Virus record (IMG/VR): IMGVR_UViG_3300042868_002043
Location: 1-34,443 of that record
Length of the DNA: 34,443 nt
From: a virus
Strand: one strand, 5' to 3'
Made by a program: the position numbers and the translations under genes. How positions within the stretch are numbered: the first letter of the stretch is position 1; each line of letters starts with the position of its first letter. The notes under the pieces were generated by a model. It did not search any database. It was not told where the DNA came from and saw nothing but the letters and a program-made list of their open reading frames with translations. This document shows positions 1 through 34,443 of the stretch, piece after piece.

Positions 1-99
1 AGCAATTTGCATCAGGCGGGTTGCGCCTGCAAATACCTGTCCACCTATTAGGTTTACAGGCTTTAGACCGTAAGGGGCCGAGACTGTAGGATAAGCCAT
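1..99 (-). CDS. Virion-type protein, N-terminal 33 residues only (runs off left edge)
   Basis: An ATG at 99 reading leftward follows a good Shine-Dalgarno sequence (AGGAG, complement near 105-110) and stays open to the window edge. The visible peptide begins MAYPTVSAPYGLKPVNL and continues with a GGQVFAGATR segment. Short proteins with an N-terminal 'PYGL(K/R)PV..(I/L)GG' pattern recur after the scaffold gene in environmental phages. From position, directly downstream of portal, scaffold and a small virion gene, it could be the major capsid protein or a capsid-associated protein. The fragment is too short to decide. Confidence 0.7.
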   Translation of the reverse strand, partial: MAYPTVSAPYGLKPVNLIGGQVFAGATRLMQIA

Positions 100-115
100 A
101 AAAGACTCCTAAAAT

Positions 116-589
116 TTAAGTACCAGAACCGAAAGTAACCTTAGTTTTTCTCTCTGAGAAGAGAGGCATCCTAGGATCATTTTCACGAAGGAAATTGTTA
201 TCCACCGAGTCAATCTGAGACTTATTTTGCTTGTCGTAATAATCGGCACGCTGCTTTAAGAACTCTTCAGGAATACGGCACAATAACAACCCACCAATTT
301 CAATGCTGCCTTTAAAGCGGCCTTCAACGGTGGCGTGCATCATAAGCTCGGGATAATCTTCTGCTTTGCAGGGTTCATATCCTTCACGTAACTTAGAAGA
401 AATATTACTAGGATCAGCTTGGCCCATCGTACTAATGCGAACGTATCTATGCTTCCAACCGGGACGGTCTTCGGGCATAGGTAACGTCTCAGGCGGACGC
501 CACGCTTCAGGGCGTTGAGTCACTGCACGAGTATCTAGCTCACGAGCTAAACGATTTTGAGTCTTTCCAGACGTTAAAGCTTGATCCAT
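116..589 (-). CDS. Conserved virion-module protein of unknown function (157 aa)
   Basis: This soluble 157-residue protein has no signal peptide or membrane segment. It is preceded by a purine-rich ribosome site (AGAAGAGGTG) and its start meets the end of the scaffold gene at 589. Recognisable blocks are RPEAWRPPETLP near residue 26, an aromatic/arginine stretch (KHRYVRIST), KAEDYPELM, and IEIGGLLLCRIPEEF followed by DNNFLRENDPRMPLF near the C-terminus. The same block order is familiar from proteins beside portal and scaffold genes in environmental phage genomes, where no function has been assigned. Its place between scaffold and the presumed capsid gene suggests a head-associated role, which is inference. 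Confidence 0.8.
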   Translation of the reverse strand: MDQALTSGKTQNRLARELDTRAVTQRPEAWRPPETLPMPEDRPGWKHRYVRISTMGQADPSNISSKLREGYEPCKAEDYPELMMHATVEGRFKGSIEIGGLLLCRIPEEFLKQRADYYDKQNKSQIDSVDNNFLRENDPRMPLFSERKTKVTFGSGT

Positions 590-1593
590 TATTCACCTCT
601 TCTTAGTTGAGCAACCTGTTTAGCGTATTCTTCCAAAGGAACCCCAAGACGGCGAGCAATCGCTGCTTCGGATGCCTTCAGCCTAATACGATTAGGCGGA
701 GTGCTACGGGAGGCGGGTGCCACCACGTTAGCGGGCTTTGTTGCACGGCGCGGAGGTTCATCCTCGTAAGCCGGTTCTGATGCCTTTTTCGAAGGGGCGT
801 CATCTTCATAGCTCTGAGCACCGTCATAGTACTCAGGGAATCGTCGACGCATTGTAGCGTCTACTCGTTTGTAGTACTCATCACTACCCACAAAGTTAGC
901 ACCGTGTTCCTTTGCCAGCTTTTGATGCAACCCGAGGGCGGATGCTGTCATTTCAGGATCGGTGCCAAACCAAGTGTTTTTCTGCATCCAACTTTCATCT
1001 TTTGGAGTAACAGAAGGTTGATTTGTACTACGTTGTTGTATTTGTACATCATTTTCTTGAACTTGTAAAGGCTTCATGTTCTGAACTTTATCTAAATTCA
1101 GCGTTGCCCGCGAAACTTCTGCCTGTGCTTCTACTACGGCATCGGAATCTCCAGACTCATAAGCCTCTTTATATCGTTTCTTAGCATTGTCAAATTCCAT
1201 CTCTGCGGAACTCTTTGACTGCTCAATGTACGCCCTTGACCCAAGCGACACTTGTTCTTGTAGCTTGCGGTTTTGATCCCACAACTGCTTAGCCAGCTTC
1301 TCAGCCGCTTCGCGTTCACGCAGTGCTTCTTCTTTAGCGCGGCGTTCATCGTGATATCCACGTGTAAATTTCTTTAGGCGTAGTTGAACTTTTTCGTCGT
1401 ACTCGGATAGTTCATCTTCCGTTGGGTCTTCAGGTGGTGTTTCGTCGGGCTTACGGCCACGATCCCTACGAGGCGTGTCATTTTCAATTTCTACTTCAAA
1501 CCCGCCATCATCTTCTACTTCGGGTTTACCCTTAGCTTCTTCCTCTGTTTCATGAGGAAACTTAAAGTCATCTTTTAACTCAGTTTGTGCCAT
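589..1593 (-). CDS. Probable head scaffolding protein
   Basis: The 334-residue protein has the composition of a phage scaffold. The first 70 residues are very acidic and proline-rich (EEEAKGKPEVEDDGG; DETPPEDPTEDELSEYDEKV). A long, charged, probably coiled-coil helix follows at about residues 70-175 (RRAKEEALREREAAEKLAKQ). The C-terminal third is basic and low-complexity, and scaffolds commonly bind coat protein with a basic C-terminus. The ribosome site GGAGTAACAC precedes the ATG at 1593. It lies downstream of portal and upstream of the presumed capsid gene, the usual place for a scaffold. It could instead be another internal head protein, because the call rests on composition and position rather than a conserved motif. 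Confidence 0.7.
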   Translation of the reverse strand: MAQTELKDDFKFPHETEEEAKGKPEVEDDGGFEVEIENDTPRRDRGRKPDETPPEDPTEDELSEYDEKVQLRLKKFTRGYHDERRAKEEALREREAAEKLAKQLWDQNRKLQEQVSLGSRAYIEQSKSSAEMEFDNAKKRYKEAYESGDSDAVVEAQAEVSRATLNLDKVQNMKPLQVQENDVQIQQRSTNQPSVTPKDESWMQKNTWFGTDPEMTASALGLHQKLAKEHGANFVGSDEYYKRVDATMRRRFPEYYDGAQSYEDDAPSKKASEPAYEDEPPRRATKPANVVAPASRSTPPNRIRLKASEAAIARRLGVPLEEYAKQVAQLRRGE

Positions 1594-1603
1594 GTGTTAC
1601 TCC

Positions 1604-2014
1604 TTATGCTGCACGTGTAATTCCACGGGGGTCTTCCACAACTGCTTCAACCGAATCATCATTGAGGATACGGAATTCACGGCCATGGATCTTCAGACGG
1701 GTGCCTGAATTTGGTCGGCAGATGATGAAATCACCTTCCTTGCAACTCGGGCCGCTGGGGAACCGAGTGGTATCTTTGTAGCAGTCAGGCCCAAGCTTGA
1801 CGACAAATAGAACAGGAGTAAGTACTTCCTCAAAATGCATAGATTGGCTGGATTTAATAATTCCAACTTCACTCTCTGCATACTCTTGCATAGCTTCAGG
1901 CACCACACACAAAATATGAAATGTACGTGGGTCAGGCAACTGCTTAGCTTTGTCTTCGGCTGGTTTGTTAAGAATGCCAGACAAGTCCACGGCAGCGACG
2001 TTAAATTCAGTCAT
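1604..2014 (-). CDS. GroES-like co-chaperonin
   Basis: The 136-residue protein matches the Cpn10/GroES beta-barrel pattern in its second half. It has LFVVKLGPDCYKD, FPSGPSCKEGDFIIC, a basic turn (NSGTRLKIHGREFRIL) and NDDSVEAVVEDP, which parallel the GroES 'VVAVGPG...VKVGDKVLF...G.E..IL.E.DILAVIE' framework. Phage co-chaperonins such as T4 gp31 pair with host GroEL to fold the capsid protein. The segment at about residues 40-65 would hold the mobile loop that touches GroEL. I chose the ATG at 2014 (MTEFNVAAV) because GGAG precedes it. A longer reading from 2044 adds ten residues without a clear ribosome site. It overlaps the upstream small gene by 8 bases. Confidence 0.8.
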   Translation of the reverse strand: MTEFNVAAVDLSGILNKPAEDKAKQLPDPRTFHILCVVPEAMQEYAESEVGIIKSSQSMHFEEVLTPVLFVVKLGPDCYKDTTRFPSGPSCKEGDFIICRPNSGTRLKIHGREFRILNDDSVEAVVEDPRGITRAA

Positions 2015-2204
2015 CAGATTTCTCCATTTTTTGCACGAGGTCATTAATAATGTTTTCTGCTAGGTTAAGACCTCGGATTACCCCACAGATACTTCGATAC
2101 TCTTCTATGTCAGCGGCTCTGCCGTTGGCAAGATGAAAAGCTTGCTCCGCTCTAAGTCGTTCTATCTCGTTAGCGATATGCGCCAATAGCTTGTAGTCGT
2201 TCAA
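2007..2204 (-). CDS. Small helical protein downstream of portal (TTG start)
   Basis: The 65-residue protein is mostly helical, with heptad-like leucines and charged residues (ANEIERLRAEQAFHL; IINDLVQKMEKSDD). The start is TTG at 2204, one of the few non-ATG starts here. It is supported by a strong upstream purine run (GAGGGAGAGA) and by overlap with the portal TGA stop (TTGA junction), a typical translational coupling arrangement. A small gene with an 'EYR..CG.I.GL..AE..I.DLV..M' pattern often follows the portal gene in environmental phages, with no known function. A head or connector accessory role is inferred from position only. Confidence 0.75.
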   Translation of the reverse strand: MNDYKLLAHIANEIERLRAEQAFHLANGRAADIEEYRSICGVIRGLNLAENIINDLVQKMEKSDD

Positions 2205-4690
2205 TCTCTCTCCCTCTTAGGTTTTTGGGACGTTCTTTGTGCCGCTTGCACAGCCATCTGAGCGCGGTTCTTGGCGATATCAACGCCAATTTTGGTACCC
2301 TCAATAAGCTGTTGCTTCTCGAGTTTGTCTTTTGCAGCGGCTGCGCTTGCACCAACTTGCATAGCCGCAATTTCTTTTTGAGCCGCAATACGTGACTCTT
2401 CAATCTTGAGTTGGTCAGCTTTAGCTGCCGCATCAATCTGTTGTTTTTGCTGTTTAAGCTGCAACTCTTGCATCTTGATTTGCAACTCTTGCTGTTGCAT
2501 TTGGATGAGGGGGTCTTGCATTTGCTGCTGTATTTGCTGCTGCGCGGCTTGCGATTGAGCTTGCTGAGTCATACGAGTTGACGCTTGTGCAGCCAGTTGT
2601 GCAACTTGTGCAGCAACCTCGGGAGCCATGTTCTTTTCTTGCTCCTCTGTTGGTAACAACAAACCAACTGTTTGCTCAACCTCTTTGCGATATGCGTACG
2701 CCAAGTGCTCGTTGATGTGCGCCATCATTGCCGCAGTAAGTGCTTGACCTTGCGGTGTCTGCCCAACTAAACCCATGATCTTAGGGTTCTGCAGCATGCT
2801 TGTGTGCACTGCAATATGAGCTTGGTGATCCTGCTCAATAAACGCTTTAACAGGTTTGCCTGTCAGCACATTCTGGTTCTCTTGCACTGGGTCTGTAGCT
2901 TTAGCATCATCCTCAATCGGGATAAGTTTTGCTGCATTCTTAATGCCCAACACCTCAATCATCTGGCGGTGTAAAAGTGGCAAGTTGTACAGTTGCGGTG
3001 CTGTTTGTGCAAGTTGAAGTGCGGCTTGGTATTGCACAATCTTCTGCGCCATTGTTGCAGCGTTTGGATCGCTCACAGGAATCACAGCAACCATATCGTA
3101 GTCAGACTTCTTAGCACGACGTGAACCATCGACTGGATCGTAGTCATACTCTTCTGGTGTGTAGTCAGCAATGATGGCTTTCAAGAGGCGGAACTCTTGA
3201 CGCATCGAGTAGTGCATACGTGCTTGCACTGCACCCATCACTTTCAACGTACGCTCAAGAATAGCCAGTGTTGTACCTACGGGTGCTTGCGCACTCATGT
3301 CACTGACGTTCATGTCTCCTGCGGATGCAAACTGCCTACCCTCTTGCACAATGTTCTGGAACAAGGCAAAGAGAACCTGACTGGGTTCTTTGTACGGCAG
3401 AGGCAAGATATTGTCTCTAATTGAACCACTGGGTACGTCGACATCACGAAACTCTCCCGGTGCGATAGGCGTGTCGTCGCCCTTGACTCGGAGTCCTCTG
3501 GACTTGAGGCCACCCGGTAAGTTAGATAGCGTACCTGCATCAACGAGCTGCCTGATGAGCATGGTCGCGCTCTTTGCATATCCGCCGATAAGGTGAATGA
3601 GACCATATCCATAGAATCCAAACCCCGGTATATATTGGTAATGTACAAAGTGCTGGCGCTTGATGTGCAACTCATCATCTTCATACCAATTGCGACGAAT
3701 GGCAAGAATCTTAGTTGTCGCTTTCTCAACAGTCACAACATACGGCAGTGCTATGCCCGTCTTTTCACCATCTTTGTCCTCGTGCTCATAGCCTTCTAAG
3801 TCAAGGTCAACGTGCATCTCAAGTATGCGGAACCTCTCATCCTGCAGTGCTGACATGCCTGTTTCTTCAGCTTTCTGCTTCTCAATATCATCAAGCTCAC
3901 CGGACGGCTCACCTAAGTCTACGTCGCTGTAAAACCCAGCTTCTTGCAGTTTAAGAATCTCATTTTCAGTCTTACGCATCACGTGCGTAACGCGCTCGGC
4001 ACGCTCTAAATTAGACGCGCCATAAGGAACAACAATGTCTTCTGCTGGGATGAACATCGCAACTTGACGTCCAATGCTCGGGTCGTAGTAGACCTTCTTA
4101 AACGCGGAGCCTGACAGAGGTAGATTCCACAATAACTTCTCATGCTCTGGACGATACTCAACCATCACCTCAGTGAGCTGGTAGTTCATGTCTTCTCTTA
4201 CGCGAGCAGATGCTTCTTCTTTAATAGGAGTATCCTTACCCAAGATCTGCGTCTTCACAGGGCCTGCAGCGGGGAACGTCTCCATAATTCCCTCGGACTG
4301 AAAGCGCACAACAGACTCAGTCAACATGGGGTGGAACACACCACAAGCACCGGCCCATGGCTCTGTTCTTTCCTCATACTTAAGACCCAGTAGCTTCAAG
4401 CCTTCAACGTAGGTTCTAATCCAATCTTTACGGTCGTTGATATCCTTGTCAAAGTCAGCAACTAACTCACCACCAAGAGAATTAAGCGCACTGTCAGACA
4501 TGAAGTCAGCAAGGTTGGCATCAAAGTCTTCATCGTCTTCTTTTTCTGGGCTGAGTTCAATCTCAATATCACCCATATTAATGCGCACGCCTTCAGGGTC
4601 TTCAATCTCAATCTCTATCGGGGGAGCCATGTCTTCTTCGATACCAAGAGGGGCTGCGTACAAACCTCTGTCCATAGAACTTGTTGCCAT
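2201..4690 (-). CDS. Portal protein (head-tail connector), large form
   Basis: The 829-residue protein lies directly after the large terminase gene and has the length of large podovirus-type portals such as that of P22. The N-terminus is acidic (about residues 20-65). The core contains WAGACGVFHPML, a stretch beginning LLWNLPLSGSAFKKVYYDP and a GFGFYGYGLIHLIGG segment, which agree with the portal stem and wing regions as I know them. The last 130 residues are strongly glutamine-rich with heptad character (QQQIQQQMQDPLIQMQQQEL), consistent with the C-terminal coiled-coil barrel of P22-like portals. The portal dodecamer is the DNA channel and the docking site for terminase. The family identification is strong from position and length, but I cannot name the exact Pfam family. 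Confidence 0.85.
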   Translation of the reverse strand: MATSSMDRGLYAAPLGIEEDMAPPIEIEIEDPEGVRINMGDIEIELSPEKEDDEDFDANLADFMSDSALNSLGGELVADFDKDINDRKDWIRTYVEGLKLLGLKYEERTEPWAGACGVFHPMLTESVVRFQSEGIMETFPAAGPVKTQILGKDTPIKEEASARVREDMNYQLTEVMVEYRPEHEKLLWNLPLSGSAFKKVYYDPSIGRQVAMFIPAEDIVVPYGASNLERAERVTHVMRKTENEILKLQEAGFYSDVDLGEPSGELDDIEKQKAEETGMSALQDERFRILEMHVDLDLEGYEHEDKDGEKTGIALPYVVTVEKATTKILAIRRNWYEDDELHIKRQHFVHYQYIPGFGFYGYGLIHLIGGYAKSATMLIRQLVDAGTLSNLPGGLKSRGLRVKGDDTPIAPGEFRDVDVPSGSIRDNILPLPYKEPSQVLFALFQNIVQEGRQFASAGDMNVSDMSAQAPVGTTLAILERTLKVMGAVQARMHYSMRQEFRLLKAIIADYTPEEYDYDPVDGSRRAKKSDYDMVAVIPVSDPNAATMAQKIVQYQAALQLAQTAPQLYNLPLLHRQMIEVLGIKNAAKLIPIEDDAKATDPVQENQNVLTGKPVKAFIEQDHQAHIAVHTSMLQNPKIMGLVGQTPQGQALTAAMMAHINEHLAYAYRKEVEQTVGLLLPTEEQEKNMAPEVAAQVAQLAAQASTRMTQQAQSQAAQQQIQQQMQDPLIQMQQQELQIKMQELQLKQQKQQIDAAAKADQLKIEESRIAAQKEIAAMQVGASAAAAKDKLEKQQLIEGTKIGVDIAKNRAQMAVQAAQRTSQKPKRERD

Positions 4691-4699
4691 TTTTAATCC

Positions 4700-6220
4700 T
4701 TAAACTGTATAGAACCGCTCGCGGCGGTTGCCTTTAAACCATTTAATCTCTTCGGGCTCATCGCTTGGTAAACGCAAGAACCCACCCTGACGAAAGCGCA
4801 TCAGCGCTAAAGTTGTTGCGTCAACCAAGTCATCATGCTCGCCTGACGGAAATGCTGCAACCTCGTCCACTAACTCTTCTGCCCAGCGGGTTTGCGGAAC
4901 CCATACTTTTCCACTTGCAATTATGTCTGAGACTGAGTTTAAACGGGCAATTTTGTCTTGCCCCTTACTAGGCGTGTACTCCTGCACTGGTATGCCCATC
5001 GCTCTTAAGTCATATATAAGAGGCGCACCAGACGCCTTCTTCTCCACAATCAGCGAGTCAGGCTCGTACTCGTTGTACTCCCTCATGACATCTCGTTTAA
5101 GGTCTGGGAACTCAACCCGCTTCTTATACGTGTTGAGAAGAATGATGTTGGGCGCAAAGTTGTCCTCTTCACAATTGAAGATACCCCACGTCGTGCCTGC
5201 GGAATAGTCAGCACGCTGGGTTTTCTCAAACGCCGTGTCCCACGACTGGAGGATGTAGTCACAGACAGGAGGATCGTCTTTTTCCCACCACTTCCACCAA
5301 TCGCGCTTAACAATCGCGCTCTCGTTACCCACAGGATTCTGCTGATACTGCGCTTGCCACTTGGAATTGGGAAGTTCTTCACGAAGGGCTTCCAGCTCAG
5401 CCAAACTCCAAAATTGCGGCCACAGCGGATTACCTGAAGGAAGGATCGCGGGAAATTCAATGACTTCCCACTCTTCACCACTGCGTTGTGCTGCACTTTT
5501 TAGTACCTGTCCTGTTAAATCTCGTTGCGCCCAGCGTGTCATAACTACAACAATAGCTCCGCCCGGCTGCAAACGCTGACGGGGGCCTGATGTATACCAC
5601 TCATACACCTTGTCATACACTTCTGGGTTGCTTGCTGCCATTGCAGCCTCTTGTTCTGAGTGCGGATCGTCAATAATGAGCACATCTGCGCCCTTACCGG
5701 TCACTGTACCGCCCACACCAATCGCAAAATAGTCACCACCCTTGCTGGTATTCCACCTTCCGGCTGCTTTTGAGTCTTGTTGTAGCGCTAAATTAGGGAA
5801 AATACTACTATAGACCTCAGAATCCACCAAATTTCGCACTTTTCGACCAAATCCGACCGCTAATTCGCCCGTATTAGACGCCTGAATGACTTTTTTATGT
5901 GGAAACTTACCCAAAAACCAAGCCGGAAGCAAGTAAGAAGCAAACTCAGACTTAGTATGACGGGGAGGCATATTAATAATAAGCCGCTTACAAGTACCAT
6001 TTGCCACACGTTCAAAGGCATCCGCCATTCTCTTGTGGTGTGCGCCTGAAATGAATGTGGGCCATACTCGTTCAACAAACTTGATGAATTTTTCTTGGCA
6101 TAGTTCACGGTCTTTGAGTTTCTCGAGTTTAACAAGTGAAGCCTCTAGCACGCGCAGGTCAGCTTCCGACAACTTGCCGGTGTTTATCGCCGCTTCTATG
6201 TCTTTAAGCGTCAGGCTCAT
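4700..6220 (-). CDS. terL: Terminase large subunit (packaging ATPase and nuclease)
   Basis: The 506-residue protein has both terminase domains. The ATPase part has a deviant Walker A MPPRHTKS (residues 84-91), Walker B LIIDDPHS (181-188) and a coupling motif VVVMTRW (224-230). The RNase H-like nuclease part has Asp in SWDTAF (about 328), Glu in IVEKKASG (about 393) and the terminal pair in EHDDLVDA (about 463-464). It cuts concatemeric DNA and drives it through the portal into the prohead. Its ATG overlaps the terS stop (ATGA at 6217-6220), so the two subunits are translationally coupled, and portal follows after 9 bases. The length is normal and no key residue is missing. Confidence 0.95.
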   Translation of the reverse strand: MSLTLKDIEAAINTGKLSEADLRVLEASLVKLEKLKDRELCQEKFIKFVERVWPTFISGAHHKRMADAFERVANGTCKRLIINMPPRHTKSEFASYLLPAWFLGKFPHKKVIQASNTGELAVGFGRKVRNLVDSEVYSSIFPNLALQQDSKAAGRWNTSKGGDYFAIGVGGTVTGKGADVLIIDDPHSEQEAAMAASNPEVYDKVYEWYTSGPRQRLQPGGAIVVVMTRWAQRDLTGQVLKSAAQRSGEEWEVIEFPAILPSGNPLWPQFWSLAELEALREELPNSKWQAQYQQNPVGNESAIVKRDWWKWWEKDDPPVCDYILQSWDTAFEKTQRADYSAGTTWGIFNCEEDNFAPNIILLNTYKKRVEFPDLKRDVMREYNEYEPDSLIVEKKASGAPLIYDLRAMGIPVQEYTPSKGQDKIARLNSVSDIIASGKVWVPQTRWAEELVDEVAAFPSGEHDDLVDATTLALMRFRQGGFLRLPSDEPEEIKWFKGNRRERFYTV

Positions 6221-6807
6221 TCAGCCTCGTCCTTTTCAGGTACGTCTTGGCGGGTATCTTCTGCTGGGCCTAGGTGCGTATCCAGATCATCTAAGGGCGT
6301 TACATCTGTTATGTCTGCATTCATGAGCCGCTTGATGCGCTCTTTAATAGAGTCCTCAAGTCCCTTGCTTGTAGTGTGGTGCACAGTAATCTCACTGCGC
6401 TCAGTAAACAGACCAATGTCGGAATGTTTGCCAAGAAGCTCAAGGGCTTTGATCTCAATCTTGGGATCGCCGCAGTCAGTCATCTTGACTAGCTTATTAG
6501 TAATGAATGTGCGGGCCTGCTGGATGTCCGCAAACGCTTGGAAGTCAAACGTTTTAATTAATACTGAAGCCGCCTTCGCCTCCGCAGGTACTGTTATGTG
6601 CTTAGGTGTAGCCGGTTTATCGGTACCGTTGAATAACTCCGCAGTTTTATGCAGGTCTTTATCTTCGTAGTCAAGGCCGGGGCCGAGCTTGTCGATTAGG
6701 TTTGAGGTATTTACAGCGATGGCAATGCCGTCCTTGTGAGTCTTAGGCTGCTCATCGGACATATCGAACGGTAACGGATGTTCCGTTGTTGGCTGAATTT
6801 CAATCAT
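6217..6807 (-). CDS. Probable terminase small subunit
   Basis: The 196-residue protein sits directly upstream of terL and overlaps its start. The C-terminal half has the helical signature often seen in small terminases of environmental phages: IKALELLGKHSDIGLFTERSE followed by VHHTTS and a charged KERIKRLM helix. The N-terminus is acidic and probably disordered. It would recognise viral DNA and load TerL. The start is ATG at 6807; a longer reading from a TTG at 6849 would begin inside the proposed promoter. The ribosome site is weak, so the start is the least certain part. It is the first gene of the leftward late operon. Confidence 0.75.
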   Translation of the reverse strand: MIEIQPTTEHPLPFDMSDEQPKTHKDGIAIAVNTSNLIDKLGPGLDYEDKDLHKTAELFNGTDKPATPKHITVPAEAKAASVLIKTFDFQAFADIQQARTFITNKLVKMTDCGDPKIEIKALELLGKHSDIGLFTERSEITVHHTTSKGLEDSIKERIKRLMNADITDVTPLDDLDTHLGPAEDTRQDVPEKDEAE

Positions 6808-6837
6808 AGGCACCGAGTAGTTATCGGGAATGCCCGA

Positions 6838-6867
6838 AATGTAACACAAACTTTAAAATTTTTGCAA
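6838..6867 (-). promoter_or_regulatory. Candidate late promoter for terS operon
   Basis: On the minus strand TTGCAA (6862-6867) and TACATT (6838-6843) are 18 bases apart, and TGT directly before the -10 gives an extended -10. Transcription would start near 6831 with a short leader to the terS ATG at 6807. The match is moderate and no other minus-strand candidate is clearly better. Confidence 0.4.
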
Positions 6868-6983
6868 AATTTTTTTTGACTGCCCGATTTATTTTGCACC
6901 GGGGGGTGTTTGGGTGAAGAGCTTTGTAGCATTGTGGTACAGAAAACATAAGGGGGAGGGGGGATTTTTAATTTAGCTGTTCG

Positions 6984-6998
6984 ACAGTGCAACACTGT
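6984..6998. repeat. Inverted repeat ACAGTG-CAA-CACTGT
   Basis: Perfect 6-bp arms around three bases lie in the middle of the divergent control region. The size and spacing suit a dimeric helix-turn-helix operator. It is unrelated in sequence to the 14-bp palindrome family. Confidence 0.5.
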
Positions 6999-7063
6999 GT
7001 GTATAGGATCACGGGACTCCTATGTGTTAAATCTGGGGTGTGGGGTGTCGGTGTCGGCAAAAT

Positions 7064-7077
7064 CTAACATTTGTTAG
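7064..7077 (-). repeat. 14-bp palindrome, reversed exact copy
   Basis: Reads CTAACATTTGTTAG on the plus strand, the exact complement of the consensus. It is the leftmost member of the family and lies about 37 bases upstream of the proposed early promoter -35. Confidence 0.9.
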
Positions 7078-7113
7078 CCCTTATCCCCCCTATTTATTTT
7101 GTTTATTTATTAC

Positions 7114-7141
7114 TTGCTATTATTTTGCACCACGTTATAAT
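7114..7141 (+). promoter_or_regulatory. Candidate early promoter upstream of the first rightward gene
   Basis: TTGCTA (7114-7119) and a perfect TATAAT (7136-7141) are separated by 16 bases. Transcription would start near 7148, giving a leader of about 80 bases before the ATG at 7230. Confidence 0.55.
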
Positions 7142-7180
7142 AGACCCATGGCAACGAAAAAAGCTTTGTTGTTATGCTTA

Positions 7181-7209
7181 GGTAGCTAGCGGGTTTTTCC
7201 AAAGCTACC
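7181..7209 (+). promoter_or_regulatory. Leader hairpin before the first early gene
   Basis: GGTAGCT (7181-7187) pairs with AGCTACC (7203-7209) around a 15-base loop. A half palindrome (ATGTTAG, 7210-7216) and the ribosome site follow at once. It may affect translation of the gene at 7230; no U-tract follows, so it is not a terminator. Confidence 0.4.
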
Positions 7210-7229
7210 ATGTTAGAAAAGGTTAGATT

Positions 7230-7766
7230 ATGTCTACTCAAGTTATTTCGTCTCCCGCCGTTGACACCGGCATTTTATCCATCGCACGCAATGCACTGGT
7301 TGAGGGTGTAACTAAAACCGGTGTTGTAATTGAGAACTACTCAAGTGCTATTGCATCGGTATTCGATCGCAAGGATACCAACGGCAACGTCATTGCAAAA
7401 TGGTATGACCTAGACGGCAAAGAAGCAAAGGGTATCAAGTTAGAGAAATCATTATTCGCTAACACCCTAATGGATCGTGATCCTAAGTTCATCAAGTCTA
7501 TTGATGCCGATGGAAAGCGTACACATACGGCAACAGTTGACACCTACTGGATGCGCGTGAAGATCGCTAGCGGATACGTGCCAAAGGGTAAACTCAAAGG
7601 TTCAAATGACGTTGACGCAAAAACGGCAACAGAATTGAAGACCATGATAAACCGGATTCTAGGTGCGGAAGAAGCCGGACAAGAGTGCCACGCTAGCACT
7701 ATTCTAGAAAACCTTAAGAACAGCTACTTTGTTCTTACTGGTGAAGCTTACAACGCCAACAAGTAA
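7230..7766 (+). CDS. Early protein of unknown function (178 aa)
   Basis: First gene of the rightward operon. The ATG at 7230 follows a leader (GTTAGAAAAGGTTAGATT) closely similar to the leader of the gene at 8947. The 178-residue protein is soluble with no membrane segment or cysteine cluster apart from one Cys near the C-terminus. It includes SVFDRKDTNGNVIAKWYDLDG and LFANTLMDRDPKFIKSIDADGKR, which look like beta-hairpin turns, and ends AYNANK. I do not recognise the family. As the promoter-proximal gene it could be a highly expressed early protein. A stable hairpin follows it at 7777-7800. Confidence 0.75.
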   Translation: MSTQVISSPAVDTGILSIARNALVEGVTKTGVVIENYSSAIASVFDRKDTNGNVIAKWYDLDGKEAKGIKLEKSLFANTLMDRDPKFIKSIDADGKRTHTATVDTYWMRVKIASGYVPKGKLKGSNDVDAKTATELKTMINRILGAEEAGQECHASTILENLKNSYFVLTGEAYNANK

Positions 7767-7776
7767 GTAAACGACG

Positions 7777-7800
7777 GAACCTAGGGGAAACCCTAGGTTC
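7777..7800 (+). promoter_or_regulatory. Stable GNRA-capped hairpin between genes
   Basis: GAACCTAGGG (7777-7786) and CCCTAGGTTC (7791-7800) form a perfect 10-bp stem closed by a GAAA tetraloop. There is no T-tract; a 14-bp palindrome follows directly. An mRNA-stabilising 3' end, processing site or attenuator is more likely than an intrinsic terminator. Confidence 0.7.
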
Positions 7801-7813
7801 TAACAAATGTTAG
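7800..7813 (+). repeat. 14-bp palindrome, exact copy
   Basis: Exact consensus directly after the hairpin and 17 bases before the ATG at 7831. Its internal ATG (7807) is in frame with that gene. Confidence 0.95.
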
Positions 7814-7830
7814 ATTTTAAGGGGAACAAA

Positions 7831-8043
7831 ATGAAACCATCGTTCAAGCATGATTGTGATAAGTGTAAGTTTGTCGGCAAAGTATTTCGAGCCCTTGATT
7901 TGTATGGCGAGAAAAAGGGTGTTGCAGATTTGTACTTGTCGTGCAATTATGTAAACGAAATTGGGGCTAAGTACATTTTGCGTTGTTCAAGCAAAGATTA
8001 CGATTACATCACGACAAGCAATTTAGACACTTGGATTGTATAA
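7831..8043 (+). CDS. Small CxxC protein (70 aa)
   Basis: I chose the ATG at 7831 because AAGGGG lies 6-11 bases upstream. An in-frame ATG inside the palindrome at 7807 would add MLDFKGNK and has no ribosome site. The protein begins MKPSFKHDCDKCKFVG, with a C-x2-C pair, and later shows LYLSCNY and KYILRCSSKDYDYIT. This resembles a recurrent family of small phage and plasmid proteins with 'HDCDKC.F.G...YDLY.C....I.RYG....Y.S' order, of unknown function, which probably bind zinc. It is followed after 10 bases by the next small gene. Confidence 0.75.
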   Translation: MKPSFKHDCDKCKFVGKVFRALDLYGEKKGVADLYLSCNYVNEIGAKYILRCSSKDYDYITTSNLDTWIV

Positions 8044-8053
8044 GGGGAAAATC

Positions 8054-8263
8054 ATGGAATTAAATTTGGAACAAAAACAAAACCTTCTAGAAGCATTACA
8101 CAATAAGGTAATGGGAGACATTCAACAATATGTTAGTGGGCTAACCACTTTGCCAGAGTTGGCAATTTCAATCGGCAATGTTGAACGGGTTTACACGCAA
8201 CGTATTGAATCCATGACGGGTTTACTTTGCCCCAATACTGGCTTACGTTTCCCGCACAACTAA
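8054..8263 (+). CDS. Small protein of unknown function (69 aa)
   Basis: The ATG at 8054 follows AAGGGGAAAATC, a good ribosome site; an upstream ATG at 8036 overlaps the previous gene and lacks one. The protein is mostly helical (LNLEQKQNLLEALHNKVMGDI) and ends GLLCPNTGLRFPHN. I do not recognise a family. It is the last gene before a strong terminator at 8282-8306, so it closes the first early transcript. Confidence 0.65.
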   Translation: MELNLEQKQNLLEALHNKVMGDIQQYVSGLTTLPELAISIGNVERVYTQRIESMTGLLCPNTGLRFPHN

Positions 8264-8281
8264 ACCTAATGTTACAAAACC

Positions 8282-8306
8282 CAGCCCGCTTTATGCGGGC
8301 TTTTTT
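8282..8306 (+). terminator. Rho-independent terminator
   Basis: AGCCCGC (8283-8289), loop TTTAT and GCGGGCT (8295-8301) are followed by a six-T run. It ends the first early transcript. The downstream bases TTTTTTGCGTCTGT nearly match those after the terminator at 17662-17684. Confidence 0.9.
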
Positions 8307-8316
8307 GCGTCTGTCT

Positions 8317-8330
8317 CTAACAAATGTTAG
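8317..8330 (+). repeat. 14-bp palindrome, exact copy
   Basis: Exact consensus 10 bases after the terminator T-run. No gene starts here, so this copy is not explained by start-codon function. Confidence 0.95.
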
Positions 8331-8370
8331 CGTACCACTAAGTTATTTTTCCCCGAAGTTTTTGTCGTGT

Positions 8371-8394
8371 ACCAGTTCTCTGTGCGGGGGTAGG
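8371..8394 (+). repeat. 24-bp direct repeat, copy 1
   Basis: The 24 bases beginning ACCAGTTCTCTGTGCG and ending GGGGTAGG recur exactly at 8432-8455, 61 bases later start to start. The G-rich end is shared. Confidence 0.9.
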
Positions 8395-8431
8395 GGCAGT
8401 GCTTAAAATTTAAGCGATGTTACAAAACTGC

Positions 8432-8455
8432 ACCAGTTCTCTGTGCGGGGGTAGG
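8432..8455 (+). repeat. 24-bp direct repeat, copy 2
   Basis: Exact second copy of the unit at 8371-8394. A TGTTAC half-site lies shortly before it and a palindrome copy shortly after. Confidence 0.9.
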
Positions 8456-8468
8456 ACTAAGCGCAGTT

Positions 8469-8482
8469 CTAACAAATGTTAT
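8469..8482 (+). repeat. 14-bp palindrome, one mismatch
   Basis: CTAACAAATGTTAT; only the last base departs from consensus. It lies in the noncoding region just before the densest group of TGTTAC half-sites. Confidence 0.85.
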
Positions 8483-8596
8483 GTTCCCATGTTGCAATGT
8501 TACGCCTAATGTTACGTTGCAATTCACGTAAGTTGTTGATTTTAAAGCAATGTTATATGTTACGTTTTTTTCGAAATGGGTGTGAGAGTCCGCAGG

Positions 8597-8609
8597 GACA
8601 AGACTTGTC
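8597..8609. repeat. Inverted repeat GACAAG-A-CTTGTC
   Basis: Perfect 6-bp arms around one base in the noncoding region. It may be an operator; a one-base loop makes it unlikely as an RNA hairpin. Confidence 0.45.
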
Positions 8610-8835
8610 GGAAAGTGCAAATCGAAGTACAATATATTCTAGGAAAGCCACACACACTATTATTGAAATTTTATAACTTTATAACATAACCCATTTTTTC
8701 GCTTCCAACCCCTTGATTCCATTGAGTTTTATAATGTTACATGTCAAAACTTCCGCACGTAACATTCCACAACATTGCCCCTAAAAACATAACACAGGAA
8801 CGTAACATTATCCCCGATTGCAATCGCCCAAACAC

Positions 8836-8864
8836 TTGACTTAAGTGTAACTTTGTGGTATAAT
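8836..8864 (+). promoter_or_regulatory. Strong sigma-70-type promoter with extended -10
   Basis: TTGACT (8836-8841), a 17-base spacer and a perfect TATAAT (8859-8864) preceded by TGG form an extended -10 promoter. It shares AAACACTTGAC and GTGGTATAAT with the promoter at 11061-11089. It would drive the small-gene operon starting at 8947. Confidence 0.85.
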
Positions 8865-8923
8865 TAAAGCATGGGTCGGGGATATTATTTTGTAACTTTA
8901 GGTTTGCCCCCGATCTTGCAAAC

Positions 8924-8937
8924 CTAACAAATGTTAG
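8924..8937 (+). repeat. 14-bp palindrome, exact copy
   Basis: Exact consensus in the leader of the 8947 gene, about 53 bases downstream of the proposed transcription start and directly upstream of the ribosome site AAAGG. Confidence 0.95.
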
Positions 8938-8946
8938 AAAGGTTAG

Positions 8947-9165
8947 ATGATGATTACAACCACAATCCGCGTGGGTCTGCGCACGTTGACCAACGGCACT
9001 AAGTTGTCGGTCTATCGTTGCTTGTTGGATGGCATGCAAGGTGTCGAAACTGACGAGCAAGCTATCGAGTATGTACGTACTCGAATCAATAACGATTGGG
9101 GTCTCAATCGTGGCATGTTGCTTAACTGCATCGACAACAACGACTACTCAATAGAAAGGGGCTAA
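8947..9165 (+). CDS. Small early protein of unknown function (72 aa)
   Basis: First gene of the second early operon. ATG codons at 8947 and 8950 are adjacent; either works with the AAAGG upstream. The protein MMITTTIRVGLRTLTNG continues through LLDGMQGVETDEQAIEYVRTRI, an alpha/beta pattern, and has no cysteine pairs or membrane segment. I do not recognise the family. Its TAA stop (9163-9165) is part of the next palindrome, and the following gene starts 3 bases later in the same frame. Confidence 0.65.
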   Translation: MMITTTIRVGLRTLTNGTKLSVYRCLLDGMQGVETDEQAIEYVRTRINNDWGLNRGMLLNCIDNNDYSIERG

Positions 9166-9175
9166 CAAATGTTAG
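9162..9175 (+). repeat. 14-bp palindrome spanning a stop/start junction
   Basis: Exact consensus. It contains the TAA stop of the 8947 gene and the ATG start of the 9169 gene. Confidence 0.95.
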
Positions 9176-9405
9176 AAACCAATCTTGACTGGAAACTATG
9201 TAGCGACTGCGAAGATGAAATATCAACCGAACGGCATCAAGCGTTCTGCATCTTCTGTGAACAAGACCGAGAGCGTAGTGCAGGTGAGGAACGTAGTTCT
9301 TGGTGCGTAGTCCAAGAGTATGGTAAGGGTAACTACCAACTTGTTACACCTGCGAGCGCACGTACAACGCTCAAACAGACTAATCAAAAAGAACTGAGGG
9401 GCTGA
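9169..9405 (+). CDS. Small zinc-ribbon-like protein (78 aa)
   Basis: The only methionine is the ATG inside the palindrome, preceded by AAAGGGG at good spacing, so here the palindrome ATG is clearly the start. The N-terminal half has two CxxC pairs, LCSDCEDE and AFCIFCEQD, about 17 residues apart, the layout of a DksA/TraR-like or other treble-clef zinc finger. The C-terminal half is basic and polar. Small DksA-like zinc proteins can bind RNA polymerase, but the match is limited to the cysteine spacing, so this is only a possibility. Confidence 0.75.
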   Translation: MLETNLDWKLCSDCEDEISTERHQAFCIFCEQDRERSAGEERSSWCVVQEYGKGNYQLVTPASARTTLKQTNQKELRG

Positions 9406-9408
9406 GCC

Positions 9409-9612
9409 ATGGTTAGACACACCTTTTATATTGAACACGAAGACGGAACAGTCCTTGAATGGACTGGCATGAGCTTCAAGAAAGCTAGGGACATGCTTGC
9501 CTATACGCATACACACAAACCCGAGGGCGCATGCCGATTCGGTTGGTACGAGGAAGCCCATCCTGTTATGGGCGAGGAACTAAATCTAACAAATGTTAGG
9601 GAGGCGCGATGA
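9409..9612 (+). CDS. Small protein of unknown function (67 aa)
   Basis: The ATG at 9409 follows GAGGGG, 3 bases after the previous stop. The sequence MVRHTFYIEHEDGTVLEWTG suggests a beta-hairpin, followed by a helix (SFKKARDMLAY). The C-terminus reads ELNLTNVREAR: the LTNVR part is the palindrome read in frame, so the operator-like sequence is written into the protein tail. It overlaps the next gene by 4 bases. Confidence 0.65.
   Translation: MVRHTFYIEHEDGTVLEWTGMSFKKARDMLAYTHTHKPEGACRFGWYEEAHPVMGEELNLTNVREAR
9586..9599 (+). repeat. 14-bp palindrome, exact, merged with a ribosome site
   Basis: Exact consensus whose right arm runs into GGGAGG, the ribosome site of the gene at 9609. It encodes LTNV at the end of the preceding protein. 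Confidence 0.95.
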
Positions 9613-9782
9613 AATATTACCCAATGGTTTGGATACTGTGGTGCAACGACAAAGGTGAGCAAGGCGTTCACATTGAAGAGTTGTTTGCCCACAAGATTGA
9701 TGCCGAGGCTTACATGCGAGCGTGTGAGATAGAAGATAAACAGAGCCATTACTGGATACAAGAAAAGAAGGTGGTGCAATGA
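9609..9782 (+). CDS. Small protein of unknown function (57 aa)
   Basis: The ATG at 9609 follows GGGAGGCG at ideal spacing and overlaps the previous stop. The peptide starts MKYYPMVWILWCNDKGEQG and includes an aromatic N-terminal strand, HIEELFAHKIDAEAYMRACE (helix) and ends EKKVVQ. The pattern, a short strand followed by 'F....DAEAYM', resembles small phage proteins that align a query strand with a helix, but I know no function. It overlaps the next gene by 4 bases (ATGA). Confidence 0.7.
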   Translation: MKYYPMVWILWCNDKGEQGVHIEELFAHKIDAEAYMRACEIEDKQSHYWIQEKKVVQ

Positions 9783-9943
9783 GACCAAGACACGTGAAGG
9801 TGGACAAGTTGTCCAAGCGAGTGAGTCAGACCGACTACTTACAAATGTTAGGAGAGGCGATGAAGTTCGCACGAGTGGAGGAGAGCAAGCCTGTACTCAA
9901 TACCAAAGAGTTGCCCATACACACAAAGCGGGAGGTCAAATGA
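9779..9943 (+). CDS. Small basic protein of unknown function (54 aa)
   Basis: The ATG overlaps the previous stop (ATGA) and follows GAAGGTGG. The protein MRPRHVKVDKLSKRVSQ is strongly basic, consistent with nucleic-acid binding. A palindrome variant lies inside it (9838-9851) and encodes the YLQMLG region. A second in-frame ATG at 9845 within that copy could give a 32-residue product. It ends overlapping the next gene (ATGA at 9940-9943). Confidence 0.55.
   Translation: MRPRHVKVDKLSKRVSQTDYLQMLGEAMKFARVEESKPVLNTKELPIHTKREVK
9838..9851 (+). repeat. 14-bp palindrome variant inside a gene
   Basis: CTTACAAATGTTAG, with one mismatch at the third base, the only copy with a change inside the core. 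It lies mid-gene with an in-frame ATG and GGAGAGGCG just after it. Confidence 0.7.
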
Positions 9944-10119
9944 CTGATGCAGAAAAGATTGAACTGTTGAATGAGGCGTTGAACAACCTCACGCAGTCTG
10001 CCTATGAATACATTAAAGATAAATCATCTTTCACAGTGGAAACACTGACCCTTGATATTGATAACGCCAATGCGGTATTGAAACAGATACCCCCTAAATC
10101 TTGGAACTTGGGAGGCTAA
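9940..10119 (+). CDS. Small acidic helical protein (59 aa)
   Basis: The ATG overlaps the previous stop and follows GGGAGG. The protein MTDAEKIELLNEALNNLTQ is helical, continues with SAYEYIKDKSSFTVETLTLD and ends SWNLGG, where the GGGAGG encoding the last residues is also the ribosome site of the next gene. No family recognised. Its TAA stop is part of the palindrome at 10116-10129. Confidence 0.65.
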   Translation: MTDAEKIELLNEALNNLTQSAYEYIKDKSSFTVETLTLDIDNANAVLKQIPPKSWNLGG

Positions 10120-10129
10120 CAAATGTTAA
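10116..10129 (+). repeat. 14-bp palindrome spanning a stop/start junction
   Basis: CTAACAAATGTTAA, last base changed. Contains the TAA of the upstream gene and the ATG of the 29-residue gene. Confidence 0.85.
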
Positions 10130-10212
10130 CTAAATGGGAGAAGCTAGAACGTGTGGTGATACTGCTCGCCTGTATTGTCCTAGCCCTTGATTTACTTTAT
10201 TGGAGACCTTAA
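10123..10212 (+). CDS. Tiny single-span membrane peptide (29 aa)
   Basis: The ATG lies in the palindrome and has GGGAGG upstream. The peptide starts MLTKWEKLER and continues with VVILLACIVLALDLLYW, one hydrophobic span of about 17 residues after a charged N-terminus, which predicts N-in topology, and ends RP. Size and form suit a small inner-membrane effector, but it lies among early genes rather than in a lysis module, so calling it a holin is not justified. It is bounded on both sides by palindrome copies in the same stop-CAA-ATG arrangement. Confidence 0.55.
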   Translation: MLTKWEKLERVVILLACIVLALDLLYWRP

Positions 10213-10222
10213 CAAATGTTAG
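10209..10222 (+). repeat. 14-bp palindrome spanning a stop/start junction
   Basis: TTAACAAATGTTAG, first base changed. Contains the TAA of the membrane peptide gene and the ATG at 10216. Confidence 0.85.
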
Positions 10223-10695
10223 AAGCAAGCATGAAAATGAAACTGTTCTACCCCATACGACCATGGGAGAACGAGCCCGACCATGCGGAGTGGGTACAGG
10301 AAGTTAGTGGGTACAAGTGCCGTATATCTAGGATGGAAGGGTCAGGTGCGCTATGTGGTTACGTGGGTATACCCAAAGACAATGTGTTCTGGGGCGTGAT
10401 CTATGACGAGGGTAACGAAGAACTTGATGCCATAGCTGACGATGTGCATGGTGGGTTCACCTATACGGAGGAAGGCGATGATGGGTATTGGTACTTTGGG
10501 TTCGACACAACCCATGCCAATGACTTTGCACCTAAGTTGGTAGAGCTACTGATTGAGTTCGGTCGCAAGGACTTGCCGTTCACCGACTGCATGAACTACA
10601 AGACATGGGAGTTTGTCGAAGATCAAATCTTTTGGTTGGGCAAACGACTGTGGCAATACAACGAATACCACAAGAATGGGTGCAGAAATGTATGA
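10216..10695 (+). CDS. Conserved phage protein, HGGxTY / FGFD family (159 aa)
   Basis: The palindrome ATG (MLEASMKMKLF) follows TGGAGA; an internal ATG at 10231 is a possible alternative. The middle is diagnostic of a family I have seen in phages and prophages: CGYVGIPKDN, then DDVHGGFTYTEEG and YWYFGFDTTHANDFAP, with a helical C-terminus. The conserved His, Gly and Asp residues look like an active or metal-binding site, but no function is established to my knowledge. The aromatic and acidic richness suits a soluble enzyme-like domain. The end overlaps the next gene. Confidence 0.75.
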   Translation: MLEASMKMKLFYPIRPWENEPDHAEWVQEVSGYKCRISRMEGSGALCGYVGIPKDNVFWGVIYDEGNEELDAIADDVHGGFTYTEEGDDGYWYFGFDTTHANDFAPKLVELLIEFGRKDLPFTDCMNYKTWEFVEDQIFWLGKRLWQYNEYHKNGCRNV

Positions 10696-10900
10696 GCCGT
10701 ACTACCTTTGCCGACTACCAAGGACAGGCGTTGTGATTCTGTTGAAGGAAGGCGATTACAAATACTTGCGTAACCACGAGCGTACGTTGCGCGTGCCTGA
10801 CCCCGATGCGGAAGCAATTCTTTTAACAAAGGGGCGCAAGCATGAGGTGGTTGCGTATTACAACTTAATCAATGGAGGGAATCTAACAAATGTTAGCTAG
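10688..10900 (+). CDS. Small protein of unknown function (70 aa)
   Basis: I prefer ATG 10688 (MYEPYYLCRLPRTG), which overlaps the preceding stop; a longer frame from 10613 would lie inside the previous gene. The protein has YYLCRLPRTGVVILLKEGDYKY, probably a beta-hairpin, then EAILLTKGRKHEVVAYY. It ends GGNLTNVS, where LTNVS is the in-frame palindrome. The last codons GGAGGG also serve as the ribosome site of the next gene. No family recognised. Confidence 0.6.
   Translation: MYEPYYLCRLPRTGVVILLKEGDYKYLRNHERTLRVPDPDAEAILLTKGRKHEVVAYYNLINGGNLTNVS
10883..10896 (+). repeat. 14-bp palindrome, exact, at a gene overlap
   Basis: Exact consensus; encodes the tail of the upstream protein and supplies the ATG (10890) of the next gene. 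Confidence 0.95.
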
Positions 10901-11051
10901 ATACTACGTGACAGGGTGGAGTGGGAGGTTCGGCATGTGGATTGCCGAGAGCCTCGAAGCTAGGAACATGACAGTGGCGAAGGAAAGGTTCACGACCAAG
11001 TACCCGACACTAAAGACTATCAAGGCATACAAACTAAGGGGGGAAGCATAG
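10890..11051 (+). CDS. Small basic protein of unknown function (53 aa)
   Basis: The palindrome ATG is preceded by GGAGGG at good spacing and overlaps the end of the previous gene. The peptide MLARYYVTGWSGRFGMW is aromatic, followed by a helix with LEARNMTVAKERF and a basic C-terminus (KTIKAYKLRGEA). The layout 'strand, W/F, then MT..A...F..KYP' resembles other small phage proteins that I cannot name. It is the last gene before the promoter at 11061. Confidence 0.6.
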   Translation: MLARYYVTGWSGRFGMWIAESLEARNMTVAKERFTTKYPTLKTIKAYKLRGEA

Positions 11052-11060
11052 GCAAAACAC

Positions 11061-11089
11061 TTGACATACCCATTAAAATGTGGTATAAT
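11061..11089 (+). promoter_or_regulatory. Strong sigma-70-type promoter before the AAA+ cassette
   Basis: TTGACA (11061-11066), a 17-base spacer and TATAAT (11084-11089) with TGG before the -10. It is near identical in design to the promoter at 8836. It lies in the 165-base gap before the AAA+ ATPase gene, which otherwise holds only a leader and one palindrome. Confidence 0.88.
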
Positions 11090-11173
11090 ATAAGTTACTT
11101 TGGATAATAATGTCCATAGTAGCGTAGGTGTAGATGTTAAAAAAGTGCAGAGTTAATTTGCAAACGTCAACAC

Positions 11174-11187
11174 TTAACAAATGTTAG
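11174..11187 (+). repeat. 14-bp palindrome in the AAA+ gene leader
   Basis: TTAACAAATGTTAG, first base changed. Its ATG at 11181 is in frame with the AAA+ gene but has no ribosome site. Confidence 0.85.
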
Positions 11188-11216
11188 AAATCATTAGCGT
11201 AATCAGAAAGACCATC

Positions 11217-12281
11217 ATGGCAGAAATCAATTTCGGTAAATCAATTACCCTCAAGCAAGCGGCAAACCTTATCCGCACAAACCCAACGACTCGGTTCTTG
11301 TTACAAGGCGAGCCCGGGATTGGGAAGTCCTCCCTACTAGAGAATATCGCCGACTCCCTCGGCTTTGAGTATGCCTATATTGACGTACCCAATATGGACT
11401 TGGGTGACATCGCAATGCCTGTGATCGACCACGACTCCAAGACCACACGCTACTACCCCAATGCACGTTTTCGTATTCATGAGAACAAGCCATTGGTCAT
11501 CATGCTCGATGAGTTCACGAAGGGTGCTGACCCTGTGAAGAACATGCTTCACCCTATGCTTGAGAAGGCAAACCCACGACTCGGTGACATTCCCCTCACC
11601 GCCAATACCATAGTATTCTTGACGGGTAATCTAACGACCGATGGCGTGGGCGACTCCCTCAAAGCGCATAGCCGTAACCGACTTGTGCCGGTGACAATTT
11701 GCAAACCCGATGCCGAGCAGTGGATTGAGTGGGCTATTGGTAAGGGACTCGAGCCCGAGGTGATTGCATGGGTGAATCGTTTCCCTCACGTACTCGCAAG
11801 CTATACCGATGCGGCACAAGGTGACAACCCATACATCTACAACCCACGCAAAGCTCAGCATGCGTTCGTATCCCCACGCTCATTGGAGACAGCATCGAAC
11901 ATTGTCCGGACTCGCAAAGAGAACGACCCTGATTCGGTGATTGCCGCTTTGACTGGTGCGATTGGTGAATCGGGTGCGCGTGATATGCAAGCGTACATTG
12001 AGTTCTCAGATCAATTACCTACATGGGAAGCCACGATCAAAGAACCAAAGACTACGACTGTACCCACAAGTCCGGGCGCATGTGCCATTGTGGTGTTCGG
12101 TGCTATCTCTCGGATTACGAAAGACACCATTAGTCCGTTCATGGATTACTTGTCTCGATTCGATGCCGAGTGGCAAGCCGTGTTCGCTATCAACATTGCC
12201 AAGAACCCTGCGAAGCAGAGTATCGCTTTCTCAAGCAGTGCGTTCAAGGACTGGGTCGTTAAGAACCAAGACCTACTCTAA
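11217..12281 (+). CDS. MoxR-like AAA+ ATPase
   Basis: The 354-residue protein has Walker A GEPGIGKSS (about 31-39), a Walker B of LVIMLDEFTK form (about 92-101), sensor-1-like IVFLTGN and an arginine-finger region SRNRLVPV. This is the MoxR/CbbQ layout of AAA+ machines that work with von Willebrand A partners to remodel or activate other proteins. The partner is probably the VWA gene at 12894. I start at ATG 11217 (MAEINFGKS); the palindrome ATG at 11181 would add MLEIISVIRKTI and lacks a ribosome site, though 11217 itself has only a weak one. A dedicated promoter lies at 11061-11089. The TAA stop is inside the next palindrome. Confidence 0.88.
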   Translation: MAEINFGKSITLKQAANLIRTNPTTRFLLQGEPGIGKSSLLENIADSLGFEYAYIDVPNMDLGDIAMPVIDHDSKTTRYYPNARFRIHENKPLVIMLDEFTKGADPVKNMLHPMLEKANPRLGDIPLTANTIVFLTGNLTTDGVGDSLKAHSRNRLVPVTICKPDAEQWIEWAIGKGLEPEVIAWVNRFPHVLASYTDAAQGDNPYIYNPRKAQHAFVSPRSLETASNIVRTRKENDPDSVIAALTGAIGESGARDMQAYIEFSDQLPTWEATIKEPKTTTVPTSPGACAIVVFGAISRITKDTISPFMDYLSRFDAEWQAVFAINIAKNPAKQSIAFSSSAFKDWVVKNQDLL

Positions 12282-12291
12282 CAAATGTTAG
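12278..12291 (+). repeat. 14-bp palindrome spanning a stop/start junction
   Basis: Exact consensus including the AAA+ stop codon. Its ATG (12285) opens the next frame. Confidence 0.95.
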
Positions 12292-12302
12292 GAATGAACG
12301 GC

Positions 12303-12512
12303 ATGACTGCAACCGACTTCAAGAGGTACATCGTCAGGTGGGTAACTGACCATATAAAGAATGAAAGCGGTACTGCTCAGATACAGGTACTCGGGTACTG
12401 TGTATACGACACGAAAGAGTGCAAGACTTTGTTTGAACACAAGGACAAGCAAGTGTGTGAAAAGGTATTAACAATGGTATTGGAAGGAGTAGATCATGGG
12501 ATACAGAAGTGA
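12303..12512 (+). CDS. Small protein of unknown function (69 aa)
   Basis: Three in-frame ATGs compete (12285 in the palindrome, 12294 and 12303). Only 12303 has a purine-rich TTAGGAA at a usable distance, so I prefer it. The protein MTATDFKRYIVRWVTDHI is helical at first and then IQVLGYCVYDTKEC. It resembles no family I know. It overlaps the next gene by 17 bases and sits between the ATPase and VWA genes, so it may be co-translated with the cassette without being part of it. Confidence 0.55.
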   Translation: MTATDFKRYIVRWVTDHIKNESGTAQIQVLGYCVYDTKECKTLFEHKDKQVCEKVLTMVLEGVDHGIQK

Positions 12513-12876
12513 TGTGATGGCGGTGTTCTACACCTACGACCCTAACGAGTACCCCGCAATGAAGCTATTCATTGACGAGAACGTGCCTGAGTTCTTCAGG
12601 GGTGACGAGTACATGCGGTTGTTTAGTGGTGGTATGCCTAGACACGTACAGGGTATTAAGTTCACCATGAATGGCATGAAGTGGTATCCGTCATTCCCCG
12701 AGGTAAAGGGTTTTGAAGATGCCATTAGCAAGTTTGAGAAGCTCAGCGATGGTGGGGACAAATGGTTGTGGGAGTTCGTGCGTCTAGGAGAGGAGGTGGA
12801 AGACGTAGAGGAAAGATGTTGTGCGGAATCCGAGGGTTTCCTGTATGTGAATAGAAGTATTGAGTGTGATTTTTAA
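12496..12876 (+). CDS. MGYRSDV-family phage protein (126 aa)
   Basis: The protein opens MGYRSDVMAVFYTYD, a signature of a widespread small phage protein family of unknown function. It then has YPAMKLFIDENVPEFF, GIKFTMNGMKWYPSFPEV and KWLWEFVRLGEEVEDVEER. The mix of aromatic residues and an acidic C-terminal part is typical for that family. The ATG at 12496 follows GGAGTAGATC and lies inside the end of the previous gene. It is interposed between the two main genes of the AAA+/VWA cassette. Confidence 0.75.
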   Translation: MGYRSDVMAVFYTYDPNEYPAMKLFIDENVPEFFRGDEYMRLFSGGMPRHVQGIKFTMNGMKWYPSFPEVKGFEDAISKFEKLSDGGDKWLWEFVRLGEEVEDVEERCCAESEGFLYVNRSIECDF

Positions 12877-12886
12877 ACAACGAAAG

Positions 12887-12900
12887 GTAACAAATGTTAG
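12887..12900 (+). repeat. 14-bp palindrome at the VWA gene start
   Basis: GTAACAAATGTTAG, first base changed. Supplies the start ATG at 12894, preceded by AAAGG. Confidence 0.85.
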
Positions 12901-14177
12901 AAGAACGTAAAGTACAGAAGGCGAAGATTACATTGATGCGTGACCCGAGGTTTGCCCTTTGGTCTGGTATCTTGATGGTTGGTCGTACGAGTGTAGTGGA
13001 TAACATCCCAACTGCATGCACCAACGGAAGAGACGAGAAGTATGGTCGCAAGTTCGTGGCTATGCTCAAAGAGCCTGAGTTGAATTTCGTGGTACTCCAT
13101 GAGAATCTGCACAAGGCTTTCCGTCACCTGACTACATGGAAGAAACTCCATGACGAGAATCACTCGCTGGCAAATGCGGCTTGTGACTACGTGATTAACC
13201 TCAAGCTCAAAGACCTCGATCCTAGCGAGCGTGTCATTGCCATGCCACGTTGGGCAGATGGTGAGTTGAAGGGTAAGCCGATGGGGTTGGTTGACGAGAA
13301 GTATCGTGGACTCAATGCCAAGCAAGTGTTCGATCTACTCAAAGAGGAGGAGAAGGGCAAGGGCGACGAGGGCGAGGGCAACCCCTGTGATGATGGAGAC
13401 CCCTCAGATCAAGAGGGTGGGCCTAACAAAAGTCAGGGTAAGGGTACGAGCAAAGGTGCAGGGCAGGGCTTTGATGACCACGATTGGGATGGTGCGAAGG
13501 AGATGACCGAGGAGGAGAAGAAGGTTCTCGAGCGTGAGATAGATCAGGCTATTCGCCAAGGAGTAATGGCGCATCAGAAGATCGCGGGAACTGGTGGTGG
13601 TGATCTTGATCGGGACTTGCTCGAGTTGCTCGAACCCAAGGTTGACTGGCGTGAAATGTTGCGTGAGTTCGTGAAGTCTACGTGTAGCGCAAAAGATACA
13701 TCGTCATGGCGTAAGGTAAATCGTAGGTTCTTGTCTATGGGTACGTACATGCCTAGCTTGATCGGAGAGAAGGTTGGTCACATGGTTATCGCTGTGGATA
13801 CTTCAGGTTCAGTAGGACAAGAAGAGTTGTCGGGCTTCCTAACAGAAGTTAAGGGTATCGCAGAAGAAGTAAAGCCGAGCCAAGTGGACTTGATCTATTG
13901 GGATAGCCGAGTAGCCGGACACGAGGAGTACACCGAAGGTATGGTGGGCGACATTATCAACTCTACTAAACCTAGAGGTGGTGGGGGTACGTCTCCCTCA
14001 TGTGTATCTGAGTATCTGAAAGAGAAACGTATCGTGCCTGAGTGCGTCATCATGCTCACCGATGGGTACGTGGGTAACGACTGGGGTCGGGATTGGACTG
14101 CGCCTGTACTGTGGGCGATCGTAGGAGGAAACGATTGTGTTGCAGACAACGGCAAAACGATTCTTGTCAAGGATTAA
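12894..14177 (+). CDS. Metallopeptidase-like VWA-domain protein (DUF2201-like)
   Basis: The 427-residue protein joins an N-terminal zincin-like helix HENLH (residues 69-73, in VVLHENLHKAFRH) to a C-terminal von Willebrand A-like domain whose MIDAS begins AVDTSGS (Asp 302, Ser 304, Ser 306). The low-complexity middle (about 150-195) is Gly/Asp/Lys-rich. This is the architecture of the 'putative metallopeptidase plus VWA-like' proteins (PF13203 plus PF09967) that accompany MoxR-type ATPases. Whether it is an active protease is unknown, since the third zinc ligand is not obvious. It starts at the palindrome ATG, which has an AAAGG site. It probably works with the ATPase at 11217. Confidence 0.85.
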   Translation: MLEERKVQKAKITLMRDPRFALWSGILMVGRTSVVDNIPTACTNGRDEKYGRKFVAMLKEPELNFVVLHENLHKAFRHLTTWKKLHDENHSLANAACDYVINLKLKDLDPSERVIAMPRWADGELKGKPMGLVDEKYRGLNAKQVFDLLKEEEKGKGDEGEGNPCDDGDPSDQEGGPNKSQGKGTSKGAGQGFDDHDWDGAKEMTEEEKKVLEREIDQAIRQGVMAHQKIAGTGGGDLDRDLLELLEPKVDWREMLREFVKSTCSAKDTSSWRKVNRRFLSMGTYMPSLIGEKVGHMVIAVDTSGSVGQEELSGFLTEVKGIAEEVKPSQVDLIYWDSRVAGHEEYTEGMVGDIINSTKPRGGGGTSPSCVSEYLKEKRIVPECVIMLTDGYVGNDWGRDWTAPVLWAIVGGNDCVADNGKTILVKD

Positions 14178-14190
14178 ATGTAGGTTATTT

Positions 14191-14204
14191 ATAACAAATG
14201 TTAG
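14191..14204 (+). repeat. 14-bp palindrome merged with a ribosome site
   Basis: ATAACAAATGTTAG, first base changed, running straight into GAGG. Its own ATG (14198) opens only a 7-codon frame, so this copy is not a start codon. Confidence 0.85.
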
Positions 14205-14214
14205 GAGGTATCAG

Positions 14215-14466
14215 ATGGTAGTAGTAGACATTGGTTACAAGAAGTTAGTTATGCCGAAAGACAAGGCAATGCTATTGGTTGAGTGCTTAGAGAGTGCCGA
14301 CGTATACGAAGAGAAGTGGTGGAGTGATGACGTGCGCAAAGAGAAAGGAATGGATAGCACTTACACCTACCACGTGTATCCGAACGAGGCATCGTTCAAC
14401 ATGAAGATCGTTAGTGACACACATTATCAAATGGCTAGATTAGCCGGAAAACCACAGGAGAAATGA
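14215..14466 (+). CDS. Small protein in AAA+/VWA cassette (83 aa)
   Basis: The ATG at 14215 (MVVVDIGYKKLVMPKDK) follows TTAGGAGG at ideal spacing; an upstream frame from 14137 lies in the VWA gene. The sequence has a beta strand, KAMLLVECLESADVYEEKWW and a YTYHVYPNEASFNMKIV strand, suggesting a compact alpha/beta fold. I do not recognise the family. It ends 1 base before the next gene. Confidence 0.65.
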   Translation: MVVVDIGYKKLVMPKDKAMLLVECLESADVYEEKWWSDDVRKEKGMDSTYTYHVYPNEASFNMKIVSDTHYQMARLAGKPQEK

Positions 14467-14467
14467 A

Positions 14468-15316
14468 ATGAGTATTAGTGCATCAGCAGTATTAGTAGAG
14501 TTGAACATCAGCGTTTGGCCTGCCGCAAAGATCGATCGTGAAATCACGAGCCAAGTCAATGCAAGCGCATCAGCACACAAAGATGCGTCACAGACCAAGA
14601 AGAATCTGTTTGCGGGTACAAGCCTACGAGCAGACATTGAGAAGTTCGCCGCAAGAGTTCGTCTTTACAACAACCAACACACCTTACCTTGGGCAGACAA
14701 GGGTGAGCGCATGTTGCCGACCAAGTTGTTCATGGACTACAAACAGACCATGAATGGATACGAGCGTACGTTCAACATGTTGTGCGATAACTTCTTTGAC
14801 GAGTACGAGAGGTTGGTTGACGAAGCCAAGGTCAACTTGGGTTCTATGTACAAGGCAGAGGACTACCCCGATCTAACAAATGTTAGGACTAAGTTCAGCT
14901 TTAGACGTAGTGTGAAGCCATTGCCCGAGGCGGGCGACTTTCGCTTAGACATTCCTGCGCATGACTTGGAGGAAATGAGATCTGCATACGAGTTGCAGTA
15001 TTCGGAGAAGCTGGCCGATGCGATGCGCACACCATGGGAACGCCTGCACGAAGTTCTCTTGGGTATGTCCAAAAAGTTGGAAGATGTAGGTGACGGGAAG
15101 AAGCGTTTCCACGACTCATTGATTAGCAACCCATTGGAGTTGTGTGAGTTGTTGACGAAGCTGAACGTGACTAACGACCCCAAGTTGGAGGATGCACGTA
15201 GGCAAGTAGAGCTAGCTATGCTTGGAGCTGACATTGAAGAGGTCAAGGATAGCCCGTTGGTTCGTGAGAATCTAAAGTCTAAGGTCGATGCGATCTTGGG
15301 TAAGTTCGAGTGGTAA
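14468..15316 (+). CDS. DUF3150-like protein of the AAA+/VWA cassette
   Basis: The 282-residue soluble, mostly helical protein has an N-terminal VLVELNISVWPAAKIDREI and then a KKNLFAGTSLRADIEKF block and YNNQHTLPWADKGERMLP. These agree with my memory of DUF3150, a family found next to MoxR-like ATPases and VWA proteins in phages and mobile elements. No catalytic motif is visible, so it may be an adaptor or substrate of the AAA+ machine. An exact palindrome copy lies inside the gene (DLTNVR at about residue 136). The start at 14468 follows CAGGAG. Confidence 0.7.
   Translation: MSISASAVLVELNISVWPAAKIDREITSQVNASASAHKDASQTKKNLFAGTSLRADIEKFAARVRLYNNQHTLPWADKGERMLPTKLFMDYKQTMNGYERTFNMLCDNFFDEYERLVDEAKVNLGSMYKAEDYPDLTNVRTKFSFRRSVKPLPEAGDFRLDIPAHDLEEMRSAYELQYSEKLADAMRTPWERLHEVLLGMSKKLEDVGDGKKRFHDSLISNPLELCELLTKLNVTNDPKLEDARRQVELAMLGADIEEVKDSPLVRENLKSKVDAILGKFEW
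14873..14886 (+). repeat. 14-bp palindrome, exact, deep inside a gene
   Basis: Exact consensus about 405 bases into the DUF3150-like gene, far from any start or stop. It encodes LTNV in frame. Confidence 0.95.
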
Positions 15317-15329
15317 TAACATTTGTTAG
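15316..15329 (-). repeat. 14-bp palindrome, reversed copy, merged with a ribosome site
   Basis: ATAACATTTGTTAG on the plus strand: the central pair is TT, so there is no ATG. The right arm continues into GGAG before the ATG at 15335. Shows that the palindrome, not the ATG, is what is conserved. Confidence 0.85.
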
Positions 15330-15334
15330 GAGTA

Positions 15335-16234
15335 ATGAACATGAGTATGAATACATTGAGTTTGAGCAACATAGTTGTTGGTGAAGACTTGCAGAAGTCT
15401 CTTGATAAGGAGGGGTTGAAGTTGACTGGCGTGTACGGGATGCTTGACCCTGTGGTTAGCCGACTGGCTTCGTTGAATCCACTGTGGACTTTTGTTATCA
15501 ACAACAGTGGTTTGGGTATGAGTAACACCCGAGTAGCTTGTGGGTTCTCGGTCAAGCTAGATGGTGAAGAGCTAGGCACTATCGGGTTGAGTTACATGGG
15601 TCAACGCGGGAAGGTTATCGCTATCTGTAACGATCGTATTGGTAAGGGCAGACAAAGATCGGACTCGTATCGCACAGTGGATGCAGATAAAGCTATCCTC
15701 ATGGCGAAGAAGATGTTCGGCAAGATGAATCCCAACGAGCGTATACAGAAGGCTAAGGATGCGGCAGAACGTGTAGTGTCTCGAGCGAGCTGGAACAAAG
15801 AGCGTGAGCGTACTCAACACCAAGCCAATGTCAAGAATGAGATGTTGGCATGGGCTGAGACCAAGGGGCATGCTATGTTCTTGGAATACCTAAAAGCAGA
15901 AGCGATACCCTCGCTTAGACATAAAGTTACTGTCTCTATGGAGAAGGTAGAGTTACTCGATACTGAGATGAAGACTATCGAGAAAGTTCAGGAGGACTTT
16001 AGTAATAATAAGACTGCATTGGTGGTTAAAGATACAGGTAAGTACCTAGTCAGAATAGGTGACAAGGTAGACCTATACGATGATAATACGCTCCCCGTGG
16101 ATATGCGTATGAAGATGGGTATGCTTAAACTTGTGGAAGATGAGCAGTATCTCACCGATGTGGGTTGCAAGGTGACAAGTGAGATATTTGTATTGTTGGT
16201 TGATGAGCTAACAAATGTTAGCGAAGGAGTATGA
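15335..16234 (+). CDS. Unidentified protein downstream of the AAA+/VWA cassette (299 aa)
   Basis: I start at ATG 15335 (MNMSMNTLS), with GTTAGGAG upstream; ATGs at 15341 and 15347 are alternatives and a TTG at 15323 would lie in the palindrome. The protein has NPLWTFVINNSG, then a beta-rich VACGFSVKLDGEELGTIGLSY, a lysine-rich helix with AERVVSRASWNKERERTQ and a C-terminal alpha/beta part. I do not recognise it. Its size, strand and short spacing suggest it belongs to the same functional unit as the DUF3150-like protein. It ends ELTNVSEGV, another in-frame palindrome. Confidence 0.7.
   Translation: MNMSMNTLSLSNIVVGEDLQKSLDKEGLKLTGVYGMLDPVVSRLASLNPLWTFVINNSGLGMSNTRVACGFSVKLDGEELGTIGLSYMGQRGKVIAICNDRIGKGRQRSDSYRTVDADKAILMAKKMFGKMNPNERIQKAKDAAERVVSRASWNKERERTQHQANVKNEMLAWAETKGHAMFLEYLKAEAIPSLRHKVTVSMEKVELLDTEMKTIEKVQEDFSNNKTALVVKDTGKYLVRIGDKVDLYDDNTLPVDMRMKMGMLKLVEDEQYLTDVGCKVTSEIFVLLVDELTNVSEGV
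16208..16221 (+). repeat. 14-bp palindrome, exact, at a gene end
   Basis: Exact consensus within the last codons of the 15335 gene, upstream of AAGGAG and the ATG at 16236. Confidence 0.95.
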
Positions 16235-16235
16235 G

Positions 16236-16403
16236 ATGAACGAAGAGATTAAATATAGCTCAAAGGCTATCCCCCTACGGGGGCATAACGACCCCAAGTT
16301 TAAATGGATAAGTGCCGCCAATACCGATGTACGCAGAACATGGCGTAAGGCTCGCTTGCTTATACGCATTACCAAAGGGGCAGCGTATGAAAGCCGTACT
16401 TGA
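16236..16403 (+). CDS. Small basic protein of unknown function (55 aa)
   Basis: ATG 16236 (MNEEIKYSSKAIPLRGHND) follows AAGGAGTATGAG; the palindrome ATG at 16215 would add seven residues without a ribosome site. It is basic in the second half (RRTWRKARLLIRITKG). No family is recognised. It overlaps the next gene by 17 bases. Confidence 0.55.
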   Translation: MNEEIKYSSKAIPLRGHNDPKFKWISAANTDVRRTWRKARLLIRITKGAAYESRT

Positions 16404-16569
16404 GTTCACGTATCCACAAGACGAAGGCAAGCTCAAGCATGCGCTAAGAGGTGAAGAGTATTACCTAGCGTTGGTTGATATTAAACGGACTACGAACTGG
16501 ACTACTGTACAAATGGAAGAAATGTTGGACAGGATTTGTGAAGTATTAGATGGAGTGCTAGAAGAATGA
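16387..16569 (+). CDS. Small conserved phage protein (60 aa)
   Basis: The reading MKAVLEFTYPQDEGKLKHAL from ATG 16387 matches a widespread phage pattern 'MKA.LEF..P.DE..(F/L)KHA..G..Y..AL'. It lies within the end of the preceding gene, and the stretch AAAGGGGCAGCGT gives a ribosome site. The C-terminal helix (VQMEEMLDRICEVLDGVLEE) is acidic. Function unknown. It overlaps the next gene by 4 bases. Confidence 0.7.
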   Translation: MKAVLEFTYPQDEGKLKHALRGEEYYLALVDIKRTTNWTTVQMEEMLDRICEVLDGVLEE

Positions 16570-16757
16570 ATGGGTTTGTAAACCGACAACTTCAACTTGG
16601 AAGTAAACAACCCACGCACAAGTACAAGCTATGCAACAAATGCGAAGAGATGAAGCCCCCCGAGGGGGGGATTGAATTGTCACCGCAAAGATGGTCGTGT
16701 GCTAGATGTTGGGCTAACAGAGTAATCACAAGGAGTTTATTAAATGCCAAGACCTAA
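16566..16757 (+). CDS. Small zinc-ribbon protein (63 aa)
   Basis: Two CxxC pairs, LCNKCEEM and SCARCWAN, are separated by about 21 residues with PPEGG between, a classic zinc ribbon. The N-terminal 20 residues are basic and polar. Such small ribbons often bind nucleic acid or RNA polymerase, but nothing more specific can be said. The ATG overlaps the previous TGA and the end overlaps the next gene by 14 bases. Confidence 0.65.
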   Translation: MNGFVNRQLQLGSKQPTHKYKLCNKCEEMKPPEGGIELSPQRWSCARCWANRVITRSLLNAKT

Positions 16758-16920
16758 ACCGCCTGAGAAACTAATAGGTAGACAGGTACGAATGTCAGAC
16801 AGACATTGGTTAATACTGCAACAGCTAGGCGGTGCGCAATGGCTACGTGAGCTATTGGATAAGAAAGCACCGATGCCTAAGAAATATTACGAGGGAATAC
16901 TAAATGACAACAGGGATTGA
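16744..16920 (+). CDS. Small conserved phage protein, MPRPKPPE family (58 aa)
   Basis: ATG 16744, after AAGGAG, gives MPRPKPPEKLIGRQVRMSD and then HWLILQQLGGAQWLRELLDKKAPMPKKYY. This is a strikingly conserved small protein in Burkholderiales-type phages as I remember it. The strand 'IGRQVRMSD..W' followed by two helices (LQQLGG, QWLRELL) is the layout of a ribbon-helix-helix-like DNA-binding fold. A regulatory role is inferred. It overlaps both neighbours. Confidence 0.7.
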   Translation: MPRPKPPEKLIGRQVRMSDRHWLILQQLGGAQWLRELLDKKAPMPKKYYEGILNDNRD

Positions 16921-17110
16921 ATATCTAAAACCGGAACAACAAAAGAAAGGGCGGGGGCTTGGTAAGAAACCCGCACTATTCTGTACGAGCTTGCGTCTAC
17001 CAAAGGATGTGATGGATTACTTCAACACAAACTATGCGTATACAAAGCAAGCCAAAATGAGAGAAGTTCTTACCGAGTACGTTAACAACCAAACAGGAAA
17101 CAAATCATGA
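16904..17110 (+). CDS. Possible ribbon-helix-helix DNA-binding protein (68 aa)
   Basis: The protein MTTGIEYLKPEQQKKGRG has a basic arm, then the strand FCTSLRLPKDV followed by helices MDYFNTNYAY and KQAKMREVLTEYV. This strand-helix-helix order with 'LRLPKDV' is typical of Arc/MetJ-like regulators. It is a natural candidate to bind one of the palindromes in this region, but that is only inference. The start lies in the previous gene with GAGGGAATACTAA upstream. Confidence 0.6.
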   Translation: MTTGIEYLKPEQQKKGRGLGKKPALFCTSLRLPKDVMDYFNTNYAYTKQAKMREVLTEYVNNQTGNKS

Positions 17111-17634
17111 TCGAATTAGCAATACCAAAAGTAACCAAGTCAAAACAAATCCGTGACTACGTTGCGGCTAACCCAAAAACTACGTCTGCTGACGTAGCCA
17201 AGGCGATAGGCGTAACCCCTGCTTATGTATCCACAGTAATGTGGAACGCAAAGAAGAAAGCCAAGGTAGCAAAGAAAGCGAAGAAAGCTACGCTTACATT
17301 ACCCAAGCCTAAGTGGGAGCAGTTGGGTTTATTTAGCTCAACTAAATCCCTAGGGCAACTTGCGTATGAAGCGGGTGTAGGAATGGCAAAGGCACGTATG
17401 GAAGGACAACGCCAGATAGAAATGTTTGAGCCAAAAGCCGACCCGGTCAACAACCCTGCTCATTACACAGTAGGTGGAATCGAGACGATCGACTTCATCG
17501 AAGCTAAGAAGCTCGGGTACAACCTTGGCAATGTGATTAAGTATCTGACTCGTGCCGACCACAAAGGCAACAAGATGGAAGACTTGCGTAAAGCGCAATG
17601 GTATCTGACACGTGAGATCAATTCACTCAAGTGA
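17107..17634 (+). CDS. HTH-DUF3310 fusion protein
   Basis: The 175-residue protein has three parts. The first 48 residues form a helix-turn-helix-like unit (TTSADVAKAIGVTPAYVSTV). A lysine/alanine-rich linker (about 49-63, KKKAKVAKKAKKA) resembles a non-specific DNA-binding tail. The C-terminal DUF3310 domain starts at DPVNNPAHY (about 112) and includes GGIETIDFIEAKKLGYNLGN, IKYLTRADHKG and LRKAQWYL. DUF3310 is widespread in phages, often as a stand-alone domain of unclear role. The fusion suggests a DNA-targeted form. It ends the transcript, with palindrome and terminator directly after it. Confidence 0.85.
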   Translation: MIELAIPKVTKSKQIRDYVAANPKTTSADVAKAIGVTPAYVSTVMWNAKKKAKVAKKAKKATLTLPKPKWEQLGLFSSTKSLGQLAYEAGVGMAKARMEGQRQIEMFEPKADPVNNPAHYTVGGIETIDFIEAKKLGYNLGNVIKYLTRADHKGNKMEDLRKAQWYLTREINSLK

Positions 17635-17637
17635 CGT

Positions 17638-17651
17638 CTAACAAATGTTAG
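17638..17651 (+). repeat. 14-bp palindrome, exact, before a terminator
   Basis: Exact consensus 3 bases after the DUF3310 gene stop and 10 bases before the terminator stem. No gene starts here. Confidence 0.95.
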
Positions 17652-17661
17652 GGTAACCACT

Positions 17662-17684
17662 AGCCACCTTCGGGTGGCTTTTTT
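17662..17684 (+). terminator. Rho-independent terminator with UUCG loop
   Basis: AGCCACC (17662-17668), TTCG tetraloop and GGTGGCT (17673-17679) with a six-T run. It ends the early/accessory transcript. Confidence 0.92.
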
Positions 17685-17696
17685 ACGTCTGTACTA

Positions 17697-17724
17697 TTGA
17701 CTTTGTCAAATCTTGTGTTACTAT
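17697..17724 (+). promoter_or_regulatory. Extended -10 promoter for the replication operon, with overlapping palindrome
   Basis: TTGACT (17697-17702), 16 bases, then TACTAT (17719-17724) preceded by TGT. The -35 is embedded in a perfect inverted repeat, TTGAC-TTT-GTCAA (17697-17709), a likely operator. It lies just after the terminator and 30 bases upstream of the ATG at 17755, so the replication genes can be controlled separately. Confidence 0.75.
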
Positions 17725-17754
17725 CAAGACTCGAAAAACTTCTTGGAGTATCAG

Positions 17755-18192
17755 ATGGAACATTGCTCACAGTGTAAGCAGAAGATTAGAAAGATGAACC
17801 CACACCACATGTGCAAGAACAAGGTTGCCATGCTTGAGTTTCTCGGGAGAGCAAACGATTGGGTTTTCGTAGAAGCCGGAAGAGGGGCAGTTGTCAACGG
17901 ACAAACTAGCCGAGCCCCTTACAGAGCGCAAGCTCATTGCAGTGTATTGGTATGGTTTGGGTTAGCCGAGCATGGCGAGCGCAGATCAGGTATGTACCGC
18001 ATCACAGAAGATGGCGTTAAGTTCCTTAAAGGCGAACATACAGTGCCTAAGATTATATGGAGTAGAGAAGGCGCTATTGTCGATCGTGATACCACAATGG
18101 TAGCAATCGGTAGCGTTAAGAACGTGATACTCGACAAAGAGTATTGGGACAACTACCCCTCATATCAAAGGCACTATGTCGCAAACCCCTGA
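17755..18192 (+). CDS. Zinc-finger protein with possible winged-helix domain (145 aa)
   Basis: ATG 17755 follows TTGGAG. The N-terminus MEHCSQCKQKIRKMNPHHMCKNK carries a CxxC and a His/Cys set that could bind one zinc. Residues about 25-85 (KVAMLEFLGRANDW and ARLWF-like VLVWFGLAEHGERRSGMYRIT) have the look of a winged helix with the wing ending TEDGVKFLKG. A DNA-binding role is plausible as first gene of the replication operon. I do not recognise a named family. Confidence 0.65.
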   Translation: MEHCSQCKQKIRKMNPHHMCKNKVAMLEFLGRANDWVFVEAGRGAVVNGQTSRAPYRAQAHCSVLVWFGLAEHGERRSGMYRITEDGVKFLKGEHTVPKIIWSREGAIVDRDTTMVAIGSVKNVILDKEYWDNYPSYQRHYVANP

Positions 18193-18472
18193 AGCCAAGG
18201 TCAAGGCAAAGATCAAGGCTATCTTAAAAGCCCACAACATCTACTACGCTATGCCTATTGGTACTGGCTACGGCAATAGCGGTGTGCCTGACTTCCTGTG
18301 TTGCGTGAACGGCAAGTTCCTAGCGATCGAAGCCAAGGCGGGTAAGGGTCAAGCGACCGCCCTACAACTAAAGAATATGCAAGCGATCAATGCGGCTGGC
18401 GGTTACACGTGCATCATCAACGAGAACAATCTCGAAAACCTAACAAATGTTATATCGGAGTGCATGCAGTGA
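18176..18472 (+). CDS. VRR-NUC-type nuclease
   Basis: The 98-residue protein has the VRR-NUC (PF08774-like) core of the PD-(D/E)XK superfamily: GVPDFLC (catalytic Asp 39), AIEAKAG (Glu 52, Lys 54) and a following Gln (about 64) in TALQLKNMQAI, then GGYTCII. Phage stand-alone VRR-NUC proteins cut branched or damaged DNA and may resolve replication intermediates. The ATG lies in the end of the previous gene. The C-terminal NLTNVISE comes from a palindrome copy and the stop overlaps the polymerase GTG. Confidence 0.88.
   Translation: MSQTPEAKVKAKIKAILKAHNIYYAMPIGTGYGNSGVPDFLCCVNGKFLAIEAKAGKGQATALQLKNMQAINAAGGYTCIINENNLENLTNVISECMQ
18440..18453 (+). repeat. 14-bp palindrome, one mismatch, before polA
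   Basis: CTAACAAATGTTAT, last base changed, within the nuclease gene and 15 bases upstream of the polymerase GTG. It is the last full copy of the family. Confidence 0.8.
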
Positions 18473-20286
18473 ATATCCTAACAATCGACTTCGAGACATA
18501 TTATTCCCGTGAGTTCTCCCTAACAAAAGTTACCACGGAGGAATACGTTCGTAGCCCTGAGTTCGAAACTATTGGCGTAGCCGTACAGGTCAACGATGGT
18601 GAGCCCGAATGGTTTAGCGGTGATGGTGAAGCCATGCACCAGTTCCTCACCCGATACGATTGGGCTAACAGTTTGGCGTTAGCGCACAACGCCCCGTTCG
18701 ATGGAGCGATTTTGAAGTGGGTCTACGGACTCAGCCCCAAAGGTTGGCTTGACACTTTGTCGATGGGTAGAGCCTTGCATGGTACGCAAGTAGGCGGTAG
18801 CTTGAAGGTGCTGTCAAACTTCTATGGGCTTGGTGAGAAGGGTACAGAGGTTGGTGATGCACTAGGTCTGCGGCGTCAGGACTTCAGCCCCGAGCAGTTA
18901 GCAAGCTATGGTAAGTACTGTGAGAATGACGTTACGCTTACGTGGGAATTGTTTAACGCAATGTCTGCTGGCTTTCCCGCAGTTGAGTTACGCCTGATTG
19001 ATTTGACTGTACGCATGTTCACCGACCCTGTGTTGCAGTTAAACGGAGACCTTATCAAAGACCATTTGTTGCGGGAGAAACAACGCAAAGAAGAACTGCT
19101 TGAGAACTTCGACAAAGAAGACTTGATGAGCAATATAAAGTTTGCAATTATCTTGGAAGGCTATGGCGTAGTACCCCCGATGAAAGTCAGCCCCGCAACA
19201 GGCAAACAAACCTACGCGTTCTCTAAGACAGACGAAGAGTTTAAGGCATTGCTCGAACACGACAACCCACAGGTTCAATCTTTAGTGGCAGCGAGATTGG
19301 GTACTAAGTCTACGATAGAAGAGACAAGGACTGAAAGGTTTCTTGGCATCTCTGAACGTGGCTCATTGCCTGTACCTCTACGCTACTATGCCGCACACAC
19401 AGGGCGATGGGGCGGGGATGACAAACTCAACTTACAGAACCTACAACGTACATCTCCGTTGAAGAAGGCAATCATTGCCCCGGACGGATACATGATGATC
19501 GATTCAGACTCATCACAAATTGAAGCACGTACGCTAGCATGGCTTGCGGAACAGGACGATTTAGTTGACGCATTTGATCGGGGCGAAGATGTATACAAAA
19601 TCATGGCATCTGCTATCTATGGCAAGGGCGTCACGGAGATTACGAAGGACGAGCGATTTGTTGGTAAGACGACAATTCTTGGATGTGGATACGGCATGGG
19701 TGCGAAGAAGTTCCAAGCTCAACTCAAGAACTTTAATGTGGCGATTGACTTGGATGAAGCAACACGGATTATCGACACGTACCGCGCAACGTATCCGAAG
19801 ATTACTGAGCTATGGAAGTCTGCGGCGTCAGCCCTCAAAGCCATATTACAGAATCAGCAGAGCACATTAGGCCGAGGCGATATTTTAAAAATCGAAGGCA
19901 ATGATGGGATTCTTCTGCCCAATGGTTTGTACCTACGCTATCCCAACCTACGCATACTTCAGAACGACGAAGGTAAGTCTGAGCTGGTGTACGACACCAA
20001 GAAGGGCAAAGCAATTATTCCAACACGCATTTATGGTGGCAAGGTAATTGAGAACGTGTGCCAAGCGTTAGCCCGTATTGTGATCGGTGAGCAGATGCTC
20101 ATGGTTGCAAAGAAGTACCGAGTCGTGATGACTGTGCATGATGCCATCGCTTGTATTGCACCCAAAGCAGAAGTTGAGACCGCTTTGGAGTACGTTGAGA
20201 TGTGCATGCGCACCCGCCCGGATTGGGGTATGGAGTTACCACTTAACTGCGAAGCAGGATATGGAGCAAGCTATGGGGACTGCTGA
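18469..20286 (+). CDS. Family A DNA polymerase with 3'-5' exonuclease
   Basis: The 605-residue protein has exonuclease motifs TIDFETYY (Asp 7, Glu 9), AHNAPFDGA and YCENDVTLTW. It then has polymerase motif A (DSDSSQIEART, about 345-355), motif B (GKTTILGCGYG, about 399-409) and motif C (TVHDA, Asp about 558). There is no 5'-3' exonuclease domain, as usual for phages. The residue aligned with E. coli Phe762 is Leu (codon 19678-19680). I start at GTG 18469, which overlaps the nuclease TGA (GTGA); a longer frame from 18409 is inside that gene. It replicates the phage genome with the primase-helicase downstream. Confidence 0.93.
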   Translation: MNILTIDFETYYSREFSLTKVTTEEYVRSPEFETIGVAVQVNDGEPEWFSGDGEAMHQFLTRYDWANSLALAHNAPFDGAILKWVYGLSPKGWLDTLSMGRALHGTQVGGSLKVLSNFYGLGEKGTEVGDALGLRRQDFSPEQLASYGKYCENDVTLTWELFNAMSAGFPAVELRLIDLTVRMFTDPVLQLNGDLIKDHLLREKQRKEELLENFDKEDLMSNIKFAIILEGYGVVPPMKVSPATGKQTYAFSKTDEEFKALLEHDNPQVQSLVAARLGTKSTIEETRTERFLGISERGSLPVPLRYYAAHTGRWGGDDKLNLQNLQRTSPLKKAIIAPDGYMMIDSDSSQIEARTLAWLAEQDDLVDAFDRGEDVYKIMASAIYGKGVTEITKDERFVGKTTILGCGYGMGAKKFQAQLKNFNVAIDLDEATRIIDTYRATYPKITELWKSAASALKAILQNQQSTLGRGDILKIEGNDGILLPNGLYLRYPNLRILQNDEGKSELVYDTKKGKAIIPTRIYGGKVIENVCQALARIVIGEQMLMVAKKYRVVMTVHDAIACIAPKAEVETALEYVEMCMRTRPDWGMELPLNCEAGYGASYGDC

Positions 20287-20947
20287 TGCAGAAAAGAAAG
20301 CACTAAAGGCCGCTAAAGCTAAAGCGTATCGAGAAGCTAATAAAGAACGTATAGCCGCAAAGAAAGCCGCCGATGCAAAAACGGAACATGGTCGTGCGTT
20401 AGATAAAGCGAGGGGTGAGCGATACAGAGCCGCCCATCCTGAGCGAGTACGTGAACTACACAAAGTAGTAAGTGCTAGACGCGCGCCCATAGCAAAAGAA
20501 GAAGCTAAGCAGAAACGAGTTGAGCTAAGGGATAGCTACGTGGCACAACTACTTAAAATGCCAACCGATTTAGTGCCGCTTGAAATCATTGAGGTTGAGC
20601 GTGTTCGAGTAAAGATTAAACGGAAGATACAAGAGTTAGACAATCACCGCACTGAGAAAAAATGTAGTACGTGCAGGGTGTACAAACCAATAATTTCGTT
20701 TAGTAGAAGTTGGGGAAATAAAGACGGGCATACGTACGAATGTTTAATTTGTAGCAGAGAAAGAAAAAGGAGGGATAGACACGAGAAAGGACTAACATAC
20801 ACACCAAGAAAGTTTGACGAGTTTGGGCGCAGGGTGAAACACACCCCCGAAGAATTAAAAGCTGCCAAGATAGCTTATTACTACGCAAATATAGAAACAA
20901 TTCGCGCAAAAGATCGCGCAAGAAACAAACAAAGGAAGAGAACATGA
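20273..20947 (+). CDS. Basic helical protein with zinc finger (224 aa)
   Basis: ATG 20273 (MGTADAEKKALK) has GGAG upstream; ATG 20261 is an alternative, and a frame from 20138 lies in the polymerase gene. Residues 1-125 are very Lys/Arg/Ala-rich helix (AKAKAYREANKERIAAKKAA). Then CSTCRVYKPIISFSRS and CLICSRERKR form a four-cysteine zinc finger of the type often found in phage endonuclease VII-like proteins, but no nuclease core follows. The C-terminus is basic again. DNA or RNA binding is likely, but the role is unknown. Confidence 0.7.
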   Translation: MGTADAEKKALKAAKAKAYREANKERIAAKKAADAKTEHGRALDKARGERYRAAHPERVRELHKVVSARRAPIAKEEAKQKRVELRDSYVAQLLKMPTDLVPLEIIEVERVRVKIKRKIQELDNHRTEKKCSTCRVYKPIISFSRSWGNKDGHTYECLICSRERKRRDRHEKGLTYTPRKFDEFGRRVKHTPEELKAAKIAYYYANIETIRAKDRARNKQRKRT

Positions 20948-21165
20948 AACACATCAGCGAATTAACAGTACAACTATCTGACCTGTACGAAGGACTTAAG
21001 AACGGTACGGTTGAAGTAAAAACCGCCGCCGAGATGAATAACACTGCGGGTAAGATTATCCACACACAACGAGTGCAGTTGGAATATGCGGCACTTCGTA
21101 AAGAACAACCGGACATTGCGTTTATGAAAACCAAAGCTAAACCAAAGGTCAAAGAAGAAGCATGA
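20944..21165 (+). CDS. Small conserved phage protein (73 aa)
   Basis: The protein MKHISELTVQLSDLYEGLKNG is helical, then KTAAEMNNTAGKIIHTQRVQ and a Lys-rich tail (KTKAKPKVKEEA). The 'EL..L...L.NG...VK.A.E..N.AGKI' pattern is one I have seen in phage early regions, with unknown function. Start overlaps the previous stop (ATGA) after AAGGAAGAGAAC. Confidence 0.7.
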   Translation: MKHISELTVQLSDLYEGLKNGTVEVKTAAEMNNTAGKIIHTQRVQLEYAALRKEQPDIAFMKTKAKPKVKEEA

Positions 21166-21257
21166 CTTGGCCTTTCCCGCCATTTCCAAACCCCAAGGAC
21201 AAGGGCACTCATGTGCCCAAGTTCAACCCTGACAACCATGAGGATGCACCGGTATGA
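21162..21257 (+). CDS. Tiny proline-rich peptide (31 aa)
   Basis: ATG overlaps the previous TGA (ATGA) and its own TGA overlaps the next ATG, a chain of 4-base overlaps that argues for translation. The peptide MTWPFPPFPNPKDKG is rich in Pro and aromatic residues, probably unstructured. No family is recognised. Confidence 0.5.
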   Translation: MTWPFPPFPNPKDKGTHVPKFNPDNHEDAPV

Positions 21258-21445
21258 CAATAATTGACAGAGGATGTTGGGAACGTGGGTGCGCTTGCTA
21301 CGATAGCCGAGTAGCTGATGAAACTGTAGAGGTTGCACCACGTAACGACGTATTAGAAGAAGTAGCCAAAGAGTTTGATGCTATGAAGTCTCTCGGTGAT
21401 ACTGCCGCAAGCTTTGCCGCTTTTGTGCGGGGGATGAAGCGATGA
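21254..21445 (+). CDS. Small protein of unknown function (63 aa)
   Basis: MTIIDRGCWERGCACYDSR has three Cys within six residues of each other (positions 8, 13 and 15), followed by an acidic helix (VLEEVAKEFDAMK) and FAAFVRGMKR. The short cysteine cluster could bind metal but the spacing fits no finger I know. It overlaps both neighbours by 4 bases. Confidence 0.6.
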   Translation: MTIIDRGCWERGCACYDSRVADETVEVAPRNDVLEEVAKEFDAMKSLGDTAASFAAFVRGMKR

Positions 21446-21678
21446 TTAAGTACGACGGCTACGACGAAGCAATCATAGGCCCAGCGAGCATTTGGCGTGA
21501 CAGTACTATGGTATCCGTACTAGTTTACGACGCGGAGAAGATACGAGAAATCTTGATGCGAGACGGCATGGATGCCGAGGAAGCGCGGGAGTTCATTGAG
21601 TTCAACATTGAAGGCGGCTACTTAGGAATTGAAACACCTGTGCTAGTTTGGCCTAACGATATATGGGATGAGTCATGA
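21442..21678 (+). CDS. Small conserved phage protein, DGYDEAIIGPA family (78 aa)
   Basis: The opening MIKYDGYDEAIIGPASIW and the stretch VYDAEKIREILMRDGMDAEE with EFIEFNIEGGYLG match a family repeatedly seen in phage genomes, of unknown function. The protein is acidic and compact. It overlaps the nuclease gene downstream by 4 bases. Confidence 0.75.
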   Translation: MIKYDGYDEAIIGPASIWRDSTMVSVLVYDAEKIREILMRDGMDAEEAREFIEFNIEGGYLGIETPVLVWPNDIWDES

Positions 21679-22337
21679 GTATCGTTTGGTCATTCAGTAG
21701 CCTGAAAACATTTCAACAGTGCCCTAAGAAGTACTACCACACTAAGATAGCCAAGGACATTGTTGAGCCGGATACACAGGCAACACTGTATGGAAAGACA
21801 GCTCACACTGTGGCGGAGGAATACATCCGTGATGGAACCCCGATCCCTGAACAGTTTGCGTATATGCAAGCTACCCTAGACGTCTTAAAAGAGATCCCCG
21901 GAGATAAGTTATGCGAAGTAAAACTTGGGTTGACGAAGAACTTAGAGTCGTGCGACTTCGATGCTCCGGATGTATGGTGGCATGGGGTAGCGGATTTGGT
22001 GATTATCAATCGGACGACAGGGACAGCACACTCCATAGACTACAAGACAAGCAAGAGTGCGAGATATGCGGATGTGAAGCAACTCGATCTTGTCGCTTGT
22101 GGATTATTCGCCAAGTTTCCGGAGATCAAAAGGGTGAAGTCGGCTCTCTTGTTTGTAGTCAGCAAGGAATTCGTGAGGGCTATCCACCATTCGGAGATGA
22201 TGCCAAAGTACATAGAACCCGCCGCCCGAGACGTAGCAAGAATTGAGGCGGCGTTAGATAATGGGGTATGGAATCCAATCCAAGGCCCACTGTGCAAGTT
22301 TTGCTCAGTGAAAGAATGTGAATACAACAGGAACTAA
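21675..22337 (+). CDS. Cas4/AddB-like PD-(D/E)XK nuclease with putative Fe-S cluster
   Basis: The 220-residue protein matches the PDDEXK_1 (RecB/AddB/Cas4-like) family: SFSSLKTFQQCPKKYY at the N-terminus, Asp 107 in HGVADLVI, Asp 122 and Lys 124 in IDYKTSK, and Gln 136 in a QLDLVACG helix. One Cys near the start (16) and three near the end (207, 210, 215; CKFCSVKEC) are spaced as in nucleases that bind a 4Fe-4S cluster. It would process DNA ends, with a likely role in recombination-dependent replication. The helicase two genes downstream is a natural partner. The start overlaps the previous stop. Confidence 0.9.
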   Translation: MSIVWSFSSLKTFQQCPKKYYHTKIAKDIVEPDTQATLYGKTAHTVAEEYIRDGTPIPEQFAYMQATLDVLKEIPGDKLCEVKLGLTKNLESCDFDAPDVWWHGVADLVIINRTTGTAHSIDYKTSKSARYADVKQLDLVACGLFAKFPEIKRVKSALLFVVSKEFVRAIHHSEMMPKYIEPAARDVARIEAALDNGVWNPIQGPLCKFCSVKECEYNRN

Positions 22338-22338
22338 C

Positions 22339-22653
22339 ATGCCCTACGTAAATAAACCCCGCCCGTATAAAAAAGAATATCAGCAGCAGATTGCTCGTGG
22401 CGAAAGCCCAGATCGTTTAGAGCGTCAGCGTGCTAGAGAAGGTATAGATAAAAAGAACGCAGACAAAAACAAAGATGGACGTGCTGACGTCCGCGAAGGC
22501 AAAGATGTTGCTCACATCAAGGCACTATCTAAAGGTGGTACAAACGGGAACGGAGTTAAGCTTCAAACCCCATCAGCCAATCGCTCATTCAAACGTGCGT
22601 CAAATCACAAAGTCGTATCAGAAGTAAGCACCAAGGAACGTAAGAAAAAATGA
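22339..22653 (+). CDS. HNH-endonuclease-like small protein (104 aa)
   Basis: ATG 22339 (MPYVNKPRPYKKEYQQQ) follows AGGAACTAAC. The N-terminal half is basic and helical. The second half has KDVAHIKALSKGGTNGNGVKLQT, which resembles the HNH beta-hairpin '(D/A)H..PLSKGG.N...NL...' followed by PSANRSFKR. The first HNH histidine pair is reduced to one His, so activity is uncertain. It may be a homing-like or DNA-processing nuclease or a degraded one. It overlaps the helicase gene by 4 bases. Confidence 0.55.
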   Translation: MPYVNKPRPYKKEYQQQIARGESPDRLERQRAREGIDKKNADKNKDGRADVREGKDVAHIKALSKGGTNGNGVKLQTPSANRSFKRASNHKVVSEVSTKERKKK

Positions 22654-24053
22654 ACCTATCAGAGTATACGTGGCCTCGTCCCCCGGGGTTTACGCCATTC
22701 GAGCATCAGAAGACAACATCAGAATTCCTTACAATAAATCGCAAGGCATTTTGTTTTAACGAGCAAGGCACGGGTAAGACAGCATCAGTTATTTGGGCAG
22801 TCGACTACCTCATGACCATTGGATTAGTGAAGCGTGTATTAGTAATCTGCCCCTTGTCGATTATGAAGTCGGCTTGGCAGAATGATTTGTTTAAGTTTGC
22901 CATTCACCGCACCGTATCAGTCGCTTATGGAGCCGCACGTAAGCGCAAAGAGATTGTGAATCTTGGTGCCGAGTTCGTTGTCATCAACTTCGATGGTGTG
23001 GGCATCGTCAAGAAAGAAATCATGGCGGGTGGGTTTGACCTTATCGTAGTGGATGAAGCGTCAGCCTATAAGAACGCACAGACCGAGCGTTGGAAAGACT
23101 TGCGTGATCTAACAAAAGTTATCAAGGGCTTGTGGATGTTGACGGGTACGCCTGCCGCACAGTCGCCTGTGGATGCTTACGGATTAGCAAAGCTTGTGAA
23201 CCCCAAGGGTGTGTCGCCTTTCTTTGGTCAGTTCCGAGACACAGTGATGATGAAGCTCACTATGTACAAGTGGATACCCAAACCAACTGCACAACTCATC
23301 GTTCACAAAGCATTACAACCCGCCATTCGGTTTGAGAAAGCCGACTGCCTTGATTTGCCGCCCGTTACATTCGTTGAGCGAGATGCACCATTGACACCGC
23401 AGCAGTTAAAGTTCTACAACATACTGAAGAAGCAGATGTTGATTGAGGCTGCTGGCGAAGAAGTATCAGCAGTTAATGCTGCCGTACAAATTAACAAACT
23501 CTTGCAAATAGCTGGAGGTGCGGTGTATACGGATACGAACGAAGTCATTGAGTTTGACGTGAGCAATAGGCTCAACGTAGTGCAAGAGGTAATTGAAGAG
23601 TCAAGCCACAAGGTGCTTGTGTTCGTTCCGTTTACGCATACGATTGAATTACTTGAGAAGCACTTGCAGAAACACAATATTACATGCGAAGTAATTAACG
23701 GCTCGGTTCCTGTAAACAAACGCTCAGATATTGTCAAGCAGTTTCAAGAGCAACCAGAACCAAAAGTATTAATCATCCAACCGAAAGCGGCGTCACACGG
23801 GTTAACTCTAACTGCCGCCAACACAATTATTTGGTATGCTCCATGCACAAGTGTTGAAACGTACTTGCAAGCCAACGCACGTATCGACCGCCCCGGGCAA
23901 GTTAATAACATGACAGTCGTACACATTACGGGTAGCCCCATCGAGGCTAAGATGTACACGATGCTTCAGGGCAATATCAACAATCACCAAAAAGTAATTG
24001 ATCTATACAAGCAAGAAATTTCTTCGGAAACTCTTGACAATGTAAAAAGTTAG
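22650..24053 (+). CDS. Snf2-type SF2 helicase / translocase
   Basis: The 467-residue protein has the SF2 helicase order: Q-like EHQKTT, Walker A NEQGTGKTA (GTGKT 40-44), VICPLSIM, motif II VDEAS (DEAS 135-138), motif III LTGTPAA (about 165-171), then GLTLTAANTIIWY and motif VI ANARIDRPGQ (about 408-417). The DEAS form and the motif VI Q..AR..RPGQ pattern are typical of the Snf2-like branch. Such phage enzymes translocate on double-stranded DNA and can help replication or displace proteins. Length is normal for the compact phage form. Confidence 0.92.
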   Translation: MNLSEYTWPRPPGFTPFEHQKTTSEFLTINRKAFCFNEQGTGKTASVIWAVDYLMTIGLVKRVLVICPLSIMKSAWQNDLFKFAIHRTVSVAYGAARKRKEIVNLGAEFVVINFDGVGIVKKEIMAGGFDLIVVDEASAYKNAQTERWKDLRDLTKVIKGLWMLTGTPAAQSPVDAYGLAKLVNPKGVSPFFGQFRDTVMMKLTMYKWIPKPTAQLIVHKALQPAIRFEKADCLDLPPVTFVERDAPLTPQQLKFYNILKKQMLIEAAGEEVSAVNAAVQINKLLQIAGGAVYTDTNEVIEFDVSNRLNVVQEVIEESSHKVLVFVPFTHTIELLEKHLQKHNITCEVINGSVPVNKRSDIVKQFQEQPEPKVLIIQPKAASHGLTLTAANTIIWYAPCTSVETYLQANARIDRPGQVNNMTVVHITGSPIEAKMYTMLQGNINNHQKVIDLYKQEISSETLDNVKS

Positions 24054-24061
24054 AGTACACT
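24034..24061 (+). promoter_or_regulatory. Weak candidate promoter at the helicase gene end
   Basis: TTGACA (24034-24039) inside the helicase gene, 16 bases, then TACACT (24056-24061). The -35 is perfect but the -10 is weak. It would drive the gap with the structured element and the gene at 24179. Confidence 0.35.
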
Positions 24062-24068
24062 TGTATTT

Positions 24069-24158
24069 GTGTGGCAGTGGTAGGCAATGGGTTAGCGCCA
24101 TTGTTGACTGTAAATGTTTTGAAAACACTGCTTCATGTGAACTGCTACTGCCGCACAC
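24069..24158 (+). ncRNA. Structured intergenic element, possible small RNA or leader
   Basis: This 125-base gap has nested pairing. An outer stem GTGT (24069-24072) plus GGCAGTG (24073-24079) pairs with TACTGCC (24146-24152) plus ACAC (24155-24158) with a 2-base bulge. Inside are a hairpin CAATGG/CCATTG (24085-24090, 24098-24103), a palindrome TGTTTT-G-AAAACA (24115-24127) and TTCA-TG-TGAA (24132-24141). The three-arm, closed outline is tRNA-sized (80 bases) but lacks tRNA features. It may be a leader structure, protein-binding RNA or DNA cruciform. Confidence 0.4.
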
Positions 24159-24178
24159 CCAACCATTAGGAGAATCAG

Positions 24179-24604
24179 ATGGACGAAGAAGTCAAGGATA
24201 GAGTCACCCCCATGGACTTAGCAGTGCTAACGTCTATCTACATCAAGATCAGAGACAAGCGTGCCGACAACAAGCGCATGTTTGAAGCTGAAGACAACGA
24301 CCTCAAAGAGCAAGCGGAAGTGTTAGAAGCACAGATGCTTGATATATGCAAAGACATGAATGCTGATAGCATTCGCACCCCACACGGCACAATCATTCGC
24401 TCGGTAAAGTCACGGTACTGGACGAACGATTGGGATTCAATGTACGACTTCATAGAGGAGCACGGTGCATTTGGCCTGTTAGAGAAGAGACTTCATCAAA
24501 CAAACATGAAGGAGTTTTTATCTGAGAATCCCGAAGTTCTACCACTTGGCCTCAATGTGGAGAATTCTTATTCCGTGGTAGTTAGACGTTCAAAGGAAAA
24601 ATGA
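24179..24604 (+). CDS. Conserved phage protein, Gam-like helical (141 aa)
   Basis: ATG 24179 follows TTAGGAGAATCAG. The N-terminal half is a long charged helix (IKIRDKRADNKRMFEAEDND and KEQAEVLEAQMLDIC), then ADSIRTPHGTIIRSVKSRYW, YDFIEEHGAFGLLEKRLHQ and LPLGLNVENSYSVVVRR. This order is familiar from phage replication clusters beside single-strand-binding genes. The helical part resembles host-nuclease-inhibitor or Gam-like proteins in outline only. Function unknown. Confidence 0.75.
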   Translation: MDEEVKDRVTPMDLAVLTSIYIKIRDKRADNKRMFEAEDNDLKEQAEVLEAQMLDICKDMNADSIRTPHGTIIRSVKSRYWTNDWDSMYDFIEEHGAFGLLEKRLHQTNMKEFLSENPEVLPLGLNVENSYSVVVRRSKEK

Positions 24605-24605
24605 A

Positions 24606-25490
24606 ATGAGTAATCTCACAATCATCAACGAAGACTTGCCCGACTTCCTGCAATCAGCAGGTGTTAGCGCACTTACAAAACAACTCGCCGGTAAGACTGG
24701 CGTTAAGCGCATCGTGCCCAAAAACGGAATTTTCCGTAAGACGGTTGGCGGTGAAGAGATGGGGAAGGTCAAAGGCAACTTGGACGTCATCATCGTTAAT
24801 GCGTCCCCTGCCGTGGGTCGTATCTTCTATGCAAAAGCATGGACTCCCGATGCCGAGCCTACTGCGCCCGACTGCTTCTCTAATGATGGTCGCACACCTG
24901 ATGCGGGTGCAGAGAACCCACAAGCTGAGCGTTGCGACAACTGCCAACAGAACATCAAAGGTTCAGGCATGGGCAACTCTAAGTCTTGCCGCTATTCACG
25001 TCGTATCGCTATGGTGTTGAAAGAGGATTTCGGTACTTCACTCGAAGGCGAAGTCTATCAAATGAACTTAGCTTCTAAGTCGCTGTTCGGCGAAGGCGCG
25101 GGTGAAAACACTCACACCTTTGAAAACTATTCTAAGTACTTGTCCAACAACGGCAAGAGCTTGGACTACGTTGTTACGCAGATCAGCTTCAACGAAGAGA
25201 ACGACAACCAATCTGTGTTGTTCACGCCGACTGGCTACATTAACAAAGCGCAGTACGCTGTGACTAGCGAAGTAGCTAAGAAACCTGAAGTGCTGAAGAT
25301 GGTCGTTATGACACCATACCAAGCTGACATGGCGGGTAAGCAAGCCAAGTTAGAAGCGCCGAAAGCCGCCGCGCCTAAAGTTGAGTCTCCTATTGAGGAA
25401 CCCACTAAGCGTGAAAAGAAAGCTGACCCTAAGCCCACAGTTAAGAAAGACCTTGACTCTGTGGTGAAGGCTTGGAGCGACGAGGATTAA
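24606..25490 (+). CDS. Putative single-stranded DNA-binding protein with zinc motif
   Basis: The 294-residue protein has a central beta-rich part with VDVIIVNASP, a possible zinc cluster (CFSNDGRTPDAG with CDNCQQNIKG and KSC), then aromatic strands. It ends with a Pro/Lys linker and an acidic tail (VVKAWSDED). The linker plus acidic tip is typical of SSB-type proteins, which use it to recruit partners. Its place between the Gam-like gene and the primase-helicase supports that role. The fold is not certain, because I see no canonical OB signature. Confidence 0.6.
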   Translation: MSNLTIINEDLPDFLQSAGVSALTKQLAGKTGVKRIVPKNGIFRKTVGGEEMGKVKGNLDVIIVNASPAVGRIFYAKAWTPDAEPTAPDCFSNDGRTPDAGAENPQAERCDNCQQNIKGSGMGNSKSCRYSRRIAMVLKEDFGTSLEGEVYQMNLASKSLFGEGAGENTHTFENYSKYLSNNGKSLDYVVTQISFNEENDNQSVLFTPTGYINKAQYAVTSEVAKKPEVLKMVVMTPYQADMAGKQAKLEAPKAAAPKVESPIEEPTKREKKADPKPTVKKDLDSVVKAWSDED

Positions 25491-25491
25491 T

Positions 25492-25740
25492 ATGCCCTAT
25501 GGTTACAGCCAAAGCTTGGTGTACGCAAATAGAAAAGCAAGCATCAAGTCTTTGGGTGTGGCCTTGGGTCGTGTTTGTATCCGCGCAAACATCAGCGTTA
25601 GCGAAGTTGCAGGAGCCTTCGGGGTAACTCGGATGACTATCTACAATTGGTTCAAGGGGGATTCTGTCCCCTACCATAGCTACGATGAAGCCATTAGCGA
25701 TTACATAAACCATACCCAAGCCACCATCCAAATAAAGTAA
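25492..25740 (+). CDS. Small helix-turn-helix protein (82 aa)
   Basis: The middle (about residues 33-60) has ISVSEVAGAFGVTRMTIYNW followed by FKGDS, a clear Cro/CI-type helix-turn-helix with the turn glycine in place. The protein is 82 residues with a basic N-terminal part and no other domain. It lies between the SSB-like and primase-helicase genes with 1- and 3-base spacing. It is a candidate regulator, perhaps binding the 14-bp palindromes, but no sequence evidence ties it to them. Confidence 0.8.
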   Translation: MPYGYSQSLVYANRKASIKSLGVALGRVCIRANISVSEVAGAFGVTRMTIYNWFKGDSVPYHSYDEAISDYINHTQATIQIK

Positions 25741-25743
25741 AAC

Positions 25744-28596
25744 ATGTCATCTTTCGATCTACTCGATACGGTACTGCCACCGGAAGGGCGCTACTGTGTG
25801 ATGGGGATTGGTAAGTATCCTGACCAAAATTTTGTAGATACTAAGGAAGAGGTTGAAGAGCTAGCGCAGCAGTTTGTTAAACGCAAGATTGACGTATTCT
25901 TTGGATGCGCCAAGTACGGATCGTTAAACAACCGCACCCATGAAAATGCTAAATACTTCCGTGCTCTGTGGATGGACATTGACTGTGGCCCAACCAAAGG
26001 TGTACCCGACAAAAAAGGCATTATCAAGGGCTATCTCGATCAGCAAACGGGACTCGACGAGTTCAAGAAGTTCTGCATTGCGGTCGGCTTACCAAGGCCA
26101 ATACTAGTAAGTTCTGGTTACGGCATACATGCGTACTGGCTACTAGAAGAAACAGTGTCTCGCCGAGAGTGGGAGCCACTAGCCAACAGGCTTCGTGAGT
26201 TGTGCGTTGAGCAAGGGTTGATTGTGGACTCCTCAGTTTTTGAGGCTTCACGTATCCTGCGTATCCCCGGCACATTCAATTTTAAGCAGGAAGAGCCTAA
26301 AGAGGTAACAGTACTAAATGAACTGACGCCTCGCATGACATACCAAGAAGTTAAAGACTTGCTTGGTGCGCCTGAACCAAAGGACGATGTACCCGATTTC
26401 ATTCCGCGCTCAATGAGCCCGATGATGGAAGCACTCATGGGTAACAAGGTCAAGCGGTTTAAGACGATCATGATGAAGGGTGAGGGTGGGTGCGCCCAAC
26501 TTAATCACTGCTTTGAAAACCAAAACGATATTGAAGAACCGTTGTGGCGCTCCGCTCTTTCTATTGCAGCTTTCTGCGTAGATGGAGACAAGGCCGCACA
26601 TAAACTGTCGAACAAACATGAGGGTTACGATGCCGTAGAAGTTGACAATAAAGTTAACAACCTACGTAGCAAAGGTGGCCCACATCACTGCGCGACATTT
26701 GCAAAACTCAATCCGCAAGGTTGCGAGGGTTGTATCCATAGAGGCAAAATTAAATCGCCCATCATGCTCGGTGTTGAGATTGAACAAGCCGAAGCAGAAG
26801 ATAACGAATATGCCGTCGAAGATAAAGACGGTGAGGTTGAGATACAGCATATACCAGAGTACCCGTTTCCATTCTTTCGTGGGAAGAAGGGTGGTGTCTA
26901 TATTCGCCCCGAGAGCGAAGATGACGAAGCCGAGCCCAAACTTGTGTACGAGCATGACTTGTACGTGGTCAAACGCATGCGTGACCCTGAGCTTGGAGAG
27001 ATAGCTTTGTTTCGTTTGCACCTACCGCATGACAGTGTCCGAGAGTTCAGCATCCCTACGATGGGTATCTCGTCACCCGATGAGTTGCGCAAACAGTTGG
27101 CACACAACGGAGTTGTAGCCCACAAAGCACAGTACGAATTACTTGCAAGGTATGTTGTTTTCTTTATTAAAAATTTGCAATACATTAAAAAGGCAGAAAC
27201 CATGAGAACTCAGTTTGGTTGGGTTGAGGGGAACAGCAAGTTCATCCTTGGTGATAGAGAGATTACAAAGGACGGAGTGTTTTATAGCCCGCCGTCAAGC
27301 GTTACAAAAGATATTGCCGCAAAGTTAATCACCAAAGGCACGATGGAAAAGTGGAAAGAAGCGTTCAACATGTACGCTAGACCGGGGCTTGAACCTCATG
27401 CGTTTGCCGCACTTACGGCATTTGGCTCACCACTGTTGAAATTTACAGGTCTTGAAGGTGCAATCATTAACGTGATTCATCCTGAGTCTGGTTCAGGTAA
27501 GTCGACAGCGTTGTTTATGTGCAACAGTGTGTATGGTGAACCCAAAGGGTTGACCTCTATGTACAAGGATACGTTCAACGCAAAGATGCACCAGCTCGGC
27601 GTGATGAACAATCTGCCCAATACCATTGACGAGATTACCAACCTGAGTGGCATGGAGTTCTCTGACTTGGCGTACAGCATCAGCCAAGGCCGAGGCAAAA
27701 ACAAAATGAACGGTCAGACCAACACGTTGCGTGTTAACAACACTAGCTGGCAAGGTATGACTTTGTGTTCAGCAAATGCCAGCTTCTATGAAAAGTTAGG
27801 TGTGGCAAAGAATACGCCCGATGGCGAGTCCATGCGTCTGCTTGAATACAAGATCGAGCCCAACGGCATCATCGAGGTGCAAGAGGGTAAGCAGATGTTT
27901 GACCACCAACTGCGCGAAAACTTTGGGCATGCCGGTGAAATCTACATCCAATGGGTTGTCAATAACTTGGAAGAAGCTATAGCGTTAGTGCGCAAGATTC
28001 AGGCTCGGCTTGATAGGGAAGTACAGTTTAATCAGAAGGAGCGATTCTGGTCAGGCGTGTCGGCTTGCAACATAGCTGGTGGTTTGATTGCATCTCAATT
28101 AGAACTGCACAACTACGACATGAAAGCTGTATACGACTGGCTTAAAGGCATGCTCGGTGAGATGCGGTTTGAGATACAAGCACCAAACTCAACACCCGTA
28201 ACAATCCTTGGTGAGTTTGTTAACGCCCACATTATTAACGCTTTAGTTGTAAATGGTGAGGTTGATGCTCGTAGTAACCTGCAGTCTATGCCTATGCTTG
28301 AGCCCCGTGGAGAGCTGCTCATACGCTACGAGCCAGATACCAAAGAACTCTTTATCGCGGCCAAACAATTCAAAGACTTCTGCGTCAAACAACAAATCAA
28401 TTACAAGACCACCTTGAAAGAGTTGGGTAATGCCAAGATTTACTTAGAGGGTGTGAACAAGCGAATGTCCAAAGGCATGAAGGTTGTATCCCCCGCAGTT
28501 CGGGTGCTGAAGTTTGACGCATCAGCCGCCGAGTTCTTACAGATGGATGCCTTTGTAGCTAAAGATGAAAATCGAGACGGTGTCGTATCAGATTGA
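25744..28596 (+). CDS. Primase-helicase fusion (AEP-like primase plus P-loop ATPase)
   Basis: The 950-residue protein has an N-terminal archaeo-eukaryotic-type primase pattern: FRALWMDIDCG (MDID about 77-80), SSGYGIHAYW (about 123-132) and RILRIPGTFNFK (about 170-181). A Cys cluster follows (CATF...GCEGC). The C-terminal helicase has Walker A HPESGSGKSTA (about 579-589), a TIDEIT Walker B (about 626-631) and a sensor-like MTLCSAN. This DUF927-like fusion supplies both priming and unwinding. It is the largest replication gene and works with the polymerase at 18469. Confidence 0.85.
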   Translation: MSSFDLLDTVLPPEGRYCVMGIGKYPDQNFVDTKEEVEELAQQFVKRKIDVFFGCAKYGSLNNRTHENAKYFRALWMDIDCGPTKGVPDKKGIIKGYLDQQTGLDEFKKFCIAVGLPRPILVSSGYGIHAYWLLEETVSRREWEPLANRLRELCVEQGLIVDSSVFEASRILRIPGTFNFKQEEPKEVTVLNELTPRMTYQEVKDLLGAPEPKDDVPDFIPRSMSPMMEALMGNKVKRFKTIMMKGEGGCAQLNHCFENQNDIEEPLWRSALSIAAFCVDGDKAAHKLSNKHEGYDAVEVDNKVNNLRSKGGPHHCATFAKLNPQGCEGCIHRGKIKSPIMLGVEIEQAEAEDNEYAVEDKDGEVEIQHIPEYPFPFFRGKKGGVYIRPESEDDEAEPKLVYEHDLYVVKRMRDPELGEIALFRLHLPHDSVREFSIPTMGISSPDELRKQLAHNGVVAHKAQYELLARYVVFFIKNLQYIKKAETMRTQFGWVEGNSKFILGDREITKDGVFYSPPSSVTKDIAAKLITKGTMEKWKEAFNMYARPGLEPHAFAALTAFGSPLLKFTGLEGAIINVIHPESGSGKSTALFMCNSVYGEPKGLTSMYKDTFNAKMHQLGVMNNLPNTIDEITNLSGMEFSDLAYSISQGRGKNKMNGQTNTLRVNNTSWQGMTLCSANASFYEKLGVAKNTPDGESMRLLEYKIEPNGIIEVQEGKQMFDHQLRENFGHAGEIYIQWVVNNLEEAIALVRKIQARLDREVQFNQKERFWSGVSACNIAGGLIASQLELHNYDMKAVYDWLKGMLGEMRFEIQAPNSTPVTILGEFVNAHIINALVVNGEVDARSNLQSMPMLEPRGELLIRYEPDTKELFIAAKQFKDFCVKQQINYKTTLKELGNAKIYLEGVNKRMSKGMKVVSPAVRVLKFDASAAEFLQMDAFVAKDENRDGVVSD

Positions 28597-28759
28597 CTGG
28601 TCTAAATTCCGACGCGGCTATTCTTTCTTTGTACCCTGCATTGACGAGAAAGCCGCCCGGGAAACAATTGCGGCAATAAGTAAACGGTTAAAGATGGCTA
28701 CTGTTACGAAAGTAGTTATAGAAGAAGGCATAAAAGGTTTGCGCGTGTGGCGGGTTTAG
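28565..28759 (+). CDS. Small conserved phage protein (64 aa)
   Basis: The ATG lies within the primase-helicase end. The sequence MKIETVSYQIDWSKFRRGYS then FFVPCIDEKAAR, ISKRLKMATVTKVVIEEGIKG and LRVWRV agrees with a recurrent phage pattern 'W..F.RG.SFFVPC...K.A......KRL...V..K.V.E.GIKGLRVWR'. It is a compact alpha/beta protein of unknown role. It ends the rightward operon, 65 bases before a terminator. Confidence 0.75.
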   Translation: MKIETVSYQIDWSKFRRGYSFFVPCIDEKAARETIAAISKRLKMATVTKVVIEEGIKGLRVWRV

Positions 28760-28824
28760 GCTACACTGATTTTGTTAGCTACCGCAGTTGCTGACATTTG
28801 TTTCCTTGAGTTTCCTCTCCTCTT

Positions 28825-28853
28825 ATCCCCAGCTAATCACTGGGGATTTTTTT
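28825..28853 (+). terminator. Rho-independent terminator closing the rightward operon
   Basis: ATCCCCAG (28825-28832), a 7-base loop and CTGGGGAT (28840-28847) are followed by seven Ts. The minus-strand giant gene ends inside this element (its stop complement is at 28837-28839). No T-run exists on the minus strand, so it works in the plus direction only. Confidence 0.9.
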
Positions 28854-31800
28854 CGGCTTTACGTTTAGTTGCCATCTCTTCGGCTCGGCGGTCTAAACGG
28901 TCTTGCAATTTATCCGCAGGCTCCCCAAGAATCGAAACATTTTTTTCTGTAATGGCTACACCGGCGCGAGAACTTGCACGTTGTTCAGCCTTCTTAAGAA
29001 GTGATTCATAGATTGCATCGGCATCAAGTCCAAACGCTGGGTACTTCTTATTAAACTTAGCCACTTCGTTTTCAATAATGTCGTCAAACTTTTCATCCCC
29101 CGCATCAGTTTCTTTACGCTTTTGGAAATCAAGCCTGTTTAATATTAAATTACGTTGGTTATTAATTTTTTGTTCAATACCAGAATATTTAAACGCTGGG
29201 CCTTGAGTTGCCGCAAGAATGTCAGGACGGAAGCCAATGGCTTGACCAATTATTTCACCCGTCTTCACATCGTCTTTACCGACTAGCTCAACACCACGAC
29301 CGGTCTTCATACCTTCATCTGCGTATTTGTTAGCAATCACAAGGTTACGGACTACGGCAGGGAGCATACGCTCCAACATTTTCTGATAGTCACCCATTGC
29401 GTAAGCATCGTAGGCGTCGGCAAAACCAAGTAACAGGCTTGCGGTTGGGCCACCAAAGTGATCCAACATAAAGGCGATTGCGCTTTCTCGGGAAGTCTTA
29501 GTCTCTTTACTATCTCGGCCCCACAAGTCAGCTAAGCCAACACGCGAAGCAATATCTTCCCCAGTGATTGCATTCAGCGGGCCACGGGTAATTAAGTCGC
29601 TTACGGGTACGCCGCCAAGCTTGACGTCACCTAAGTTCTCAGGAAGGAATACTTCAAAAACCCAAGTTTTAAAGTCAATATCTTTAAGCTCTTCAGGCCA
29701 GTCTTCATCAAGCTCTAGCTGACTCCAAGCCCACCCAGCAAGCCCCATAATGGGATTGATTAGAGCCATGTTTGCCGCACCCGCTAAGAGGAAAGAAGTG
29801 CCCATCATGCCGAACAACTTAGTAGCTGCTTCTTTTTTGCCTTCTTTATTGAGGAAGGGGAGCATCCTTTTAAAGTTAGTCAGCATCAACAAAGACATCT
29901 GCAGTGGGTACGTCTTAAACTGGAACGCAATCTTACCAATACCTTGTTGCATAAACCGTGGGCGGTTTGTAACGTCGTAGTTACCAAGTGCTTCGTTAGT
30001 AGAGTCAACTGCTTTTTGAACAGCGGTATCGTAATCAAGCCCCTGCTTCTTACCTAATCTATACGCAGCTAGATAGACGGCCTCACGACTTAAACGCTCA
30101 GTGTTGTGCATCAGAGCGCCGACCATCAAGTTTGCAAGGCGTTTGCCTTTACCTACGACACCTTCAAACTGCTCGGTGGACATACTCTTGTAGCCCCACA
30201 CCAAAGAGGCATAGGTTGACTCAGACACACCACGCGAAGTCATCTCACCAATTGCCTTGCGCTCGTCAGCAGGGAGGGTTTTGCTGTTAGCAATACTTGG
30301 CGCAGAGATAGAAGTTGTGCCGTCTGGGTTGGGGCGGAACACGCTGTACTGGTTAACTAACGTAGCCATCTTTGCAAGCTCAGTAGCCGCGCCTGTGGCG
30401 TTGTTGTAGTTACCAGCAAGTACAGGCAAACCAGAAATGAATACGCTAGAAGGCTGAATCAGCGCCGACGCAGCAGAAGACAAGTACCAGAAGTAAGATG
30501 CCTTGTTTGCAATACCAGCAACAGATTCACTTAATGAGCCGTGAGCGCCAGACAGCGCCATGTTGACACGCTTTTCAGCTTCTTGCACAAACGGAGATAA
30601 TTCTTCACGTTCACTAATTGAGTCACGCGCCTCTGATAACGCGAGGCGAAGTTGCGGTGCGTACTTTAAGCGTGCTAACTGAATGGATTGCTTAGAGGCA
30701 GTAGTTGCAATATTGCGCTGCAAGTCTGTGCTAAAACCAGCCCGACCTTTACGATGGGTAAACTGCCTACGGAAAGATTGCTCTGGCATTGTGGTCAGAT
30801 AGATTTGGTAAACCGCATCTTTCAAACCTTCTTTAGCTTCGGGCGAGCCCATGTCTTTGGCGTCAATTGCCGCAAAGACTTCCTTGAGCATTGTGCTAGC
30901 GTCTTGTGATGCGGCACGTAACTCTTTTAAATCATTACCTTGCACAAACTTTCCATCGGCTATTAGCTCAGCTAGGGTTGTACCCCGTTCCGCTGCCATT
31001 TGCTTAGCCGCTTCGTTGCGCTCTGCGCGAGTCTCAAATAAATAGAACTGACGGTTGTCACCGGAGTCAATAGCTAAGAAGAAATCACCACGGCGCACTA
31101 ACGGGAAGAAAGGTCTAATCCGTGACTCGGCTTCAAACGTCTTACGCAAGACAGCCATCAGGTTTTTCTTTTCCTCGGGGGACATGCCCTGCATGTTGCC
31201 TATCTGCTCGTCTAATATGTCGGAGTACAACTCAATGATTGACTCGTAGTAGTCCCGCAACTGCTTGTACATGCGTTGACCAACAGAGCCGAGTGCTTTG
31301 TAGTCGGCATCAAGTTGCTTGCTACGTATACGGGTGTTAGTGTCGGACGGGTCTACCTCTGCTAACGTAGTGCCGTACACAAAATCTGCAAACTTTTTGC
31401 GGCTAAGCTTTGGGTCTTCTTTAAACCCGCGATTCAAGGAATCAATTACTCGCTCAGCCCCGACCAAAAACTGCTGAGACATACCTAACATACGCTGCAG
31501 TTGAGTGTTAGCTTTGTTTAGAGCAGGTATACCCGCATCAGCGGCCCACTTAGCCAAGAAGTCAAACGTGGGTAGGCGCACAGTAGCCTCTAGCCTTGTA
31601 TACCCTAGGTCGCTAGTTACGTTAGCCAATATTTCGCGCACAGCTTTGGGGTCACGTGCCAACTGCATCAACTCAACATTCTTAGCCGCATCGCCCTCAT
31701 TAGACAGACGCACTTTTTCTTTTGCGATCTTTACGTCTCTAGCAAGCTGAAGCGCAGAACGCTGTACTTTACTGTCGGCTTCTTCGTTAAATTCGGGGGG

Positions 31801-34443
31801 AGTGAACTTGCCCTTTTGCTGGAGCGAAGTTCTTCCCATTTCAATTGCCGTGAGCCTTGTGCCAAGCATCTTGTCAGTAATGTCGACCAGATCAGAGAAC
31901 GCAGTAGCATCGCTCTGCTTAATACCAAACAAGTCACGGATGCTATTAACAAACGTAGAGAACAGGGTTGGCTCTTTGCGCACGCCCTTTACGCGCATCA
32001 AGAACTTTTGGAACTCAGGGCTGGACATGCCGTAAGCCAAGAACTCATAGGGGTTCTTAAATATGTCGTAGCTGTCTGTTTTGGGGTCGTAGGTTCTACT
32101 AACAATATCGTTAACGTCTTCGTCAACCATATCAAGGTACGCCAAGTCTTTGTACTCCTGCTCGGCACGCTTCATTATGTCGCCCATCTCACGGATGAAC
32201 TTCTGAAGACTGGCGTTTCTAAAACCTTTCAGTAGACCTGCTTGAATACGACTAGCTGTTGCTGCGTGCAGCAATTCGTGTAGCACTGTTATGTTATTTA
32301 TGCCTTGTAGGTCTCCAAAGCTACTACCACGCACGTATACAGTACGTTCTTTCTGGCCCGGCGTATAAACAAAAAGTCCACGCGCTTCTTTTAACTCTTC
32401 AAGAATATTGGCTGGGGTTGCATCACCCTTCTCAACAACCACGAACTTAACGCCGACCATAAAGTTGCGGATGCGCTGAGCTACAAACCGCTGGAACAAA
32501 TTGCCAGTCTTAATAACTTGTGCAATTGCTTGTGAGCCGGTGGTTAGATTGTTAAATCCTGTGTCGGGCTTGTCTACCCTACCTGCGGCAGAACGTAGCT
32601 TTTTGGGGATGTCCTTTGGATCAACATCGTCTTCAAGCATCTGCTTGGCACGTTTACGCACCGCTTCAGGCGCAGTCTTATCGTTTGCAACCTCGTTAAT
32701 ATACATTGCTGCATTTGCTACGCTATCCTTACCCGCAGGTGAGTTGTACGTTTCAAGCGCCGACTCCAAAGCATTAAGTTCTACTTTAGTCTCGCGGTCT
32801 AAGTCAACAGCGCCATCTTCTGCTACGGCTTTAGCTGGTCGGCCTCGGCCTGTAGAGGTAAGCGCTTTGTCAAGCTCAGCTTGGAACTTAGCAATCTTTA
32901 CGGCATCGTTTTTATCTTTAGCCTTAGCCAAATTGACAGCCGCAGTTGCTTGCTTGTTATTGTCGTACGTTGCAACTACTTCGCCATTAGTAACGTGGTC
33001 AAATTTGTTTTCGGCGTTCTTTGTGACTACATGCGGTTTAGGAGCAGGTGGCCGACCACGCCTACCTTTAGTTACTGCTCCGGCTGGTGGTGCTTCTTGT
33101 CCTTCTTGCGTTGTTTCGATGGTTTCAGAGGTTTCAGGGCCACTTATGTTTCCTTCTTGACGTTGAGTTATTTCTGTTTTTACGAGGTCGTATTCAGCAT
33201 CGCTAAGACTAGTATTAGTAAGTTCTGTGTCAAGCTGCTCGTCTGATAACGCACGGATTGTATCGAGTGTAACCGCCCCACGAGTTAACGTATAGGGCGA
33301 TGGCTTTGTTTCTGCGGGTGGCGCTTGTACGTATTTGCTAACGTCAACATTTGGAAGTTGAGCTTGTATCTCTTCTGGCGTTTTGCCCGTTGCAAGTAAT
33401 CGTTTAACGCGAATGCCCTGTGCAATTTCTGTAGCGCGTTCTTTTACGCCCGGCTCGTTTGCGTAGTCTTGTATTTCTTTAGGACTAGCAAAAGCTTTGC
33501 CGTCTTCTTTAGCCGCAATTAGGATTGGGTCTTCATTACCAGCAAATTTTGTTGAACCCTTTTTATATGCGTCAAACATGCCTTGATACATGTTATCCAC
33601 AATTGCATTGCCGGTACTGCCAAATGCGGCTGTTAGATTGTCTAGTGGAGCTTGCTCAGTTGTTTCTCCAACAGTAACTCCTGCAGTAGTCTGTCCAGCA
33701 GGAACCACTCCACTTGTGACAGGCTCAACAACTCCTCCGGGGGGGAGCCCTGTACTGGACTGTCCAGCCAAATCAACGCTTTCTCCACTTGGAGTACTGA
33801 TAGGTTCAACAACATTTGCTGCTCCTCCTGTTTCTGTCTGCGCAAGCTCATCTGCCTGTAACTCCTCTTGGGCTAGCCTTTGTGCGTCAAGCACCGCCTG
33901 TTGTGGGTCAACACCAGCGGCAATTAAATCTTGTGTAATTTCTTCTACACGACCTTCAGGTATTTTAATAGCCGCAGATTTAGCTTCTGCTTTTAACTGA
34001 GCATCAACTTTGCGTGTGGCAATACCCTCGGCATTTTCTGCGGGTATACCCTGCTGTAAATTAATTTCAGTAAGCGCGGCAATCCGCTCAGCGCGTACTT
34101 GTTCTGGCGTTGTTGCCGTTGTTTGCGTAGCAGGGGGAGGGGGAGGCGCTGCCTCAAACAACTCAGAACTTAAATCTTTGCCTTCAGTAGTTTTAGCGGC
34201 GATCTTGGTTTCTTTGCCAAACAACTCAGAACTTAAATCTTTACCTTTAGCGCCACGGTTACGCGCACCTGTAGCTACTTCAGCAAGGCCACCGGGGAGG
34301 TCTGCTAAACCTTCAACAAGAACGTCTAAGGGCTTGTTTTCGCCTGTTAATATTTGCCCGCCAGCCTCGCCAGCCATGCCGGAGCCAACTTGAACACCAG
34401 CTTCTTTTGCGCCAGCCGTAACCGCTGCTTTGCGGGATATACC
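28837..34443 (-). CDS. Giant polyvalent virion-type protein with zincin motif, 5' end beyond window
   Basis: At least 1868 residues are visible; the frame is open to the right edge, so the first ATG in view (34377) need not be the start. The N-terminal 700 residues are low-complexity, with a duplicated KDLSSELF peptide and two AT-hook-like RGRP motifs. Near residue 722 is LHELLHA, a zincin HExxH, with PYEFLAYG about 100 residues later as a possible third ligand. The C-terminal third has hydrophobic segments (MGTSFLLAGAANMALIN) and a QFKTYPLQM block like those of PLxRFG/large polyvalent proteins. It probably enters the cell with the DNA or lies inside the virion. It ends the leftward late operon. 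Confidence 0.85.
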   Translation of the reverse strand, partial: GISRKAAVTAGAKEAGVQVGSGMAGEAGGQILTGENKPLDVLVEGLADLPGGLAEVATGARNRGAKGKDLSSELFGKETKIAAKTTEGKDLSSELFEAAPPPPPATQTTATTPEQVRAERIAALTEINLQQGIPAENAEGIATRKVDAQLKAEAKSAAIKIPEGRVEEITQDLIAAGVDPQQAVLDAQRLAQEELQADELAQTETGGAANVVEPISTPSGESVDLAGQSSTGLPPGGVVEPVTSGVVPAGQTTAGVTVGETTEQAPLDNLTAAFGSTGNAIVDNMYQGMFDAYKKGSTKFAGNEDPILIAAKEDGKAFASPKEIQDYANEPGVKERATEIAQGIRVKRLLATGKTPEEIQAQLPNVDVSKYVQAPPAETKPSPYTLTRGAVTLDTIRALSDEQLDTELTNTSLSDAEYDLVKTEITQRQEGNISGPETSETIETTQEGQEAPPAGAVTKGRRGRPPAPKPHVVTKNAENKFDHVTNGEVVATYDNNKQATAAVNLAKAKDKNDAVKIAKFQAELDKALTSTGRGRPAKAVAEDGAVDLDRETKVELNALESALETYNSPAGKDSVANAAMYINEVANDKTAPEAVRKRAKQMLEDDVDPKDIPKKLRSAAGRVDKPDTGFNNLTTGSQAIAQVIKTGNLFQRFVAQRIRNFMVGVKFVVVEKGDATPANILEELKEARGLFVYTPGQKERTVYVRGSSFGDLQGINNITVLHELLHAATASRIQAGLLKGFRNASLQKFIREMGDIMKRAEQEYKDLAYLDMVDEDVNDIVSRTYDPKTDSYDIFKNPYEFLAYGMSSPEFQKFLMRVKGVRKEPTLFSTFVNSIRDLFGIKQSDATAFSDLVDITDKMLGTRLTAIEMGRTSLQQKGKFTPPEFNEEADSKVQRSALQLARDVKIAKEKVRLSNEGDAAKNVELMQLARDPKAVREILANVTSDLGYTRLEATVRLPTFDFLAKWAADAGIPALNKANTQLQRMLGMSQQFLVGAERVIDSLNRGFKEDPKLSRKKFADFVYGTTLAEVDPSDTNTRIRSKQLDADYKALGSVGQRMYKQLRDYYESIIELYSDILDEQIGNMQGMSPEEKKNLMAVLRKTFEAESRIRPFFPLVRRGDFFLAIDSGDNRQFYLFETRAERNEAAKQMAAERGTTLAELIADGKFVQGNDLKELRAASQDASTMLKEVFAAIDAKDMGSPEAKEGLKDAVYQIYLTTMPEQSFRRQFTHRKGRAGFSTDLQRNIATTASKQSIQLARLKYAPQLRLALSEARDSISEREELSPFVQEAEKRVNMALSGAHGSLSESVAGIANKASYFWYLSSAASALIQPSSVFISGLPVLAGNYNNATGAATELAKMATLVNQYSVFRPNPDGTTSISAPSIANSKTLPADERKAIGEMTSRGVSESTYASLVWGYKSMSTEQFEGVVGKGKRLANLMVGALMHNTERLSREAVYLAAYRLGKKQGLDYDTAVQKAVDSTNEALGNYDVTNRPRFMQQGIGKIAFQFKTYPLQMSLLMLTNFKRMLPFLNKEGKKEAATKLFGMMGTSFLLAGAANMALINPIMGLAGWAWSQLELDEDWPEELKDIDFKTWVFEVFLPENLGDVKLGGVPVSDLITRGPLNAITGEDIASRVGLADLWGRDSKETKTSRESAIAFMLDHFGGPTASLLLGFADAYDAYAMGDYQKMLERMLPAVVRNLVIANKYADEGMKTGRGVELVGKDDVKTGEIIGQAIGFRPDILAATQGPAFKYSGIEQKINNQRNLILNRLDFQKRKETDAGDEKFDDIIENEVAKFNKKYPAFGLDADAIYESLLKKAEQRASSRAGVAITEKNVSILGEPADKLQDRLDRRAEEMATKRKAEKNPQ
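34155..34246 (-). repeat. 63-bp-spaced duplication inside the giant gene
   Basis: About 28 near-identical bases starting at 34155 recur from 34218, exactly 21 codons apart. Both encode KDLSSELF with a preceding Gly or Lys. It is an in-frame tandem duplication of a short linear motif. Confidence 0.75.

Follow-up and report, generated by a model that had tools for sequence, protein, structure and literature searches.

The window (the whole stretch of DNA that was analysed, 34,443 nucleotides, from a phage that is known from metagenomes only) carries at its right end the gene for a giant protein, which is best explained as a zincin protein in the gp16 slot, joined to its upstream neighbor by matched docking tags; we consider this reading, taken as a whole, quite probable. 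The giant would be the inner-membrane, last-ejected component of a short-tailed phage ejection apparatus, with a chassis that starts with a docking tag at the N-terminus and continues with hydrophobic segments, a linker of low complexity, the zincin domain, and a PLxRFG tail-700 C-module.

The gene is a single minus-strand frame, in agreement with the sequence-only reading of a protein of at least 1868 residues. Its ATG-initiated form spans positions 28837 to 34377 (1846 aa), and complete relatives have 2049 to 2359 aa, compared with which about 230 N-terminal residues are absent from the window's giant. The sequence of this N-terminus, which the earlier reading had marked for a further look, was taken from the complete relatives. 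The features of the visible part are as follows, from the N-terminal side.

28837 to 34443, minus strand: giant ejection-type protein open reading frame (ORF), 1868 codons, 5' end truncated by the right end of the contig
34219 to 34245, minus strand: internal tag copy GKDLSSELF (residues 67-75)
34156 to 34182, minus strand: internal tag copy GKDLSSELF (residues 88-96)
33049 to 33060, minus strand: RGRP, AT-hook-like tetrapeptide in a low-complexity region, role unproven, identical in 10/16 aligned proteins
32836 to 32847, minus strand: second RGRP, role unproven, identical in 9/16 aligned proteins
31804 to 32556, minus strand: zincin (MPTase-like) domain, residues about 630-880, from sequence and profile matches and a model
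32266 to 32280, minus strand: HELLH, with putative zinc ligands H722 and H726 and putative general base E723
32044 to 32046, minus strand: E800, predicted third zinc ligand, invariant in 11/11 divergent sequences and 50/50 rows
31156 to 31404, minus strand: LPD39-like stretch, residues 1014-1096 (Pfam ID PF18858, 25.3 bits, cut-off 27)
28939 to 31113, minus strand: C-module, tail-700 (PLxRFG; NCBIfam NF032893), residues 1111-1835 (E 9e-101, 338.4 bits, cut-off 100)
31087 to 31104, minus strand: PLVRRG at the PLxRFG motif column, which is variable across the family (F, R, Y)
29737 to 29793, minus strand: the only strongly hydrophobic segment in the visible part, residues 1551-1569

The HELLH motif lies exactly where it had been claimed, and an HExxH arose in 0.3% of 2000 composition-preserving shuffles. 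Conservation of the zinc ligands, which the sequence-only reading had named as its own test, was found throughout, with H, E, H, and E kept in each of the 50 alignment rows spanning this part, some of them retrieved with a motif-containing pattern; HExxH and the downstream Glu are likewise invariant across 11 of 11 divergent sequences. Among 41 nonredundant proteins retrieved via the C-module instead, the zincin is intact in 38, and since three lack it, the domain is not indispensable.

The zincin matches an "Internal virion protein" (PDB ID 9sfn_G) with an E value of 4.9e-8, or 9.8e-12 by profile. It also hits 115 records from phages at E<=0.01, and many of these bear an annotation as internal virion protein or ejectosome protein. 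A further match is the N4-like (Schitoviridae) virion RNA polymerase (vRNAP) of KpCHEMY26 (E 7e-6), and the predicted zincin structure resembles both lethal factor (PDB ID 4pkw; Z 7.7, rmsd 4.1, 145 aligned residues) and residues 2124-2351 of the N4 vRNAP (PDB ID 9pnt; Z 7.5, rmsd 5.2, 180 aligned). The phiKMV gp37-type internal virion proteins, a gp16-like component, have this zincin too, including HExxH and the Glu downstream of it, and their gene is likewise the final large one in the ejection cluster, but at the applied threshold gp37 shows no tail-700 module. The C1 domain of the N4-like virion RNA polymerase also places a zincin within an ejected giant, whereas no RNA polymerase domain was recognised in the window's protein. 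A term search of the phiM1 ejectosome paper (PMC11440229) returned no mention of a zincin or metalloprotease.

The C-terminal approximately 725 aa pass the curated NF032893 cut-off over nearly the full profile (positions 2-679 of 681). This full-length module is shared with the PLxRFG/tail-700 giants (PHROG 10089 "DarB-like"), such as those of Serratia phage Parlo and Klebsiella phage SopranoGao, from which the window's protein differs in having PLVRRG instead of PLxRFG. In Parlo, about 1700 aa separate the zincin from the C-module, whereas the window's giant is without a large payload there. The LPD39 cut-off of 27 is missed by the window's giant and reached by one relative (L170, 37.2 bits). 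The profile searches proposed for each segment recognised the zincin and tail-700, with the LPD39-like stretch below its cut-off, and no set of multiple different effector domains was seen along the chain.

These results bear on a reading of the giant as a DarB-like antirestriction or polyvalent effector, entering mainly to protect the phage DNA. The C-terminal match to phrog_10089 "DarB-like antirestriction", payload-like inserts in longer relatives (for example, a GHKL ATPase match in L170), and the large polyvalent proteins described by Iyer et al. 2017 (PMC5512222) speak for it, but the name stems from a profile label, the common part is the C-module and not a payload, and in the window's giant profile searches recognised neither a methylase, a helicase, or an ART nor any other payload, making this reading unlikely. 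The "protect or remodel" role suggested earlier is unsupported, the zincin being the sole enzyme-like domain recognised, with proteolysis as its predicted activity. A DarB-like protein of another phage, JC1, is described as being found in JC1 virions by mass spectrometry (PMC9144972).

The preferred gp16-slot reading draws on gene position as well. The window is cut before the cluster genes, and the operon order was read from a near-identical relative (L003), where the gene for the giant, the largest of all, closes an ejection-protein operon encoding, in order, proteins of 859, 361, 521, and 2053 aa. The 361-aa protein, two genes upstream of the giant, belongs to a "DNA ejection protein" PHROG. 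By this homology and order, the giant appears to occupy the slot of P22 and T7 gp16. The earlier suggestion that the protein accompanies the DNA has good support from the zincin homology to internal virion proteins, tail-700, and the gene position in L003, and the giant is probably injected with the phage DNA.

A Foldseek search against the PDB gave no match at E<=0.001, and all structural Z-scores of the giant are below 8; the solved ejectosome proteins aligned to its model at Z 7.7 but with an rmsd of 21.9 over 300 residues (8vb2_A) and at Z 6.9 with an rmsd of 4.7 over 198 (9vvp_W). Long parts of the C-module are barely covered, and we therefore make no claim on its fold. The model of the upstream partner yields generic helical matches only (best Z 8.9, a helical bundle). 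This protein has no detectable homology to P22 gp20 (hhalign probability 0.3%), and we therefore assign it to the gp15/gp20 slot by position only.

The N-termini of the complete relatives carry one of about 15 short tags. The window's tag class is read from its internal copies and its kin, the window lacking the N-terminus and the partner gene. GRDLSAELF stands at the gene start in 7 of 7 distinct loci that have these internal copies plus a gene start, and the window's protein would most likely begin with two GRDLSAELF copies, followed by the two further copies inside. In L003, the C-tail of the partner (residues 488-520) is predicted, with a pLDDT of about 95, to fold into a beta-alpha-alpha-beta structure after a disordered linker. 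Peptide searches gave two chance-level matches for DLSxELF (E 7; the one inspected lies in a replication region), matches for LEFPDGT that were treated as chance (H163-H171, E >=2; one inspected), and no match in the phage collection for the SETP-class peptide.

The N-tag predicts the C-terminal tail of the immediately upstream protein, and only in 31 of 71 cases does the nearest neighbor by protein body carry an identical tag class. Over 72 junctions, N-tag and C-tail similarity are correlated given body and flanks (partial Mantel r 0.652; 0/999 permutations reach it), and unsupervised tag and tail classes agree with an ARI of 0.79 (permutations <=0.093). The 56 dereplicated junctions gave an r of 0.556 (0/999) and an ARI of 0.772 (<=0.14 permuted). 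One locus with a misread frame (L146) was dropped after the first covariation run, leaving 71 junctions; the set excludes L039, L040, L045, L046, and L075, all loci above L194, 5'-open ORFs, duplicates with an identical C-module, and also L144, the one locus of these that gave no upstream ORF. We read the matched tags as docking pairs and infer that they bind physically.

The same covariation might arise by linkage without binding, if recombination at the gene border moves one gene's end and the next gene's start as one piece. The genes at the focal junction are indeed direct neighbors, a few bases apart, and the control junction, located one gene higher up, covaries too (partial r 0.423, 0/499), so that some contribution comes from linkage or from another docking junction. 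However, the focal junction reaches an r of 0.683 on the same 48 loci, and the codons at conserved tag residues often differ (the L003 and L157 N-tags use the same codon at 9/23), indicating that the peptide is conserved and not a recent DNA cassette. The same tag pairs are also found on unrelated phages, including RHph_N65, phiM5, ct2os315, Pan3, L287, and HK620/Sf6-type phages, and further on L315, L316, L318, and two Manatee Spring phages, where they join unrelated ejection proteins, among them gp20 and gp16 of P22-like phages. Two other loci, L264 and L281, yielded no downstream ORF.

The polarity of a pair can be reversed. The SEN22-type gp20 C-tail carries TATNP..GQWQPM and the gp16 N-terminus two copies of LPDGFVLD, and the TATNP/GF pair is reversed within the Pan3 family, where four loci (L317 and L319-L321) have an extra ORF between the partners. 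In these four, the next small ORF is without the partner motif, which stands instead at the start of the large gene that follows (MSQLPPGFVLD), and the pair rule is kept. The recurrence on unrelated proteins and the exchange of motifs between partners, also across an intervening ORF, leave linkage as the whole explanation improbable. In another locus (L322), a TATNP-like N-terminus is accompanied by LPAGF in an upstream ORF, 15-20 residues short of its end, which is consistent with the pair and weaker. In a cross-family test, for which 36 junctions were merged to 22 rows with repeats collapsed, the N-tag match was significant in 17 rows, and in only 10 of these was the best C-tail of the same class; of the 7 misses, 5 fall in P22's own class and 2 in an alpha-helical class.

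For gp20-gp16 of P22, Sf6, and HK620, the likeness to the window family lies in the same paired end-tags, of two or more classes (SSLWG with W-DV...QYFD; QFxxKYG with NFFDQFD), whereas the bodies are unrelated by sequence. P22 and Sf6 have different tag classes, which fits the published hybrids, where P22 with Sf6 gp16 alone or Sf6 gp20 alone is described to give no functional phage and P22 with both is functional (PMC10883804). The same source describes that P22 gp20 without its last 33 aa loses function. The P22 and Sf6 proteins differ beyond the tags, and the hybrids therefore do not isolate them.

Alternatively, the tags could be packaging signals that bind scaffold or portal and load both proteins into the head. 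The recurrence of the same tags across unrelated ejection proteins would suit such signals, as would a record note that the tag-bearing phiM5_31, which has no relatives in viral_contigs, was detected in a particle proteome. Yet a capsid reading each tag needs no matched pairs, the reversal of polarity is left unexplained, and Sf6 gp16 is described to be packaged in P22 hybrid particles that are nonetheless non-functional (PMC10883804); we regard packaging signals as a distinctly doubtful explanation.

Under the docking reading, the N-terminal tag would plug into the C-terminal tail of the immediately upstream protein, which in the window's nearest kin is predicted to fold into a small beta-alpha-alpha-beta mini-domain carried by a flexible linker. 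After leaving the head, the giant may stay attached to the end of the tube built by its partner, where the zincin might then cleave either its own chain or a protein of the envelope or the host. The matched pair would be exchanged between phages as a unit, and we propose that the tag class therefore changes while the bodies stay.

More broadly, we lean towards the idea that otherwise unrelated short-tailed phages share one exchangeable paired docking-tag code, joining the tube-former to the last-ejected protein. It would comprise about 15 classes, each with a small folded tail on one side and, facing it, a short motif that is often present in two or three copies, functional in either polarity; trading pairs would let payload-bearing last-ejected proteins mix with different tubes, and the failure of the P22/Sf6 hybrids would reflect tag mismatch. 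Searches of open-access PubMed Central papers, aimed at the tags and at P22 gp16/gp20, listed no such pair code. In modular megasynthases, docking domains pair the C-terminus of one protein with the N-terminus of the next, and the pairs are exchangeable; their likeness to the phage tags is by analogy only. If true, the matched peptides would be the contact point of ejection proteins that traverse the tail singly and would explain the pair-only swapping of P22-like ejection genes. Sequence would then predict which ejection proteins cooperate, partners of giant "hypothetical" metagenome proteins could be named, and the tags would offer a handle to load foreign proteins on the ejection tube of laboratory phages.

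Two other traits had been put forward for the giant, membrane segments and AT hooks. The "hydrophobic C-terminal part" comes down to a single 19-residue Kyte-Doolittle window above 1.5 (residues 1551-1569), and with one stretch found, a reading as a membrane protein on account of the C-terminus was rejected; membrane segments as a main feature are unsupported for the part inside the window. Hydrophobic segments between tag and linker are present in the complete relatives, outside the window. By composition, as measured on L003, the residues A/P/S/T/G/Q/E are abundant in the N-terminal third. The two RGRP motifs sit in low-complexity sequence and are not conserved exactly in 6 of 16 and 7 of 16 aligned proteins; an AT-hook role is unsupported, and an AT-hook protein as the main reading was rejected. 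Both motifs are present where they had been claimed, and none of 2000 composition-preserving shuffles contained two.

The sequence-only reading, which proposed zincin, AT-hook-like and membrane segments and entry into the cell with the DNA, placed the giant gene, its HELLH motif and both RGRP motifs correctly:

28837-34443, minus strand: giant ORF, 1,868 codons open, running off the contig end
25744-28596, strand opposite to the giant: primase/helicase-like gene, adjoining the giant and converging on it

The virus record comprises 34,443 bases, end repeats being absent, and the terminase and portal genes lie at its left end on the minus strand. A 427-aa gene (12894-14177) matching an HNH endonuclease PHROG (phrog_1314) sits between early genes. 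The near set of complete relatives, all from viral contigs, has giants of 2,049 to 2,359 aa. The giant of the closest complete relative, L003, which is 95% identical to that of the window in the best segment and 88% overall, has 2,053 aa, so about 230 residues are absent from the window's copy. Conserved hydrophobic segments outside the window follow the N-terminal tag in L003 (residues 120 to 152) and in the related loci L006, L012, and L021 (near 240 to 290), and are a candidate membrane-inserting part.

Residues 1111 to 1835 pass the NCBIfam model NF032893, “tail-700, PLxRFG domain-containing protein” (338 bits; cut-off, 100). The Pfam LPD39 match in the giant falls under the Pfam cut-off. 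A tblastn search with the C-terminal part found 133 phage records at an E value of ≤1e-5, led by the C-terminal ends of giants labelled “DarB-like” or “PLxRFG”. The giant closes, or nearly closes, a run of virion genes in Parlo, Skulduggery, and Atu_ph08.

Residues ~630 to 880 match an “Internal virion protein” of 1,337 aa (PDB ID 9sfn_G; E value, 4.9e-8; profile E value, 9.8e-12), which we infer to be phiKMV gp37, likewise 1,337 aa long, or a near relative. Among the 115 phage records that the zincin matches at an E value of ≤0.01 are internal virion proteins of the phiKMV type, the giant of Parlo and, as a weak match, the Schitoviridae vRNAP. The residues G, H, E, H, A, T, and a later E are invariant among the window, phiKMV, phiNV3, Limnohabitans, Vibrio, Parlo, and KpCHEMY26 (20 to 28% identity). 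In this region, the structure model (pLDDT 77.7) aligns with lethal factor (4pkw; 145 residues, Z 7.7, rmsd 4.1) and with N4 vRNAP residues 2124 to 2351 (9pnt; 180 residues, Z 7.5, rmsd 5.2), all scores staying below Z 8. A link between lethal factor and the zincin of N4 was already drawn by Iyer et al. (PMC5512222, available text), and the N4 structure paper locates HExxH in the C1 domain of the vRNAP (PMC12633501, available text).

Among 41 nonredundant relatives recovered via the C-module, each having 700 residues or more ahead of it, 38 have the zincin and three (L151, L156, and L178) have the C-module and tag without it. In some relatives of 2.8 to 3.1 thousand residues (L170, L157, L163, L168, L174, L179, L181, L117, and L172), about 900 additional residues separate zincin and C-module, making the window's giant the short form, a chassis without extra payload. 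In L170 (gene at 1851-10610), these additional residues come with a match to a GHKL ATPase (PF13589, at its cut-off), and the protein shows HExxH a second time.

In L003, an endolysin gene and a holin-like gene are followed by those for a virion protein of 692 aa, for proteins of 859, 361 (PHROG “DNA ejection protein”), and 521 aa, and for the giant. The same order, small, tube, last-and-largest, is known from P22 and T7 (PMC8954989, available text). Homology of the 521-aa protein to P22 gp20 is not detectable, so the label “tube” rests on position. The window's giant adds a new member to a family already known, and its role as an ejected protein is supported.

Complete relatives start with differing short motifs, frequently doubled or tripled, and the last 10 to 30 residues of the upstream protein go with the giant's N-terminal motif.

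Tag pairs, not an exhaustive list (giant N-terminus; upstream C-terminus)
GRDLSAELF, twice; ATVxxSGKTRQEVMDALKAKGYTVK
YEYQGKxYD; PIKLD
ADGRVLEFPDGT; LKFDAxGKQI
TATNPQTGExV..WQP; PPPAGF
NFFDQFD; ALKANPSLxAQFDxKYG
WxVVSETP; TKFxNGQTWTLKNG
GWETIVPS; KYDYRIAPDGS
WWxEAPL; FIAPDGTTRIK
WxPPSDAV; LVGPDGxTYTK
FTSFTP or FVPL; EVxKDGKxIGY

Across 72 junctions, the partial Mantel r given the body and both flanks is 0.652 (reached by 0/999 permutations), and tag and tail classes agree with an ARI of 0.79 (permutation maximum, 0.093), ranging from 0.60 to 0.79 as class thresholds vary. The 56 dereplicated junctions give an r of 0.556 (0/999) and an ARI of 0.772 (permutation maximum, 0.14). The nearest body neighbour has the same tag in 31 of 71 cases, and tags differ in 41 of the 84 pairs with a body score of >0.8. 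Many codons differ at residues conserved inside a tag class, indicating old peptides that selection has maintained.

Adjacency by itself could make neighbouring gene ends covary. Among 48 loci that offer two upstream genes, r is 0.683 at the focal junction and the partial r is 0.423 at the next junction upstream, both exceeding all 499 permutations, while two non-adjacent end pairs give −0.006 and −0.214. Either adjacency alone gives covariation, or the next junction also docks; the latter (C-terminus GGGLGALALNNLV with N-terminus IDMASVYAxRYxKxPDMLxAAVMGQSPDP; L003 6639-9299 and kin) is a candidate second docking junction. Linkage leaves unexplained why the TATNP and GF motifs exchange places. 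In Pan3, the downstream protein bears TATNP and the upstream protein PPPGF, whereas in four loci of the Pan3 family (L317, L319, L320, and L321; the first two near-identical across this stretch) TATNP lies close to the C-terminus of the upstream protein, the downstream one has MSQLPPGFVLD at its N-terminus, and a small ORF separates the two genes. Similarly, against the TATNP N-tags the SEN22-type gp20 C-tail scores 69 to 73 (p 0.003), the next class reaching ≤26. In gp16 of these phages, LPDGFVLD stands twice at the N-terminus, whose best match is, weakly, the GF tails of the TATNP class (p 0.20, 0.13, and 0.02).

We favour docking over linkage: the paired tags probably bind each other, and as far as our searches reach they are undescribed. 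In each pair, one tag looks folded and the other a short motif. In the window's class, the partner tail (residues 488 to 520) is predicted as beta-alpha-alpha-beta (pLDDT ~95) on a disordered linker, the repeated motif being GRDLSAELF, and several weak contacts would hold the giant to a multimeric tube. The proposed geometry is that of T7, where the gp16 N-terminal part touches the gp15 C-terminal part (PMC8954989, available text). The zincin may release the remaining polypeptide, or its target may be the envelope.

The P22/Sf6 gp16/gp20 hybrids are reportedly Leavitt-type. According to the available text of PMC10883804, P22 with Sf6 gp16 or gp20 alone yields <10^4 PFU/mL and with both 5 x 10^10 PFU/mL; failed particles contained Sf6 gp16, truncating gp20 by its final 33 residues is fatal, and the authors conclude that a gp16-gp20 interaction is required. 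That text does not name the ends; the step to the ends as the contact is ours, P22 having the FPDGT/FTVE tag class and Sf6 the SSLWG class.

The P22-like gp20/gp16 junction is readable in 78 of 80 loci and sorts into a few classes. Two of them, SSLWG and NFFDQFD, clearly equal classes of the window's family, whose later class names were assigned by eye from the clustering of the 72 junctions. A scored cross-family test gave a significant N-tag class for 17 of its 22 rows, and the best C-tail class was identical in 10 of these 17 (misses: five P22 class, two helical class). New loci with other bodies (L315, L316, L318, and two Manatee Spring phages), picked by the N-terminal side with C-tails playing no part, agree with the pairing. 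RHph_N65 and phiM5 carry FPDGT-class pairs, and a record note places the phiM5 pair in the particle proteome; ct2os315 has a PIKLD-class and Pan3 a TATNP-class pair. Two “hypothetical” proteins downstream of a tail-bearing partner, RHph_N65 EVC08_011 (L224 6001-8127) and the last CDS of ct2os315 (L226 5001-6518), have ejection-protein tags and are probably gp16-type ejection proteins.
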